Positions 1 through 64,000 of a stretch of DNA of 64,000 nt are shown here, piece after piece. The position numbers and the translations under genes are program-made. The stretch is taken from positions 1-64,000 of the forward strand of contig JAFWBM010000004.1 in the NCBI GenBank assembly GCA_017507105.1, in the 5' to 3' direction. Under the pieces are notes generated by a model. That model saw only the letters and a program-made list of their open reading frames with translations, made no database searches and was not told where the DNA came from. Origin of the DNA: Bacteroidaceae bacterium. Its GTDB lineage: Bacteria > Bacteroidota > Bacteroidia > Bacteroidales > Bacteroidaceae. Each line of letters opens with the position of its first letter. The first letter of the stretch is position 1.

Positions 1-147
1 ATTCTCCACGTCAGAAATATGTATCAAAAATATGTGGAAATTTGGGAACCATCAAAAAGCAGCCTGAAAGTGTTAAATTTTAGAATGCACTGATAATTAA
101 AGGTTTATATTTGGTTGTTTCTGAATAGTTTTGGTTGTTTGGGGCTT

Positions 148-594
148 CTAAATACATTCAGCGAACGCCCTATTTCCAATGCTTGTTACGCTGTTGGGGA
201 TTTCAATGCTTGTAAGTCCGGTGCATCCAACGAACGCATAATCTCCAATGCTTGTTATGCTGTTGGGGATTTCAATGCTTGTAAGTCCGAAGCAAAATTG
301 GAACGCATAATCTCCAATGCTTGTTACGCTGTTGGGGATTTCAATGCTTGTAAGTCCGAAGCAAAATTGGAACGCCGCATCTCCAATGCTTGTTACGCTG
401 TAAACTGTTCCATTGTAAGTGACACTCGAGGGAATTCTTACAATTCCCGTATATTCGAAATCGTGATTAGTTACCTCTACGGTCTTATCCGATGAAATGT
501 TGTAATAAATACCTTGTGAGTTAAAGTCGTAGGCTGTAGCTACTGTTGCGCATAGCAATAGTAACACGGTGAATAGAAGTTTAATTGTTTTCAT
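148..594 (-). CDS. Short BspA-type leucine-rich-repeat secreted protein
   Basis: The 148-residue product has a clear signal peptide (residues 1-21, ending ATAYD), a short N-terminal region, then about four 23-residue repeats of the BspA/Treponema LRR_5 type with the core [15 protein letters not shown]. Such proteins are cell-surface or secreted in Bacteroidales and are linked to adhesion. This one is much shorter than usual for the family: it stops with TAG just after the start of another repeat (AFAEC then I and stop), and no LRR-like sequence follows in any frame, so a 3' truncation or deletion is likelier than a frameshift. A promoter -7 match lies about 50 bp upstream. I am sure of the LRR family; whether the short product is functional is open. 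Confidence 0.75.
173..402. repeat. 69-bp tandem repeats inside the LRR gene
   Basis: The element TCTCCAAT (TTTCCAAT in the first unit) recurs at 173, 242, 311 and 380, an exact 69-bp period. Units are nearly identical over most of their length. 69 bp equals 23 codons, one leucine-rich repeat, so the repeat is coding. High DNA identity suggests recent expansion and scope for copy-number change. Confidence 0.9.
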
Positions 595-643
595 TATATA
601 TTGGTTTTATTCTAAATTGTTGGATTTTACATGTATGTTTTTG

Positions 644-651
644 CAAAAGTA
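644..651 (-). promoter_or_regulatory. -7 promoter element for the LRR gene
   Basis: On the minus strand this reads TACTTTTG, a match to the Bacteroidetes -7 consensus TAnnTTTG. It would give a transcript start near 637 and a leader of about 43 nt to the ATG at 594. No good -33 TTTG is present at the right spacing, so confidence is limited. Confidence 0.45.
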
Positions 652-698
652 GAAAAATTCTATATATGCAAGTGAGAAGTTATTTATTATATTAAAAA

Positions 699-989
699 AT
701 TATAAAAACAAGAATTATTCCATTTTGCGTTTTATCCATCTTGTTGGGAACAGTTTGTATTGCAAATGCTGCAGATTCTAATACTCAAAACACAATTGTT
801 AAAGAGTACTTGATGCAGGATGCCTCTTATTCTGTAGTCGGTTACATAAGAGCGGTTGCTGTAAATCATCTTGGAGAAGTGGTGAATAGCAGTAGTTTTA
901 CCTTGTTGTCTGATGGCAGATATATGAAACAGATTTTCTATTTGACAATAGATTATAGGATTCTTTCATCAGTCAACATGGTTCTGTAA
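699..989 (+). pseudogene. Possible remnant of a secreted protein gene without a standard start
   Basis: An open frame runs from an upstream stop at 693 to a stop at 987-989. Its first residues read IIKTRIIPFCVLSILLG and then TVCIANAADS, which looks like a signal peptide with a cleavage site. No ATG or GTG is available; only ATT at 699 or TTG at 741 could start it. The C-terminal part overlaps the end of the convergent DNA glycosylase gene by 37 bp. I do not recognise the family. It may be a decayed gene whose start was lost, or chance. The 595-952 interval holds nothing else I can name besides the LRR promoter. Confidence 0.25.
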
Positions 990-1528
990 AATTCTGCTTT
1001 TTTTTCAAGCGGCAACGGATATGCACGTGAGGAGGATGGCATACGCCAGAAACGTATCTCTTGTCCGTTAATCTTTGTCGTCTCGTAACTGCCTATTGCC
1101 GGTTCTTTACAGCCGAGGGTTAACACTATGGTGTCGGTGGCCTTTTGTCCTGTTGTCACAATTGCCCGGCAATGCGGTATTTTTGCAAGCAACGTCTCGA
1201 TATCTGTAGGGGTTACAACCTCAAGGAACTTGTCGGAGGCATTCTCTTTAAGACGACGAACTTCACTTGCGGTGTCGTATAGTGCTATACCTTTCTCTAT
1301 GCAAAATTCTGCTATCGCCTTTTTATGGAATTGCTTTCTGCCTTGTAACTCAAAGTGATGCTTGTCCCCGAAAAACAGACTCCCCAATATTCTCCACATG
1401 TCATTTATCCAGTTGGGGTAGAAAAAATCCATCGACCACCTTGATTTTGGCGGAGGAAAACTGCCCAGCATGAGGATTTTTGCATTCTCGGGCAGGAATG
1501 GTTGTAGGGGGTGCTTTTCGGTGGACAT
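953..1528 (-). CDS. Uracil-DNA glycosylase superfamily protein
   Basis: The 191-residue product has the fold markers of the uracil-DNA glycosylase superfamily (MUG/TDG-like branch). There is an N-terminal active-site region ILMLGSFPPP at about residues 16-25 followed by a WSMDFFYPNWINDMW segment, a central strand AIVTTGQKATD, and the C-terminal loop MPSSSRAYP. These enzymes excise uracil or mismatched or damaged bases from DNA. An in-frame ATG exists at 1534, but the ATG at 1528 is chosen because it aligns with the start codon of a duplicated 5' fragment at 3927 (MQTEKHP versus MSTEKHP). The first 119 bp of shared sequence are perfectly duplicated there, so this gene was probably next to the fur gene before a cassette separated them. 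Substrate specificity cannot be read from sequence. Confidence 0.75.
   Translation of the reverse strand: MSTEKHPLQPFLPENAKILMLGSFPPPKSRWSMDFFYPNWINDMWRILGSLFFGDKHHFELQGRKQFHKKAIAEFCIEKGIALYDTASEVRRLKENASDKFLEVVTPTDIETLLAKIPHCRAIVTTGQKATDTIVLTLGCKEPAIGSYETTKINGQEIRFWRMPSSSRAYPLPLEKKAEFYRTMLTDERIL
1404..1522. repeat. 119-bp perfect direct repeat, copy A
   Basis: This segment, covering codons near the start of the DNA glycosylase gene, is identical base for base to 3803-3921. The match ends abruptly on both sides (1403 A versus 3802 T; 1523 G versus 3922 T). The two copies are offset by 2,399 bp and bracket the glycosyltransferase cassette. Confidence 0.97.
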
Positions 1529-1662
1529 GAACATGAAAATATTGCTTGTGCAGTATTGTCAGAATATTGTTTTACCTTTTATCATTGGCGAAAATGTGTG
1601 CTAAATAACAATACAGCAGACAATGTATTCATAATGTTGATATGTTGCTTATGGATTAGTTT

Positions 1663-2406
1663 TCAGTCACACAATATTCTGTATTTCTTCAAACCTATTT
1701 TATGGAAGAAATAATTTAACGATACTCCTAAAACTCCCAACCCATAGATGATACTATTCTTTATCTTTATAGATGAAGCCTCTGGAAAATATTTCGTAGG
1801 GCAAGTTATCTCGGCTATTTCATAACCCTTATTACATATTTGCGCAATAATCTGATTGTCAAATACGAATCCGTTTGAACATTTTTCATAATTCACACTT
1901 TTGAGAACTTCCGATGAGAAAGCTCTGTATCCTGTATGATATTCTGCAAGGTGATTATTCATCAAAATGTTCTGGAACAGAGTCAGAATTCTGTTGCTTA
2001 TATATTTATACATAGGCATTCCGCCCTTAAGCGCGCCCTTGCCCAAGATTCGTGAGCCAAAAACAACTTTATAAACATTGTTGGCAATAAGGTATGCCAT
2101 AGAATGTATCAATTGAGGTGTATATTGGTAATCGGGGTGTAGCATTATTATTATGTCTGACCCAAGATTCAAAGCTTTATTATAACAACTTTTTTGGTTG
2201 CCACCATAACCTTTGTTTTTGTCATGGATGATTATATGCTTTATTCCAAGCTTATGTGCTATTTTTACAGTTGAATCGGAACTTTTGTCATCAACGATTA
2301 CTACATGGTCTACAATGTCAAATGGAATTTCGTTAAATGTCCTTTCTAAAGTGCTTTCAGCATTGTAGGCTGGCATGACAACTGTAATTGTTTTGTTTTT
2401 GATCAT
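1663..2406 (-). CDS. Family 2 glycosyltransferase, dolichyl-phosphate-mannose-synthase-like
   Basis: The 247-residue product begins with a GT-A fold signature: TVVMPAYNAESTL at about residues 8-20, VDDKSSDST, and a DXD-like position in MLHPDYQYTP. This matches the polyprenyl-phosphate sugar synthase (DPM1-like) group of GT2, which transfers a sugar from a nucleotide donor to a lipid phosphate at the inner membrane. A hydrophobic stretch near the C-terminus (YGLGVLGVSLNYFF) may anchor it. It overlaps the upstream membrane protein gene by 50 bp, so the two are translated together. The pair is much more A+T-rich than the surrounding genes (about one third G+C by eye), which suggests acquisition. 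The sugar used is not predictable. Confidence 0.85.
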   Translation of the reverse strand: MIKNKTITVVMPAYNAESTLERTFNEIPFDIVDHVVIVDDKSSDSTVKIAHKLGIKHIIIHDKNKGYGGNQKSCYNKALNLGSDIIIMLHPDYQYTPQLIHSMAYLIANNVYKVVFGSRILGKGALKGGMPMYKYISNRILTLFQNILMNNHLAEYHTGYRAFSSEVLKSVNYEKCSNGFVFDNQIIAQICNKGYEIAEITCPTKYFPEASSIKIKNSIIYGLGVLGVSLNYFFHKIGLKKYRILCD

Positions 2407-3523
2407 ATTCTCTGCGTATTAATATTTCAAAGATAAAAGGGAAACAAAAAATGTAATATGAGATGTCTGCACCACAGTACAAGAATGCTTCTATTCCAAT
2501 ATTTGATATTGAATAAACGACATGATGCGAAATTATTGCAAAAAGTAGTAGTACTGTTAAGAATATAACATCAAACTGTCTTCCCAAGATTATTGGTATC
2601 AAGAAAGTGACAGTAATGAATACTATAATGTGCGTAAAAGGAATAAGCATTTCCCCTTGAGTTATGAACGGGTTATATTGCAAGAATAAAATAGGGTCAA
2701 ATGCAATGAACGGCAGGAACGTGATTGCAAACGAGAATAAAAAGCATAAACACCAAGTTGTGAATTTCAAAAGGTTCATTTGCTTTGTGAGAATTACTTT
2801 CATGCCCCATAAGATCATGGGAATAATGAATATGTTTCTTGTTGAAAATATTATTCCTCCAAGTATTGCATATGCATAGAATTTGGGTTTTGATTGTTTT
2901 TCTATATTGCCCAGATTAAGGAAGTATAGTAGGAATATTATAGAATTAAACAGTATTGTACTTCGTGTAAATATTTCATAGTATATTGTTATTGATGAAA
3001 TAAAAATTATGAAAATGAATGTATTATTCTCTTTAGTAAGCCTTCTATTCTTTATATAAAGATATAAAAGCCACATGGCAAGGATACTCATCCAACCAAT
3101 TTCCTGTATCAAATAGAAGGGGTATGATAATAAGAAATATACAGGCATAGGTCCTGGGTAATTTCCTGCAGGACTATGTACTGCATATGGGTATATTCCT
3201 TGGTGTACAGAATCCCAAAAAATCTGTATCATTTCCCAACGGTCGACTCTTATGCTTTGTACAGGAAAAACCTGAAAGATAAAAATGCTAAATATAGTAA
3301 TACCTCCGAGCGTGTATAACCATGTCGTATTGGAAAAATAATATTTTTTCTTTGAACACAACCATAAGATAGCAGATAACACTATATTGAAAAAGATAGT
3401 ATTTAATATTGCGATTGGAAGTGAAATCCTAAACGAATATTTGAAAATGAAAAGACTGCATATGATAGACCATATTATAAATGCAACTATCTTCTTCTTG
3501 TCTTTGAGAATAGTCATTATCAT
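2357..3523 (-). CDS. Multi-pass membrane protein, probable GT-C glycosyltransferase
   Basis: The 388-residue product is hydrophobic throughout, with roughly nine or ten membrane segments. The first long loop carries VDRWEMIQIFWDSV, with an acidic residue where GT-C enzymes place their catalytic Asp or Glu, followed by an aromatic, proline-rich stretch (YPGPMPVYFLLSYPFY) typical of lipid-linked-sugar-dependent transferases. Paired with the overlapping GT2 gene, a two-step scheme is likely: GT2 makes a polyprenyl-phosphate sugar and this protein transfers the sugar to an extracytoplasmic acceptor. That is inference; the protein is not close to a family I can name exactly. An alternative is a flippase or polymerase. 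Starts at 3523 and 3517 are both possible. Confidence 0.6.
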   Translation of the reverse strand: MIMTILKDKKKIVAFIIWSIICSLFIFKYSFRISLPIAILNTIFFNIVLSAILWLCSKKKYYFSNTTWLYTLGGITIFSIFIFQVFPVQSIRVDRWEMIQIFWDSVHQGIYPYAVHSPAGNYPGPMPVYFLLSYPFYLIQEIGWMSILAMWLLYLYIKNRRLTKENNTFIFIIFISSITIYYEIFTRSTILFNSIIFLLYFLNLGNIEKQSKPKFYAYAILGGIIFSTRNIFIIPMILWGMKVILTKQMNLLKFTTWCLCFLFSFAITFLPFIAFDPILFLQYNPFITQGEMLIPFTHIIVFITVTFLIPIILGRQFDVIFLTVLLLFAIISHHVVYSISNIGIEAFLYCGADISYYIFCFPFIFEILIRREYDQKQNNYSCHASLQC

Positions 3524-3631
3524 GAGGGTTGTTCTTGGGGAAATTACGTTGTTGAACTTTCTAAAAAAATATCACAGTGGTTGTGTGTTTTGTGAAATAT
3601 ATCAATTTATCTAAAGCAAAGATTGACATGG

Positions 3632-3639
3632 CAAAGTTA
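3632..3639 (-). promoter_or_regulatory. -7 promoter element for the glycosyltransferase cassette
   Basis: The minus strand reads TAACTTTG, a full TAnnTTTG match, about 110 bp upstream of the membrane protein start. No TTTG is seen 19-21 bp further upstream. It lies inside the cassette, so the cassette could carry its own promoter. Confidence 0.45.
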
Positions 3640-3798
3640 TAACTCTAACAGTTTCTTAATCCTAGTTAAGGAATTACACGACAAAGTGGCATTGCAAATA
3701 TAGAAAATTTTAAAATATCATTATATTTCTTTTGTGGGATTTTTGAACGATTTTTGTGGCCAATAAAGTTATGATAAATATAATACCTTTGTAATATT

Positions 3799-3927
3799 TT
3801 ATTTTATCCAGTTGGGGTAGAAAAAATCCATCGACCACCTTGATTTTGGCGGAGGAAAACTGCCCAGCATGAGGATTTTTGCATTCTCGGGCAGGAATGG
3901 TTGTAGGGGGTGCTTTTCGGTTTGCAT
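3799..3927 (-). pseudogene. Truncated 5' copy of the DNA glycosylase gene
   Basis: This 42-codon frame starts with ATG one base after the fur stop codon, reads MQTEKHPLQPF and continues identically to the intact glycosylase until NWI. It then runs into unrelated A+T-rich sequence and stops (K, stop). Residues 3-41 match the intact protein exactly. The frame lacks almost all of the enzyme, so it is a remnant. Its tight coupling to fur (TAA, one base, ATG) suggests this was the original start of the glycosylase gene, in an operon tolC-fur-glycosylase. Confidence 0.85.
3803..3921. repeat. 119-bp perfect direct repeat, copy B
   Basis: Identical to 1404-1522 with no mismatches. Lies between the A+T-rich cassette and the fur gene and forms most of the truncated glycosylase fragment. 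Confidence 0.97.
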
Positions 3928-3928
3928 C

Positions 3929-4354
3929 TTACTGTTTGTCGCTGTTACATTTGTTGCATATACCTTTTACCATATAATTTATAGAGTTCATGCTATAGCC
4001 ATCGGGGAGTTCTATTGTTGGAATCTGTATATTTTTAAGGCAGTATGTATGTTGGCACTCTTCGCAATAGAAGTGTATGTGCATGTCGTCGAACTTGTTG
4101 TTGCCTTGAGTGTGGCAGAACTCATACTTCAGGGAGTTGCTGCCATCCTCTATACCTTGTACCAGGCGATGTTGTAGAAAGAGATTAAGAGTGCGGAATA
4201 TTGTAGATTTAGGGGCGGTGTCTAGGGAGGTCTCCAACTCGGCAAGTGAGAGTGGTGATTCGGCATTGACAAGTATACGTGCCACTAAAATACGCACTGC
4301 TGTTGGGCGTATCCCATTCTCTTCCAATATCCTTGTTATCTGTTCCTTATCCAT
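3929..4354 (-). CDS. Fur-family metal-responsive transcriptional regulator
   Basis: The 141-residue product has the Fur layout: an N-terminal winged helix (RPTAVRILVARIL, then the recognition helix region APKSTIFRTLNLF) and a C-terminal metal-binding and dimerisation domain with the HIHFYCEEC motif and a second pair CNKC near the end. The two CxxC pairs form the structural zinc site of this family. The ATG at 4354 is preferred over the TTG at 4357. It begins 4 bp after the stop of the efflux gene, so the two are co-transcribed. A perfect palindrome over the promoter of that transcription unit (5630-5652) is a strong candidate for its own operator. Whether it senses zinc, iron or another metal cannot be decided here; Zur-like is my best guess. 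Confidence 0.88.
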   Translation of the reverse strand: MDKEQITRILEENGIRPTAVRILVARILVNAESPLSLAELETSLDTAPKSTIFRTLNLFLQHRLVQGIEDGSNSLKYEFCHTQGNNKFDDMHIHFYCEECQHTYCLKNIQIPTIELPDGYSMNSINYMVKGICNKCNSDKQ

Positions 4355-4358
4355 CAAT

Positions 4359-5591
4359 CTACTCCTTGTACTCTGTTATTCCTGTGCTACGTTGCAATTC
4401 TACAATGCTTTGGGCTTTATTATACAATGCGTTGATGTACTCCTCGTTCATCATATTGTCACTGCGTTCAGTTTCTATAAATTCCACAAATGGAATTTCG
4501 CCCATACGATATGCTTTCCTTTTACCTTCTAGCAGTTCGGCTGTTTCGTTTACCATGCCGTTCCTGAAATTCTCAACCTGTTTGTCGGCAATGATGCAAT
4601 CGTTGTAGGCCTGCATCACTTCGCTTTGTACTTGTAGGCGTAGCTCTGTAAGTTCTTGTTGGCGTTGTTCTATAATTCTCTGCTCCTTGATGCGTGCACC
4701 TTTATTGAAGTTCGAAATTTTTATGGGTATTGCTGCTCCAATCTTTACTTTTGTGAATTTGGGATCGGCATCATTGTATTCAGCGCCAATCGATAGTTGT
4801 ATGTCTATCCTGCGTTGTGCCCGATTTAGTTTTCTCTGAGCTTCGGCAATCTCTACATTGCTTGTCGCTGCAACAATATCTGCTCTATTGGCTATGGCTT
4901 TTTCTATGTAGTAATCCATGCCTTTCATTTCACTCTTTATCTCTTCGAGTGTACCTTCAATAGATAATTGTTCTATATTCTTGAAACTACCCATATAATA
5001 TCCGAGACTGTATAGAGTGTTGGTATATTCGGCCTCTGCCGACAATCGCTCGTTGTGGGTAAGTCCGGCAGCTAATCGTGTCTCCAGCCATACGCTTTTG
5101 GATATATCTCCCCTGTGGAAACGAATACTATCACTCTGCTCCAGTTCTATCATGAAGGTGTCACGTTGTGCTGCTATTTCAAGAAGTGCTTTTGCACGAA
5201 GATGCAGTAGATAGGCAGTCGTTGCATCGGCATAAAGGTTACGGGCATAGTTGTTGAATACAGCAGTCGTTGCCTCTAACTCTTTTTGAGCCAGGCGTAT
5301 GCCTGCTCGACGTACACCAAAGGTAAAGGTTCTACCAAGCTCGGCTGCAAAACTCTGTCCCAAATCCTTGTTCCAATCTTCATTATTGCCATATTCCACC
5401 GATAGGGTAGGGTCGTTATATACCTTGCTGCTCTTTAATGTGGCTTGTGCAATGCTTATGTCCATGTTCTGAGCTATAAGTGCGGCATTGTTCTCTGTCA
5501 CATTCTTTATGTATTGCTTGTAGGTGAGTTGTTGTGCTGCTACCCACAAAACGAATGTCGATAGGCAAAGTGTTATGATGTATCTTTTCAT
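4359..5591 (-). CDS. TolC/CzcC-like outer-membrane efflux protein
   Basis: The 410-residue product has a signal peptide (MKRYIITLCLSTFVLWVAAQ) and long amphipathic, charged helical segments in two similar halves, as in TolC-family outer-membrane channels. Length and sequence style fit the CzcC/CusC group that works with metal RND pumps. No membrane-fusion or RND gene follows; instead the next genes are a Fur-family regulator and a glycosylase fragment. It may serve a pump encoded elsewhere, or the rest of an ancestral cluster may have been lost. Expression is probably controlled by the palindrome overlapping its promoter. Confidence 0.85.
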   Translation of the reverse strand: MKRYIITLCLSTFVLWVAAQQLTYKQYIKNVTENNAALIAQNMDISIAQATLKSSKVYNDPTLSVEYGNNEDWNKDLGQSFAAELGRTFTFGVRRAGIRLAQKELEATTAVFNNYARNLYADATTAYLLHLRAKALLEIAAQRDTFMIELEQSDSIRFHRGDISKSVWLETRLAAGLTHNERLSAEAEYTNTLYSLGYYMGSFKNIEQLSIEGTLEEIKSEMKGMDYYIEKAIANRADIVAATSNVEIAEAQRKLNRAQRRIDIQLSIGAEYNDADPKFTKVKIGAAIPIKISNFNKGARIKEQRIIEQRQQELTELRLQVQSEVMQAYNDCIIADKQVENFRNGMVNETAELLEGKRKAYRMGEIPFVEFIETERSDNMMNEEYINALYNKAQSIVELQRSTGITEYKE

Positions 5592-5613
5592 TTTGTATTT
5601 GTTTTGGAATATG

Positions 5614-5621
5614 CAAATTTA
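5614..5621 (-). promoter_or_regulatory. -7 promoter element for tolC-fur
   Basis: The minus strand reads TAAATTTG, a full match to TAnnTTTG, giving a transcript start near 5607 and a leader of about 16 nt. The region where the -33 element should lie is occupied by the palindrome at 5630-5652. Confidence 0.6.
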
Positions 5622-5629
5622 GTGATGTT

Positions 5630-5652
5630 CATTTGCAACCCGGTTGCAAATG
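5630..5652. promoter_or_regulatory. Perfect 23-bp palindrome, probable Fur-family operator
   Basis: CATTTGCAACC, one central C, then GGTTGCAAATG: two 11-base arms that are exact reverse complements. The one-base centre excludes a hairpin terminator. It sits between the end of the CCA gene and the tolC start, covering the -33 region of the tolC-fur promoter. TTTGCAA-type palindromes are known for Fur-superfamily regulators in other bacteria; the link to this regulator is inferred from position. Confidence 0.7.
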
Positions 5653-5656
5653 AGTG

Positions 5657-7081
5657 TTATCCTATTCCCATCTCTTTTGCACATTTCATTATAAATGAAA
5701 GTGCTGCATCATGTTCATTGGGTATGACTCCATCAAGTATGGCATCCTTTACCATGCTCTTCAAGCGTCCTATGGTGTCGCATGGCGGCAGGTTGAATAT
5801 TTCCATAATCTCTTTTCCGTCGACAGGAGGTTGGAAGTTGCGTATGCGGTCTCTCTCTTCAAGGTCTTTCAGTTTTTCTCTAACTATCTTGAAGTTGTTG
5901 AGGAAACGTTTTTTGCGCACTTCGTTCTTTGATGTGATGTCGGCCTCGCACAGTGTCATCAAGTCGTCGATGTCGTCACCTGCATCGAACAGGAGACGAC
6001 GTACAGCCGAGTCGGTAACCTCGTTGTCGGCAATGACTATGGGGCGCATATGAAGTCCTACGAGCTTTGCAACATATCGCATCTTTTCGTTCAATGGCAT
6101 CTTGAACTCTTTGAAGATTTTTGCAACCATCTTTTCACCCACTGCATTGTGGTTATGGAATGTCCATCTCAGTACAGGGTCCCAACGCTTTGTACGTGGC
6201 TTGCCTATATCGTGCAGAAGTGCTGCCCAACGCAACCACAAGTCATCACTCTTTAGTGCTACATTGTCGAGAACCTCAAGTGTGTGGTAGAACATCTCCT
6301 TATGTCCAAAGCCATTCTTCACCTCTACGCCCTGCATGGCTGTGAGTTGTGGGAAGATTATTTCCAACAATCCGCAACGGTCTAGTTCTATGAATCCTTT
6401 TGAAGGTGTTGCCGAGAGCATAATCTTGTTTAGCTCATCGTTGATGCGTTCGCGTGAGATAATTCGTATGCGCTCTTTGTTCTTGCACAAGGCATCGAAT
6501 GTCTCATCCTCTATATAGAAATTCAGTTGTGTTGCAAAACGTATGCAACGCATCATGCGCAGAGGATCGTCCGAAAATGTGATACCGGGTTCAAGTGGGG
6601 TACGTATTATACGATCTTCAAGGTCGAGCACTCCATCAAATGGGTCAACCAACTCGCCGAAACGTGCCCCGTTAAGGCATATTGCCATTGCATTTATTGT
6701 GAAGTCGCGTCGATTCTGGTCATCTTCCAATGTACCGTCCTCTACAATGGGGTTTCTTGAGTCGTGGGTGTATGATTCGCGTCGGGCACCGACAAACTCA
6801 ATTTCGTGGTCGCGATACTTTACCTGTGCCGTTCCAAAATTAGCATATACAGCCAGATGTGCCCCCTTGCCTAACCGTTTACTGAAGGCACGTGCCATCT
6901 CAATACCTTTACCGACAACCACTACATCTATATCTTTCGAGTCGCGTTGAAGGAAAATGTCGCGGACGAAACCTCCAACAACATAGCACTCTATCCCCAA
7001 ACTGTCGGCTGTCTCCGATATCTTGTGGAAGATGGGTGTGTCGAGTATCTTTATAAGCTCTTCTCTGTTTGGTGTATACAT
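5657..7081 (-). CDS. cca: CCA tRNA nucleotidyltransferase with HD domain
   Basis: The 474-residue product adds or repairs the 3' CCA of tRNAs in the cytoplasm. The class II nucleotidyltransferase head is plain: GGFVRDIFLQR at about residues 37-47, the catalytic pair in KDIDVVVVG, the RRDFTINAMA motif, and DPFDGVLDLEDRIIRTP. The template region follows (DDPLRMMRCIRFA), then an HD phosphohydrolase domain (LLHDIGKP). A longer frame starts at TTG 7096, but ATG 7081 (MYTPNREE) is a better start. It ends 5 bp before the palindrome upstream of tolC. The small membrane protein gene upstream is 55 bp away and may share its transcript. Confidence 0.95.
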   Translation of the reverse strand: MYTPNREELIKILDTPIFHKISETADSLGIECYVVGGFVRDIFLQRDSKDIDVVVVGKGIEMARAFSKRLGKGAHLAVYANFGTAQVKYRDHEIEFVGARRESYTHDSRNPIVEDGTLEDDQNRRDFTINAMAICLNGARFGELVDPFDGVLDLEDRIIRTPLEPGITFSDDPLRMMRCIRFATQLNFYIEDETFDALCKNKERIRIISRERINDELNKIMLSATPSKGFIELDRCGLLEIIFPQLTAMQGVEVKNGFGHKEMFYHTLEVLDNVALKSDDLWLRWAALLHDIGKPRTKRWDPVLRWTFHNHNAVGEKMVAKIFKEFKMPLNEKMRYVAKLVGLHMRPIVIADNEVTDSAVRRLLFDAGDDIDDLMTLCEADITSKNEVRKKRFLNNFKIVREKLKDLEERDRIRNFQPPVDGKEIMEIFNLPPCDTIGRLKSMVKDAILDGVIPNEHDAALSFIMKCAKEMGIG

Positions 7082-7135
7082 GGTATCTTTTGTCAAAGTA
7101 GTGCGAAGATAATGAAATATTCTGTAACAGAAAAA

Positions 7136-7396
7136 TCAATTACCTTTTCTCTTCTCCTCTCCTCTTTGAAGCAAACGCAGTATCTCTCTTTGTTGTGCTT
7201 CTATCTTATTTATCTTGAAATACCAGCATATGGCTTCGCGGCATATAAGCAACAGTGCTATAACAATAAGCAAGAAGAATAATAGTATTATGAGCATTGC
7301 CGAGATATTTCCAAAATCGCTATTTTGTGGAGTACTCTCATTTGCATTTGCAAGCATATGCAGGGAGAGAAGTGTGACAGTGAATATCTTTCTCAT
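7136..7396 (-). CDS. Small membrane protein of unknown function
   Basis: The 86-residue product has an N-terminal signal-like segment (MRKIFTVTLLSLHMLANA), one strong membrane helix (MLIILLFFLLIVIALLLI) and a charged coiled tail rich in Glu, Arg and Lys. This signal-helix-tail design suggests an inner-membrane protein with a cytoplasmic tail. I do not recognise a named family. An ATG at 7414 also exists, but a -7 promoter element at 7423-7430 would place the transcript start at about 7416, so the ATG at 7396 fits better. It may be co-transcribed with cca. Confidence 0.6.
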   Translation of the reverse strand: MRKIFTVTLLSLHMLANANESTPQNSDFGNISAMLIILLFFLLIVIALLLICREAICWYFKINKIEAQQREILRLLQRGEEKRKGN

Positions 7397-7422
7397 GACT
7401 TGTGGATTTTTCATTCATTTGT

Positions 7423-7430
7423 CAAAAATA
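7423..7430 (-). promoter_or_regulatory. -7 promoter element for the small membrane protein and cca
   Basis: The minus strand reads TATTTTTG, matching TAnnTTTG. No clear -33 element. It helps decide the start codon of the downstream small gene. Confidence 0.4.
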
Positions 7431-7542
7431 GTTTTTTTTAAGATAAAATAGTATCTTCGCACTGTTAAATATGATAATTGAAATTATAAGAAACCGTAAA
7501 AATTATATCGTCAAATCTCATAGAGAATTAAAATGGGATATT

Positions 7543-7550
7543 TATTTTTG
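7543..7550 (+). promoter_or_regulatory. -7-like element before the 279-residue lipoprotein gene
   Basis: TATTTTTG matches TAnnTTTG 70 bp upstream of the start codon. No TTTG at the expected distance; weak call. Confidence 0.3.
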
Positions 7551-7619
7551 ATGGTCGCAGTAGGAGTATACGGTTTATGAAACAATGTTTTAGAAATAAT
7601 ATAAACAACTTCTTAGTGT

Positions 7620-8459
7620 ATGAAAAAGGTATTATTGTTAATCTCAATAAACGTTCTCTTCTTTGTTTCGTGTATAGAGGATGTCGAGAAGAGTGCAACA
7701 GCTGTTCTTGATGAGGCTCGTGTTGCTTATGAATGTAGTGATTTTGACAGAGCGAAACTATTGCTTGACAGTATAAAGACTACTTATCCAAAGGCTTTCA
7801 AGGTAAGGCGCGAGGCTTTGCAACTCTCGCGTGATGTAGAACTTGGCGAGCAACTGCGCAGTCTGGAGTATTATGACAGTCGTATGGAGCAGTTGGTGGC
7901 ACATCGTGACTCTTTGCTTGTCGACTTTGTCCTCGAGAAAGAGAGTCGTTATCAGGATGTCGGAAACTATATGCTTCCATCACAGATAATTAAGAATAAC
8001 GTAGGTAATAGTTATCTGCGTGCCCAGGTAGATGAGAAAGGAAAAGTTATGCTTATCTCTATCTATCGTGGTAAATCAATACAGCATAAATCTATACGTG
8101 TGAATAGTGGTGATAGCTATGCTGAGTGTGATACACCCACCGGAAACTATACTTCGCGTCATTTGGGAGTAACAACCGAGCGTGTAAGTTTTTCATATGG
8201 TAAGGATGGCGGTATTATGGATTTTATAGCTACGGGCAGCTCTCCGTTCACAGTGCAACTGTCGGGTAAAGGCAAATTCAGCTATACGTTGCGTAGCAGT
8301 GATGCACAGGCTGTAGTTGCGGTTCTCGAGTTGGCTGCTGTTCTGCAAGAGTTAGAGTCGATAAGAGAGATGCGGGATGAAGCCGAACGTCATATAGAGT
8401 TTATCAAGCGCAGTAAAGAAAAATATGATAATAAAGAGGACGGTAATAATCAGCCGTAA
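7620..8459 (+). CDS. Lipoprotein with N-terminal TPR-like region, function unknown
   Basis: The 279-residue product has a lipoprotein signal (VLLLISINVLFFVSC, Cys at residue 18), so it is probably anchored in the outer membrane or facing the periplasm. Residues 25-75 look like a single helical hairpin of the kind seen in tetratricopeptide proteins (ARVAYECSDFDRAKLLLDSI). The middle is a beta-rich domain (PTGNYTSRHLGVTTERVSFSYGKDGG), and the C-terminus is a charged helix. I do not know a function. It is transcribed alone and ends in a bidirectional terminator shared with sprA. Confidence 0.75.
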   Translation: MKKVLLLISINVLFFVSCIEDVEKSATAVLDEARVAYECSDFDRAKLLLDSIKTTYPKAFKVRREALQLSRDVELGEQLRSLEYYDSRMEQLVAHRDSLLVDFVLEKESRYQDVGNYMLPSQIIKNNVGNSYLRAQVDEKGKVMLISIYRGKSIQHKSIRVNSGDSYAECDTPTGNYTSRHLGVTTERVSFSYGKDGGIMDFIATGSSPFTVQLSGKGKFSYTLRSSDAQAVVAVLELAAVLQELESIREMRDEAERHIEFIKRSKEKYDNKEDGNNQP

Positions 8460-8486
8460 GTAGCCTTCTTGTTTAGCAGATTTATA

Positions 8487-8527
8487 AATTATGTAGGGCA
8501 ACCGGAAAAGGGTTGCCCTACATAATT
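8487..8527. terminator. Bidirectional terminator between the lipoprotein gene and sprA
   Basis: A perfect 17-bp stem (8487-8503 with 8511-8527) and a 7-base loop, with AATT at the foot on both sides, between two convergent genes. Confidence 0.8.
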
Positions 8528-8561
8528 GTACCGTTGTTCATCCTCTTGCCAGTTAGTGATT

Positions 8562-11500
8562 TTATCTGGTAAGTGAGAATCTTAGACTTACACCAAAGTC
8601 GGTTGTTGTTGTGGGGTATGAGCTGGCCGAGATAAGCGGAATTGTCTGCTGTCTGTCGAAATAGCAACTTATTGTGAGCATCTTGCTGTAGGTGTAATCG
8701 GCCGATAGTGAATAGTTGAACGATTTAGTACCGCTGGTTGCTTGTACAGTACCTTGGTCGATGCTACGTGCCAATGAACTCATATTCTTGTACGAGAAGT
8801 CGGCGCGCATGTTTAGATCGTTGCTCACTGAATTCTTCTTGCTGCTCACCTTCTTGCCACCGCCAAACAGTTTAAGTCCTATAATCTTATAGCCAAGATT
8901 AACGGCTATTTCATCACTATATGTCTCTACCATCTGTATTGATGTAAGACTTAGGTTTAGGACCCTCGATTTAATATACTTTGTGCCTATGGTAATGTTA
9001 TCTTTTGTTGTGACATTAATACCCAAGAGGGGTGAGAATGACTCGTTGATTGATACAGAACCAACATTGTATCGACTGCTGGGTATGGGCATACCTGTTG
9101 TGGTACTGTTGACAAAACCTATACCGTTAGTATATTCCATATATGTTGCATATGTGCTGTATGATCCTACTGCATAGATACTCTTGTAACCATGCTCTAT
9201 ATTGACGCTCTTAAAATACTTCTTGAAGAAATCGAGTTTGGAAAGTCCCGAATACTTTACTTTCCAGTTGGGCAGCATGCGCAGGAACGATGGGAAGATA
9301 TCAAGGAAGCTGCTGTTTGCATCATTCCCTGTATATGCACTATAGAATGCAGGAATCATTACATCCGATGAGTATTTGTCAACACCTCCGTTGGCAGGAT
9401 CATATGGCGCTCCTGCCAAGGAAGTACCTATTGGGTACTTGCTGTTTGCATATCTTCTCTCTACACGTTGACGTATTGTCTCCAGATTGTTCAGGAATCT
9501 GTTGTATGCAGTCGACTTATAGTTATTGCTTGCACTGCCACCACCGAATGAGTTTCCTATAGTAATGGTTGTCATGGAAAAGCCTCCTGTTTCCGTTGAT
9601 GGCATACCTTCGTACATGAACTGTATGTTGCGGCTGTTGTTGCGTGTCCAGCTTGCATTAAGGTCTATCTTAAAGTCGGTAACAGGTTCAAGTACCATCT
9701 TGATTTGTAGATCTTCGGCTGCATTGCTTGATGCTTGTGCCGATATACTATCGTTCTTGAGCAGCCATCCACGCTTGTGTGCATGACGCAGATAGCTGTC
9801 ACTTGTAAGTCCGAAGGCAAAGTTTAGTCCAGGTGCATACATGCCATTTTTCTTCTTCTGCCCGAAAATATCTCCTACCTCGGGCATGAATCCCGGCAGT
9901 GACATGGCATATGAATTGGTGTAACTTATAGATGCACTGCGCACCATCATAAGGAAACGAACAGGATATTGCATATGTTTTGCAAATGTAGAGCGCTCGC
10001 CTTTCTCCTTTGCAGCAATGGTAAGTTTTAGTGCTGTGGTATCATTGCTTGTAATACGTATGCTGTTTTCATCTATAACTTTATACTTTAGTTTGTATAC
10101 CTTACCTTTTTTAGTGCGGGCTGCTAATTGTATCTTCTTGCTCTTTAGGTTATGCTTTACAACAAATGTGCTGTCTTCGTAAAGTTGAATCTCCTTTGTA
10201 AACGGTTTTGCTTTCTTCTTTGTGTTCTTGCCTTTACCCTTTGCGGTATTCTTCTTTGCGTTGTTTTTCTTGCTTGCAAACCTCTTATTCGTATCTTCAA
10301 GATATGGTATAAGGTTGTATAGCTTTTCGAATTGGAAGTCGCTTGTCAGTGTAAGATTGCGTCTGTTGGCTATATTGTTTCCATAGTCGGCTCCCGAGAT
10401 GCTGTTGCCTCGTGCCCAATTGTAGGACGAACTGAAATTAGCATCAGCTGTCACCCATTCGAATATTGGCAGTTTGTTTATGGGAAGGCTGTACATTGCC
10501 GAGAAGTTCTGCTGATATGTCAGCGGACGTCCCATGCTCTGTATGCTCATCTTTACCGAGTCTTTCCATATCTCATATTCATTTGGGTAACGTTTCTTGT
10601 TTACCGGCACATATGGCTCTTCGATTTCGGCATTGGTACCGGTGCTCAGACTCATACGCAGGTTGGTTGTGGGGTCCCATTTTATGTTAAATGAGCGATT
10701 CCAATAGAATTGCTGCGAGAAGTTCAATGGTATTTCGCTGCTGCTTCCCGAGACGCTGTTAAGGTCGCGTGCCTGCATCTCGTGATAGTTTCTTGTCATG
10801 TCTGTGTTGAAGGAGAGTGTCTGTGGCAATGGGTTTATTCCGAACTCCTTAAATATCTTCATCCACTTCGATTTACTCTTTATCTTATTGAATGGTTTTA
10901 TTGTCTTTATAGGACTTGCGTAGTTATAGGCTATTGATGCCTTCCAGTTGAGACTGCGTTCCCAATCTATGGTGCTACCGCTGTTATCGGTACGGGAGTA
11001 TGAGAAACTGAAACTGAGATTTGCCGGGTCATAGGGCATTGGGGTTCTGCTGGCAATGTTTATCTTAGCATTGCTGAGCGAGAAGTTGCGTATGGTAGAA
11101 CGTACCCTTGCAATGTTCTTGAGCGAGTCGCGAGATGCACCGTTGTAGCTGTCGAGTACATCTTCGAGCAGAAGGTCACTGTCGAACGGACTGTAAAGAG
11201 GAGATGTCACCTCTTCGGTAAACGAGTAGTATGTAGGCAATGATAATTTTGCGGCTTTGGGCAAAAGACGTCCCAAATCCATTGTACCTGTTAAGGAGTA
11301 GCGATAGAAATCGTCCTTACGGCGCGATGCCAACTTATCTTCCAAGCCTCCGAATCCGGCAGTCTCAATCTTGCCTTGTGCTGCAAAACTTCCTATATCC
11401 GATAGTTTTATGTTGAGGTCTCCTTGTGCTGCCCAGCCGCTTTTATTTTCAAATCCAAGCAGACGCATCTCATTTATCCATACGATTGCCGATTTTGCAT

Positions 11501-14500
11501 TACTTGTGTTGTTGCGCAAGCCAATCATCATCACTTTTATCTGACCAAGTGTGGGGCTGCCAACAATGCTTATACGGTTCTTGGGGGTATCATTGTCGTA
11601 TTCGCTATATATGGTTGTATTGCTTACGTCAGGAGATCCGCTGTTGCGCAATGCGTTTCTGCGGTTCTTTATTTCTCTCAGTTTGTCGAGAGGTATATCC
11701 ACCATATTTTCGGTAGGCCATACGGCAATGGCTCCGGTGTTGCTGTATTTGTCGTATGAGCCGTGAGGCGTAAGCACAAGGGGGACTTCATACTCGTAGT
11801 AGTTGCTTTTGTAATCGGAACCCAGACGTACGAATAACGATACCTCATTATTGGCTAGTGATGTGGCGTCAAGTTCGGGAGCCTCGGCATGCACATATAG
11901 TTGCAGACGCTCGTATTGTCGTATGTCAAGATTGCTCTTCTTGTATACGGCTCTTGATTCCTTACTGCCCAAATTGTTTACCTGCATGGCGAGTGACTGC
12001 TCATTGTTCTGACGCAACTGGGGCTGCTCGGGATCCAATACGCGAGATATTCCCGGAGGGAGCACATAGTTTACCGGTTGACGGTCGCCATGCTCTTCGA
12101 TGTTGATTGCCGATGTCGTGAAATCACCGGTTATGGATGGTGATGTGTTGTTTACCGATGCAATGGCCTGCTGATAGGGACGCCAATCGCCGCGTACAAG
12201 CTGTAATGTGGCAAAACGTAGTGTTATAGGACGTTTGAACGATGTCATATACATACGCATGAAACGTATTGAGGTGAAATCGCGTATTGTTCCTATAACT
12301 TTCTCATATTCATTTATGGGTATACGGAACTTGTACCAATCGACAGTTTCGGTATTGCCGTTGCGCAGTTTGGTAGATACGGAACGTTTATCCGATATAT
12401 AGTTTCTGCCTACCTGCATATCTTCGGGTCGTAACGAGATGTGGTACTGGAAGAAGTTTTCGTACTCGTCCATTGTGAAGTCTTGGTTCACATCCTCTAT
12501 ATCTGGAGTGGTCTTTGCTGCACTATTATAGCTTTGGTTGTCGGATGATGCAGGGGAGTTGCCCTCGCTGTTGTTGAAAAATTTGTATCGTTCAATTATA
12601 CCCATCTCTATAGCATCGTAGTCGGCACCTCGGAAATAGTGGTAGTTGTCACCTGCCGGATCTGCTGCAATACTGTCATATATCTCCTGACGTACACGTC
12701 CTTTGATAGACTCCAGGTAGTCTATGTATGGCTTGAACTGCTTTTCCTGTTCGCTGTTTAAACCGTTCAGTCCTACATCTTGTTGCCCTCTGCTACCTGC
12801 ATTGTTGTCAAAAGCATATACAAGGCTCGATGTCGTGGGAACTCTACCGAAAGAGGTCTCTTCATATTCGTATGTGTTGCTGCTCGCCGGTAGACCATTC
12901 TCAAAGAATTTCTTTCCATCCTTGAGTATATCCTCTGAAACCTCACCTAGATTAAAGTATAGGTCTCCTCCCATACCGCTTTGCTCATATATGAATGGGT
13001 CGAGCATCCAGAACTCGATATACTGTATATTGGCTGTCTCGAAATCAGTGGTTCCCAACTGACGTGTGATACCTCCCCAACGTTTTTCAGGTGCGTTGAG
13101 CTTACCCTCGAAATTAATATCAGGGTCAAGGTTGTAGGGACCTCTTTCGTTGGGGTAGTATGTTAGGTTCAAGAGAGATAATGTAGATGACTCGCCGTAT
13201 GTCGACTCTTTATTGGGGTATAGTTCACGCTCGTAAACCTCGCGTACATAGTGGTTCGAAAGCTGTTCAAGGTCGCTCTTTATGTGTGCCGGAGTGAGTG
13301 ACGAACTACGTCGTGTAAATAATGGGTCGATAGTATACCAACTTAGTCTTGCACGGTTATATCCTGTTCGTACATCATTTGTAAGGTTGCTGTATTGCAT
13401 GCCTGTAGGCAGTGATGAGAGTACCCATGATGAGGCGGACGTGAGATCTATGCCATTTTCGGTGCTTTCGAAATCGTCAATGTATGATGCTTGGTTCTGG
13501 ACCTCGCTCGATGTTCCGGCGTTGAGTCGTGCGAATTCAGCATTGAAGTTTATCATTGATGGGGCTGTACAACTAATTATAGGTAACCTGTCTATCATAT
13601 TGGTGAGCCACTGACTCTCTTTCTTCCATGATATATTCAGTCCCCATATTGTATTGTTCAATGGTTCGGAACCCATGTCCACTTTTGATGTCAACGGCTT
13701 TTCGCGCAGTGTCATGAATGTACCTCCGAAATTCAGCTCGTCCGAGAAGTTGTACTTCCAGTTCAGTCCCAGAACTGTTTTTCTCTGCATGCTGAATAGG
13801 GTATTGCTCTCAAGTGATACGTTGACGTTTGTTCCTGCATCTATTATATTTTGGTTCAGGATGGTTATTATTCCCGACGAGTAGTCTACCTGATAATCCA
13901 CATTCTCTATGAGTGTGACACCACCTGCTGTAACAACAACCGAGCCACGCGGTATATTTGTCGTTCCTGTTTGTATCACGTTGTTTGATGAACCGGAATA
14001 CTCACCTATCAGATAGAACTTGTCCTTCTCGGCCATCTGTTTGGCTACGGTCTTTGTAGAGTCGTATAGTTCTTGGAATACGTATTTGTCGGCAATTGCG
14101 TCATTGCCTATTCTCTCTCTCAGAAAACTGCCAAATGGCTCGACAGATGGGAAGAAAATTCGTCCTGTTGATGTATCTACTGTATATCCTTCTACAAAGT
14201 CAAAAATTCCGTTAGGGGCTACTTTTGTGTTGTTTGTATCCAGGCGGTCGAGGTTCATGAGTCGTAGCAGCGTGGTGCCCTTCAACTCTTTCTCGGGAAG
14301 ATATGTGATATTTGTTCCCAGACTGTCGCTTGCATAGTATATATCGAACTTGAAGCCGTTGCTATTGAGGCTGCGTGTACCTAATGAATATACGTTTTTC
14401 ATCATAAGGTCCCAACAACCGTTCTGCGGTGAGCAAGCATTGGGTTTCAACAACTTGACAAAGAGTGTACGAGAAGACTCTTTCTGGTCGTTCGAGAACT

Positions 14501-15911
14501 CACCCACTTGGTACGTTACTCCACCATATGTATATTCGTAGGCAATGGCAAGCACCTCATCGGCACGAAGGGCGTTCTTGAGTGAAATGTAACCTAAGAC
14601 ATTATTCAGTGTGTATTCCGATGATGACAATAGTCTGGCATTCGACAACTTCTCGTAGTCGAGTCCTCCATTAATACCCTCCACTCCGTTCAGAATATTG
14701 TTTACCTGATCTATGTCACGGATGTTGCCATATGTGGTATTCATCGTGGAGTATAGGTTGTTGGCATTGTTGTGTGGCAGTTCGTTACCTCCTGTTGCCT
14801 GCCAGCGGTTGTTACTTATGTGGCTGCTCTCGCCTATATCGGTGAAAGCTACAATGTTGCGCGGATTGGTGTAGTCGCTGGTCTTGTTTGTTATCCACAC
14901 CTCAACGCGATTGATGGTTACTCCCGAAAGAATTGTGGGCAACTGAGCCATTGAACGGTTATAGTTGTCGCGGAAGTAGTGGGCGAGAAAGAAATGTCGG
15001 TTCTCGTCGTAGTTTGTAATTTCAAGTTCGTAAGTAGTGAGTTGTGTTCCACCTTTTGAGCTGACTGTTGTACTGCTCGACTTTTTTTGCGATATGACGG
15101 CTTGTAGTTCAAGCTTGCCGAACTGTAGGTCGGTGCGTACTCCAAATAGCGATGATGCTCCTTTTATCAGTTTAGACTCTGTGTTGAAAGATATATTTCC
15201 TGCCTCCAGAAGTTTTATTACCTCATCCTCTTTACCTTCATACTTGAGGTTCAGTTTCTGTGCATCGTAACTGAATGTAGCTTCGGTATTATAGTTGAAG
15301 TCGAGTTTCATCTTGTCACCTACACTGCCTCGTACATTAAGGTTTATCTGTTCGTCAAAATCGAAACTGTTTGTCTTACGACTGCGTTGTGGAAGTGATG
15401 GATTATCAATAGTTTGCATGGAGTAGCCAATCTTCATCTCGGCACTTCCTTGAGTCTTGATACGCACTCCGCCCGGGCCAAATATCTTTTCGGCTGGTCC
15501 CAAGTCGAAGTGCATGTCCGTAAAGTCGAACATAGATTTGGTTTGTGCCTCTTCGTACTCTTTCTTGTTCTTTTCTCGGAAATAGCGCATCATGTTCCGA
15601 CTAAGATGCCATTCTGCATATTCACTCTGTTTCAGCATTATGGGTGTACCAAGCAGAGTGCTGTCGGCCAGCATTGTCTTTATAGTATATGTGCTATCCT
15701 CGTGATTGTATATTGTATCGTTTATTATATTGGAGGGGGTACGAAGATCTATCGGGTTCTTTATTCCCTTCTCTATTCGGTCGGGGACAGTCTTTGCTAC
15801 AGGGTAACGTACCGATGTGCTATCTGTCGATGGGATGGGCGTGCCGTTTTGTGCAAATATTGCAATATTTGCACAAATAGATATTAATAATGTAAGCAGG
15901 CGCATCTTCAT
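8562..15911 (-). CDS. sprA: SprA/Sov, outer-membrane translocon of the type IX secretion system
   Basis: The 2,449-residue product is the giant beta-barrel through which T9SS cargo crosses the outer membrane. It has a signal peptide (MKMRLLTLLISICANIAIFAQ), the SprA N-terminal signature with FGPGGVRIKTQGSAEMKIG at about residues 145-163, the typical repeated beta-strand segments, and a terminal strand ending in VSLRFSLTR. Length fits SprA of Bacteroidetes. The longest frame starts at GTG 15914; ATG 15911 is the natural start. It follows ruvA by about 10 bp, a neighbour order conserved in the phylum. A Lys-rich segment (KKNNAKKNTAKGKGKNTKK) around residue 1870 is a low-complexity insertion. 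Its presence predicts that the rest of the T9SS and cargo with C-terminal sorting domains lie elsewhere. Confidence 0.95.
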   Translation of the reverse strand: MKMRLLTLLISICANIAIFAQNGTPIPSTDSTSVRYPVAKTVPDRIEKGIKNPIDLRTPSNIINDTIYNHEDSTYTIKTMLADSTLLGTPIMLKQSEYAEWHLSRNMMRYFREKNKKEYEEAQTKSMFDFTDMHFDLGPAEKIFGPGGVRIKTQGSAEMKIGYSMQTIDNPSLPQRSRKTNSFDFDEQINLNVRGSVGDKMKLDFNYNTEATFSYDAQKLNLKYEGKEDEVIKLLEAGNISFNTESKLIKGASSLFGVRTDLQFGKLELQAVISQKKSSSTTVSSKGGTQLTTYELEITNYDENRHFFLAHYFRDNYNRSMAQLPTILSGVTINRVEVWITNKTSDYTNPRNIVAFTDIGESSHISNNRWQATGGNELPHNNANNLYSTMNTTYGNIRDIDQVNNILNGVEGINGGLDYEKLSNARLLSSSEYTLNNVLGYISLKNALRADEVLAIAYEYTYGGVTYQVGEFSNDQKESSRTLFVKLLKPNACSPQNGCWDLMMKNVYSLGTRSLNSNGFKFDIYYASDSLGTNITYLPEKELKGTTLLRLMNLDRLDTNNTKVAPNGIFDFVEGYTVDTSTGRIFFPSVEPFGSFLRERIGNDAIADKYVFQELYDSTKTVAKQMAEKDKFYLIGEYSGSSNNVIQTGTTNIPRGSVVVTAGGVTLIENVDYQVDYSSGIITILNQNIIDAGTNVNVSLESNTLFSMQRKTVLGLNWKYNFSDELNFGGTFMTLREKPLTSKVDMGSEPLNNTIWGLNISWKKESQWLTNMIDRLPIISCTAPSMINFNAEFARLNAGTSSEVQNQASYIDDFESTENGIDLTSASSWVLSSLPTGMQYSNLTNDVRTGYNRARLSWYTIDPLFTRRSSSLTPAHIKSDLEQLSNHYVREVYERELYPNKESTYGESSTLSLLNLTYYPNERGPYNLDPDINFEGKLNAPEKRWGGITRQLGTTDFETANIQYIEFWMLDPFIYEQSGMGGDLYFNLGEVSEDILKDGKKFFENGLPASSNTYEYEETSFGRVPTTSSLVYAFDNNAGSRGQQDVGLNGLNSEQEKQFKPYIDYLESIKGRVRQEIYDSIAADPAGDNYHYFRGADYDAIEMGIIERYKFFNNSEGNSPASSDNQSYNSAAKTTPDIEDVNQDFTMDEYENFFQYHISLRPEDMQVGRNYISDKRSVSTKLRNGNTETVDWYKFRIPINEYEKVIGTIRDFTSIRFMRMYMTSFKRPITLRFATLQLVRGDWRPYQQAIASVNNTSPSITGDFTTSAINIEEHGDRQPVNYVLPPGISRVLDPEQPQLRQNNEQSLAMQVNNLGSKESRAVYKKSNLDIRQYERLQLYVHAEAPELDATSLANNEVSLFVRLGSDYKSNYYEYEVPLVLTPHGSYDKYSNTGAIAVWPTENMVDIPLDKLREIKNRRNALRNSGSPDVSNTTIYSEYDNDTPKNRISIVGSPTLGQIKVMMIGLRNNTSNAKSAIVWINEMRLLGFENKSGWAAQGDLNIKLSDIGSFAAQGKIETAGFGGLEDKLASRRKDDFYRYSLTGTMDLGRLLPKAAKLSLPTYYSFTEEVTSPLYSPFDSDLLLEDVLDSYNGASRDSLKNIARVRSTIRNFSLSNAKINIASRTPMPYDPANLSFSFSYSRTDNSGSTIDWERSLNWKASIAYNYASPIKTIKPFNKIKSKSKWMKIFKEFGINPLPQTLSFNTDMTRNYHEMQARDLNSVSGSSSEIPLNFSQQFYWNRSFNIKWDPTTNLRMSLSTGTNAEIEEPYVPVNKKRYPNEYEIWKDSVKMSIQSMGRPLTYQQNFSAMYSLPINKLPIFEWVTADANFSSSYNWARGNSISGADYGNNIANRRNLTLTSDFQFEKLYNLIPYLEDTNKRFASKKNNAKKNTAKGKGKNTKKKAKPFTKEIQLYEDSTFVVKHNLKSKKIQLAARTKKGKVYKLKYKVIDENSIRITSNDTTALKLTIAAKEKGERSTFAKHMQYPVRFLMMVRSASISYTNSYAMSLPGFMPEVGDIFGQKKKNGMYAPGLNFAFGLTSDSYLRHAHKRGWLLKNDSISAQASSNAAEDLQIKMVLEPVTDFKIDLNASWTRNNSRNIQFMYEGMPSTETGGFSMTTITIGNSFGGGSASNNYKSTAYNRFLNNLETIRQRVERRYANSKYPIGTSLAGAPYDPANGGVDKYSSDVMIPAFYSAYTGNDANSSFLDIFPSFLRMLPNWKVKYSGLSKLDFFKKYFKSVNIEHGYKSIYAVGSYSTYATYMEYTNGIGFVNSTTTGMPIPSSRYNVGSVSINESFSPLLGINVTTKDNITIGTKYIKSRVLNLSLTSIQMVETYSDEIAVNLGYKIIGLKLFGGGKKVSSKKNSVSNDLNMRADFSYKNMSSLARSIDQGTVQATSGTKSFNYSLSADYTYSKMLTISCYFDRQQTIPLISASSYPTTTTDFGVSLRFSLTR

Positions 15912-15921
15912 CACAGTGGTT

Positions 15922-16518
15922 TCAAAGTTGTTTAAGAGCTAGTTTGATAATCTGTTCCACTGTTGCTGTGGGTTCGCTTTTTATTATATTCTGTACCACC
16001 TTGCTTGCTGCTGAATTGGGGAATCCAAGCATGACAAGTGCCGATATTGCTGCTTCTGCTGTCTCGCTGCTTGCTGCAATATTGGTGCCGATAGATATAT
16101 TTGTGCTTCCGAATGATATTCCCTTTATTTTGTCTTTTAGATCAACTATTATGCGTTGCGCAGTTTTCAGTCCTATACCCTTGACGCTCTTTAATATTGT
16201 CTCATTGCCGCTTGCAATTATTTCACAAAGTTCCGATGTGGTGAATGCCGACAGAATGGTACGTGCAGTGTTGCCACCTATTCCCGATACAGAAATAAGT
16301 AGCAGGAACAGTTCTCTCTCTTCTTTGTTATGAAAAGCAAAGAGTTGGTGTGTGTCCTCGCGTATTACCTCATATATATATACCTTTACCTCTTTCTTGC
16401 CTTGCAAGGCACTGTATGTGTTAAGCGTGATACCTGTTTCGTATCCTACACCGCAGCACTCTATGATTGCTGTGGCAGGGGTTATTTCTACAAGTTCTCC
16501 TCTAAGATATTCTATCAT
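15922..16518 (-). CDS. ruvA: Holliday junction branch migration protein RuvA
   Basis: The 198-residue product has the RuvA layout: an N-terminal OB fold (MIEYLRGELVEITPATAIIE), two helix-hairpin-helix motifs (LLISVSGIGGNTARTILSAF, and SVKGIGLKTAQRIIVDLKDK), an acidic-pin region between strands, and a C-terminal domain ending IIKLALKQL that contacts RuvB. It binds four-way DNA junctions and loads RuvB in recombination repair. It is the first gene of a ruvA-sprA unit. No ruvB or ruvC is adjacent. Confidence 0.95.
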   Translation of the reverse strand: MIEYLRGELVEITPATAIIECCGVGYETGITLNTYSALQGKKEVKVYIYEVIREDTHQLFAFHNKEERELFLLLISVSGIGGNTARTILSAFTTSELCEIIASGNETILKSVKGIGLKTAQRIIVDLKDKIKGISFGSTNISIGTNIAASSETAEAAISALVMLGFPNSAASKVVQNIIKSEPTATVEQIIKLALKQL

Positions 16519-16546
16519 GATATTATTCTTGTTGTGTGTAGTGCGT

Positions 16547-16554
16547 TATCTTTG
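16547..16554 (+). promoter_or_regulatory. Plus-strand -7 promoter element in the ruvA upstream gap
   Basis: TATCTTTG followed by CCC, a strong match to the Bacteroidetes -7 motif, but pointing away from ruvA into a gene-free stretch. The nearest gene on this strand starts 439 bp later. It could drive a long leader, a small RNA, or be chance. Confidence 0.3.
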
Positions 16555-16992
16555 CCCTATTGCGGCATAGATAATCATAAATAGTTAACGTGTATTTTTT
16601 GTGTTTATTGTATAAGATGCTTATTTGACATGCTGTTATATTGTCTATTCTATCTATATGTACGGCTCATCCCTGAAAATCTTGCGAAGATAGTAAAATT
16701 AGATGATAAAACAGATAAGGAGTTCTCTTTTTGCTTGTATGATTATAATGCGAATGTCGGTTTTTATACAATGTCTATGATATAACAATAGAAAAGTTTG
16801 AGTGAACAATGCTTTTTTGATTGCTGCTATAAATGGTCTATATCGGAAAAATAAGTATCTTTACCACCGAATGGAATAATTATGAATATAAATGGTGAAA
16901 TTATAGACTGATAGGGTGTCAATATCTGTTATAATGCGGATAGGCATGCTGAAACAAAAAAGTTTACTTTTCCCATAAATAAATCTACGACT
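16555..16992. other. Gene-free interval between ruvA and the transglutaminase-like gene
   Basis: A+T-rich, with no convincing frame, tRNA or terminator. It must hold the promoters of ruvA and of the gene at 16993. Candidate -7 elements with one mismatch are CGAAGATA at 16685-16692 (minus strand TATCTTCG) and TATCTTTA at 16856-16863 (plus strand); neither has a good -33 partner. Confidence 0.5.
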
Positions 16993-19641
16993 ATGAAGAG
17001 TATAGCAAAGCTTATTTCTTTTCTTTTATCTGCAGTTATTCTTGTCTCTTGTAATGCAGACGGGGGTTTTGATGGCAGCGAGGTTTTTGTTAAGGATTTC
17101 GAGACTCGCAGCAGACTGTTGGGAGATAAGGCTGTGTTGAAAATTTTTGAGAGCAGTCTTACTGTTCCTGAACGTGAGGCTATGCAGTTTATGTATGCAT
17201 ATATGCCTTTACCCGACATTGCAGACTATTCGGGTGAGTTTCATTTGATGAATGTCGATTATGCCCTAAAAGCGCGTGAAGAGATGCCTTGGGGAGCCAA
17301 GGTACCCGATAGAGAGTTTCTCCATTTTGTTCTTCCAGTTCGTGTGAACAACGAAAATCTTGATGAAAGTAGGAAAGTCTTTTATGAGGAACTTAAAGAT
17401 AGGGTAAAGGGACTCTCGATGTACGAAGCAGTGCTTGAGGTCAACCATTGGTGTCACGAGAAGGTTACATATACCCCCTCGGATATCCGTACCAGTTCGC
17501 CGCTTGCAACAGTACGTACTGCATATGGACGTTGTGGCGAGGAATCGACATTTACGGTGGCTGCTCTACGTTCTGTCGGAATACCGGCACGCCAGGTCTA
17601 TACTCCACGTTGGGCGCACACTGATAATAACCATGCATGGGTAGAGGCTTGGGTGGATGGTGAATGGCGTTTCTTGGGTGCTTGCGAACCTGAACCGGTG
17701 CTTGATCTTGGTTGGTTTAATGCCCCGGCATCACGTGGTATGTTGATGCACACCAATGCTTTCGGACGTTACAACGGCCCGGAGGAGGTGTTGAGTGTCA
17801 CACCTTGCTTCACTGAGATAAATGTAACATCCAACTATGCCCCTGTTGCAACAACTGAGATTAAAGTAGTCGACAATGAGGGCAATCCTGTTGAGGCTGC
17901 CGTTGAGTTCAAAATATACAATTATGCAGAGTTTAACACTGCTGCCGAGAAGATGTGTGACAAGAATGGCTGCACCTCTATTACTACAGGTCTTGGCGAT
18001 ATGGTTGTTTGGGCATCGAAGGATGGTAAGTTCGGATTTGCAAAGTTTACAGCAGGTAAAGACAAGGCTGTAAAGGTTGTTCTGGATAAGTCTGCCGGTT
18101 ACAAGGCATCGATTCAGATGGATATAGTTCCTCCTGTTGAAAGGAATACACTCCCCAAACTTACTCCTCAACAGATAGCTGCGAATAATATACGTTTTAT
18201 GCGTGAGGATTCTATACGCAATGCATATGTGGCAACTTTCCCCTCTGTCGAGGATGCTGCCGAGCTTGCCGAGTCATTGGGTGTTGCAGTCGATAGAATT
18301 GCTCCTTTGATTAAAGAGTCGCGCGGTAACTATGCTACAATAATATCATTCCTTAAGAGCGTTGGTAAGGATAATCACGAGAAGGCCCTCTGTCTGTTGG
18401 GCGCAATATCCGAAAAAGACCGTAGGGATATCTCCTTGGATGTTCTTAAGGACCATATGACCGCAACACCTGATAGCAAAATCTCCGAGGTATATGTGAA
18501 CTACGTACTCAATCCACGTGTAAGCAATGAAATGCTTACTCCATATAAGAGCTTCTTTGCAAGTGTCATATCTGATGAGGATAAGACTCTCTTTGTTGGT
18601 AAACCCGACTTGTGGGTAGAGTGGTGTCGCGAGAATATAAAAGTGGATGCAGAGTGGAATCCTCTCTATCTATGTATGTCGCCAAAAGGTGTATGGGAGA
18701 TGCGTATTGCCGACTCACACTCACGTGATATATTCTTTGTGGCAGGTGCACGCAGCATGGGTATTCCGGCACGTATAGATGAGGTTACAGGAAAGACACA
18801 ATACCTATCGGGTAATATCCCGAGCAGTGGCCAATATGCGTGGATTGATGCACTCTTTACCGAGGATAATAGTGCCTCACAGTCATCAAAAGGTAAACTA
18901 TACCTCACATATGCACCTACCAAGTATATTGATGATCCACGCTACTATACCCACTACTCTATATCCAAAATTGAAGATGGCAGGCTTGTTTTCCAAAATT
19001 ATCCCTTTAATGAGGGATGGAATTCACTTTTTAAGGATGGACAAAGAATGGATGTAGGTGATTATATGCTTATGAGTGGTACACGTATGGCTAATGGCAG
19101 CGTGCTTGCCAATATCGACTTCTTGCAGGTTAAGGAAAACGAGAACAGATGGGTACCTTTGGTAATGCGCGAAAGCGAGAGCGAACTCTCTGTTATAGGA
19201 GAGTTCAATAGTGAAAATATCTTCTACGATTTGACAGAGAAAAGAGAACGTTCAATTCTTTCTGCTACAGGGCGAGGATATTATATAATTGCATTAATTG
19301 ACCCTCTAAATGAACCTACAAACCACTTCCTGCGCGATGTGACACCCTATATTAAGGATTTTGAGCAGTGGGGACAGAAAATGGTACTGCTTTTTAATGA
19401 TGAGGCTGCAGCAGCACGTTTCAAGGCCGATGACTTTGTTCTTCCATCGACAGTGGTAATGGGAACAGATGTTAATGGTAAGATTACAAGTGAGATTCTT
19501 GCCAATATGAAACTTACTGCTCCCAACCTTCCTGTTATATTGGTGGCCGATACTTTCAACCGTGTGGTATTTATGTCGCAGGGATATTCTATTGGTCTTG
19601 GTGAACAACTTATAAAGGTTGTAAAACAGTTGAGTGAATAA
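16993..19641 (+). CDS. Transglutaminase-like lipoprotein with C-terminal thioredoxin-like region
   Basis: The 882-residue product has a lipoprotein signal (LLSAVILVSC, Cys at 17). Residues about 170-225 are a transglutaminase-like core with the catalytic Cys in GRCGEES and His in NNHAWVEAW, followed by GACEPEP where the third catalytic residue usually lies. A second, weaker region of the same style occurs near residue 575 (FFVAGARSMGIPARI). The C-terminal 130 residues (YYIIALIDPLNEP to VVFMSQGYSIGLGEQL) look like a thioredoxin-fold domain without a CxxC. Family members in Bacteroidales are predicted envelope peptidases or protein-modifying enzymes. The substrate is unknown. It ends at a strong terminator shared with cutC. 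Confidence 0.85.
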   Translation: MKSIAKLISFLLSAVILVSCNADGGFDGSEVFVKDFETRSRLLGDKAVLKIFESSLTVPEREAMQFMYAYMPLPDIADYSGEFHLMNVDYALKAREEMPWGAKVPDREFLHFVLPVRVNNENLDESRKVFYEELKDRVKGLSMYEAVLEVNHWCHEKVTYTPSDIRTSSPLATVRTAYGRCGEESTFTVAALRSVGIPARQVYTPRWAHTDNNHAWVEAWVDGEWRFLGACEPEPVLDLGWFNAPASRGMLMHTNAFGRYNGPEEVLSVTPCFTEINVTSNYAPVATTEIKVVDNEGNPVEAAVEFKIYNYAEFNTAAEKMCDKNGCTSITTGLGDMVVWASKDGKFGFAKFTAGKDKAVKVVLDKSAGYKASIQMDIVPPVERNTLPKLTPQQIAANNIRFMREDSIRNAYVATFPSVEDAAELAESLGVAVDRIAPLIKESRGNYATIISFLKSVGKDNHEKALCLLGAISEKDRRDISLDVLKDHMTATPDSKISEVYVNYVLNPRVSNEMLTPYKSFFASVISDEDKTLFVGKPDLWVEWCRENIKVDAEWNPLYLCMSPKGVWEMRIADSHSRDIFFVAGARSMGIPARIDEVTGKTQYLSGNIPSSGQYAWIDALFTEDNSASQSSKGKLYLTYAPTKYIDDPRYYTHYSISKIEDGRLVFQNYPFNEGWNSLFKDGQRMDVGDYMLMSGTRMANGSVLANIDFLQVKENENRWVPLVMRESESELSVIGEFNSENIFYDLTEKRERSILSATGRGYYIIALIDPLNEPTNHFLRDVTPYIKDFEQWGQKMVLLFNDEAAAARFKADDFVLPSTVVMGTDVNGKITSEILANMKLTAPNLPVILVADTFNRVVFMSQGYSIGLGEQLIKVVKQLSE

Positions 19642-19659
19642 GAATCCTGTAAAATAATG

Positions 19660-19701
19660 TAATAACCCCAAAAGTTAGATAAAAAACTTTTGGGGTTATT
19701 A
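19660..19701. terminator. Bidirectional terminator between the transglutaminase-like gene and cutC
   Basis: A perfect 17-bp stem (19660-19676 with 19685-19701, core AACCCCAAAAGTT) with an 8-base loop, between convergent genes and with A/T tracts on both arms. Confidence 0.8.
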
Positions 19702-19725
19702 CTATGATAATGATTTTACTCCTGC

Positions 19726-20472
19726 TTAGATCTTCTTATTTATGGATTTGACGATTGCCGAAACCTCATCTTTGTCGGTCTCCTTGCGTGCATATTCGTC
19801 ACTGTCGGAGTTACCCATGCTCACTCCGCTATGGCGGAAAATCATGCCACTGCCGACGCTCTTGCGTGCTGATGCATGAATCTCATTGCAGTGGCAGCTG
19901 TCCAGTATATTGCATGCGTTGCCTGAGTTTACACCGCATCCGGGCATTATTATTATTCGCCCATCGGCAGCCTTTACAAGTTCGCTCAGCATTGGTATGC
20001 CCTTTTCGGCAGTTGCAGCCTGTCCCGATGTGAGTATTCTGTGGCATCCTAACGCAATGATATCCTCGAGTGCCTTCATGGGGTTGTTGCACATGTCGAA
20101 TGCGCGGTGGAATGTTATGCTCATGCCTTGTGCTTTCTCTATAAGACGACGGCAGGTGGCGATGTCAATATCGCCGTCGGCGGTAAGTGCGCCTATTACA
20201 ACTCCGTCGGCACCACATTCGCGTGCGGCTGTAATATCCTGTTCCATACAACGTATCTCATCCTCGTCGTAAAGGAAGTCTCCTCCGCGTGGGCGTATGA
20301 GTACATGCATCTTTATGCCTTCTATTTTTCGTACTTGCTGCATAAGGCCAAGTGACGGGGTTATTCCGCCCACTTCAAGAGCTGCACACAACTCGACACG
20401 ATATGCCCCACCGTCACGAGCGGCTTTAGCACTCTCGACGCTACCTATGCATACTTCAAGAGTTCTCGACAT
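19726..20472 (-). CDS. cutC: CutC family protein
   Basis: The 248-residue product is a TIM barrel of the CutC family: LEVCIGSVESAKAARDGGA at the start, RVELCAALEVGGITPS, LIRPRGGDFLY, ADGVVIGALTADGDID, and ITFHRAFDMC are family hallmarks. CutC was named for copper homeostasis in E. coli, though that role is disputed. The gene follows the fucosidase by 4 bp, so they share a transcript. No other copper gene is nearby, so the context favours a metabolic rather than a copper function. An acidic and charged tail (residues 215-248) is loosely conserved. Confidence 0.92.
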   Translation of the reverse strand: MSRTLEVCIGSVESAKAARDGGAYRVELCAALEVGGITPSLGLMQQVRKIEGIKMHVLIRPRGGDFLYDEDEIRCMEQDITAARECGADGVVIGALTADGDIDIATCRRLIEKAQGMSITFHRAFDMCNNPMKALEDIIALGCHRILTSGQAATAEKGIPMLSELVKAADGRIIIMPGCGVNSGNACNILDSCHCNEIHASARKSVGSGMIFRHSGVSMGNSDSDEYARKETDKDEVSAIVKSINKKI

Positions 20473-20476
20473 AATC

Positions 20477-21796
20477 CTATTTTGTAATTAGTTCTACTAT
20501 ATAATCGGTTCCCTGCGGTACTTCGTTGAGGATAAGTTTTATGCCCTCTTTTGTCTTTTTGGTCTTGACTGCCTTTTTGTCGCTAAATGTAAAGGCCTTT
20601 TTTACCTTGCATGTGAGTGGTAAGGTCAGCTCTTTCTCTTTAAGGTCGAATATGTGTACGAAAAGTCGGTTGCCCTTGCGTGTGGTAACACCCCACTCCT
20701 GTGCAGGAATGTCGCCTGCAGTGGTTCCGTATACAGTCTCACCGTTATCCTTGAGCCAGACACCAATATCCTTCATGCGTTCTATTGCGGTAGCCGGTAT
20801 CTGGCCATTTGGCTGAGGACCTACGTTAAGAAGAAGATTGGCACCTTTGCCCGATGTTGTAACCAGAAGTCTTATGAGTGTTTCGGTGCTCTTATAGTTC
20901 TGGTCTATGAGTTTGTAACCCCACATGCCATTCATTGTCTGGCAAGTTTCAAGCGGCAGACGGCTAACCTCCTGCCCCGAAAGACCGGCTTTGTTCTCGC
21001 CAGGTACATCGCGCTCGAAAATCTGTATATCTTCTCCGGGGTGCGGTGTTTCATGATGGTTGTTGCCGATGAGACATGCCGGTTGCAGACGGTGTATCAT
21101 TGCATATTGTTCGTCAAGTTGCCAGTTAAAGGGTACGGTGTCCTGGTCGCGATCCCATTTGCCATCGAACCATATAGCGCCTATCTTGCCATAGTTGGTT
21201 AGCAGCTCGGTCAGCTGTTTGTTCATGAAGTCATAGTATGCCGACCAGTTCTCATTTGTCTTTACGCGTCCAATGACTTTTCTGCCTGTACGTCCCAAAG
21301 GATATTCATCGCGCGCCCAGTCAATGTGTGAATAGTAGAGGTGAAGTCTTATATCCTGTTTCTCGCACTCCTCGGCTAACTCTTTCAATACATCACGTTT
21401 GAAAGGTGTGGCATCTACAATATTATAATCGCTCTGCTTGGTGTGCCACATCGAGAAACTGTCGTGGTGACGTGTCGTGAAACATATATACTTGGCTCCA
21501 GATGCTTTTATTGCAGAGACCCACTCCTTTGCATCGAAACGATGTGGATAAAAGGCATCGGCAGCCTTTGCATACTCATTCTTGTCGATAGGGTAGTTCT
21601 GTAGATACCACTCTCCTTGTGCGAACATACTGTAAATACCCCAATGGATGAAAATACCGAATTTACTGTCCGAGAACTCTTGACGTGACTGCAGATTCTC
21701 GGGGGTAGGGGTGTATTCCTGTGCATTTGTTATCGCTGGTGTCAGTATGACAAGCGATACTGCAATTGCTTGTAGTGCTTTTTTAAATTGCTTCAT
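20477..21796 (-). CDS. Alpha-L-fucosidase, glycoside hydrolase family 29
   Basis: The 439-residue product has a signal peptide (to ITNAQEYTP) and the GH29 signature: SKFGIFIHWGIYSMFAQGEW near the start, CFTTRHHDSFSMW, YYSHIDWARDEYP, and GAIWFDGKWD with the catalytic nucleophile Asp. A beta-sandwich C-terminal part is present. It removes terminal fucose from glycans, in the periplasm or at the surface. The short length and missing lectin modules fit simple GH29 enzymes. It is first in a two-gene unit with cutC and has a well-formed promoter at 21823-21854. Linkage preference cannot be read. Confidence 0.95.
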   Translation of the reverse strand: MKQFKKALQAIAVSLVILTPAITNAQEYTPTPENLQSRQEFSDSKFGIFIHWGIYSMFAQGEWYLQNYPIDKNEYAKAADAFYPHRFDAKEWVSAIKASGAKYICFTTRHHDSFSMWHTKQSDYNIVDATPFKRDVLKELAEECEKQDIRLHLYYSHIDWARDEYPLGRTGRKVIGRVKTNENWSAYYDFMNKQLTELLTNYGKIGAIWFDGKWDRDQDTVPFNWQLDEQYAMIHRLQPACLIGNNHHETPHPGEDIQIFERDVPGENKAGLSGQEVSRLPLETCQTMNGMWGYKLIDQNYKSTETLIRLLVTTSGKGANLLLNVGPQPNGQIPATAIERMKDIGVWLKDNGETVYGTTAGDIPAQEWGVTTRKGNRLFVHIFDLKEKELTLPLTCKVKKAFTFSDKKAVKTKKTKEGIKLILNEVPQGTDYIVELITK

Positions 21797-21822
21797 GTTG
21801 TTCTTTTGTTTTAGTAATAGTA

Positions 21823-21854
21823 CAAAATTAAACTCTGAATGTGAACTTTACAAA
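21823..21854 (-). promoter_or_regulatory. Promoter of fucosidase-cutC
   Basis: Minus strand TTTG (21851-21854), 20 bp spacer, TAATTTTG (21823-21830): a complete match to the Bacteroidetes consensus. Predicted start near 21816, leader about 20 nt. Confidence 0.8.
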
Positions 21855-21859
21855 TTTTT

Positions 21860-21890
21860 TTTGTGTTTTGACTATATGGAATTAACTTTG
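21860..21890 (+). promoter_or_regulatory. Promoter of the DUF4491 gene
   Basis: TTTG (21860-21863), 19 bp spacer, TAACTTTG (21883-21890): a complete consensus match. Its -33 element lies 5 bp from that of the divergent fucosidase promoter. Confidence 0.8.
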
Positions 21891-21923
21891 CAGCCTGTAT
21901 CTGGAAAGTGATTGAAGAAAAGT

Positions 21924-22214
21924 ATGGACTTTAATTTTATGGGAATATTAATAGGGGTATCTACATTCCTCATTATTGGTCTTTTTCATCCCCTTGTAAT
22001 AAAGGCCGAGTATTATATAGGTGTAAAGAGCTGGTGGCTATTTCTTCTTTTAGGAGTTATATCGGCTTTACTCTCATTGTTTATAAGTAATCTGTTTTTG
22101 TCTATATTGTTCGGAGTGGTTGCCTTCTCTTCGTTCTGGAGCATAGGCGAGGTTTTTGAGCAACGTAAAAGGGTACAGAAAGGGTGGTTCCCCAAGAATC
22201 CTAATAGAAAATAA
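21924..22214 (+). CDS. DUF4491 small membrane protein
   Basis: The 96-residue product has three hydrophobic segments (GILIGVSTFLIIGLFHPLVI, WWLFLLLGVISALLSLFI, LFLSILFGVVAFSSFWSIGE) and ends in a basic tail (VQKGWFPKNPNRK). The IGLFHP and KGWFP motifs fit the DUF4491 family, common in gut Bacteroidales and of unknown function. A longer frame starts with TTG at 21912; the ATG at 21924 is preferred and lies about 27 nt after the predicted transcript start. Single-gene transcript. Confidence 0.85.
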   Translation: MDFNFMGILIGVSTFLIIGLFHPLVIKAEYYIGVKSWWLFLLLGVISALLSLFISNLFLSILFGVVAFSSFWSIGEVFEQRKRVQKGWFPKNPNRK

Positions 22215-22230
22215 TATTTCCGAGTCGGTA

Positions 22231-22274
22231 TAAAATAAGCCTCAGAGTTTAATTAAACTCTGAGGCTTATTTTA
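22231..22274. terminator. Bidirectional terminator between DUF4491 and the OPT transporter
   Basis: A perfect 20-bp stem (22231-22250 with 22255-22274, core AAGCCTCAGAGTTT) with a 4-base loop and T-rich foot on either strand, between convergent genes. Confidence 0.9.
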
Positions 22275-22283
22275 TTTATTCTA

Positions 22284-24272
22284 TCAATGTTTAGTGCTCA
22301 AACTTGCCTTAACAAGGTAGATGATAAGTAAAGCATATACGGCAAGTGAAAGCACCTCGCTCCACGAATTTTGGAGCCACGCCTCGTTCACAAGTTCAAT
22401 TCCGCCAAAGCGCATAGCAGCGCTTACAACGCCCATAAGTGCACCACCGGCAATAAATCCCGATGCAAGCAATGTGCCTTTCTCGCCACGCTCTGCATTA
22501 AGTTTTGCATCGGTACTGCGCGATGTAACATACCAATTAACTGCACCACCAACCAACAGTGGCAGGTTAAGTTCAAGGGGAATAAACATACCAAGAGCAA
22601 AGGCAAGTGCGGGAACCTTAAAGTAGGTAAGCACAAGGGCAAGCGCTGCACCTATGCCATATAGCAACCAGGGTGCACCCACTCCGTTCATCAATGGGTC
22701 GATAACAGCTGCCATTGCATTTGCCTGGGGAGCTGCCAGAGCGCCACTCGTAAAACCGTAAGTCTTATTCAGTATCATTATTACTCCGCCTACAGTGGCT
22801 GCCGACACAAGAGTACCCAGGAATTTCCATGTTTGCTGTTTGGCGGGGGTGCTGCCAAGCCAATAACCAATCTTCAGGTCTGTGATAAATCCTCCTGCCA
22901 TTGAGAGTGCTGTGCATACAACACCGCCCATAACAAGTGCAGCCACCATTCCTGTTGCACCTTTAAGACCAACAGCTACCATTATGACCGATGCAAGAAT
23001 AAGTGTCATAAGTGTCATTCCCGATACGGGGTTGGTACCAACAATGGCAATAGCATTTGCTGCCACAGTGGTAAAGAGGAACGATATTACTGCAACCAAT
23101 AGTATGGCAACCACAGTGTGCAGAATGTTACCTTGCATAACATCGAGATAGAAGAACAGTGTAACAAGCAATAGGGTGAATACCGAACCAAAAAGAATAA
23201 TTTTCATCGAAAGGTCCTTTTGTGTACGTTTCACCTGTACATCATCTTTCTTGCCGCCAATCTCGCGTGCTGCAAGACCTACAGCGCTTTTTATTATTCC
23301 CCACGAGTTGAATATACCTATGATACCTGCCATTGCAATACCACCGATACCAATACTCTTTGCATACTCCTTGAAAATTGTCTCGGGCGACATACTGCCT
23401 ACTGTCTCGCTGATTGATGGATTCCATGCATTCAGTACCATGTCACCGAAAAGCAGGTTCATTCCGGGGATTATTAGCAACCATACAGCCAAGGATCCAG
23501 CACATATTATAGCTGCATATTTCAGTCCCACGATATATCCCAATCCAAGTACTGCAGCACCGGTATTTATTTTCAGAACAATTTTTGCTTTGTCGGCAAG
23601 AGTCTCTCCCCATGCGCATACACGAGTGGTGAAGTTCTCGTTCCACCATCCGAATGTTGCTACGATGAAGTCATACAAACCACCTATAAATCCTGCAACG
23701 AGCAGTGGTTTTGCCTGCGAACCACCTTTTTCACCCGAAATCAGCACTTGTGTACTTGCAGTGGCTTCGGGGAAAGGATATTCACCGTGCTTATCGCTCA
23801 CGAAGTATTTACGGAATGGTATAAGGAATAGAATTCCCAGCACGCCACCCAACAACGAACTGATAAACATCTGCATAAATGTGACTGTCATGTCGGGATA
23901 TTTGCTCTGTAATATGTATAGCGCAGGAAGGGTAAAGATTGCACCGGCAACAATAACTCCCGAACAGGCACCTATTGACTGGATTATCACATTCTCGCCT
24001 AATGCTCCTTTGCGTTTTGCAGCGCTTGATACTCCGACTGCAATTATAGCGATTGGGATGGCAGCCTCGAATACCTGTCCCACTTTCAATCCCAAATAGG
24101 CTGATGCTGCTGAGAATAATACAGCCATAGCTATTCCCCATGTGACCGACCATAGGTTTACTTCTGGATATTCTTTGTCAGGTGACATCAAAGGATGATA
24201 CTTCTCACCCTCTTTCAATGGACGGAATGCGTTTTCAGGTAATCCCGCCTCTCTCTCTTTCTCGTTTTTCAT
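22284..24272 (-). CDS. OPT family oligopeptide transporter
   Basis: The 662-residue product is an integral membrane protein with about fifteen hydrophobic segments and OPT-family motifs: TWGIAMAVLFSAASAYLGLK near the start, EAAIPIAIIAVG, and TNPVSGMTLMTLI mid-protein. OPT carriers import oligopeptides or metal chelates by proton coupling. A longer frame begins at ATG 24314, but that ATG overlaps the -7 promoter element TATCTTTG (24302-24309), so translation should begin at ATG 24272 (MKNEKEREAGLPENAF), about 23 nt after the predicted transcript start. The promoter lies in the first unit of an 84-bp tandem repeat. Confidence 0.9.
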   Translation of the reverse strand: MKNEKEREAGLPENAFRPLKEGEKYHPLMSPDKEYPEVNLWSVTWGIAMAVLFSAASAYLGLKVGQVFEAAIPIAIIAVGVSSAAKRKGALGENVIIQSIGACSGVIVAGAIFTLPALYILQSKYPDMTVTFMQMFISSLLGGVLGILFLIPFRKYFVSDKHGEYPFPEATASTQVLISGEKGGSQAKPLLVAGFIGGLYDFIVATFGWWNENFTTRVCAWGETLADKAKIVLKINTGAAVLGLGYIVGLKYAAIICAGSLAVWLLIIPGMNLLFGDMVLNAWNPSISETVGSMSPETIFKEYAKSIGIGGIAMAGIIGIFNSWGIIKSAVGLAAREIGGKKDDVQVKRTQKDLSMKIILFGSVFTLLLVTLFFYLDVMQGNILHTVVAILLVAVISFLFTTVAANAIAIVGTNPVSGMTLMTLILASVIMVAVGLKGATGMVAALVMGGVVCTALSMAGGFITDLKIGYWLGSTPAKQQTWKFLGTLVSAATVGGVIMILNKTYGFTSGALAAPQANAMAAVIDPLMNGVGAPWLLYGIGAALALVLTYFKVPALAFALGMFIPLELNLPLLVGGAVNWYVTSRSTDAKLNAERGEKGTLLASGFIAGGALMGVVSAAMRFGGIELVNEAWLQNSWSEVLSLAVYALLIIYLVKASLSTKH

Positions 24273-24301
24273 TTGTGTCAGATTCTTTTTGTTTTCCAAT
24301 G

Positions 24302-24334
24302 CAAAGATAGCCACAAACGAGCAAGAAAAATAAA
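24302..24334 (-). promoter_or_regulatory. Promoter of the OPT transporter
   Basis: Minus strand TTTA (24331-24334), 21 bp spacer, TATCTTTG (24302-24309). One mismatch in the -33 box. It decides the OPT start codon. Further copies of the same -7 box occur at 24386-24393 and 24470-24477. Confidence 0.65.
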
Positions 24335-24511
24335 GCTTGCTTTAATTTTTTTACAGCGAGTGCAGTATATGTTCGGGGTTTACCTCAAAGATAGCCACAA
24401 ACGAGCAAGAAAAATAAAGCTTGCTTTAATTTTTTTACAGCGAGTGCAGTATATGTTCGGGGTTTACCTCAAAGATAGCTACAAACGAGCAAGAAAAATA
24501 TAGCTTGCTTA
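24302..24511. repeat. 84-bp tandem repeat, 2.5 copies, upstream of the OPT gene
   Basis: Units start at 24302, 24386 and 24470 (the last partial), with CAAAGATAG(C) recurring at each start. The first two units are identical as far as I can compare; the third has point changes (GCTACAAACG, ATATAGC). Each carries a minus-strand TATCTTTG. A small inverted repeat TAAAGC-TT-GCTTTA lies inside each full unit. No gene in this 264-bp gap. Confidence 0.92.
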
Positions 24512-24536
24512 TAGATTCAGCTTCTATACAAGTATG

Positions 24537-27500
24537 TTATCTCTTCTTTATCCACTCTTCCAGATTTTGTATCCATTCGTACCAATTAGGTATGTAGAGT
24601 GTGGCTATAATTGTATTCAGAAACATTCCAAAGACAACGGCTGTCCCCAGGGAGAGGCGTGCTGAGGCTCCTGCTCCTTGTGCGAAAAGCAGGGGCATTA
24701 CACCTAGCACAAATGCAAAGGATGTCATAAGTATGGGGCGCAGACGTACATGCCCGGCTTCTGCTGCGCTATGCCGGATATCGTTGCCGGCAGCTCGGAA
24801 GTCTCGGGCAAACTCAACTATAAGAATTCCGTTCTTGGCACTTAGTGCTATTAGCAGTATTATGCCAATCTGGGTATATATGCTCACCGGGATATCAATG
24901 ATCCAACATCCCATAACTGCGCCGAGCAGTGCTATGGGGACTCCTGTCACCGCTGCTATTGGGCTTGTCCAGCTTTCGTACTGTGCAGCAAGAACCAGAT
25001 AGGCTACAAGCAGGGCAAGGGCCAGTATTATCGTGGTTGTAGAACCTGCACTCTTCTCCTGAAAGGCAACGCCGGTCCACTCGTATCCGAACTCTTCTCC
25101 CAGTTCCTTTTCTATTACTTCCTCTAAACTATTCATCAGTTCGCTCGAGCTGTATCCTTGTGCTGCATTACAGGTAAGTGCCGCGCTGTTGTATAGGTTG
25201 TAGCGTCCTACCTGGTCTATTCCAAGTATCTTCTCAATTTTTACGAAACTGCTGAAAGGAACCATCTCTCCTTTATCGTTCGGAAGACTAAGTGCCAAGA
25301 CATCATTAATCTCTTTCTGACTACGCTCGTTTGCCGATATCTTTACCTGCCATATACGGTTGAACATGGTAAAGTCATTCACATAGACGGCTCCCATATA
25401 ATAGCTCAGTGTCGATAATATACTGTTGATATCTAGTCCCATGCTTATTGCTTTATCGCGGTTTATTTTTATATTGTATTGTGGAACATTGGCTTCGAAT
25501 GAACTTGTGACCGAGGCGATAGCCTCTTCTTTACCATAGTTTCCAATAATAGCATCTATCGCCTTTTGCAATTCGATGTTACCTAAAGCCTTTCGGTCTT
25601 CCAACTGCAGTTGCAGACCTCCGATGTTTCCTATTCCCGGTATGGCGGGAGGTACTATGGCAAAGCATAGAGCCTCTTCTATAGCGATATAAGCCTCTTT
25701 GTTGAATCTATCCACAATGTCCGAAGCTTTATGTCTTGCTCCCTTACGTTCTTTCCAATCCTTCAATACAACGAATATACTTGCAGCATTGCTCTGCTCT
25801 CCATTGTTCATGATACTAAAACCACTGATGCTTATATTAGTCCTAACCTCGGGGTATGTGGCAAGTATCTCTTCAACTTTTTTGACAACTTTTTCGGTGC
25901 GGGACAAAGAGGCAGCTGGCGGTAGTTGCACTGCAATAATTACATATCCGTCATCCTCCTCGGGTATGAATGTCGAGGGCCATTTTATGAAGAGTAGTAG
26001 AGATAAGGCTACAAGCAGAATGAAACTGATGGCGGCTGCAATAGGACGTGGCAACAGCCATTCGACGCTTTTGTCGTATATTTGTTGCATATATCCGAAT
26101 ATACGGTCGAACCATAGGAAAATGTAACTTTTCTTTCCATCTCTGTGTGTAGGGCGCAACATAATGGCACATAGTGCAGGAGTCAGTGTCAGAGAGTTTA
26201 TTCCACTCAGCAGTGTTGATGCCGCTATTGTGAGTGCAAACTGCTTGTATAATTGTCCCGAAATGCCGCTAATCATAGTTGTTGGGATGAATACTGCCAT
26301 CATGACAAGTACCACTCCTATTATGGGCCCCGAAATCTCTTCCATAGCCTTTTCGGTTGCATCACGTGGAGTGAGTCCTTCCTCGTCAATTATTCGTGTG
26401 ACATTCTCGACAACAATTATCGCATCGTCCACCACTATGGCTATGGCAAGTATAAGGCCGAAAAGAGTAAGGGTATTTATTGAGAATCCCAGAAGTTCCA
26501 TTACAGCCAGTGTACCGATGAGCGACACCGGAATGGTAAGACATGGTATTACTGTTGCTCTCCAATTCTGTAAAAAGATGAATATTACAAGTACAACAAG
26601 TAATGTTGTCTCGAACAATGTATACAGAACTTCGTTTATAGAACTGCGTACCACATCTGTGGTGTCGAGTGTTATCTGATACTTTATACCCGGGGGAAAT
26701 GATTTGGATAGTTCTTCCATACGTTCCCGTACAGCTTTGGATACAGCCAGTGAACTTGAACCGGGCGACTGATAAACAGCAAGTGCAGCTGTGGGTTTCC
26801 CTTTAAGGGTAGATGAAGAACTATATGTCTCGCTACCTATCTCTATTCGTGCTACATCCTTTAGCCTTAGCATATCCACTCCGTCGTTGCGTATCACGAT
26901 ATCTCCGAATTCCTGAGCATTACGCAAACGTCCGGCTGTATTCAACGTGTACTGAAATGTGTTGTTGGCATTGTTGCTTAATGTTTGTCCTACTGAACCG
27001 GCCGATATTGCTATATTCTGCTTGGAAATGGCCTGATACACTTGTGCCGGCGATACATTGCGTATACGCATGGCTTCGGGATCGAGCCACACACGCATGG
27101 AGTAATCGCCGGCACCCATTATATTTACGGCACCGACCCCGGGGGTTCGGGTAAGTTGGTCTACAAGTTGCAATTGTGCATAGTTCGAGAGATACAGTTG
27201 GTTGTATATCGAATCGCCTGTAAGGGTTATGAATAAAACAATGTTGGATGATTGTTTCTGAACGGTGACACCTTGTTGTATAACTTCGCCCGGCAATGAG
27301 TTCAGGGCTATGTTTACTCTGTTCTGTACGAGCACTGTTGCCATGTCAATGTCTGTACCTACCTCAAAGGTTACTGTAAGCTGGTAGGTACCGGATGAAG
27401 AGGAGGTAGAACTCATATATATCATGTTGTCTACCCCGTTTACCTGTTGTTCTATAGGTATACCTACAGTCTGTGCTATAGTTTCTGCATTGGCTCCCGG

Positions 27501-27653
27501 ATATACTGCATTAACTTGTACTGTCGGTGGCGTGATGGATGGATATTGGTCTATTGGAAGAAGAAACAGTGCTATGGCACCGCCTACTATCAACAGCAGT
27601 GAGAGTACGGTTGCAAATATGGGTCGACGTATAAAGAATTTGGCAAAATCCAT
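24537..27653 (-). CDS. RND efflux pump inner-membrane transporter, HAE1 (AcrB-like) family
   Basis: The 1,038-residue product begins [20 protein letters not shown] and contains the HAE1 landmarks: [28 protein letters not shown], and the proton-relay Asp pair in membrane segment 4 ([16 protein letters not shown]). Two large periplasmic loops and twelve membrane helices are expected. With the membrane-fusion protein and outer-membrane factor upstream it makes a tripartite drug or bile-salt exporter driven by the proton gradient. Last gene of the three-gene unit, 23 bp after the fusion protein. No regulator is adjacent. Confidence 0.95.
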
Positions 27654-27676
27654 GATATAAATTTGTTGTATATTCC

Positions 27677-28786
27677 TTATAAATTATTGTTTCCTATATA
27701 TGGGGATACCTTCATGCCGTTGCGCACTTTCATGAGTGCTTTGCTTACGTAACGTTCGGTTGGCGATATCCCTTCTGTCACAATTCTAAGTGTATCATCG
27801 ACAAGGTTACCTATGGTTATATGTCGATACTCGACTATGTTTGAGTCGTTGACAACATATATAAAACTGCCTAGTTGGTCATTGCCGATGGATGCATCGG
27901 TTACAAGCAGTGCTTTTTCCAGTTTCTTGTATGGAAGTGTTACGTTTATGTAGCTGCCGGGCTTAAGAAATCTGTCATTGTTGTTGAGTTGTGCCCGTAC
28001 ACGCAGTGTTCCTGTTCCGGTCTCTATGGATGGCGACAGATAGTCCATCTTTGCCTTGTATGTGTAGTATTGGTCTTCGCCCAAGGAGAATATGATATAA
28101 TCCTCTTTACCTATAATGTCGGGACGTTGTTGTTGACGCAGCCATTGATTGTCGGTAACATCAAAATAGGCATACATTATATCATCTTTGTACAGTGTGC
28201 CAAGCACTACAGGTGATGCAGTTCCTGCAATATAGTTCCCTACAGAGTAGTTGCTTAATGACATAATGCCATTGTGTGGTGCCCGTATATAGCAATATTC
28301 AAGATTTTGCTGTGCTGTTTCCAAAGCAGCTTGTGCGCTGCTTACCTCGGCCTCGCATATATCCACTTTAGTCTTTGCTTGTGACAGGTCGCTGCGGCTC
28401 ACTGCATCACTCTTTGCCGCCTGCTCTATCCTTTTATAGTTGATGCGTGCATATTCCAGATTTGCAATTGCAGTCTCGAGTGTGGCTTTGGCTTGTGTTA
28501 CAGCATTCTTGTACAATATTGGCTCTATGACGAAAAGCAGATCGCCTTTCTTTACTCTGCTTCCCGCCTTGTAGTTATTGCTTTCGAGTGTACCGTTTAC
28601 TCTGCTGACAATGTTTACTGTCGCGTCTGCATCGAGATATCCGGGATACTCTCTGGTCAATGTTACCTCTTTTATTATCGGTTTTGAAACCTCAATGGGA
28701 AGTGCTATGGATGACTTCTCACTCTTCTGCTCCTTGCATGATGTTACAAAGAGTATCAATGCAATCATGAATATAATTCTTCTCAT
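27677..28786 (-). CDS. RND efflux membrane-fusion lipoprotein (AcrA/MexA-like)
   Basis: The 369-residue product has a lipoprotein signal ([10 protein letters not shown], Cys at 17). Then come the periplasmic adaptor elements: a barrel-sandwich half ([23 protein letters not shown]), an alpha-helical hairpin ([34 protein letters not shown]), the second half ([20 protein letters not shown]) and a beta-barrel domain. It links the inner-membrane pump to the outer-membrane channel. It lies between the channel and pump genes with 15 and 23 bp gaps. Confidence 0.94.
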
Positions 28787-28801
28787 ATATCTTTCCGTTT
28801 T

Positions 28802-30193
28802 TTACCAACCTCCTCCTAAAGCCTCGTATAGTTGTACGAGTGTAATGAGTGAATTGCCTTGTGCCTGTACCAGATACTCTTGATAGTTAAGCAATGTACG
28901 TTGTGAGTCAAGGACATTCTGAAACTGTGTGAGCCCCTGCTTATACAGGTCGAGCGATAACTGCAGAGTCTCTCTGCTATAGTTTACAGCCTCGGCAAGT
29001 GCTACAATCTGTTTTATGGAGTTTTTATACTCGGACATGGCGTTCTCAACCTCTTGTATAGCCTTAAGCAGCGTTGAGTTGAAGTCGGCGATACTCTTGT
29101 CGAGTCGTGCCTGTGCCTGTTTCGTGGCATTGCCGGTACTGCCACCGTCAAATATGTTCCATGATAATGATGGTGCCACCTGCCACTGCATGCTATTGGA
29201 ACGTGGCAGTTTTTCTATATTTTCAGAGGAGAATCCGATAGAACCGTTAATATAAAATGATGGCAACCATTCCCGTTTCGAAGCACCAAGTTGTAAGGCA
29301 TATGCCTCAATCTCTCTCTCGGCACTTCTGACATCCGGACGACGCAATAGCAACATTGCCGGCAGACCTACAGCAACAGGGTCTATGTATTCAGGAAGAT
29401 TTCCGTCGGTATGCCATTGCTGCAGTCGGCTGGGATATGTTGCCAAAAGCACTGCAAGTGTATTGCGATAGTTTTCAATGGTAGATTCCATCTGCGGAAT
29501 TGAAGCGATGGTTGAATAGTATACCGAGCGTGCTTGCGCCAGGTCGAGTTTTGAGGCTAGCCCGCTGTTATATCGCGCCTCTACAAGATTTTTTATTTCA
29601 TTCTGTGATACAGCATTTTGCTGCAATACAGTAAGCCGGGCTATGCTCTGCTTTATGGAGAAATATGTTATTGCAACATTTGCACATAACGATATCATTA
29701 CGGCCCGATACTCCTCTTCACTTGCCAGGTAGAGCTCTTTCTGCGACAGAGACTTTTTATATATCTTTCCGAAAACATCTATCTCCCAACTGAATTCTGC
29801 TGCAGTGTTATAATATCCTTCCCACTCTTCTCTGTAACCACTTGTGGGGCTGTTGCCGCTTGTCTTGGTACGTTGCCATCCTATGTTCAGATCAAGTGAT
29901 GGCAGTAGTCCGGCTCTTGTCTCTTTCCATACTGCTTTTGCTATACGCATATTCTCTATAGCTGAAATAACAGAATAGTTGCGTTCAACAGCGAGATTTA
30001 TAAGGGAATCGAGTTGTGGGTCGTTAAACCTCCTCCACCAATTGTCCTCGATAGGTGATGTCTGTTCAAACATGCCCTCTTGCATCCATCTCTCGGGCAT
30101 TTGTTCAATCTCTATTTTTACATTATTCTGTGCCGATACCAATGTGGCTGTTAAAATGGCTATAAGATATAAAAGTATTATCCTGCTATTCAT
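28802..30193 (-). CDS. RND efflux outer-membrane factor (OprM/NodT family)
   Basis: The 463-residue product has a signal peptide ending TLVSAQ, followed by a region with NWWRRFNDPQLDSLINLAV, the typical start of OprM/NodT-type channels, and paired helical repeats later (LDLAQARSVYYSTIASIP; RPDVRSAEREIEAYALQLGA). It is the exit duct of the tripartite pump. The frame extends to 30226, but the ATG at 30193 opens directly into the signal peptide and is preferred. A 20-bp hairpin ends 27 bp upstream, leaving little room for a separate promoter. Confidence 0.93.
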   Translation of the reverse strand: MNSRIILLYLIAILTATLVSAQNNVKIEIEQMPERWMQEGMFEQTSPIEDNWWRRFNDPQLDSLINLAVERNYSVISAIENMRIAKAVWKETRAGLLPSLDLNIGWQRTKTSGNSPTSGYREEWEGYYNTAAEFSWEIDVFGKIYKKSLSQKELYLASEEEYRAVMISLCANVAITYFSIKQSIARLTVLQQNAVSQNEIKNLVEARYNSGLASKLDLAQARSVYYSTIASIPQMESTIENYRNTLAVLLATYPSRLQQWHTDGNLPEYIDPVAVGLPAMLLLRRPDVRSAEREIEAYALQLGASKREWLPSFYINGSIGFSSENIEKLPRSNSMQWQVAPSLSWNIFDGGSTGNATKQAQARLDKSIADFNSTLLKAIQEVENAMSEYKNSIKQIVALAEAVNYSRETLQLSLDLYKQGLTQFQNVLDSQRTLLNYQEYLVQAQGNSLITLVQLYEALGGGW

Positions 30194-30220
30194 ATAAGGG
30201 TCTGCTTGCTGTATGTATAT

Positions 30221-30266
30221 AAACACTCGGTCATGGCAATCTGTTCATTGCCATGACCGAGTGTTT
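30221..30266. terminator. Perfect 20-bp hairpin between the GH92 operon and the RND operon
   Basis: Arms 30221-30240 and 30247-30266 (core CACTCGGTCATGGCAAT) are exact reverse complements with a 6-base loop. It follows the end of the mannosidase operon on the minus strand, after which the strand reads TTTATATA. It is probably the operon terminator, but lies directly before the pump genes and could affect read-through into them. Confidence 0.75.
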
Positions 30267-30273
30267 ATTCTCT

Positions 30274-30306
30274 GTTCTGATATCGGGACTCTTTCCCGAA
30301 CAGAAC
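30274..30306 (-). terminator. Second, imperfect hairpin just after the last GH92 gene
   Basis: GTTCTG (30274-30279) with CAGAAC (30301-30306) and inner TCGGGA with TCCCGA (30283-30288, 30294-30299), with a small asymmetric bulge. It starts 4 bases after the GH92 stop codon. It may protect the mRNA end or assist termination. Confidence 0.45.
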
Positions 30307-30309
30307 TTT

Positions 30310-32505
30310 TTAATCTGTAATGTCCTTATCGTACCACTTTGCAGGTTTGTCACCCATTACGAATGTAAGTGTGCTACCGGCTTTAAGGTCGTCGTGATTT
30401 ATGTAAGGAAGTTTGTAATCGGTGCCATTGAGTTTTATACTCTGTATGTACTTGTTTGTTTTGCTGTTGTTCTTGGCAACAATTTTGAATACACCTCCTT
30501 CAACAGAAAGCTCGGCCTTTGTTACGGCAGGTGTACCAAACCAATAGCGTGCACCGGCAGGCTCAACCTCGTAGAATCCTAGAGCAGACATTATATACCA
30601 AGCAGACATCTGGCCTACATCCTCGTTACCTGCAAGACCATCGTAAGCATCGTGATACAATGTAGACATCACCTCGCGTATGCGGTCTGCTGCTTTGTGG
30701 GGCTCGCCAAGCATTGTATACATGTATAGGATGTGATGCGATGGCTCGTTACCGTGTGCAAACTGTCCGATGAGTCCCGAAATATCGGGTGAGGGATCGC
30801 CTTCTATTACAGATGGAAGTGTGAAGAGAGTGTCGAGTTGTGCCAACATTTTTTCTTTACCACCGAAGCACTCTGCCATGCCTGCTACATCATGTGGAAC
30901 AAGCCAAGTGTACTGCCATGCATTACCTTCACAGTAGTCATCGTCGCGGTGAGCCGAGAAGAAGGGGTTAAATGGCTCATTGAACTCTCCTGTTGTCTTT
31001 CTACCGCGTACAAGACCTACGGCTGGGTCGAAGAAGTTACGGTATGAGTGACTGTTATTAGTATGTATATTAGCCTCATTCGTGTGGCCTAATGCTGTTG
31101 CCGCTTGTGCCGCAGCGCCATCTGCAATTGCATACTCCATATCATATGCTACAGACTCTTTGAAGAGGTCGCAAGGTATAAATCCATGTTTCTTGCGCAA
31201 GTCGCGACCACGTTCGTTGTGTGCCAAAGTGTTTATAATGGCTTTGTATGCCTCTTCCCTGTTGAATCCACCGACATTCTTTACAATGGCATCGGCTACG
31301 ACTATGATACCGGGATCGCCCACCATGCAGTCTGTCTCGTTACCCCATAGGTGCCATACGGGAAGTCGTCCCTGTTTCTTGCTTATGTCAACCATTGTGG
31401 CAATAAAGTCCTTGTAGCGCTCTTTCTGTATGATACTCATAAGAGGCATCTTTGCACGATATGTATCCCATAATGAGAAGATGCTGTACATGTTGTGCTT
31501 TGAGTTGTAAACTTTGCCATCGGCACCGCGATAATCTCCATTCACATCGTTGAAGAGAACCGGCGCAGTCATTGCATGGTACATTGCTGTATAGAATGTG
31601 CTTGCTGGAACAACGCTGTTGCTCTCTATACGTATCTTTGCCAGTTCTTTCTCCCATGCTGCATCGGCATCCAGTTTAACCTTGTCAAAATCCCAATGGG
31701 CGAGCTCGGCTGCAAGTGCTGCTTTTGCTCCTTCAATGCTTACGGGTGAGATTGCAACCTTAAGCAGTATCTCCTCTCCCTCCTGAGTCGCAAATGATGC
31801 ACGTCCATACATGTTGTTTGTTCCGTGAAGTTCGAAACTCTCAAAAGGCTTTGAGACTTCGGCTGCGAAATATACTTTTTGGTCTTTTGCCCATCCGGTA
31901 GAGTAGCGATAACCGACAATGTACTTGTTGCCTTCTGCGCTCATAGATGCTTCGGTTGTCTTGTCCCAGCATCCTCCATTCTCAAGATCGAACACCAAGG
32001 CTGCATCACTCGAAGCTGGGAATGTGTATCTGTGAAATCCAACACGTGCCGTAGATGTCAACTCGGCTTTAATACCATATCTTGTAAGGGGAACACTGTA
32101 ATATCCCGGTTTTGCAATCTCCTTGCTTCTGTCGGCAGGTGACCACAAACCTGATTTTTCATCTTCTAATATTCCGCGTGCATATGTTACCTCACCTGTT
32201 ACGGGCATTACTGTTACATCAAAAAGGTCGCCTATTCCTGTTCCGCTGAGGTGTGTGTGAGAGAATCCGATTACAGAGTTCTCATCCTGATGGTATCCCG
32301 AACACCAATCCCATGTTGTAGTTACGCTGGTAGGTCCTAATTGTACCATTCCAAAAGGAACGTGTGCACCTACAAATACATGGCCATGACCTCCGGAACC
32401 AATTAGCGGATTTACATAAGAGGTCAGCTTCTCATTCTCGACTGGCGCTTGTGTGCAGGCTGCTAATAATATAGCGCTTGCTAATAATGTCTTTAATATC
32501 TTCAT
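30310..32505 (-). CDS. GH92 alpha-mannosidase lipoprotein (731 residues)
   Basis: The product has a lipoprotein signal (LLASAILLAAC, Cys at 17) and the two GH92 domains: YVNPLIGSGGHGHVFVGAHV at the start of the N-terminal beta-sandwich, then the catalytic barrel with NETDCMVGDPG, AHGNEPSHHILYMY and GNEDVGQMSAWYIMSALGFY. GH92 enzymes are calcium-dependent, inverting exo-alpha-mannosidases. The HGNEPSHH motif is the form I associate with alpha-1,2-mannosidases; the linkage is inference. The ATG overlaps the stop of the upstream GH92 gene (ATGA), so the two are translationally coupled. Last gene of the mannoside operon. Confidence 0.95.
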   Translation of the reverse strand: MKILKTLLASAILLAACTQAPVENEKLTSYVNPLIGSGGHGHVFVGAHVPFGMVQLGPTSVTTTWDWCSGYHQDENSVIGFSHTHLSGTGIGDLFDVTVMPVTGEVTYARGILEDEKSGLWSPADRSKEIAKPGYYSVPLTRYGIKAELTSTARVGFHRYTFPASSDAALVFDLENGGCWDKTTEASMSAEGNKYIVGYRYSTGWAKDQKVYFAAEVSKPFESFELHGTNNMYGRASFATQEGEEILLKVAISPVSIEGAKAALAAELAHWDFDKVKLDADAAWEKELAKIRIESNSVVPASTFYTAMYHAMTAPVLFNDVNGDYRGADGKVYNSKHNMYSIFSLWDTYRAKMPLMSIIQKERYKDFIATMVDISKKQGRLPVWHLWGNETDCMVGDPGIIVVADAIVKNVGGFNREEAYKAIINTLAHNERGRDLRKKHGFIPCDLFKESVAYDMEYAIADGAAAQAATALGHTNEANIHTNNSHSYRNFFDPAVGLVRGRKTTGEFNEPFNPFFSAHRDDDYCEGNAWQYTWLVPHDVAGMAECFGGKEKMLAQLDTLFTLPSVIEGDPSPDISGLIGQFAHGNEPSHHILYMYTMLGEPHKAADRIREVMSTLYHDAYDGLAGNEDVGQMSAWYIMSALGFYEVEPAGARYWFGTPAVTKAELSVEGGVFKIVAKNNSKTNKYIQSIKLNGTDYKLPYINHDDLKAGSTLTFVMGDKPAKWYDKDITD

Positions 32506-34751
32506 TTCGGTTGTGCTTTAAGTTTAAATGTCAGATTCTTTTTATCCAACAGCTCATTGTGTGTAATACGGTATTTCTTCAGGGGTTTGCCACCTAATGT
32601 CATGCTTTCGATGTAGTGACAATCCTTATCGGGGCGTATTGCTTCTATGGTAATTGTACCCTTATCGGTATCCATTTCTATACGGTCAAATACCGGTGTC
32701 GTAAGTGTGTAGTAAGGCTCTGACGGGGTGTCAGGGTAGAAACCCATCATCGAGAATACAGCCCATGCCGACATGGTGCCTGTATCGTCGTTACCGGGTA
32801 TGCCATTGGGGGCTGCCTTGAAATGTGTATCGAGCAACTTCTTTACCTCGCGCTGTGTGCGCCACTCCTCACCGCTGAAACGACTGAAGAGATAGGGATA
32901 TACAATATCGGGTTCATTGGCTGGATCGTAGTGATTTTCGTCGAATACATATTGCAGGCTCTTTATATATGCTTTCTTGCCACCCATAAGACGTGTCAAT
33001 CCTTTTACATCATGTGGTACGGCAAATGTGTAGCTCCATGCTGAACCCTCATGGAACCCGGGGACGTTCTCGAAGTTTTTTCCTGTAGATGCATCAAAAT
33101 CCTCAAGGAACTTACCCTCTTTGGTAAGCGGACGAAGAGTGCCGAACTCTTTGCAGAAATAGTTACGGTAGCTTTGTGAACGCTTTGTAAAAGTCTTTAC
33201 ATCATTCTTGTAGCCAAGTGAATCGGCCATCTGTGCTATTGCATAGTCGGCAAGGCAATATTCCAAAGCGTGCGATACGGAGTTGTCACCCGAAAGGTCG
33301 TTGGCAAAGTATCCAAGCGGTATATAACCATCTTTTATATATGGGTCAATATCGGGACGTATGGGATTTTTGTCACCGGGTGTGGTGGCCGACTTTATCA
33401 TAGCCTTATATGCTGTCATGTAATCGAAATCGCGCAATCCCTTTACATAACTATCTGCTATGACTATTGCTGCAGGGTCACCTTCCATTGTATATGTTTC
33501 GCGTCCGTATAGCTCCCAACGAGGCAACCATCCCCACTCGTTGTACATTCCTACCATTGAACGTAGCATGTCGATCTGGCGCTCGGGGTATACGAGTGTA
33601 AGCAGCTGGTGCAGGTTGCGGTATGTATCCCACAGCGAGAATATTGTGTATCGTGTGTAATCGCCTTTCATTGTGAGGCCACTCTCCATTGAGGGATACT
33701 CACCATTGCAGTCACTTACGATGTTGGGGTGGATGAGTGCGTGGTACAATGCTGTGTAGAATACTGTTTTTTGTTCGTCACTGCCTCCTGTCACGCGGAT
33801 GCGTCCCAAATCTTCGTTCCACTGTTTACGTGCCTGTGCGTGAAGGGCATCGAAGGACATTCCATGTTGCTCCTTCTCCATGTTTTCGCGTGCATTCTCG
33901 GTGGAGACGAATGAGACTCCCATGCGTACAATAATCTGTTCTCCCTCTTTGAGGTCGTCGTATGTGAACCAAAAGCCAATGTCGTCACCCGAAATCTCGC
34001 GGTTGTAGTTAGTATACAACTTGTACTCGCCATCGTCAACAGTCCATTCGGCCTCTACACCTTTGAACAATGGCTGTTTTTTCCAATAACCACTCTTTGT
34101 TGGTACCTTGTCTACCTTCATTACAAAATAGATTGGGAATACTGCTCCGGGATTGTAGCAGAATGTGCCTAGGAGTTTAACTCCTTCAATCTCTGTTGCA
34201 CTAACGCGACGTACCATAGCACCACTCTCGTTTGTAAGTCCCTCACCCAAGTTCAGCAGGATGTGTCCCTTGCCGGCAGGAAAGGTATAGCGCTCGCAAG
34301 AGCTACGGGTTGTGGCTGTTACTTCGGTCTTGATACCATACTTATTAAGTGTATTAGAAAAGTAACCGGGTGTAGCCTTTTCATTGGCGTACTCCGATCC
34401 GTAGTAATGATAATCTACATTCAACTCTCCTGTTGTGGGCATTACAAGCAGTGATGATGCCTCGGGACATCCCACTCCGCTCAATGCTACGTGAGCATAT
34501 CCTGTGAAGTACTTATTGCTATATTCGTATGGTGCCGACCACCAACGTGAATCCTTATCCTGTTCATTCAAATCACTTCCCATAACGTTGAATGGAACAA
34601 CCGACATCATACCGGCAGGACAAAGTGCTCCGGGGTTGGTGGTGCCGAAATTGGTTGTTCCAATAAAAGGATTGACCCAATCGGCCGGCTCCTGTGCATG
34701 CATGTTAATGGTTGTCAGCAGGATGCCTATAAATAAAATGTATCGTTTCAT
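32502..34751 (-). CDS. GH92 alpha-mannosidase, secreted (749 residues)
   Basis: The product has a signal peptide (MKRYILFIGILLTTINMHAQ) without a lipobox, so it is probably periplasmic. The GH92 core is plain: DWVNPFIGTTNFGTTNPGAL, HVALSGVGCPEASSL, the barrel motif METYTMEGDP-like stretch (RETYTMEGDPAAIVIADSYV), and GNDDTGTMSAWAVFSMMGFY. Where its partner has HGNEPSHH, this one has ANEPDIVYPYLF, pointing to a different +1 subsite and so probably a different linkage. Coupled to the next gene by a 4-bp overlap and 21 bp after the ROK gene. Likely acts on a different mannose bond of the same glycan. Confidence 0.94.
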   Translation of the reverse strand: MKRYILFIGILLTTINMHAQEPADWVNPFIGTTNFGTTNPGALCPAGMMSVVPFNVMGSDLNEQDKDSRWWSAPYEYSNKYFTGYAHVALSGVGCPEASSLLVMPTTGELNVDYHYYGSEYANEKATPGYFSNTLNKYGIKTEVTATTRSSCERYTFPAGKGHILLNLGEGLTNESGAMVRRVSATEIEGVKLLGTFCYNPGAVFPIYFVMKVDKVPTKSGYWKKQPLFKGVEAEWTVDDGEYKLYTNYNREISGDDIGFWFTYDDLKEGEQIIVRMGVSFVSTENARENMEKEQHGMSFDALHAQARKQWNEDLGRIRVTGGSDEQKTVFYTALYHALIHPNIVSDCNGEYPSMESGLTMKGDYTRYTIFSLWDTYRNLHQLLTLVYPERQIDMLRSMVGMYNEWGWLPRWELYGRETYTMEGDPAAIVIADSYVKGLRDFDYMTAYKAMIKSATTPGDKNPIRPDIDPYIKDGYIPLGYFANDLSGDNSVSHALEYCLADYAIAQMADSLGYKNDVKTFTKRSQSYRNYFCKEFGTLRPLTKEGKFLEDFDASTGKNFENVPGFHEGSAWSYTFAVPHDVKGLTRLMGGKKAYIKSLQYVFDENHYDPANEPDIVYPYLFSRFSGEEWRTQREVKKLLDTHFKAAPNGIPGNDDTGTMSAWAVFSMMGFYPDTPSEPYYTLTTPVFDRIEMDTDKGTITIEAIRPDKDCHYIESMTLGGKPLKKYRITHNELLDKKNLTFKLKAQPK

Positions 34752-34772
34752 TGTGTCTGTCTGTTTCCTAAT

Positions 34773-35873
34773 TTATTTCTTGTCAAGTTCACTGAGTGCA
34801 AATGAGTATGCTCCCATACATATTGCCTGGCTTGCACCCATGCGAGAGATAGCGACACCCACTCTCTTCTGTGTGTCGAACTCGACTGTACGCTCACTAC
34901 CGTATACTTTAATTGTTTTAACGTCGCCTTTTGCAAATTGTGCAAACTCTTCGGGATTGTCAAGATCGTAAACTTTCATCTGTACAAGGTTTACATCGTC
35001 ACCCTTCAGAGTCTTAATCTTGCTACGCATCTCTTTAAGCAGTGAGGGCATAATCCAACGGCTAGCTGCACAAACACCACCTCCCAAGACAATGAGTCCG
35101 TCTATAAGTGTTACTGCTGTTGCCATTGCTGCACCGGCGATTGTACCCATTGTCGCAAAGGCTTTCTTTGCTGCTTCGCAATTACCTTCACGTACACCGT
35201 CGGCTATTTCGCATATATCTTTGGGAGTGAGTCCATGCTCCATGTTGCCCGATTCTTCGCCATATACACGCTGTACGGCACGTATTGCAACACCCTCCTC
35301 GACAATTACCTCGGGCATCTGCTTGTGACGCAGGCAGAATGTCTCGACACATGAGTTATCACCTCTGTTAAGCTGGTTGTTTACCACAACTCCAATTCCA
35401 AATCCTGTACCGAAAGTGTATCCGATAAGGTTCTTGTACTGCTTGGGTGAGCCCAACTCCTTAAGGCGTGCATTAATCTCGGGGAGTACTCCGCCAAGAG
35501 CCTCGCCATATGCAAAAAGGTCTCCGTCGTTGTTTATGAATACCGGTATGCCGAATTTATCTTCTAGGAAGGGACCAAGTGCAACACCATCGCGGAACGA
35601 AGGGAAGTTAGGCAAGAAACCACCTATGATTCCTCTTGGGTAATCAGCCGGACCGGGAAATGCAAAACTAATTGCAACAGGCTTCTCATCAAGTTTGGCT
35701 ATAACCTCTTCGAAACCGGCAACTATGGTTGCCAAACATTTGTCAAGGTCGTGTGCATTAGATGGCTTTGAAATGGGGTCAAGAATAAACTTACCGGCCT
35801 TCATGGCACTGAATACGAGGTTTGTCCCTCCTGCATCAAGAGTAATTACGATGCGTTTGTCATTACTATACAT
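34773..35873 (-). CDS. ROK-family sugar kinase
   Basis: The 366-residue product has the actin-like ATPase fold of ROK kinases: phosphate-1 motif TLDAGGTNLVFSAM at about 10-23, FAFPGPADYPRG, FINNDGDLFAYGEA with the probable catalytic Asp, GYTFGTGFGIGVVVN and a C-terminal GGGVCAASRWIMP. The usual Cys-rich zinc site (CxCGxxGC) of ROK proteins is not visible; instead VETFCLRHKQMPE is found. No DNA-binding domain precedes it, so it is an enzyme. In a mannoside operon, phosphorylation of mannose or another released hexose is likely, but the substrate is not certain. Confidence 0.88.
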   Translation of the reverse strand: MYSNDKRIVITLDAGGTNLVFSAMKAGKFILDPISKPSNAHDLDKCLATIVAGFEEVIAKLDEKPVAISFAFPGPADYPRGIIGGFLPNFPSFRDGVALGPFLEDKFGIPVFINNDGDLFAYGEALGGVLPEINARLKELGSPKQYKNLIGYTFGTGFGIGVVVNNQLNRGDNSCVETFCLRHKQMPEVIVEEGVAIRAVQRVYGEESGNMEHGLTPKDICEIADGVREGNCEAAKKAFATMGTIAGAAMATAVTLIDGLIVLGGGVCAASRWIMPSLLKEMRSKIKTLKGDDVNLVQMKVYDLDNPEEFAQFAKGDVKTIKVYGSERTVEFDTQKRVGVAISRMGASQAICMGAYSFALSELDKK

Positions 35874-35897
35874 AGGCTTATATTTTATTGTTGATAT

Positions 35898-37205
35898 TTA
35901 TTTAAGTTCTTTTGTGTAGCTTTTTATAAGTGTTATTGTAGATTTATCGCTGTCGAAAACCGAATACCATCCTTGTGGCTCATGAGGTGGGTCGCATAGA
36001 AAATCATCTCCTTGCTCCCACACATCACTCTTAGGACGTCCGGTTCCGCCCCATCCCCAGAAGTTGCAGCCTGCAATTACACCATTATTTTGGGCACTCT
36101 GTTTAACTTGCTCAAAGACGTATGCATATAGCTTGTCGCGGCTTTTAACATCTTTTTTTATATCGTTGCTGTTGTCACGGCGGCAATAACCAAACTCTTC
36201 AATGACTATAGGCTTGTTTATATGTTCCCCCATTTTTACGTGCATGTCAATATATTCTCCACTCTTCTTGCATGCAATCTCAATATCATCATCAGGTTTG
36301 TTGCGACTTGCCCATCCCCAATTAAGCGGCCAAATATGTAATGTCAGATAGTCGATATTCGGGTCGCCATGAATGAACTCACATGTATGTTCGTCTGCCT
36401 CACATCCATAATAGCCTTCACTTCCGGTTGATACCAGATGGTTGCTGTCTATCTTCTTTATTATTCTGGCACTTTTGGATAACCACATTGCCATTTTACT
36501 TTGATTCTCTTTGGCAAAAGGTCGTGGTTCATTGCATATCTGCCATGCCATTATTGATGGCTCGTCCTTGTAATATCGTCCTGTAATTGTGTTTTTGCGT
36601 GAGACAATACTCTTTATATGGTTGTAATACATCTCCAATGCGCGTTCTTCACGTACAAAGTTCGATGCATATTTTACATATTCATTATATCCATCGCCTG
36701 ATGCATTGGGTGAGTCGCCATAGCCGCACTCGCGCAGATAGAAACCATATCCGCCGCTCCAATCCCATGAGTTTGTAAGGTATATGACAGCGGTCATGTT
36801 TCGTTTTTCCAGTTCGGCAAGTGTGTAGTCGAGCCCTATGAGGAGTTCTTCGTCAAGTTCTCCGGGGCTCTTTTGCAGACAAGGCACCACACTGTTGGCA
36901 TTTGCACTTCCTGCATCGGCACCGGCTAATATACGCAGGTTCTCAATCCCCATTGATTTAAGGGCATCAAGCTCCTTTGTCAATCGTTTACGGTCACCAG
37001 CCTCAGTTGTAGAGCCAAGTATGGGTGCATACCACATATTGGTACCTATGAAATGGTATGGTTTGCCGTTACGTATCAACTTTGTACCGTCAGTTGTTAT
37101 AAAGCTATTGCTTGAGGAGTCTTTATCCTGGCTTGATGCAGGTATTATGCTGGTTAACAGTGTTATCATTGAAATTATGACTGTTTTCAGTATTTGTACG
37201 TTCAT
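35898..37205 (-). CDS. GH5 beta-mannanase/beta-mannosidase
   Basis: The 435-residue product has a signal peptide (to IIPASSQDK). It shows the GH5 barrel with YHFIGTNMWYAP near the N-terminus, the acid/base Glu in AWQICNEPR and the nucleophile Glu in PIVIEEFGYCRR. The style matches subfamily GH5_7-like mannan enzymes of Bacteroidetes, which cut beta-1,4-mannosidic bonds; GH5_18-like activity on N-glycan cores is an alternative. It is first in the operon GH5-ROK-GH92-GH92, which together would handle beta- and alpha-linked mannose. Only a one-mismatch -7 box (minus TATATTCG at 37235-37242) is seen upstream. Confidence 0.85.
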   Translation of the reverse strand: MNVQILKTVIISMITLLTSIIPASSQDKDSSSNSFITTDGTKLIRNGKPYHFIGTNMWYAPILGSTTEAGDRKRLTKELDALKSMGIENLRILAGADAGSANANSVVPCLQKSPGELDEELLIGLDYTLAELEKRNMTAVIYLTNSWDWSGGYGFYLRECGYGDSPNASGDGYNEYVKYASNFVREERALEMYYNHIKSIVSRKNTITGRYYKDEPSIMAWQICNEPRPFAKENQSKMAMWLSKSARIIKKIDSNHLVSTGSEGYYGCEADEHTCEFIHGDPNIDYLTLHIWPLNWGWASRNKPDDDIEIACKKSGEYIDMHVKMGEHINKPIVIEEFGYCRRDNSNDIKKDVKSRDKLYAYVFEQVKQSAQNNGVIAGCNFWGWGGTGRPKSDVWEQGDDFLCDPPHEPQGWYSVFDSDKSTITLIKSYTKELK

Positions 37206-37378
37206 TTTTATGCTTATGATGAGGTTATATTCTGCGAATATAGGAAACTGTTTTGGTTTTTTGATAAAAGCGTGGTTAATTTTCCTTATTAATTCCAGAG
37301 GTTGTTCATTTTGTGTATATATACATGTTAAATAATGAAAAAAAGAATGGCTAATCCCTTTAACCTATTATAAAAATA

Positions 37379-37410
37379 TTTTAATAAACCGAAATGCTTT
37401 CTTATCTTTG
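37379..37410 (+). promoter_or_regulatory. Promoter of the etfB operon
   Basis: TTTT (37379-37382), 20 bp spacer, TATCTTTG (37403-37410). Only one -33 mismatch. Predicted start near 37417, so the leader is about 87 nt. Confidence 0.65.
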
Positions 37411-37434
37411 CCCCGTAATAGACAAGAGAAATCT

Positions 37435-37476
37435 ACTGCATATAGATGTTATCCTTGACTAAACATTTTATGCAGT
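37435..37476 (+). other. Inverted repeat in the etfB leader
   Basis: ACTGCATA (37435-37442) and TATGCAGT (37469-37476) can pair over a 26-base loop inside the predicted 5' leader. Not followed by a T-run, so not a simple terminator. Function unknown; may be chance. Confidence 0.35.
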
Positions 37477-37503
37477 CTCATTCTTGTATTAAAATTTTAT
37501 AAT

Positions 37504-38376
37504 ATGAAATTGAATATCATTGTGTTGGCAAAGCAGGTACCCGATACCCGCAACGTGGGTGAGGAGGCGATGAACAGCGATGGAACTGTTAATCGTGCAG
37601 CCCTGCCTGCCATATTCAATCCCGAAGATTTGAATGCTCTTGAACTTGCTTTGCAGCTAAAAGAGAATAATCCCGGTAGTCGTATAACTATACTCACTAT
37701 GGGGCCGCACAGAGCTGCAGATATCCTGCGTCAAGGACTGTATCGTGGTGCCGATGCCGGTGTCCTGCTTACAGACAGAGCTTTTGCTGGTGCCGATACA
37801 CTTGCAACATCATATGCTCTTGCTGCTGCAATAAGAAAAATAGGGGAATTCGATATTGTACTATGTGGACGTCAGGCTATTGACGGTGACACCGCTCAGG
37901 TAGGACCTCAGGTTGCCCGGCAGTTGGGTCTTCCACAGGTAACATATACTCGCAAAATTATAGAACTCAAAGAAGGCAAGATGCTGGTTGAGCGCTCCAT
38001 TGAAAATGGTATAGAGCTTGTTGAGGCGCCGTTGCCTTTGCTGCTTACAGTGGATGCTACAGCCGATGCATGTCGTCCGGCAAATGCTTATCGCCTATTG
38101 CGTTTCCATCGTGCAGCCATACCTACCGAGCAGGCAACAGAAGGATTCCGTTATGCCGAACAATTGGCAGCCGATACCGAACTGCAACTTAAGGAGTGGA
38201 GTCTTACCGATGTTGATGGTGATGCTACGCGATGCGGTCTGTCTGGCTCACCAACAAAAGTTCGTAAAGTCGAGAACGTGGTATTTCAGGCAAAGGAGAG
38301 TAAACGTTACTCAGCATCCGACGAGGATATAAAGGCTCTTGTATCAGAGTTATTGGCTAATCACACAATAGGATAG
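37504..38376 (+). CDS. etfB: Electron transfer flavoprotein beta subunit
   Basis: The 290-residue product has the EtfB fold: NIIVLAKQVPDT at the start, RITILTMGPHRAADILRQ, and the AMP/FAD-binding loop GRQAIDGDTAQVGPQ at about residues 122-136. That loop matches the form seen in ETFs of anaerobes that can bifurcate electrons, rather than the QAIDDD.NQTG form of respiratory ETFs. It works with EtfA and the acyl-CoA dehydrogenase in the next genes as an electron-transfer unit. First gene of the operon; 4 bp gap to etfA. Confidence 0.94.
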   Translation: MKLNIIVLAKQVPDTRNVGEEAMNSDGTVNRAALPAIFNPEDLNALELALQLKENNPGSRITILTMGPHRAADILRQGLYRGADAGVLLTDRAFAGADTLATSYALAAAIRKIGEFDIVLCGRQAIDGDTAQVGPQVARQLGLPQVTYTRKIIELKEGKMLVERSIENGIELVEAPLPLLLTVDATADACRPANAYRLLRFHRAAIPTEQATEGFRYAEQLAADTELQLKEWSLTDVDGDATRCGLSGSPTKVRKVENVVFQAKESKRYSASDEDIKALVSELLANHTIG

Positions 38377-38380
38377 AACT

Positions 38381-39400
38381 ATGAATGATATATTTGTATA
38401 TTGTGAACTAGATGGTGACAAGGTTGCCGAGGTTAGTCTGGAATTGCTCAGCAAAGGGCGTCAACTTGCAGATGCTCTTGGTGTGGAGTTGCATGCGGTG
38501 GCGCTTGGCAACTCTCTCACAACAGTGCCGCAACAGGTTTTTCCCTATGGCGCAGATGTATTGCACCTGTTTGATGACAAACGCCTTGACAACTATACGA
38601 CGCTTCCTTACACATCGGTTTTATGCAAACTGATAGAAGAGGAGAAACCACAGATTTTTCTGCTTGGTGCAACCGTTGTGGGGCGCGACCTGGCTCCCCG
38701 TATATCTTCTACTCTCGAGAGTGGTCTTACTGCTGATTGTACAGCTTTGGAACTTGGTAGTTATGAGGATAAGAAGAGTGGTCGTGTTATAGACAATCTG
38801 CTCTATTCAATACGTCCTGCATTTGGTGGTAACATTGTTGCAACAATTGTGAACCCCTACCATCGTCCCCAAATGGCAACGGTGCGAGAGGGGGTGATGC
38901 CGCTTGTAAAAACGCGTAAGGAAGATTATGTTGGCAGGGTTATAGAGCATTGTGCAGATAACTATCTAGCTGAATCAGATTTTGTAGTAAGAATTATAGA
39001 ACGTCATGTGCAGCCTCGAGAGAATAATCTGAAAGGTGCGCAAGTGGTGGTGGCAGGAGGCTATGGTGTCGGCAGCAAAGAGAATTTCGAAAAGCTGCAT
39101 ACTCTTGCAAATCTTCTGCATGGAGAGGTTGGCGCTACGCGAGCAGCAGTAGACGCCGGTTTCACGACACACGATCGTCAGATAGGTCAGACCGGACTTA
39201 CAGTACGTCCTAAAGTATACATCGCATGTGGCATTTCGGGGCAGGTGCAGCATATATCAGGAATGAAGGATAGTGGAATAATCATATCTATAAACAGCGA
39301 TCCGGAGGCTCCCATTAATTCCATTGCCGATTATGTTATAAATGGTAGTGTCGAAGAGGTTGTTCCTAAATTAATTAATTTTTATCAGCAGAAGTCATGA
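38381..39400 (+). CDS. etfA: Electron transfer flavoprotein alpha subunit
   Basis: The 339-residue product has EtfA domain I and the C-terminal FAD domain with VVAGGYGVGSKENFEKL, GATRAAVDAG, QIGQTGLTVRPKVYIACGIS and SGQVQHISGMKDSGIIISIN, the adenine and flavin contacts typical of EtfA. It binds FAD at the dimer interface with EtfB. Its stop overlaps the start of the acyl-CoA dehydrogenase gene (ATGA), so the two are translationally coupled. Confidence 0.95.
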   Translation: MNDIFVYCELDGDKVAEVSLELLSKGRQLADALGVELHAVALGNSLTTVPQQVFPYGADVLHLFDDKRLDNYTTLPYTSVLCKLIEEEKPQIFLLGATVVGRDLAPRISSTLESGLTADCTALELGSYEDKKSGRVIDNLLYSIRPAFGGNIVATIVNPYHRPQMATVREGVMPLVKTRKEDYVGRVIEHCADNYLAESDFVVRIIERHVQPRENNLKGAQVVVAGGYGVGSKENFEKLHTLANLLHGEVGATRAAVDAGFTTHDRQIGQTGLTVRPKVYIACGISGQVQHISGMKDSGIIISINSDPEAPINSIADYVINGSVEEVVPKLINFYQQKS

Positions 39401-41109
39401 ACTATTATACCGATAATAAAGTATTGAGGCACTATCTATCCCATCCTCTTATGCAACGCATAGTAGAGATGCAGGAGAATGGCTACACACAGGCTGCAAA
39501 GTTTAACTATGCCCCTGTAGATTTTGCCGAGGCGATAGAGGGCTACGAGCAGGTGCTTAATCTTGTAGGCGAATTATGTGCCGAAGTGATTGCGCCCAAT
39601 GCAATGGCAGTTGAAGAGGATGGACCTAAACTGAAGAGTGGCAGGGTTGAGTATGCTCCGGCAACAGAAAAGAATCTAGACATTTTTAGAAAAGCCGGTC
39701 TCATGGGCATATCTTTGCCACGTGAGTATGGAGGCCTCAATTTTCCCCGTACAATATTCATTCTAATAGAGGATGTGGTGACACGCGCCGATGCTGCATT
39801 CGGAAACCTTTGGGGCTTGCAGGACTGCGCCGAGACTATACATAATTTCGGCAGTGATGAGCAACGTGACCGTTATTTGCCACGCATCTCTTCGGGTGAG
39901 ACAATGTCAATGGATCTTACTGAGCCAGATGCAGGTAGTGACCTGCAGAGTGTGCGTCTTAAAGCTACATACAGCGAACAGGATGGTTGTTGGTATCTTG
40001 ATGGTGTGAAACGCTTTATTACTAACGGCGACTCGGATGTGCATCTTGTGCTGGCTCGTAGCGAGGAGGGTAGTGTGGATGGTCGTGGATTGTCGCTTTT
40101 CATTGTTGAGAAGAGTTGTGGAGGGGTGCATACCAGACGTATTGAGAACAAGATGGGTATTCATGGCTCTCCTACATGCGAGATAGTTTTTAATCATGCA
40201 CGTGCCGAACTATGTGGCAGCCGTCGTATGGGTCTTATAAAATATGTGATGTCATTGATGAATGGTGCCCGATTGGGAATTGCGACGCAGAGTGTTGGTC
40301 TTGCTCAGGCTGCGTATAGTGAGGCATTGGAGTATGCCGGTAGTCGCAAGCAATTCGGCAAAGAGATAGTAAAGTTCCCGGCTGTATATGATATGTTGAA
40401 CACAATGAAGGCACGTCTGGATGCGGCACGCAGTCTTCTATATGAGACAGCCCGTAACGTGGATATGGCAGGACAGTTCAGCAACCTCTCGCGTCAGCGT
40501 AATCTCACTCCAGAGGAGCGTAACGAGTCGAAAATCTTTGCTAAGAAGGCTGACGCCTTGACACCACTAGTCAAGGGTATTGCCAGCGAAATAGCCAATC
40601 AGAATGCTTATGATTGTGTACAGGTGCATGGCGGTTCGGGATATATGCGCGATTACGTATGTGAGCGCCTGTATCGCGATGCCAGAATAACATCTATTTA
40701 CGAAGGTACTACACAGCTGCAGGTCGTTGCAGCAATACGCTATGCGACAAGCGGTTATTATGCACAGCTTCTTGACGAGTATCTTTCAGTGGAAATACCC
40801 GATAGCATTAAACCTCTTTTCGAAAGAGTAAAAAGGCTGTCAGATAGTTACAAACTGGCTGTAGAGAAGGTTCAATCATTAGGCTGTCAGGAGTCACTCG
40901 ATTTCTTGTCGCGTCGTATTTACGAAATGGCTGCATATACAATAATGGCGGCGTTGTTGATTGGTGATACCGCCTCTAACGAGGAACTTTTTGCATCGTC
41001 GCTTTGTAGTTTTGTGGCTCTTGCCGAGTCTCTAGTTGCAGGACATACAGCTTATATTGAGAACTATACTCCCGAAATATTAGGAATAATTAAAGATAAC
41101 ATTAAATAA
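39397..41109 (+). CDS. Acyl-CoA dehydrogenase, long form
   Basis: The 570-residue product has the acyl-CoA dehydrogenase N-terminal helices, the FAD-binding middle domain with MDLTEPDAGSDLQSVR, and the C-terminal bundle with the probable catalytic Glu in TSIYEGTTQLQ near residue 445. It is about 180 residues longer than short-chain types, with a helical extension after residue 455, like the long bacterial forms. It passes electrons to EtfAB. The substrate is unknown; no other beta-oxidation gene is here, so it may act on amino-acid-derived acyl-CoAs or in reverse. Confidence 0.93.
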   Translation: MNYYTDNKVLRHYLSHPLMQRIVEMQENGYTQAAKFNYAPVDFAEAIEGYEQVLNLVGELCAEVIAPNAMAVEEDGPKLKSGRVEYAPATEKNLDIFRKAGLMGISLPREYGGLNFPRTIFILIEDVVTRADAAFGNLWGLQDCAETIHNFGSDEQRDRYLPRISSGETMSMDLTEPDAGSDLQSVRLKATYSEQDGCWYLDGVKRFITNGDSDVHLVLARSEEGSVDGRGLSLFIVEKSCGGVHTRRIENKMGIHGSPTCEIVFNHARAELCGSRRMGLIKYVMSLMNGARLGIATQSVGLAQAAYSEALEYAGSRKQFGKEIVKFPAVYDMLNTMKARLDAARSLLYETARNVDMAGQFSNLSRQRNLTPEERNESKIFAKKADALTPLVKGIASEIANQNAYDCVQVHGGSGYMRDYVCERLYRDARITSIYEGTTQLQVVAAIRYATSGYYAQLLDEYLSVEIPDSIKPLFERVKRLSDSYKLAVEKVQSLGCQESLDFLSRRIYEMAAYTIMAALLIGDTASNEELFASSLCSFVALAESLVAGHTAYIENYTPEILGIIKDNIK

Positions 41110-41120
41110 TATAAGGTATT

Positions 41121-41708
41121 ATGGAAACAGATAACAGATATTTGCGTGTGGCATATACGCTTTATAAACATCGTGATGGTGTGTGCGAGGAGTGGGAAAA
41201 GACAACTCGTGAGCAACCTTTTGCTTTTCTTACCGGTGTAGGATACACATTAGATGCCTTTGAAGAGAGACTGAAAGATCTTAAAAAAGGCGAGGATTTC
41301 GATTTTATGATTCCCAGTGCCGAGGCTTTCGGCGAGTATGAACCTACACATGTTCAGGAACATAGTCGTGAGGATTTTACAATAAATGGCAAGTTCGACT
41401 CAGAGCATATATACGAGGGCAATATCATTGAGATGGTCCGCAATATAGACAAGTCGATTGTGTATGCTGTCGTAAAAGAGGTTACCCCAATGAAAGTGGT
41501 TCTCGATTTTAACCACCCTCTTGCAGGTTGCGATTTGCAGTTCGTCGGTACAGTAATAGAGAATCGTCTTGCCAAAGAGAGTGAACTTAAAAAATTCTAC
41601 GAGCAGTTGCGTGCTGCAGCCAAAGGCTGTGGCGGTTGCAGCGGTTGCGGAGGTGATAGCTGTGGTGAGGGCTGTGGCGAGGGCTGCGAAGGCGGTTGTT
41701 GCCATTAA
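41121..41708 (+). CDS. SlyD-like FKBP peptidyl-prolyl isomerase with Cys-rich tail
   Basis: The 195-residue product is a SlyD-type FKBP: an FKBP half-domain (PFAFLTGVGYTLDAFEERL), an inserted flap (FGEYEPTHVQEHSREDF) and a return strand (MKVVLDFNHPLAGCDLQFVG). Such proteins act as cytosolic folding helpers with metal-binding tails. The tail from residue about 168 has eight Cys and many Gly residues (GCGGCSGCGGD...CCH), a probable nickel or copper site. Follows the dehydrogenase by 11 bp and precedes aroC by 69 bp. Confidence 0.92.
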   Translation: METDNRYLRVAYTLYKHRDGVCEEWEKTTREQPFAFLTGVGYTLDAFEERLKDLKKGEDFDFMIPSAEAFGEYEPTHVQEHSREDFTINGKFDSEHIYEGNIIEMVRNIDKSIVYAVVKEVTPMKVVLDFNHPLAGCDLQFVGTVIENRLAKESELKKFYEQLRAAAKGCGGCSGCGGDSCGEGCGEGCEGGCCH

Positions 41709-41723
41709 TTCCCATATAGGATA

Positions 41724-41760
41724 GAGTGTGTGCCCTTATATGCATGCGCACTCGTTTTTT
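41724..41760 (+). terminator. Possible terminator after the SlyD-like gene
   Basis: GAGTGTG (41724-41730) pairs with CGCACTC (41747-41753) with one G-T wobble and is followed by G and six T. The stem is short and the loop is 16 bases; it may be leaky, allowing read-through into aroC. Confidence 0.5.
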
Positions 41761-41777
41761 AATAAAAGTATTGCGCC

Positions 41778-42851
41778 ATGAATACGTTTGGAAAACTGCT
41801 GAGGCTTACTACTTTTGGTGAGTCTCATGGTGAGGCTATAGGTGGAGTTCTTGATGGTTATCCTGCCGGAGTTCTCATTGATGAAGAGTACATACGATTG
41901 CAGATGAAGCGTCGTCGTCCCGGGCAGAGTGCTGTTACTACTGCAAGGAATGAGGCCGATGAGGTACGCTTTGTTTCGGGAATTTTTGAAGGACGTTCCA
42001 CTGGTACTCCAATCGCATTTATGATATATAATACAAATTCTCATAGCGCCGACTATGAGAATTTACGGAATGTATATCGTCCCTCTCATGCCGATTATGT
42101 GTATGATAAGAAATATGGTATTCGCGACCATAGAGGTGGTGGACGTTCTTCGGCACGTGAGACTGCTGTGAGAGTGTGTGCCGGTGCACTTGCCCGATTA
42201 TTGTTGCGACAATATGGGATAGAGGTGTGTGCATATACTTCACAGGTTGGGGAAATTCAATTGAGTGGCTCGTATAAGGATTATAATCTTGAGAATATTG
42301 AAACAAACGTGGTGCGTTGCCCTGATACGGAGGTTGCTACACGCATGGAGGAGTTAATACTTGATGTAAAGCGGCAGGGAGATACTGTTGGTGGGGTTGT
42401 AACTTGTGTTGTCAGTGGAGTTCCGGTGGGAGTGGGAGAACCGCTATATGATAAACTGTCGGCACGTTTGGCTCAGGCCATGCTCTCCATCAATGCAGCA
42501 AAGGGATTCGAGTATGGGAATGGATTTGCAGGTGCATGTGGTAGAGGCTCTCAGCAGAATGATATCTTATGTATTAGAGATGGAGGCGTCACAACGCTTA
42601 CAAACAATAGTGGAGGTATACAAGGTGGAATATCAAACGGTAACGATATCTATTTTAGAGTAGCTTTTAAACCGGTTGCTACAATACTGAAAGAGCAACC
42701 TACTATAAATTCCAATCATGAAGAGAGTGTGATAGCGGCGCGCGGAAGGCATGATCCATGCGTTGTCCCCCGTGCAGTTCCGGTTGTCGAGGCTATGGCT
42801 GCACTTACAGTCTTAGATTTGTTACTTGTCTCAAAAGCATCTAAAAAATAG
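41778..42851 (+). CDS. aroC: Chorismate synthase
   Basis: The 357-residue product begins [20 protein letters not shown], the chorismate synthase signature, and has [34 protein letters not shown] and [10 protein letters not shown]. It makes chorismate from EPSP, the last step of the shikimate pathway, using reduced FMN. Its own terminator follows at once, so it is last in its unit. No other shikimate gene is nearby. Confidence 0.97.
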
Positions 42852-42872
42852 TGGATATAATATTATAATTGC

Positions 42873-42920
42873 AAAAACAGATAGCCATCCGATTTTCCTC
42901 GGATGGCTATCTGTTTTTTT
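42873..42920 (+). terminator. Intrinsic terminator after aroC
   Basis: A perfect 20-bp stem (42873-42892 with 42899-42918, core CAGATAGCCATCCGA), 6-base loop, with a run of T at the 3' side. Strong. Confidence 0.93.
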
Positions 42921-42958
42921 TGTTTTTTACATTTTGTAATAAAATTTAGTTTAAAATA

Positions 42959-42989
42959 TTTGAACATTAAATTTTAAATCCTATTTTTG
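42959..42989 (+). promoter_or_regulatory. Promoter of the twin FAS1-SusC-SusD operon
   Basis: TTTG (42959-42962), 19 bp spacer, TATTTTTG (42982-42989): full consensus. Start near 42996 with a 69-nt leader. A hairpin (42999-43006 with 43014-43021, ATTTATCT and AGATAAAT) lies near the 5' end of the RNA. No regulator gene is adjacent. Confidence 0.8.
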
Positions 42990-43064
42990 TATGATACGAT
43001 TTATCTGTTTTTTAGATAAATGTAATAGAAATTTATCGGAAATGAATAAAATAAAATAGGAACT

Positions 43065-46000
43065 ATGCGTATGTTAAAACACCGATTAAGGAAGTTGAGT
43101 ATTGCTGCTTTTCTTATCTTTTGCGTCTCCCTGTCGGGTGGAATTCTATCATCATGTGAGGATATCCTAGATGACTATCCACTAGATGACAGCCGTCCAT
43201 CGTGGTTAGGTGAAAGTATATATGAATTTCTTAAAAAGGGAGGTGGTGGCAGTACATATAACAATACTGTTGCTCTTATTGACAAGCTTGAGTATGACAC
43301 GGTACTGTCTCGTACAGGTAGTAAGACCCTTTTTGTTGCCGATGACTCGGCCTATGCAGAGTTCTTTAAGAATAATAAGTGGAATGTAAGTTCTGTAGAT
43401 GAACTTTCTAATTCACAGATGAAAATACTGTTATTCGGTTCCATGCTTGATAATGCCTATCTGCTTGATATGATGTCGAGTCTTCCGGGTAATCCTCCTA
43501 TTGAGAACTCGTGTCTACGTCGTACAACCTCTCTTTCATCGGCCGACTCTATACCATTCTTTGCAACAGGAATGGGGCAAGGACGTGATATTCCTCGAAA
43601 CAATAGTAATTGGGATAAGTTCCGTGCTGAAAAAGGTGGTAATGGCCTTTTGTTGGCACTTGACGGGAATGCTCCAATGATGGTACACTTCCTAAGAGAA
43701 TTCATTAAGGCTAAAGATATAACATCAGAGGATGTGAATATTCTCTTCAATGCTCCTAAAGGTACATCTCGTACTGGTAACGAGGCTTTCGTATATCAGA
43801 ATCAGGTGTTGCCGAACGGTATCAGTTATGATGATTATTCTGACGACACTCTTACTGTTACATGTAAGAATGGATATGTATATAAGATGGATGGTGTGCT
43901 GTTGCCTCCTTCCAATATGGCGCAGGAACTTCGTGAGCATCCCGATACAAAGATATTCAGTTATTTGGTAGATAGGTTCAGTGCACCGGTCTATTCACCT
44001 TCGGTTTCAGAGGAGTATAACTATATAAATAAAACAAAGGATAGTGTCTATGTTCTCCGTTATCTCAACTACTCTGATAACTATCCTTTGCAGAAGGTGG
44101 TTGATAATCGCATTTTGGAGTACAATATCGAGAATGAGTCGGAACTCCTAAAATTCGATCCGGGATGGAACCATATAAAAAACGGTTCTACAGATTCCCG
44201 CTCTGATATGTCGGCTATATATGTTCCTAATGACGAGCATATGTTTCGATTCTTTGGACCCGGTGGCGCAGGAGAGTTTCTTATAGGTCTATACGCATCA
44301 CCTGAGGCTATCGCTAAGATTGATGAATCAAATCCTCTCTCTATCATTGATGCTCTCGACTATATACCAAATCAGATTATAGCATCGTTTGTAAACAACC
44401 TTATGCGTCCTTCGTTTGTAGGATCAGTGCCCAGCAAGTTCCACCTTGTACAGAATGACAGTTTTGAGGAATTAGGTATAAAACCCAATGATGTTCAAGA
44501 GTGTGTTGTTGCAAATAACGGTGTCATATATGTCTTGAACAATGTATTTGGCCCCGATGAGTTCCGTTCTGTTTCTGCGCCTCCTCTTTATATGAGGAAC
44601 ATGACTATAATGAAACAGATGATAGACAAGTTGGGCTACGACTCTTATCTTCTGGCAATGGATGCAGTTTACACTCTTTTGGTACCCGATAATGAATATT
44701 TTATCTATTACGATCCTATATCGGCCGAGACAGAAGTCCCCATTGCTTATAAGTTCTTCTATGATAACAAGAGTGGTGTTATGGCTAATGATACTGTTCC
44801 GGCAGTGAAATTATGGGCCAAGAGATATATCTATGATCCCAAAACATATGAGCTTGGCGATACATTGGAGGGTTATGCAATAGAAGGTCGTGAGGTAATT
44901 ACTAAGCATAATGAGTATACTGCATCCACCCATTTCAAATGGGATAAAGATGGTAATAATGCATCACCTGAGAATTTCTTGTCAAACCGTCTTAAAGACT
45001 TGCTTGAATATCTTATTATAATAGGTAATGTCGAGAACAGCAGTAATAAGTATCATCAGTCCAAGGGTTATGGCTCAATTAGATGCGAGGTTAGAAATAC
45101 AGATGCCAACAATCTGGATATAAAATTCTATGGAGGAGCCAATCTTGAAACAGGAACTGCTGTGAAGGTGGCTGAACGCTATTCTCAGGCTAACGGAGTT
45201 ACATATTGTACTGTTTCAGATAATGATGACAATATGTCATCGGGTATTCCTGCACCGCCTACACAGACTGTGTATCGTAGAATGAATCCCGACAGTTCCA
45301 AAGTTGAGGGTTTCAGGGATTTCTTCAACCTCTGTGTCGGTAATGTGTATGAAGAGGATGGCATTACTCCTCTCTCATCAATAGAGGGAATGCTTGATAT
45401 TATTTATTCAGAGGAGGATAAAGATCTGATAAGCGAAATAGACAGTCTGAACAAGTATTCTGTATTTACATCATTAACTAACTCAAAAACCGGACGTTAT
45501 ATACCACGTGATTTTGCAGTGCCATTCTTCAATACATATCACTATACAGTATATGTACCTACAAACGAATCTCTGCAGAAGGCCTATGATAATGGACTTC
45601 CAACATGGAAAGAGGTTTACAACGAGCTTGTAGATACTTTGGATGGTGTCAGCAAAAGGGGCAAGGCCTTGTCCTATATCCGTCTTATAAATAATTTTGC
45701 GCGTTATCACTTCCAGGATAATTCTCTGTTTGTTGATAATGAGATAAGCGCAGGCAAATATGAGACTTCGGCTATCAACTATGAATCGGATCAGTTCTAT
45801 GAGGTCTCTGTCTCATCGGCAAGTTCGGCAAATGGAACAACTATCGAAATAACAGATGGCCTGAATAACAAGGCAGAGGTGCTTAATACAGCAGGCGGTG
45901 AGGGACAGAGTTGGAATGTTATGGCACGCGATCTGCTTATGTTCTGTCGCTCAGCAGGTGAGATGCAAAATACACCGGCATTTGCAATATATCTTGAAAC

Positions 46001-46460
46001 AGCCTCTTATGCGGTTCTGCATCAGATAAACAATATTCTTGAAAATAAAGGGCTGTATGGATATGACGGTACATATAAGCGTTTTGCAAATGATGGTGAA
46101 CTAGTGGATACCATGAGAGTTTCAGGCATGCAGGGTTCACTTGATGATGGACGCTATCTTGTTGCCGATAAGGGAACTATCTTGGACGAGTTGTCTGATG
46201 GTTCGTATGCCTACAAGCGTATAGGATTCCTTATGAGAAAGACATCGAATGATAACAGAATGAAATGGGAAGAGTATGTATTAAATAGTCGTAATGAGAA
46301 GGTCCTCATAGATAATGATGGTTACCTTCGTAAAGAGGTTCCTAATTACGAAGACGATAAGGTAGTATCATATTCCTATCCGTTTGCAGATGCTGATGGC
46401 AATACAAGCAGTATACCTGTGTTGAAGGTCGATAATGAAGGCAGATTTGTATCAGAATAA
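43065..46460 (+). CDS. Large FAS1 (fasciclin) domain lipoprotein
   Basis: The 1,131-residue product has a lipoprotein signal with SGGILSSC (Cys at 31), so it is probably displayed on the outer membrane. Three or four FAS1-like regions are visible from recurring motifs: residues 65-100 (LEYDTVLSRTGSKTLFVADD), 380-400 (MSAIYVPNDEHMF), 505-550 (ALLVPDNEYF-like stretch YTLLVPDNEYFIYYD) and 815-870 (YHYTVYVPTNESLQKAYDNG). FAS1 domains bind proteins, lipids or glycans in many adhesion proteins. It is the first gene of a six-gene operon and immediately precedes a SusC/SusD pair, the place where surface glycan-binding proteins often sit. The ligand is unknown. Confidence 0.82.
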   Translation: MRMLKHRLRKLSIAAFLIFCVSLSGGILSSCEDILDDYPLDDSRPSWLGESIYEFLKKGGGGSTYNNTVALIDKLEYDTVLSRTGSKTLFVADDSAYAEFFKNNKWNVSSVDELSNSQMKILLFGSMLDNAYLLDMMSSLPGNPPIENSCLRRTTSLSSADSIPFFATGMGQGRDIPRNNSNWDKFRAEKGGNGLLLALDGNAPMMVHFLREFIKAKDITSEDVNILFNAPKGTSRTGNEAFVYQNQVLPNGISYDDYSDDTLTVTCKNGYVYKMDGVLLPPSNMAQELREHPDTKIFSYLVDRFSAPVYSPSVSEEYNYINKTKDSVYVLRYLNYSDNYPLQKVVDNRILEYNIENESELLKFDPGWNHIKNGSTDSRSDMSAIYVPNDEHMFRFFGPGGAGEFLIGLYASPEAIAKIDESNPLSIIDALDYIPNQIIASFVNNLMRPSFVGSVPSKFHLVQNDSFEELGIKPNDVQECVVANNGVIYVLNNVFGPDEFRSVSAPPLYMRNMTIMKQMIDKLGYDSYLLAMDAVYTLLVPDNEYFIYYDPISAETEVPIAYKFFYDNKSGVMANDTVPAVKLWAKRYIYDPKTYELGDTLEGYAIEGREVITKHNEYTASTHFKWDKDGNNASPENFLSNRLKDLLEYLIIIGNVENSSNKYHQSKGYGSIRCEVRNTDANNLDIKFYGGANLETGTAVKVAERYSQANGVTYCTVSDNDDNMSSGIPAPPTQTVYRRMNPDSSKVEGFRDFFNLCVGNVYEEDGITPLSSIEGMLDIIYSEEDKDLISEIDSLNKYSVFTSLTNSKTGRYIPRDFAVPFFNTYHYTVYVPTNESLQKAYDNGLPTWKEVYNELVDTLDGVSKRGKALSYIRLINNFARYHFQDNSLFVDNEISAGKYETSAINYESDQFYEVSVSSASSANGTTIEITDGLNNKAEVLNTAGGEGQSWNVMARDLLMFCRSAGEMQNTPAFAIYLETASYAVLHQINNILENKGLYGYDGTYKRFANDGELVDTMRVSGMQGSLDDGRYLVADKGTILDELSDGSYAYKRIGFLMRKTSNDNRMKWEEYVLNSRNEKVLIDNDGYLRKEVPNYEDDKVVSYSYPFADADGNTSSIPVLKVDNEGRFVSE

Positions 46461-46471
46461 AGAATGAAGTC

Positions 46472-49400
46472 ATGATAAAGGTAAAACAGCTATTGATGCT
46501 TGCACTATGTTGCATTGCGACACTTTCGGCTTTTGCGCAAAAGAGTGCACGTATTTCGGGTAATGTGTTTTCTGCATCCGAAGGCCCGTTAATGATGGTA
46601 AATGTCACCGAACGTGACAAGAGCGACCGTATTATAGAGGCTGCTGTAACGGATATGGAGGGTAACTTCTCGATGGTGGTAAAGAATACAAGCAACCGTC
46701 TAGAGATTTCGTATATAGGTTACAAGACTGTAAAACTTGATATAGGCTCACGTACGGTATTCAATGTGGAACTTGTAGAGGATAACCTTATAGAGGAGGT
46801 TGTTATTACTGCAAAGTCGCGTACTCGAAACGGAGCTCTTGAGATTCTCGATCGAGAGGTATCTTCTGCAACACAGAAATTTGAAATGAGCGAGATGGAA
46901 GGTCTCTCGTTTGCCTCTGTCGATGAGGCTTTGCAGGGACAGATTGCCGGTCTTGATGTCGTCTTTTCGAGCGGCGACTTAGGCTCGGGGACACAGATGC
47001 GTCTGCGTGGTACCTCAAGTATTTCGGGTAACGCCGAGCCTCTTATTGTTGTGAACGATAATATATGGGAAATGCCTCAGGAAGAGGTCAGTTCTTTTGA
47101 TTTTACCAATCTCAATAACGAACAGTTCTCGGAGTTGCTTTCTGTAAACCCCGATGATATAGAGTCAATCGAGGTTCTTAAGGATGCTGCCTCTTGTGCC
47201 ATCTGGGGTTCACGTGGTGCAAACGGTGTTATCAAAATAAAGACTAAACGCGGTCATAGAGGTAAGACTCGTGTAAACTTTTCTATTAAGTTCAAAGATA
47301 AATGGATTCCTAAGGGACTTAATCTTCTCAATGGTGATGACTATACGATGTTGTTGAAGGAGTCGCATTTCAACCCCTCACAGACACAGACTGATATTCC
47401 TGAGATAAATTACGATCCTAATTTTAATCAGTACCAGAACTTTAATGAGAATACCGATTGGGTAGATGCCGTTACCAAGCATGGTTATCGCAATGAATAT
47501 AGTGTGAACCTTACCGGAGGTGGTGAGAAAGCTACTTTCCGAATTTCGGGTGCATACACAAACGAGACCGGTACAATTATTCAGCAGTATCTAGAGACCT
47601 ATTCTTCACGTCTTGCACTCGATTATTATGTGTCTGATCGCATTAAGGTGATGACCGAATTTGCATTCTCATATACGAACAATGAGAAGAACTATGATGA
47701 CCTTTTGGCTATTTCTCAGAAGATTATGCCTAATATGAGCATCTGGTATCAGAATCAAGAGGGTGTCAATACTCCCGATTACTATAAGATGCTTTCTAAT
47801 GCAAGCAGCACTTTTAATGATGACCAAAAGAAATTCAAGAATCCGATAGCGCTTGGTAATCTTGCACAGAACGATCAGGAGAGCTATAGTGTAAGTCCTC
47901 AAATAACCCTTGAGTATAACCTCTTGGGCTTGGATGATGATGAGACCCAGTTGAAATATCGTGGGCTTGTATATATGAATGCGGCAACGCTCTCCAACTC
48001 GAAATTCCTTCCGGCTTCACTTACAAATAGTGACTGGACCGGTGAAGAGGTAAATACGGCTTCGGTGTACGACAGCAAGTCATTGCAGTTCACAACACGT
48101 CATCAATTGGTGTTCACTCCTTATCTTGGTAATCCCGACCACTATCTGACAATGTCGGGACAGTTCGAAATGAACACAAGTAACAGTACAACTCAGAATC
48201 AGGAAACATACGGACTTCCAAATGGATTCAACAGTACAACTATTGGCTCGTATCTTTCAAAAGCAACGACAACAAAAGGACAATCGAGAAGCTTGAACTT
48301 CACATATCAGTCGCACTACTCATACAAGTCTAAATATGTGCTTGGTATTGCTGTACGTGGTGAGGGACATACGCAGTTTGGTGAAGACCGTAAGTGGACT
48401 GTTTTCCCATCAGTGTCGGGACGTTGGAATATTTCAGATGAGTCTTGGATGCAATGGGCAAAACCGGTTCTCTCTATGTTATCAATACGTCCCAGCTATG
48501 GTTGGGCCGGAAACGTTCCCGGACAAGAGTATCTCATGTATACAAAATATACCCCCGGAGGAAGCTATCTTGGTATAACAGGTTTCAATCAGGGCGGAAT
48601 ACGTTTGAGCGATTTGCGTGCATCGGATAAACGTGAGTTCAACATTGGTTCCGACTTTGGTCTTTTTGAGGATCTTATTTCTGGTTCATTCAACTACTAT
48701 CTCAGTGTAACAAAAGACCAGTTGATGCAAAATTATAGTATTCCTACCTCTACCGGCCATGAAAAGTTGGCATATAAGAATACAGGTGCAGTTGAAAACT
48801 CGGGATGGGAGTTCAACATTAATGTCAATAGAGTGAAAATAGCAAAGGACTTTACATTTAGCGCCTATTTCAACGTCGGTCAGAACTTCAATGAAGTGAC
48901 CGAGATGGAGGCTAGTGTGCTTAAGAACAATAACCCTGATTACGATTTCAAGAACGGTTCATATCTAGGTCGTATTCAGATAGGTAATCCCTTGGCGTCT
49001 ATATACGGATTCCGATACAAGGGCGTGTATCGTTACAGCTATAAGAACTGGAGAAAGGCTTTGGATGAAGAGGCTAATGGACGTGACGGCTCATGTCCCA
49101 TCGTGCGTGATGCAAACGGTAACGTAGTTTATCAAGCAGATGGTACTCCTAAACCAATGGTCTTTAATTATGATTTGGAAACAGGTAATTATACATACCG
49201 CTTCAATGGCGGAGATGCTATATACGAGGATATTAACCACGATGGAAATATAAATGAATTGGATCTGGTATATCTGGGCAATTCTAACCCTAAGGCTCAA
49301 GGAGGTTTTGGATTCACATTCAACTACAAAAGACTCTCTTTAAAGACTAATTTCTCATATCGTTGGGATGTGGATGTGATAAACAGTGCCCGCATGGATG

Positions 49401-49777
49401 TTGAGAATATGTTTGGTAACAACAACCAGAGTGATGCTGTTAACTGGCGCTGGCGTAAAGAGGGAGATATTACAATAATACCTCGTGCCCTTAAGAATCA
49501 TGGATATAACTACTTGGGTAGTGACAGATTTGTCGAGGATGCCTCTTATCTGCGTCTCTCGTACATGCAATTATCATATAGCTTTGACAAGAAAGTGCTT
49601 AAGAAGTTTGGTCTAGAGTCGCTTACTATGTATGCGTCAGCCGACAACCTCTTCTTCCTGACAAAATATACAGGTCTTGACCCGGAGGTCTCTGCCGGTG
49701 CTTGGGGACGTGCATATGATGGAGCCAAGACACCGCGTTCTCGCTCATATACTCTCTCACTATCTGTTGGATTCTAA
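46472..49777 (+). CDS. SusC/RagA family TonB-dependent outer-membrane transporter (first)
   Basis: The 1,101-residue product has a signal peptide (ending LSAFAQ), a carboxypeptidase-regulatory-like beta-sandwich (about 26-100, ARISGNVFSASEGPLMMVNV), a TonB box-like EEVVITA near 112, a plug domain with DDIESIEVLKDAASCAIWGS near 230, and a C-terminal beta-barrel ending in LSLSVGF with the terminal Phe. It imports large substrates with its SusD lid, powered by TonB. It starts 11 bp after the FAS1 gene and ends 18 bp before its SusD. No enzyme genes are in the operon. Confidence 0.95.
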   Translation: MIKVKQLLMLALCCIATLSAFAQKSARISGNVFSASEGPLMMVNVTERDKSDRIIEAAVTDMEGNFSMVVKNTSNRLEISYIGYKTVKLDIGSRTVFNVELVEDNLIEEVVITAKSRTRNGALEILDREVSSATQKFEMSEMEGLSFASVDEALQGQIAGLDVVFSSGDLGSGTQMRLRGTSSISGNAEPLIVVNDNIWEMPQEEVSSFDFTNLNNEQFSELLSVNPDDIESIEVLKDAASCAIWGSRGANGVIKIKTKRGHRGKTRVNFSIKFKDKWIPKGLNLLNGDDYTMLLKESHFNPSQTQTDIPEINYDPNFNQYQNFNENTDWVDAVTKHGYRNEYSVNLTGGGEKATFRISGAYTNETGTIIQQYLETYSSRLALDYYVSDRIKVMTEFAFSYTNNEKNYDDLLAISQKIMPNMSIWYQNQEGVNTPDYYKMLSNASSTFNDDQKKFKNPIALGNLAQNDQESYSVSPQITLEYNLLGLDDDETQLKYRGLVYMNAATLSNSKFLPASLTNSDWTGEEVNTASVYDSKSLQFTTRHQLVFTPYLGNPDHYLTMSGQFEMNTSNSTTQNQETYGLPNGFNSTTIGSYLSKATTTKGQSRSLNFTYQSHYSYKSKYVLGIAVRGEGHTQFGEDRKWTVFPSVSGRWNISDESWMQWAKPVLSMLSIRPSYGWAGNVPGQEYLMYTKYTPGGSYLGITGFNQGGIRLSDLRASDKREFNIGSDFGLFEDLISGSFNYYLSVTKDQLMQNYSIPTSTGHEKLAYKNTGAVENSGWEFNINVNRVKIAKDFTFSAYFNVGQNFNEVTEMEASVLKNNNPDYDFKNGSYLGRIQIGNPLASIYGFRYKGVYRYSYKNWRKALDEEANGRDGSCPIVRDANGNVVYQADGTPKPMVFNYDLETGNYTYRFNGGDAIYEDINHDGNINELDLVYLGNSNPKAQGGFGFTFNYKRLSLKTNFSYRWDVDVINSARMDVENMFGNNNQSDAVNWRWRKEGDITIIPRALKNHGYNYLGSDRFVEDASYLRLSYMQLSYSFDKKVLKKFGLESLTMYASADNLFFLTKYTGLDPEVSAGAWGRAYDGAKTPRSRSYTLSLSVGF

Positions 49778-49795
49778 TAAATAAAGTTGGTTATT

Positions 49796-51574
49796 ATGAA
49801 AAAGATTAAAAATATATTCAGAAAGAGTCTCTCTGCAGTTCTATTTTCAGTTGCACTCCTGCTGACTTCGTGTACCGACTATCTTACAATATATCCGGCC
49901 AATGATATAATACATGAGAATTTCTGGCAGACAGCTGATGATGTGAACGGTATGTTGGCTACAAGCTATTTGCAATTGTTGAGCAAAGAGTCTATTGAGC
50001 GTATGGTCATATGGGGCGAGTTAAGAGGCGACAATATATGTGTCAGAAAAAATAACTCCCAAATAGCATACAAACATATTGTAGAGGGTAACCTTCAGGA
50101 TGATAATGAATATTGCAAGTGGGCTGTCTTTTATCGTGCGATAAATTATGCAAACATGGTACTGGAGTTTGCCCCATTGGTTCCTCAGCGCGACCCTAAT
50201 TTTACTCAAGGTGACCTTGATATTGTTATGGGCGAGATGTATGCGATGCGTGCATTGGCACATTTTTACCTTGTACGCACATTCCGCGATATACCGCTCT
50301 CTTATAAGGCCAGTTTGAATGACAGTGAATTAGGTGAGTATCCTCAAGTTCATCCTTGTGTTGCGTTGGACAGTATCATGAGTGACCTTGATAAGGCCGA
50401 TGCTCTTGTGATGCGTACCGGAGGTTTTCCGAATAGTGTAAATCCCGATTTCAACTACTCGCGTATTACGCGCGATGCAGTTCGTGCTATGAAGGCCGAT
50501 GTCAATCTGTGGCGTGCAGCTTTTGCTACATACTATCAAGGTGATGATAGTTTGAACGTTGGTAACCCCGACGATTATTATCGTCAGGTAATAGCATGCA
50601 GTGACTCTGTCATAAATTCATACGTGTCGAGAATTTCCAAATTCTATAAAGAACACAAGGTAAAGATTGAAGCAGGTCCTGGCACAGAGAATCCTTATTA
50701 CCTATCCAACAACAGTATAAGCAAAGTTGAACCGAAACGTTCTTCGGTATATGACAACTTATTTGGTTCCGGCAAGTATTTTACATCCAGCACGGCGATA
50801 TCATCACGAGGAGAGATTCTCTTCGAACTTAAGTTTGATGAGACTAGAAACGTGAACACAGCCATCAGCGAGCTTTATGGCAACGCAAAAGACAAACTTG
50901 GCGCCATGTGTGTCAATAGAAATTATGTAAGGAATACAACCGATAATATATACAAGAAGAGTGACCTGCGTGTATATTCATATACAGATATAGAGAATCT
51001 GGGTGCAGAAAATGTCAATGAGTCGGGTGTTCCCGAAGATATAGGTATAGCCAAGTATACATATGAGAATTCTCCTGCATATAATAGTCTTCAGCGTTCA
51101 AAGGATAATTTCGATGCTAATTGGGTAATATATCGTCTTACAGATGTGATGCTTATGAAGGCCGAGGCCCTTGTGCATCTCTCATCTGCAGGTAGCAAAG
51201 AATTTGGCGAGGCATTTAAACTTGTAAAGACGATAAACTACCGTTCTTTATCAAGTGAGGCAGATTCTTTAAGGATTGCAAATTATCCGAATAAAGAGAG
51301 TATGGCGCAGCTTGTTCTTGACGAGCGCGTAAGGGAATTGGCATTTGAGGGTAAAAGATGGTACGACCTTGTACGTGTGGCATTGCGCGATAAGTCAACA
51401 GCAAATATCCTTTTCGTTGCCGATAAGGTTGAAGGTGCCTCAAGTGCAGTACGTAAAAAGATGCAGTCTATACATACAATTTTCTTTCCTATAGCAGAGA
51501 GTGAGATGAATGTTAACAGTCTGCTTGTGCAGAATCCTGCTTACGAGACCTCTTCCTCAATAGAACAGAATTAA
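49796..51574 (+). CDS. SusD/RagB family surface lipoprotein (first)
   Basis: The 592-residue product has a lipoprotein signal (LLLTSC), an N-terminal SusD helical region (IYPANDIIHENFWQTADDVN), the segment GELRGDNICVR, and the typical MYAMRALAHFYLVRTFRDIP, followed by the C-terminal VLDERVRELAFEGKRWYDLV and IFFPIAESEMNVN. SusD proteins cap the SusC barrel and bind the substrate. The frame extends to TTG at 49787; the ATG at 49796 is chosen. Partner of the SusC at 46472. Confidence 0.95.
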   Translation: MKKIKNIFRKSLSAVLFSVALLLTSCTDYLTIYPANDIIHENFWQTADDVNGMLATSYLQLLSKESIERMVIWGELRGDNICVRKNNSQIAYKHIVEGNLQDDNEYCKWAVFYRAINYANMVLEFAPLVPQRDPNFTQGDLDIVMGEMYAMRALAHFYLVRTFRDIPLSYKASLNDSELGEYPQVHPCVALDSIMSDLDKADALVMRTGGFPNSVNPDFNYSRITRDAVRAMKADVNLWRAAFATYYQGDDSLNVGNPDDYYRQVIACSDSVINSYVSRISKFYKEHKVKIEAGPGTENPYYLSNNSISKVEPKRSSVYDNLFGSGKYFTSSTAISSRGEILFELKFDETRNVNTAISELYGNAKDKLGAMCVNRNYVRNTTDNIYKKSDLRVYSYTDIENLGAENVNESGVPEDIGIAKYTYENSPAYNSLQRSKDNFDANWVIYRLTDVMLMKAEALVHLSSAGSKEFGEAFKLVKTINYRSLSSEADSLRIANYPNKESMAQLVLDERVRELAFEGKRWYDLVRVALRDKSTANILFVADKVEGASSAVRKKMQSIHTIFFPIAESEMNVNSLLVQNPAYETSSSIEQN

Positions 51575-51624
51575 CAGCATAAGCCCGTGAGAATAGAAAC
51601 GTTCTTGCATTAAATTATAAAGAT

Positions 51625-53445
51625 ATGAAAAAGTCATTAAGCTATAAGTATATAACAAGTTTCTCCATTGTTGCGCTTCTGTTTATTGCCACAGGATGTA
51701 ACGATGAGTGGGATAACCACTACAAGGATCATGGTGTGAACTCCAAGTTGACATTGCTCGAGGCTATGAAAATGGACAAGAATAATGAATTCAGTGATTT
51801 CCTCCAGATAACAGAGGCTTGCGGTATAAACGACTCTTTGCTGACTGCATCGCGTGTATACACTTTGTGGGCACCTGTCAATGGCACCTTTAATAAAGAT
51901 TCTTTGTTGAATTTAATAGAGACAGGTAAGAGGAGTGATGTTGTCGAGTGTTTTATATTGGGACACATGACCGAGTATCTGCACCCTGCAACCGGTGTGA
52001 AGGAAAAGAACACTCTTGTTTTGCTGAATACCAAAAAGGCCGATTTTGTAGGTAAGGATGGTGAGTATAAGTTTGACGGAATACCCCTTGTCATGGAGAG
52101 TTCCAATCAGCGTGTACGTAACGGTATATTGCATAAGATAGATGGTTCTGTCGAGTATCAAATGAATCTGTGGCAGTATTTAGCAAAAGATTCGCGTATA
52201 GATTCATTGGCCAATTATCTGCGTTCATATGATATCCGCACATTTAACGAGCATGCCAGTATACAGGGCCCCACTGTCAATGGTGAAATAACATTTATCG
52301 ACTCGGTATTCAATACCACAAACTTTTGGCTCACTACTCCTGGTGGAGCACGTGAGACATCCGGTTTCGGAAACATATCCGATGAGGACTCTCTCTATAC
52401 AATGTTTGCCTTTACAAATGATGTATGGAACGAGATGGTACCAACGGTTACCGAGTATTTCAATTTTTATGTAGGTAATGAAGATGATAGGTATAAGTTC
52501 GACTCTATACAATATGCATGGTCTCGTAAGATGTTGTGCAACTATCTTGTATTCAGTAATAGAGAACAAAGACATCTTTCCAAAGAGGTTGCAGATAAGA
52601 ATCTGCTTGCCAACTTCAGATATAGAGCCAATGGATTCCAGACAAAGACTAACAGCGTCCGTTATACTTTTCCAAAAGAGCAGTTAATGAGAGGTGTTAT
52701 TGATTCTGTTGAGATGTCAAATGGTAAACTATATATAACAGATAGTTTCAACTATTCGCCCCTAGTTCTGTGGCACGATACAATAAAGGTCGAAGGTGAG
52801 GTTGGTGGCAAGTATATCAAATATGACAATACAAATACATATATTCAGACTCTGCGTGTGACAAACTCCACCAAACACGACTCTATTCAAGGCGAGGTAT
52901 CAAACAACACCTATCTATTGGCCGGACGTGTTCAAGGCAAACATGCTCAAGTTAAGTATACTATCCCAAACACTCTCTCGAACAGTAAGTATCGTATAGG
53001 AGTGGTAATAGTGCCACCGCATATTACGAACAAGACAATGTTGCCTGAGCAGGTAAAAAAGAGCAATATCGGCGCAGTCATTGAGACAAGGGATGCTAAC
53101 GGTAAAGTAGTCTCTATATATGATACATCAAGCAATATCACTTTACCTATCCTAAATGGTATAAAAGGTGGTTTGCAGAATGATGCAACGCGTATTGATA
53201 CAGTATATCTATACGATATAGCGCTTGATAGAAAAAATAACTATAAGGTGGATTTGCGTGAGCCTGCTGTTTTTAATTTCAACTATTGTGAACGAGGCTT
53301 GGCAGTAGATTCAATAAAGACAACATTGACCCTCAAAAGCAATATAACACAAGACAGCCAGTATAATACATGGGAGCAATCGTTACGCATAGATTGTATT
53401 ATACTAGAACCTATTATTGAAAATGTTGCCGATACCCAGAAATAG
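51625..53445 (+). CDS. FAS1 (fasciclin) domain lipoprotein (second)
   Basis: The 606-residue product has a lipoprotein signal (LLFIATGC, Cys at 25) and begins with a FAS1-like domain: FSDFLQITEACGINDSLL, YTLWAPVNGTFNKDSLL and the closing RNGILHKIDG, about residues 45-170. Residues 175-330 look like a second such domain. The C-terminal half is beta-rich with no family I recognise. It starts a second FAS1-SusC-SusD block 50 bp after the first SusD, in the same orientation. It is about half the size of the first FAS1 protein and probably binds a ligand at the cell surface. Confidence 0.8.
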   Translation: MKKSLSYKYITSFSIVALLFIATGCNDEWDNHYKDHGVNSKLTLLEAMKMDKNNEFSDFLQITEACGINDSLLTASRVYTLWAPVNGTFNKDSLLNLIETGKRSDVVECFILGHMTEYLHPATGVKEKNTLVLLNTKKADFVGKDGEYKFDGIPLVMESSNQRVRNGILHKIDGSVEYQMNLWQYLAKDSRIDSLANYLRSYDIRTFNEHASIQGPTVNGEITFIDSVFNTTNFWLTTPGGARETSGFGNISDEDSLYTMFAFTNDVWNEMVPTVTEYFNFYVGNEDDRYKFDSIQYAWSRKMLCNYLVFSNREQRHLSKEVADKNLLANFRYRANGFQTKTNSVRYTFPKEQLMRGVIDSVEMSNGKLYITDSFNYSPLVLWHDTIKVEGEVGGKYIKYDNTNTYIQTLRVTNSTKHDSIQGEVSNNTYLLAGRVQGKHAQVKYTIPNTLSNSKYRIGVVIVPPHITNKTMLPEQVKKSNIGAVIETRDANGKVVSIYDTSSNITLPILNGIKGGLQNDATRIDTVYLYDIALDRKNNYKVDLREPAVFNFNYCERGLAVDSIKTTLTLKSNITQDSQYNTWEQSLRIDCIILEPIIENVADTQK

Positions 53446-53480
53446 AGTAAGGGGCAAGAATCAAATTGTACTACGAAAAA

Positions 53481-56400
53481 ATGAAAGAAACTATGTATAT
53501 GCGACAAATTATGCAATCGATTATGGCATTTGCGCTAATGCTCTCATTTGCCATTCCTGCAAACGCTACAGTTATGAGCCATGCCGAAACAACCGATTCT
53601 CTGAAGAGTGGGGCAGCCTCTGATGTACAAACACGTTTGGTTACAGGTACTGTATACGATGCAGCAACGAATATACCGCTTCCTGGTGTCCGTGTGCAGG
53701 CAACCGGTCATTCGAACATAACTACAATGACCAATGCCGATGGAAAGTATAAACTTACAGTTCCCTCTTATGTGACTTTGTTGAGTTTCTCTACCCCTGA
53801 GTACCGTCTGGTGCAGCGCCCCCTGTTAGGTAAAGATGTGTTAAATGCACGTCTCTACAAAGACGATTTCTCCGAGAACTACAGCGACGATATAAAACTT
53901 ACGGCAGGTGCAACTTTCGATAATGGCATCAGTAGTGCCATAACAGTCGATTCCGAGATCCAGAATCGCTTGGGTGCACAAGTGCGTTCTGTTACGCGTT
54001 CGGGAACTCCCACCATAGGTAATTTTATGCTCATCCGAGGTATAAACTCGATAAATGCCAGTACAGCTCCATTGGTTGTTGTTGACGGTATTATATACGA
54101 CCTCCAAGAGAACTATGGTTCACTGCATATGGGTATGTTCAATAACATTTTGGCCGGTATTGATGTAAATGATATCGAGAATGTAGAGGTCCTTACAAGC
54201 GGGACTGCTATCTATGGAGCTCGTGCTGCAAATGGTGTGATATTGATTAATACCAAGCGCGGAAAGAGCATGGCGACTCGCATTACAGCCAATATATATG
54301 GCAATGTGACAATGGCGCCCAAACTTACCGACATGATGAAGGCAGAGCAGTATCGTACGTATGCCAACGAGATGATAGCCACAATGAATACAACACAACG
54401 TGACTTCAGTTTCTTACGTACCGATTCTGATTTCCCTTACTATAATATGTACCATAATGAGACTGATTGGTCAAAAGAGGTATATCGTGAGGCGCTTACC
54501 CAGAATTATAAGATTAATGTCGAGGGAGGTGATGATATTGCCATGTATAACTTTTCGTTAGGTTATACAATGGGCGAGAGTACACTGAAGGCAAATAACT
54601 TTGACCGTCTGAATATACGTTTCAATTCTGATGTCTCATTAGCAAAGAATCTTACCACTCGTTTCGATATATTTTACACTCGTGTGGCACGCGAATTGCT
54701 CGATGATGGCATTATGGAGAATAGTAAATCTTTCCCTTACTCTTCTCCTGGATTTATCGCAATGGTGAAGTCTCCTTTCTTGAGCCCCTATATGTTCTCT
54801 CGTGACGGTAAAAAGACTGCGGCTTATGATGAGTCGGATAACTTTGCCTGGGGTATAGATAAAGATGTTAATTATGCACAGGATAACAATTCGCTTTATA
54901 ATCCGCTTACCATAATAAATGTAGGTTCGGGTGATAACATGAACGATCAGGAGTATACACACTTTGGCCTTACAGTTGTCCCCGAACTGAAGTTAGGAGA
55001 TTTTAAAATCTCGGAACTCTTCAGCTACTCTTTGCACCGTATGAGTGAGAGATATTATCTGCCATATGCGACTGCTAAGACTGAGCGTCAGTTCTATGCA
55101 GAGAATTTGGGCCGTATAGGTAACTTCATATCTTCTTCTTTTGGAAAAGAGAGTTCTTTGACAAGCGATACCAGAGTAAATTGGTCTAAGGTACTGAATG
55201 CACACAGCCTTGATATATATGCCGGTTTCCGTTATACACGTTTCTCTTTCGACTCGAATTTCCTCTCATGTGCCAATTCGGGTAATGATAAGGCTACTAC
55301 TATAAGCTCAAACTATGATTACCTTACCGATACCGGTGACGATAATATGTGGACCAACTTGTCGTGGTATATGAATCTGGACTACAATTACAAAACAAAA
55401 TATTTCCTAAAAGCAGCCCTCTCGCTAGAGACATCATCACGTTTTGGTAAAGAGGCAGAGGATGGTATCTCCATTGGTGGTGTAAGTTGGGGCCTCTTCC
55501 CCTCTGTAGCTGCTGCATGGCTTATATCCTCAGAGTCGTGGTTCAATGTGAAACCTATAAACTCCCTCAAGCTGCGTGCCGGATTTGATGTTGTGGGTAA
55601 CGATGCTATCGACTACTATGCTGCACAAAGTTTTATGCAGGCTGTAAAGTTCCAGAATCGATATATGGGTATTCAACTTGGCAATGTCGAGAATGAGAGT
55701 GTTAAATGGGAGACTACATCACGCTTCAACGTGGGTTTGGATGCCATCTTGTTCGATAATAGGATAGCTGTGTCGCTCGATTGGTACAAGGCCAAGACTG
55801 TAGATTTGCTTGTTCCTAAAGTTTACGACTATGTAACAGGTATGGATACCTATTGGAGTAATGGTGGTGAGCTTGAGAATATAGGATTTGAAGCAGCTGT
55901 TACTGCACGTCTTGTAAATACTCCTAAGTTCAGTTGGGAGTTTGGAGTCTCTGCCGGTCATTACAAGAATGAGATTACAGCACTTGACGAAGAGGTTGAT
56001 CCTACAAAAGTATATGGTGCAGAGATGCTTACCCGTGTAGGTGAGCCTATAGGTGTATTCTATGGTTATAGGACCGCCGGTGTGATATCCACTATAGAGG
56101 AGGCCGATAACTTGGGGCTTTATCAAAAGGATGCAGCCGGAAATGATGTCTATTTCCAAGCAGGTGACATAAAGTTTGTAGACTATACAGGAGAGGGCGA
56201 GATAAGTGAGGCCGACAAGGTTATAATAGGTGATCCTAATCCCGATCTCTATGGAAACATCTTTACAAAGCTTTCATATGGGAATTGGACCTTGAATATG
56301 GGCTTCAACTACTCTTTGGGTAATGATGTATACAACTATTACCGTTCTTTGCTCGAGGGTGGAAATAACTTCTTTAACCAATCTGTTGCAATGTTGAACC

Positions 56401-56729
56401 GTTGGACTATAGATGAACAGATAACAGATATGCCGCGTATTGCATATGGTGATCCTGTTGGGAATGCGCGTTTCTCGGACAGATGGATTGAGGATGGCTC
56501 CTACTTACGTTTGAAGAGTGTGCAGCTGCAGTATAAGTTCCCCATCGTAAGTAATTGGTTACAAGGATTGACTGTTTGGTGTGCTGCCGAGAATCTGCTT
56601 ACATGGACAAAATATTTAGGTAACGACCCCGAATTCTCTGTTAATAATAAAATTCTTTATCAGGGTGTCGATGCGGGTCTTTTGCCACAAAGCCGCAGTT
56701 TCCATCTTGGTGTGAAGATTAATCTGTAA
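53481..56729 (+). CDS. SusC/RagA family TonB-dependent outer-membrane transporter (second)
   Basis: The 1,082-residue product has a signal peptide (to IPANATVMSH), a carboxypeptidase-like regulatory domain (about 50-115, TGTVYDAATNIPLPGVRVQA), a plug domain with VDGIIYDLQENYG and DIENVEVLTSGTAIYGARAA, and a barrel ending FHLGVKINL. The usual EEVVVTG TonB box cannot be found between the two domains; the linker reads DFSENYSDDIKLTAG instead. The frame extends to TTG at 53466; the ATG at 53481 (MKETMYMRQ) fits a start, with ATGs at 53493 and 53499 as alternatives. Confidence 0.92.
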   Translation: MKETMYMRQIMQSIMAFALMLSFAIPANATVMSHAETTDSLKSGAASDVQTRLVTGTVYDAATNIPLPGVRVQATGHSNITTMTNADGKYKLTVPSYVTLLSFSTPEYRLVQRPLLGKDVLNARLYKDDFSENYSDDIKLTAGATFDNGISSAITVDSEIQNRLGAQVRSVTRSGTPTIGNFMLIRGINSINASTAPLVVVDGIIYDLQENYGSLHMGMFNNILAGIDVNDIENVEVLTSGTAIYGARAANGVILINTKRGKSMATRITANIYGNVTMAPKLTDMMKAEQYRTYANEMIATMNTTQRDFSFLRTDSDFPYYNMYHNETDWSKEVYREALTQNYKINVEGGDDIAMYNFSLGYTMGESTLKANNFDRLNIRFNSDVSLAKNLTTRFDIFYTRVARELLDDGIMENSKSFPYSSPGFIAMVKSPFLSPYMFSRDGKKTAAYDESDNFAWGIDKDVNYAQDNNSLYNPLTIINVGSGDNMNDQEYTHFGLTVVPELKLGDFKISELFSYSLHRMSERYYLPYATAKTERQFYAENLGRIGNFISSSFGKESSLTSDTRVNWSKVLNAHSLDIYAGFRYTRFSFDSNFLSCANSGNDKATTISSNYDYLTDTGDDNMWTNLSWYMNLDYNYKTKYFLKAALSLETSSRFGKEAEDGISIGGVSWGLFPSVAAAWLISSESWFNVKPINSLKLRAGFDVVGNDAIDYYAAQSFMQAVKFQNRYMGIQLGNVENESVKWETTSRFNVGLDAILFDNRIAVSLDWYKAKTVDLLVPKVYDYVTGMDTYWSNGGELENIGFEAAVTARLVNTPKFSWEFGVSAGHYKNEITALDEEVDPTKVYGAEMLTRVGEPIGVFYGYRTAGVISTIEEADNLGLYQKDAAGNDVYFQAGDIKFVDYTGEGEISEADKVIIGDPNPDLYGNIFTKLSYGNWTLNMGFNYSLGNDVYNYYRSLLEGGNNFFNQSVAMLNRWTIDEQITDMPRIAYGDPVGNARFSDRWIEDGSYLRLKSVQLQYKFPIVSNWLQGLTVWCAAENLLTWTKYLGNDPEFSVNNKILYQGVDAGLLPQSRSFHLGVKINL

Positions 56730-56788
56730 TACAATCTTTACAGCAGTAGTAAAATAGAGATATCAGAAGTCTGAAAATTGATAGAACG

Positions 56789-58840
56789 ATGAAAAAGAAT
56801 CTTATTTATACATTATGTGTGATGTTAAGCGGAGCTGTTCTTTTCAGTTCATGCGAAGATATGTTGGAGGTTGACTCGGAGCGCATTGATGTGGAGATGG
56901 GGGATCTCACACTCAATGACTCGGTCTACTCGGTCTTGGGAATCCTTAAAAGCGTACAAGGCATTGCCGATCGTACAGTGTTGCTTGGCGAGTTGCGTGG
57001 CGACTTGGTCGCTGCCAATCCCGGAAAGGCTGTCTATGATGTCCAGAGTATCATGGATTTCAATTTCGACTCCGAGAATCCATATCTGGCCGTAAAGGAT
57101 TACTATTCAATTATAAATAACTGTAATATATTCCTAGCAAGAGTTGATACGAGCCTTGAGCGTAGTGGTGACAAGCTTTTAATGGCCGAGTATGTGGCAG
57201 TGAAGAGTGTACGTGCGTGGACCTATCTTCAACTAGCCATAAACTACGGTAGTGTACCTTATTATACAGATCCTATACTTACACATGCCGAGGCAGAGGA
57301 GGTGATGAACCGTCCTAAGAAATCGCGTGACGAGATAGTATCTCTATTGATTGAAGAGTTGACACCCTTTGAAGACCCAAGAAAATACCCTATGCCCGAT
57401 TGGTCGGGTATACAGACCGGTACGCCTCGTACTTCAATAACAACATCTCAACTTTTTGTCCCCATCAGATATCTGCTTGGAGAACTTCATCTGTGGCGTG
57501 GTGCGCATGGAGATTATAGGATTGCTTCAAACTATTTCTTCAAGTCAATAACAGATACTCCTATTGGAACAACAGCCTCGACTCGCATATTCTCAGATGG
57601 AGATGCTTATGTGGAGTTCTCGGATTACGACGAGGATTATGAGGACTATCTTGATGTATATAATTCTATATTCCGTTCTTCATATGCTGTAAGAAATTTC
57701 ACAGCTTTGACTGTGATACCTATGGAGACGACGACATCTACCGGAACCATATCTTATCTCAGTGATATCTTCTTCCCCGAGGTTGAAGGTGCTGCACAGG
57801 TTTCTGCTTCGCCCGGTTATGTCTCATTGAGCAATAGACAAGCCTATCTGATTTACGACCATGATAGAAAAGTTGGGCCTATATATAATCCAAACAAGGA
57901 TATGCTGGTTGGTGATTTACGTAGGTATACAGTTACCGGTTCGCAGAGAGACTTTACAACTGAAGAGGAGTATAATAATATAATATTGAAATTGAACCAG
58001 GGTAACACTTCATATTTGGATAATGTCCCATATGCCTTGTACTCAGGTCGTACCAACTTTGTACAGATTGTGCGCGACATGCATTTGTATGCACGCTTTG
58101 CCGAAGCACTGATAGGACTATCTGCCGAAGAAAACTGTCCCGATGCACTTGTAATGGCTATGGAGACATTAAAGAGTGGATTGAAGAAGGATTATAAATT
58201 GCGTACAAATCTAAGTTTTGTAGATAAGGAGGTTATGATAGACTCTTTGGGTAATATAACAGAGGATACAGAATTGGCTGTCGATACAATTGTAGTTCAG
58301 GATCCTGTCTACAATGAGATAATAAGATATAATTTCTTATCCAACAGATTCGAGGATAATATCGGCCTGCACTCACGTGGCTCAGGTAACGGTAAGCATA
58401 ACAAATATTATTCGTTGAGCGATACCTGCGTAGCGCGTTACTATGGTCTTGTAAAGGAAGATAGCGATTCACTCTTTACAACAAAAAGAACGCTTACTGA
58501 AGAGGACTATTATAGATATGTGAATGATATACTGCTCGATGAACTTGCTCTTGAATTCTGCTTCGAAGGTAATCGTTTTGGCGACCTTATACGTTTTGCC
58601 AAGAGAGCCGAGAAGGATGGATTTACCGATTGGAAAGATATTCTTGCAAAACGTGTCGCAGGACGTTCATTCAATAACAGTGTAACATATTATGAAGAGG
58701 GTTACGAAATGGATGATGCACTCTATAGATTGTTATCTTCTGACGAAAGCAAATGGTATCTGCCATTGCCCGATACAAGTGAGGCCTCTGAGGAGAAACC
58801 TGAGACTGATTCTGAAATAGAACAAGATCCAGGAGTGTAA
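56789..58840 (+). CDS. SusD/RagB family surface lipoprotein (second)
   Basis: The 683-residue product has a lipoprotein signal (GAVLFSSC, Cys at 22) and SusD features: LLGELRGDLVAANPG, the YVAVKSVRAWTYLQLAINYG helix, and at the C-terminus LLDELALEFCFEGNRFGDLI and WYLPLPD. It ends in an acidic tail (SEASEEKPETDSEIEQDP). It is longer than typical SusD proteins by about 100 residues. It shares GELRGD with the first SusD. Last gene of the operon; a strong terminator follows. Confidence 0.93.
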   Translation: MKKNLIYTLCVMLSGAVLFSSCEDMLEVDSERIDVEMGDLTLNDSVYSVLGILKSVQGIADRTVLLGELRGDLVAANPGKAVYDVQSIMDFNFDSENPYLAVKDYYSIINNCNIFLARVDTSLERSGDKLLMAEYVAVKSVRAWTYLQLAINYGSVPYYTDPILTHAEAEEVMNRPKKSRDEIVSLLIEELTPFEDPRKYPMPDWSGIQTGTPRTSITTSQLFVPIRYLLGELHLWRGAHGDYRIASNYFFKSITDTPIGTTASTRIFSDGDAYVEFSDYDEDYEDYLDVYNSIFRSSYAVRNFTALTVIPMETTTSTGTISYLSDIFFPEVEGAAQVSASPGYVSLSNRQAYLIYDHDRKVGPIYNPNKDMLVGDLRRYTVTGSQRDFTTEEEYNNIILKLNQGNTSYLDNVPYALYSGRTNFVQIVRDMHLYARFAEALIGLSAEENCPDALVMAMETLKSGLKKDYKLRTNLSFVDKEVMIDSLGNITEDTELAVDTIVVQDPVYNEIIRYNFLSNRFEDNIGLHSRGSGNGKHNKYYSLSDTCVARYYGLVKEDSDSLFTTKRTLTEEDYYRYVNDILLDELALEFCFEGNRFGDLIRFAKRAEKDGFTDWKDILAKRVAGRSFNNSVTYYEEGYEMDDALYRLLSSDESKWYLPLPDTSEASEEKPETDSEIEQDPGV

Positions 58841-58858
58841 TAGTAATACCCGAATATA

Positions 58859-58919
58859 TATAAACATAGCAGATGCACCAACATCTTGGTGCATCTGCTA
58901 TGTTTATAGTCTTTTTTTT
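58859..58919 (+). terminator. Intrinsic terminator of the twin FAS1-SusCD operon
   Basis: A 23-bp perfect stem (58859-58881 with 58886-58908, core AGCAGATGCACCAA), 4-base loop, then GTC and eight T. Marks the end of a 15.8-kb transcription unit. Confidence 0.93.
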
Positions 58920-58961
58920 ATAAAATGTGTTAACAACAGATTGTCGTAAAATAAAAAGTAT

Positions 58962-58969
58962 TAGTTTTG
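58962..58969 (+). promoter_or_regulatory. -7 promoter element of the sirtuin gene
   Basis: TAGTTTTG, a TAnnTTTG match, 25 bp before the ATG at 58994. An ATTG at 58940-58943 gives a slightly short 18-bp spacer. Confidence 0.5.
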
Positions 58970-58993
58970 TAAAAGTTGAAAAGTAAATGTCAT

Positions 58994-59692
58994 ATGAAGA
59001 TAGTTGTACTTACCGGTGCAGGTATGAGTGTCGAGAGTGGATTGGGTACTTTCAGGGGTGGAGGTGGCTTATGGGATAACTATCCTGTAGAGCAGGTTGC
59101 TACTCCCGAGGGTTTCGCAATAAATCCGGCTCTTGTACTGGAGTTCTATGACAAACGTCGTAAAGAGTTACTTTCAACAGAACCGAACAGAGGACACATA
59201 CTGCTTGCCGAGTTGGAGAAAAGTCATGAGGTTGTAATAGTTACACAGAATGTCGATGATCTGCACGAGCGTGCCGGTTCAACAAATGTCATCCATCTTC
59301 ATGGAGAACTTGTTAAGGTGTGTTCTTCTTATGCACCCAATGATGCGTCTCAGGTACGTACGCTGCCATCGTCATCACCATATATATCTATTGGGGAGAA
59401 GGCTGATGATGGTTCACAACTACGTCCGTTCATTGTTTGGTTCGGTGAAGCTGTCCCATTGATAGAAGATGCTGTCGCAGCTCTTAAAGGAGTGGATGCT
59501 TTTGTTATAATAGGTACATCGCTTAATGTATATCCAGCAGCAGGCTTGTTGGATTATGTGCCATCCGGTGTTCCGGTCTATCTAATAGACCCTAACGATG
59601 TAGAGGTACGAACTTCGCGTAAGGTTGTTGTTATTAAGGATGGCGCATCTGAAGGGGTGGAAAAACTTATAAACAGATTCCTTTCCAAGTGA
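58994..59692 (+). CDS. cobB: Sirtuin, NAD-dependent protein deacylase (SIR2 family)
   Basis: The 232-residue product has the Rossmann-fold NAD site VVLTGAGMSVESGLGTFR, TQNVDDLHERAG and the catalytic HLHGEL His. It carries FYDKRRKEL, with the Tyr-x-x-Arg pair that in CobB/Sirt5-type sirtuins recognises succinyl or malonyl groups, so it may be a desuccinylase as well as deacetylase. Only one Cys is present in the small domain (KVCSSYAP), so the usual four-Cys zinc site is missing. The frame extends to TTG at 58976; ATG 58994 fits the promoter. Likely co-transcribed with rubredoxin. Confidence 0.92.
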   Translation: MKIVVLTGAGMSVESGLGTFRGGGGLWDNYPVEQVATPEGFAINPALVLEFYDKRRKELLSTEPNRGHILLAELEKSHEVVIVTQNVDDLHERAGSTNVIHLHGELVKVCSSYAPNDASQVRTLPSSSPYISIGEKADDGSQLRPFIVWFGEAVPLIEDAVAALKGVDAFVIIGTSLNVYPAAGLLDYVPSGVPVYLIDPNDVEVRTSRKVVVIKDGASEGVEKLINRFLSK

Positions 59693-59747
59693 GTTTGAAC
59701 ATTACAATAGAGAAAATGTTATAATATAAACCTAAATTTAAATGATT

Positions 59748-59912
59748 ATGAAGAAATATGTATGTACAGTATGTCATTGGATATATGACCCTGAGTTAGG
59801 TGATCCTGAGGCCGGTATTGCTCCCGGTACACCGTTTGAGAGTATTCCCGAGGATTGGGTATGTCCCTTGTGTGGAGTCACAAAAGAGGACTTTGAACCC
59901 GTAGAAGAATAA
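59748..59912 (+). CDS. Rubredoxin
   Basis: The 54-residue product (starting MKKYVCTVC) has the two iron-binding motifs [10 protein letters not shown] and WVCPLCGV, acidic throughout, and the standard length of rubredoxin. It carries one electron with a single iron in the cytoplasm, often in oxygen or peroxide defence in anaerobes. It is too short to stand out by length, but the four Cys are diagnostic. An in-frame ATG six bases earlier (59742) is possible. A terminator follows at 59925. Confidence 0.95.
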
Positions 59913-59924
59913 TGATTAAATGAT

Positions 59925-59956
59925 AAAGGAGGCTGCCATTCTGGCAGCCTCCTTTT
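59925..59956. terminator. Bidirectional terminator between rubredoxin and ygiQ
   Basis: A perfect 14-bp G+C-rich stem (59925-59938 with 59942-59955, core GGAGGCTGCCA) with a 3-base loop and T-run on the plus strand, A-run on the other, between convergent genes. Confidence 0.92.
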
Positions 59957-59966
59957 GTATAGTATA

Positions 59967-61820
59967 TCAGATATTCATCTTTTTTATTAAATCATTTCTT
60001 TTCATTCTTTTTAAGGTCTCGCGTAGCCTATTCCGCTCCTCGGGTTTGTACCAGAAGAAGAACATCCTTTGCGCCTCCTTGTCTCGCATGGAGCGTGCAC
60101 AATAGACTTTTTCTTTGGTCTCGGGGTTTATACCTGTATAGTACATCTCGGTAGCCATTGTCATTGGAGTAGGGGTGAAATCCTGTACCTGCTCGAGATG
60201 GAAATTCAGTTGCTTGGTTTCAGCAGCCAGTTCTGCCATGTTCTCTATTGTGCTTCCCGGATGTGAACTTATAAAGTAGGGAATCAGTTGTTGTTTCAGA
60301 TTGTATCGGTTGTTAATCCTATCGAAGATGCGCTTGAACTCGTGAAACTGTTTGAAGGAGGGTTTGCGCATCAGTTTCAAAACATTATCGCATGTGTGTT
60401 CGGGGGCAACCTTAAGGCGTCCACTCACATGGTTGCGTATAAGCTCTTCTGTGTACATGTCTGCCGCTTCGTCTACTCTTTTTTCTCCGCTGCGGTGCAA
60501 CAGCATATCGTATCTTACACCGCTTCCAATAAAGCTTTTCTTAATGCCGGGAATGGAATCTACTTCGTGGTACAAGTCAAGCAGTGCCGAATGGTCTATA
60601 TTTAGGTTGGGGCACACTTTGGGTTGTATACACGACGAGCGAGAGCATTTTGAGCATAGCTCACTGTTTCGCCCTTTCATCATATACATATTGGCCGAAG
60701 GACCTCCTAGATCGCTCAGATATCCCTTGAAGTCGGGTAGGCGTGTAATATCCTTCACCTCTCTAATTATGCTCTCTTTGCTACGGTTGGCTATAAATTT
60801 GCCTTGATGGGCCGATATCGTACAGAATGCACATCCGCCAAAACATCCACGATGGATATTTACCGAGAACTTTATCATCTCGTATGCCGGTATTCTCTTA
60901 CCTTTATACTTGGGGTGTGGCAGACGGGTATAGGGTAGGTCGAAACTATGGTCGAGTTCCTCTGTCGTCATTGTGGGATAAGGTGGATTTATTACTATGC
61001 ATCCGTTTCCACATGGTTGGATAAGCCTTTTTGCATTTACCCTATTCGATTCCTTTTCTATGGCAAGGAAGTTCGCTGCCTGTTTCTCTTTGCTCTTAAG
61101 GCACTCTTCGTGTGAATATAGTATTCTGTCATTCTCCCCTACAGAAATTTTGTTGTGGCAATGTAACTGTCCTGTCTGCTTTATGTCGTGTGTAAGCTCT
61201 TTTGCACGTGATGCTGTTATATACCCGGCTTGGCAATCTTCCAACTCTCCTTTTAATCTTACAGCAATCTCCTTTATTGGTTGCTCACCCATTCCATATA
61301 CCAATATATCTGCTTTGCTATCTATAAGTATACTCTTCTTAAGACTGTCGCTCCAATAATCATAGTGAGTGAAACGACGCATTGATGCCTCAATACCTCC
61401 TATCAGAATTGGTACGTCGGGAAATATGCTTCTTATGGCATTTGAGTAAACTATTGTGGCGTATTCGGGGCGCATGCTGTGCTTGCCGTCGGGAGAGTAG
61501 GCATCTTCGCTGCGAAATCTTTTTGCAGCAGTGTATTTGTTTACCATAGAATCCATACATCCCGCCGAGATTCCGAAGAAAAGGCGTGGGCGTCCCATCT
61601 TCTTGAAATCTCTTAAATCGTCCTGCCAATTGGGTTGTGGTACAATTGCTACACGTAATCCTTCGGCTTCGAGCAGACGTCCTATTACTGCAGCTCCGAA
61701 TGATGGATGGTCGACATAAGCATCACCGCTGAATATCACTACATCCATATCATCCCAACCTCGCAACTGTGCCTCTTTTCGCGTGGTGGGTAACCAGTCG
61801 GTAATTTTCCTCTCGGTCAT
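59967..61820 (-). CDS. YgiQ-family radical SAM protein
   Basis: The 617-residue product starts MTERKITDWLPTTRKEA and has the B12-binding-like N-terminal region with DVVIFSGDAYVDHPSFGAAV, then the radical SAM core with the cluster motif RGCFGGCAFC (CxxxCxxC) and later RLKVAPEHTCDNVLKLM. The YgiQ family is conserved widely, but its reaction is not known. A longer frame exists, but ATG 61820 is the conserved start and follows the stop of the 107-residue gene by one base. Last gene of the porX-tsaE unit. Confidence 0.93.
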   Translation of the reverse strand: MTERKITDWLPTTRKEAQLRGWDDMDVVIFSGDAYVDHPSFGAAVIGRLLEAEGLRVAIVPQPNWQDDLRDFKKMGRPRLFFGISAGCMDSMVNKYTAAKRFRSEDAYSPDGKHSMRPEYATIVYSNAIRSIFPDVPILIGGIEASMRRFTHYDYWSDSLKKSILIDSKADILVYGMGEQPIKEIAVRLKGELEDCQAGYITASRAKELTHDIKQTGQLHCHNKISVGENDRILYSHEECLKSKEKQAANFLAIEKESNRVNAKRLIQPCGNGCIVINPPYPTMTTEELDHSFDLPYTRLPHPKYKGKRIPAYEMIKFSVNIHRGCFGGCAFCTISAHQGKFIANRSKESIIREVKDITRLPDFKGYLSDLGGPSANMYMMKGRNSELCSKCSRSSCIQPKVCPNLNIDHSALLDLYHEVDSIPGIKKSFIGSGVRYDMLLHRSGEKRVDEAADMYTEELIRNHVSGRLKVAPEHTCDNVLKLMRKPSFKQFHEFKRIFDRINNRYNLKQQLIPYFISSHPGSTIENMAELAAETKQLNFHLEQVQDFTPTPMTMATEMYYTGINPETKEKVYCARSMRDKEAQRMFFFWYKPEERNRLRETLKRMKRNDLIKKMNI

Positions 61821-61821
61821 C

Positions 61822-62145
61822 TTATTCTTCGGTGGTTGATGGTGACTCTTGAGGAGTCTGTTGTGCAAACCAGTTGTTGTAGCAATCTATAAGGTTACAA
61901 AGACCATACGATTTCATGTTGTCATCGTATAATACTAATGCAAGCTTTAGTAATGCCTTGCTGTCCTCCTCTTGTGATGCTATTAGTGAGCGTACTGTGC
62001 AACGTAGCTTTTCGAGTGATTCCTCATCTACTATTCCCATACTGTTTGCTATACGTTCGAACAGAGAGTATTTATGTATTGTGTATAGCTGCTCTTCACT
62101 AATCTCTATTGTACGTGTGCCTGTGGTGTTTGCCTTTATCTTCAT
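61822..62145 (-). CDS. Conserved small protein, function unknown
   Basis: The 107-residue product is predicted to be helical and cytosolic, with no signal or membrane segment. It reads TRTIEISEEQLYTIHKYSLF, then two helical stretches around ESLEKLRCTVRSLIASQEED and LLKLALVLYDDNMKSYG, and a Pro/Thr/Glu-rich tail. I do not recognise a family. It lies between tsaE (22 bp gap) and ygiQ (1 bp gap), so it is surely co-transcribed. Codon use and position argue that it is a real gene. Confidence 0.75.
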   Translation of the reverse strand: MKIKANTTGTRTIEISEEQLYTIHKYSLFERIANSMGIVDEESLEKLRCTVRSLIASQEEDSKALLKLALVLYDDNMKSYGLCNLIDCYNNWFAQQTPQESPSTTEE

Positions 62146-62167
62146 AGTTGTATGTTGTTTTCGGTTA

Positions 62168-62596
62168 TTACGGTAAGTTCATTGTTATGGTGCGGCTGCC
62201 GTCACTCCCTTCCTCTATCATTACAGCTACACTCTCTTCGGGTAGCAACTCTTCTATTAGTTCGGGCCACTCAATAAAGCAATATGCATCACTGTAGAGG
62301 TATTCTTCGTATCCCATATTGTAGACCTCTGTTATGTTCTTTATACGATAGAAATCGAAGTGGTATATGGTATTTTGCTCTGAGTCTTCGTACTCATTTA
62401 CAATGGCAAATGTGGGAGAGTTTATGGCATCCTCTACACCCATTGCTTCACAAACACTCTTAATAAAGGTTGTCTTTCCTGCTCCCATGCTGCCATAGAA
62501 TGCGAAGATTCTGTTGTTGTTCATGCTGTTGATAAACTCTCTTGCAGCTGCTGGGTAGTCGTCTATGCTTTTAATCTCTATAATCTTTTTTGTCAT
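62168..62596 (-). CDS. tsaE: TsaE, ATPase of tRNA threonylcarbamoyladenosine synthesis
   Basis: The 142-residue product has a Walker A motif GSMGAGKTTFIKSV near residues 36-49, the TsaE switch region SPTFAIVNEY and the HFDFYRI motif, and later CFIEWPELIEELLP. TsaE couples ATP hydrolysis to the TsaB-TsaD complex that makes t6A37 in tRNAs. Its start overlaps the porX stop by 4 bp, so it is translationally coupled. Confidence 0.95.
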   Translation of the reverse strand: MTKKIIEIKSIDDYPAAAREFINSMNNNRIFAFYGSMGAGKTTFIKSVCEAMGVEDAINSPTFAIVNEYEDSEQNTIYHFDFYRIKNITEVYNMGYEEYLYSDAYCFIEWPELIEELLPEESVAVMIEEGSDGSRTITMNLP

Positions 62597-64000
62597 CTCT
62601 TGGGTCTTAATGTTATAAATGGTACCAACATCTCCTCAAGCGATATTCCGCCATGTTGGAATGTATCTTTATAGTATGATACGTAATGGTTGTAGTTATT
62701 CGGATAGGCAAAAAAATCGTTCTTTGTTGCAAATATATAGCTTGTGCTTATATTGGGAGATGGCAACATCGCTTTTTGTGGTTCTTTTATTTCAAAAACC
62801 TCCTTTGGATTATATCCCAATGATTTTCCTAACTTATAACGTAGATTGGTATTTGTGTTTTTATCGCCAATTACTTTTATTGCATTCTTTACATGTATGC
62901 TGCCATGATCGGTGGTTATTACTACTGTATAGTTGCTCGATGCCAGATAGTTGAACAATCTTTTTATTGCAGAGTGTCTTATCCATGAACGTGTGATAGA
63001 TCTATATGCGGCCTCGGTAGATGCAAGTTCGCGTACCATTAAAGATTCGGTACGGGCATGCGACAGCATGTCAATGAAGTTTATTACCAGAATGTTCAGG
63101 TTGTTGTCCTGCAGATTGTTTATGGTGTCGATATAACGATCGGCAGCATTTGTACTCACTACCTTGTTGTATGAGTATGTATCGCGGCGACGGTATCGTG
63201 CTATCTGAGACTCAATGAGCATGCTTTCGTTAAGGTTTTTCCCCTCATCTTCCTCTTCGTCAACCCATAGATTGGGATACATGCTCTTTATTTGTGCAGG
63301 CATAAGACCGGAAAAGATTGCGTTACGGGAGTATTGGGTAGCTGTGGGAAGTATACCGGTGTATATCTCTTCCTCTATTATAAAATCGTTTCCTATCTCT
63401 TTTGACAGTACACGCCATTGGTCGTAACGCAGATTGTCTATAAGTACCATAAATACCTTCTCGCCATTATCTATAAGCGGGAATATTCGTTCGCGCATAA
63501 GGTCATGGCTCATAAGAGGTTTGTCGGTGCATCCGGGTGTAAGCCAACGCAGATAATTCTTTTTTATAAAACGGGCATACATGGCATTGGCTTCTTCGAA
63601 CTGTGTCTTGAGCATCTCCTGCATACTCTTGTCTGCATTCTCAAGTTCAATCTCCCAATAGACCAGCCTTTTATATGCTTCAACCCACTCTTCTGTGGAT
63701 GATGAATCACTTATCTGCATGCCAAGCTTTACGAAATTCTGTTGGTATGCATTGTTTGTCTTTTCTGCTACAATCTCTTTCTTGTGTATGTTCTTTTTTA
63801 GAGAAAGAAGTATCTGGTTTGGATTTACCGGCTTTATAAGATAGTCTGCAATCTTAGAGCCTATGGCCTGTTCCATGATATCCTCCTCTTCGCTCTTTGT
63901 TACCATTACAACCGGAGTGGTAGGGGTAATCTCCTTTATCTTCTCAAGTGTCTCGAGCCCGTTAAGTCCCGGCATATTCTCATCAAGGAGTATTAGATCA
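62593..64000 (-). CDS. porX: PorX, T9SS response regulator with PglZ domain (5' end beyond window)
   Basis: At least 468 residues are visible; the start lies beyond 64000. The visible part begins DLILLDENMPGLNGLETL, a receiver domain in mid-fold (its phosphorylated Asp is the second D in LLDENMP), and continues to PTTPVVMVTKSEEED and the Lys in LIKPVNP. A helical linker is followed by the alkaline phosphatase-like PglZ domain: MVLIDNLRYDQWRV, GILPTATQYSRNAIF, and TTDHGSIHVKNA. This receiver-PglZ fusion is PorX, which with PorY controls type IX secretion; a zinc-dependent nucleotide phosphodiesterase activity is described for the family. Matches the sprA gene 47 kb away. Confidence 0.94.
   Translation of the reverse strand, partial: DLILLDENMPGLNGLETLEKIKEITPTTPVVMVTKSEEEDIMEQAIGSKIADYLIKPVNPNQILLSLKKNIHKKEIVAEKTNNAYQQNFVKLGMQISDSSSTEEWVEAYKRLVYWEIELENADKSMQEMLKTQFEEANAMYARFIKKNYLRWLTPGCTDKPLMSHDLMRERIFPLIDNGEKVFMVLIDNLRYDQWRVLSKEIGNDFIIEEEIYTGILPTATQYSRNAIFSGLMPAQIKSMYPNLWVDEEEDEGKNLNESMLIESQIARYRRRDTYSYNKVVSTNAADRYIDTINNLQDNNLNILVINFIDMLSHARTESLMVRELASTEAAYRSITRSWIRHSAIKRLFNYLASSNYTVVITTDHGSIHVKNAIKVIGDKNTNTNLRYKLGKSLGYNPKEVFEIKEPQKAMLPSPNISTSYIFATKNDFFAYPNNYNHYVSYYKDTFQHGGISLEEMLVPFITLRPKR

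Follow-up and report, generated by a model that had tools for sequence, protein, structure and literature searches.

SusC-SusD (SusCD) pairs are a main glycan uptake route of gut and environmental Bacteroidota, and partner lipoproteins help to decide what is caught. A SusC-SusD utilisome combines a TonB-dependent barrel, a lid and surface lipoproteins bearing sugar-binding domains. RagAB, a peptide importer, is a SusCD-type pair without enzymes; it comprises a single pair and is not known to include a FAS1 (fasciclin) protein. In animals, FAS1 is an adhesion domain. Two SusCD pairs stand close together in the rhamnogalacturonan-I (RG-I, pectin) locus BT4145-BT4183 of B. thetaiotaomicron, for which the available text of PMC8002723 describes the SusC/SusD complexes BT4164/BT4165 and BT4168/BT4169, the surface glycan-binding protein BT4167 between them and, next by number, the surface lyase BT4170. 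A link between fasciclin proteins and SusCD was not found in the available text of the open-licence PMC literature searched (PMC10199937, PMC7661554, PMC11784079, PMC5061871, PMC3243724 and PMC8002723 included): in the text at hand, fasciclin occurs in the reference list of PMC10199937 and 0 times in PMC11784079, and PMC7661554 is unrelated to the question.

Here we analyse 64,000 nucleotides from a Bacteroidaceae bacterium (GCA_017507105.1, contig JAFWBM010000004.1, positions 1 to 64,000; hereafter the window), which carry six co-directional genes in the order FAS1A-SusC1-SusD1-FAS1B-SusC2-SusD2. The features are as follows.

30310 to 37205, minus strand: GH92, GH92, ROK and GH5 genes, about 6 kb from the operon, possible enzyme partners in trans
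42873 to 42918, plus strand: terminator-like hairpin of the upstream aroC gene (20-bp stem and T run)
42959 to 42989, plus strand: Bacteroidetes-type promoter, exact pattern match to TTTG-N19-TAnnTTTG
43065 to 46460, plus strand: FAS1A, 1131-aa FAS1 lipoprotein (open reading frame; Fasciclin, 34.1 bits)
46472 to 49777, plus strand: SusC1, TonB-dependent transporter (TIGR04056, 651.9 bits)
about 49796 to 51574, plus strand: SusD1 lipoprotein (SusD_RagB, 90.7 bits)
51625 to 53445, plus strand: FAS1B, 606-aa lipoprotein (Fasciclin, 27.9 bits; structure model)
about 53481 to 56729, plus strand: SusC2, TonB-dependent transporter (TIGR04056, 584.1 bits)
56789 to 58840, plus strand: SusD2 lipoprotein (SusD_RagB, 25.9 bits; cut-off 23.1)
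58860 to 58907, plus strand: terminator-like hairpin at the operon end (20-bp stem)

The genes are separated by gaps of about 11-60 bp, and the coordinates of all six open reading frames agree with those in a preliminary description of the locus, made from the sequence alone. Its account of a FAS1, SusC, SusD order, given twice between a promoter and a strong terminator, is borne out by open reading frames, family matches and hairpins together. The promoter pattern, which we take to be the Bacteroidetes motif, was matched at 8 sites in the window, where 1.8 would be expected, a count reached in 0 of 100 shuffles; one of the seven other matches (52045-52075) falls within FAS1B. Terminator-like sites in the region number 19, versus 11.5 in shuffles. 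Profiles built in this analysis detected no further SusC, SusD or FAS1 genes of the operon's kinds in the window.

Family membership is clear for all six products. Both SusCs exceed the curated TIGR04056 cut-off of 368.25 bits and belong to SusC/RagA; both SusDs exceed the PF07980 cut-off of 23.1 and belong to SusD/RagB, with SusD2 under the cut-off of a second SusD family, PF14322 (24.8 vs 27). FAS1A and FAS1B exceed the Pfam Fasciclin (PF02469) cut-off of 22, and the FAS1 fold agrees with this assignment. The locus lacks two marks of a PUL: none of the six genes encodes an enzyme, which leaves the predicted co-transcribed unit without a carbohydrate-active enzyme, and no dedicated sensor (HTCS, ECF/anti-sigma) lies between promoter and terminator. 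The absence of enzyme and regulator, as the preliminary description had it, therefore holds for this operon. As a property of the type, freedom from enzymes does not hold: three distant relatives are located in RG-I loci, and some relatives adjoin GH51, PL11 or CBM-bearing proteins. Pfam tallies of the flanks took in 113 of the 135 proteins that were 330 aa or longer, and cover the first 25 of 85 and the first 25 of 90 families. An HTCS stands near the cassette in two relatives (L278 and G604).

Comparison across genomes reveals a conserved cassette, for which we propose the name twin FAS1-SusCD. Its full order, FAS1A-SusC1-SusD1-FAS1C-FAS1B-SusC2-SusD2, is seen in several families and orders of Bacteroidota. 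The suggestion that the gene order marks a defined system type proved sound: the order is broken in 0 of 80 named loci chosen on FAS1A alone, a set in which close relatives are not independent, L141 and L142 have one SusC1 sequence in common, and 10 SusC1 sequences recur in the second set of loci (G). FAS1B is reached in 71 of the 80, the remaining 9 running out at the sequence end, so that every FAS1A-chosen locus of sufficient length has it. Within the window's genus, FAS1A and FAS1B were each matched in 41 of 44 genomes, a conservation beyond chance. FAS1A was matched in 8 of 395 genomes in a search outside the family (own genome counted) and FAS1B in 45 of 295 genomes within the order, many of the matches partial, and the cassette is thus widespread yet far from universal. 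When 20 loci were drawn from the listed order-wide FAS1B matches, 17 had the cassette or its sequenced part, and it was absent from the other three (L283, L287, L288). In the window's clade, a PD40/CINCH gene lies directly upstream of the cassette in 36 loci, preceded by DUF6057 in 21. Among loci with enough flank, the window and L137 are the exceptions, the latter a short genus-level contig whose 1355 upstream bases gave no match to PD40.

Structure models indicate what the FAS1 lipoproteins may do. The FAS1B model consists of two FAS1 domains followed by a C-terminal CBM35/CBM6-like domain, and FAS1C of a relative is likewise modelled with two FAS1 domains and a CBM35/CBM6-like domain. A lipobox was found in 109/113 FAS1A, 100/106 FAS1B and 81/84 FAS1C rows, and where it is present, the residue at +3 after its cysteine is acidic in 79%, 93% and 72%, respectively (SusD2, also 93%). 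This make-up of FAS1B and FAS1C fits predicted surface glycan-binding proteins, and together with the acidic residues it is in keeping with the earlier proposal that the FAS1 proteins may take a SusE/F-like role. The likeness to SusE/SusF-type utilisomes lies in the TonB-dependent barrel, the lid and the predicted surface lipoproteins with putative sugar-binding domains; unlike these, the cassette keeps two different SusCD pairs together with three FAS1-based lipoproteins.

We consider it probable that the operon represents this cassette in an enzyme-free version, in which FAS1 lipoproteins hold glycan and dock to SusCD barrels importing oligosaccharide. The FAS1 lipoproteins would sit on the cell surface and hold glycan with their CBM-like heads, their FAS1 domains would dock to the two different SusC-SusD barrels, and the barrels would take up oligosaccharide in TonB-driven steps. 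In this gut bacterium, sugar chains are probably caught by the surface proteins and drawn across the outer membrane, the fasciclin-type proteins being the likely graspers.

Several observations bear on whether the two blocks form one system. SusC1 and SusC2 are split by one fully supported branch, and SusD1 and SusD2 are hardly similar; a recent tandem duplication of one block is thereby excluded. The blocks differ in sequence, as had been noted at the outset, and strongly so for both SusC and SusD; phylogenetically, SusC1 and SusC2 form two distinct old lineages, which travel together. This divergence is what one would expect of independent importers with separate ligands, adjacent by happenstance (the preliminary description suggested that the blocks may serve related but different ligands), but both blocks are kept together across families and orders and FAS1B is missing from no FAS1A-chosen locus of adequate length, which makes that reading very unlikely. 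The same strict linkage to two transporter pairs speaks against an adhesion system that would have the FAS1 proteins attach to host or partner surfaces and give the SusCD pairs a secondary part. Adhesion draws on the role of FAS1 in animals and on the best fold matches of the FAS1 models, TGFBIp and periostin, which have the fold and tandem domains in common with them; however, the same hit lists hold the non-adhesive AstaP and an NDH-1 subunit, and the cassette proteins differ in being bacterial lipoproteins with an extra CBM-like domain, tightly linked to transporters. We regard adhesion as extremely improbable.

Other alternatives concern the ligand. The preliminary description listed peptides, siderophores and host-matrix fragments, which find little support here. 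Peptide or glycopeptide import of the RagAB kind would suit an operon without glycan enzymes, a G335 locus that adjoins an M28 peptidase and an amidase, and an HExxH stretch in a downstream protein of L230. Nevertheless, the nearest solved SusC to SusC1 is 8aa4, RagA is farther than 8aa4 from both window SusCs, and the sequences are also closer to 5t3r than to RagA; 8aa4 and 5t3r are glycan importers. Together with the CBM-like heads and the pectin gene surroundings of some distant members, this renders peptide import rather unlikely. An alpha-mannoside or N-glycan importer feeding the GH92, GH92, GH5 and ROK genes upstream is a doubtful option as well. It would accord with the position of that cluster in a window without any other SusC or SusD, with GH5 and GH92 matches in the 10-kb upstream flanks of 13/16 and 7/16 genus loci (L134-L149), respectively, and with GH92 pairs near the cassette in L293 and L300, loci from a single distant genus. 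Yet the cluster is on the opposite strand, with etf, acyl-CoA dehydrogenase, FKBP and aroC genes intervening; the whole stretch is syntenic, so that its linkage to the operon may be passive; GH92 is unmatched near the cassette in the clade's other genera; and the GH92 genes of L293 and L300 possess their own SusCD.

For twin FAS1-SusCD as a glycan importer, the load in some lineages is probably RG-I pieces. FAS1 proteins are present in RG-I loci of three genomes (G436, G192, G604), and enzyme kinds of BT4145-BT4183, as far as the available description goes, recur in some cassette relatives. By number, that locus has two genes between its SusCD pairs, the same spacing as in SusC1-SusD1-FAS1C-FAS1B-SusC2-SusD2, a likeness of gene numbering and not of FAS1 content. 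In contrast, the window's operon is without RG-I enzymes and has one gene between the pairs, and no GH28 match was obtained in its genome (assembly 93.6% complete), which sets it apart from an RG-I PUL of the B. thetaiotaomicron type (GH28, PL9/PL11 and GH106 with twin SusCD). On the basis of the genus-wide search, which among these families covered GH28, we reject use of the RG-I backbone as a likely function in the window's species. Since GH28 is mostly absent from the genus (6/44 genomes matched), the load there more likely consists of pre-cut oligosaccharides that other microbes release, or of glycans cleaved by enzymes whose genes lie elsewhere.

The same six genomes contain 10-27 FAS1C matches each. 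The window's operon is without FAS1C, where seven genes are usual in other genera, and the single FAS1C of its genome lies alone on a contig (C51). Two of the FAS1C-rich genomes, G151 and G175, both fragmented assemblies, gave no FAS1A match. In array loci of four genomes (G177, 15 copies; G151, 6; G153, 4; with G170 added, and G160 and G175 left aside), divergence has been faster in the CBM-like head than in the first FAS1 domain, in a comparison whose pairs have sequences in common and whose non-array set includes two-FAS1C loci; gene conversion within the FAS1 portion is another possible cause of this difference. A detached FAS1C in another locus (L250) adjoins NadE and ClpB, neighbours that give no ligand hint. 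We tentatively raise the possibility of a plug-in receptor, in which the FAS1 pair would act as a conserved plug for docking, with a variable ligand head at the CBM-like end, so that a library of detached FAS1-CBM lipoproteins could serve one twin SusCD port; the window's species would then hold a minimal set with one detached FAS1C.

A cassette that retains two fixed SusCD lineages and three FAS1-based lipoproteins in several families and orders would mark out a class of uptake machine, one masked by the label 'fasciclin domain protein'. In some lineages it could flag pectin-type uptake at the sequence level, and it could show how a genus retains the port after the enzymes are lost. Provided that their heads are interchangeable, the FAS1C arrays would offer a testable model for how one transporter gains new ligands.

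ORF calling, Pfam and TIGR profiles and a hairpin scan confirm the six genes, order and limits given in the preliminary description for the operon FAS1A-SusC1-SusD1-FAS1B-SusC2-SusD2 (43065-58840, plus strand), in which fasciclin-domain (FAS1) lipoproteins precede two pairs of TonB-dependent transporter and SusD lipoprotein with intergenic gaps of about 11-60 bp. The window covers bases 1-64000 of contig C18, which has 131,358 bases in a 2.1 Mb assembly of 52 contigs, and the nearest named relatives of the genome are ruminant gut Bacteroidaceae assemblies.

Features of the window
30310-37205, minus strand: GH92-GH92-ROK-GH5 cluster
42873-42918: terminator-like hairpin
42959-42989: promoter-like motif TTTG-N19-TAnnTTTG, exact pattern match, which we take to be a promoter
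58860-58907: terminator-like hairpin

Of 16 genus loci, 13 have a GH5 match in their upstream flank. The window also encodes components of type IX secretion and of its regulation, namely a SprA_N protein (8562-15914) and a PglZ-domain response regulator (62593-63975, presumably PorX-like). An FKBP-type isomerase (41121-41708) carries a Cys/Gly-rich tail that possibly binds metal.

The family search matched FAS1A in 94 of 151 genomes; within the genus, FAS1A and FAS1B each have a match in 41 of 44 genomes. All 39 fetched loci of relatives keep the order FAS1A-SusC1-SusD1-[X]-FAS1B-SusC2-SusD2, with FAS1A truncated by an edge in four and absent at a contig end in one. From at least 546 FAS1A relatives in the named collection, the best 80, picked on FAS1A, were retained; these include records of Prevotella, Paraprevotella, Alloprevotella, Dysgonomonas and Candidatus Symbiothrix. 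SusC1 directly follows FAS1A in 78 of these 80 loci (the remaining two end at that point), 71 extend to FAS1B and 64 to SusC2, and in the nine that fall short of FAS1B the gene series breaks off no more than 254 bases from the locus end. In a draw across the phylum, FAS1A was found in 8 of 395 genomes, namely the window's own and seven from other orders, and the eight loci from these seven all show FAS1A-SusC1-SusD1-FAS1C-FAS1B in that order. In a draw across the order, 45 of 295 genomes gave a FAS1B match; among 20 loci taken from the matches listed, the cassette, or its part within the sequence, was seen in 17 and not in 3. SusC1 and SusC2 fall on opposite sides of a single fully supported branch (FastTree, 54 rows), and the pair is therefore old. 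The earlier proposal of a defined system type is thus upheld by the gene order conserved across the loci sampled. One locus from another family (L276:502-4938 and 18501-19901) has a variant order, with FAS1A after SusD2, and a DUF6057-like protein (by appearance) and an 854-aa protein upstream of SusC1.

The optional gene X encodes a third FAS1 lipoprotein of about 700 aa, FAS1C, as judged from nine copies compared and a Pfam scan of four operon copies and the genome's own copy. The 39 fetched loci hold one copy in 15, two in 4 and none in 20, 16 of the latter belonging to the window's genus; among the best 80 of at least 546 named relatives, 56 carry FAS1C at this position and 19 that extend to FAS1B do not. 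Thirty best-matching Fasciclin loci of the family, picked independently of the cassette, all score best as FAS1C, and SusD1 lies immediately upstream in 29. The window operon is the bare six-gene form, and the genome retains one FAS1C on another contig (C51:92398-94506). At locus L133, a 736-aa TonB-dependent receptor (14792-16999) is divergent to a lone FAS1C; ORFs of roughly 736 aa likewise adjoin FAS1C at L252 and L256.

The SusC1 tree places the window within a 43-row clade (support 100), made up of 35 rows in which PD40 is the gene immediately before FAS1A, seven with too little flank, and the window. Counting L146, a locus with no SusC1 in hand, PD40 loci number 36, all with the CINCH motif, and in 21 loci DUF6057 precedes PD40 as well.

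Example from the window's clade
L134:6293-9753: a membrane protein (DUF6057) and a CINCH-motif beta-propeller lipoprotein (PD40)

Across the genus, PD40 has a match in 41 of 44 genomes. Neither PD40 nor DUF6057 was found upstream of FAS1A in the window (42851-43065) or on L137, a short contig, and a search of the window's genome gave no match to PD40 or DUF6057, an absence that we read as a probable loss in the window lineage.

FAS1C matches, any of which may be a gene fragment, number 27 in G151, 25 in G160, 22 in G177, 13 each in G170 and G175 and 10 in G153, and 0-3 in each of the remaining 38 genus genomes. FAS1A and FAS1B, by contrast, number roughly one in each genome across the genus, and the genus search gave no FAS1A match in G151 or G175. 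The six FAS1C-rich genomes are exactly the six with GH28; they probably form one clade, so the coincidence is not independent evidence. Detached FAS1C genes stand in tandem, 3-5 to an array, at L241, L242, L243 and L244 (G177, G151). In the model of one relative's FAS1C, as in that of FAS1B, a CBM35/6-like domain accompanies two FAS1 domains, and at matched identity of the first FAS1 domain the CBM-like domain of FAS1C is less similar between array copies (those fetched from G177, G151, G153 and G170) than between non-array copies.

Identity of the CBM-like domain by identity of the first FAS1 domain
Lowest bin: array 0.38, non-array 0.41 (near equal)
0.55-0.65: array 0.42, non-array 0.56
0.65-0.75: array 0.43, non-array 0.63
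0.75-0.85: array 0.55, non-array 0.70

Gene neighbourhoods offer clues to the ligand. The G436 C13 locus, with GH88, GH95, a GDSL esterase, PL22, GH106, GH2, SASA, GH28 and PL11, is an RG-I locus. The G192 locus holds GH115, SASA and GH28 (further matches GH106, GH88/105, PL22), the G604 locus PL11 with a secretion tail, GH35 and HTCS (further matches GH28, GH88/105, esterase), and the G218 locus an FGGY kinase and an aldolase-dehydrogenase fusion, which we assume to serve rhamnose catabolism. Nine upstream proteins of relatives were scanned, eight of them from other clades: GH51 domains are present in one, CBM_4_9 in another, and a third has a lectin match slightly under cut-off; a further one is a PL11 lyase whose secretion tail scores below cut-off, and three are without any domain match. 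Of five large downstream proteins, CBM_4_9 and a glycosyl hydrolase core are each above cut-off in one, ricin-type matches fall under cut-off, and one is a tRNA synthetase. The probe-based count of loci gives a minority (4/8, 0/17, 13/75 and 0/44; background 2/21). The B. theta RG-I locus, as described in a review (PMC8002723), has SusCD pairs BT4164/65 and BT4168/69 and a binding protein, BT4167; by gene number its pair spacing equals that of the cassette with FAS1C.

Within the genus, GH28 was matched in 6 of 44 genomes, with no match in the window's among those 44; the ligand there has therefore probably shifted or is pre-cut. Twin FAS1-SusCD is a genuine system type within the SusCD kind, conserved and under-described.
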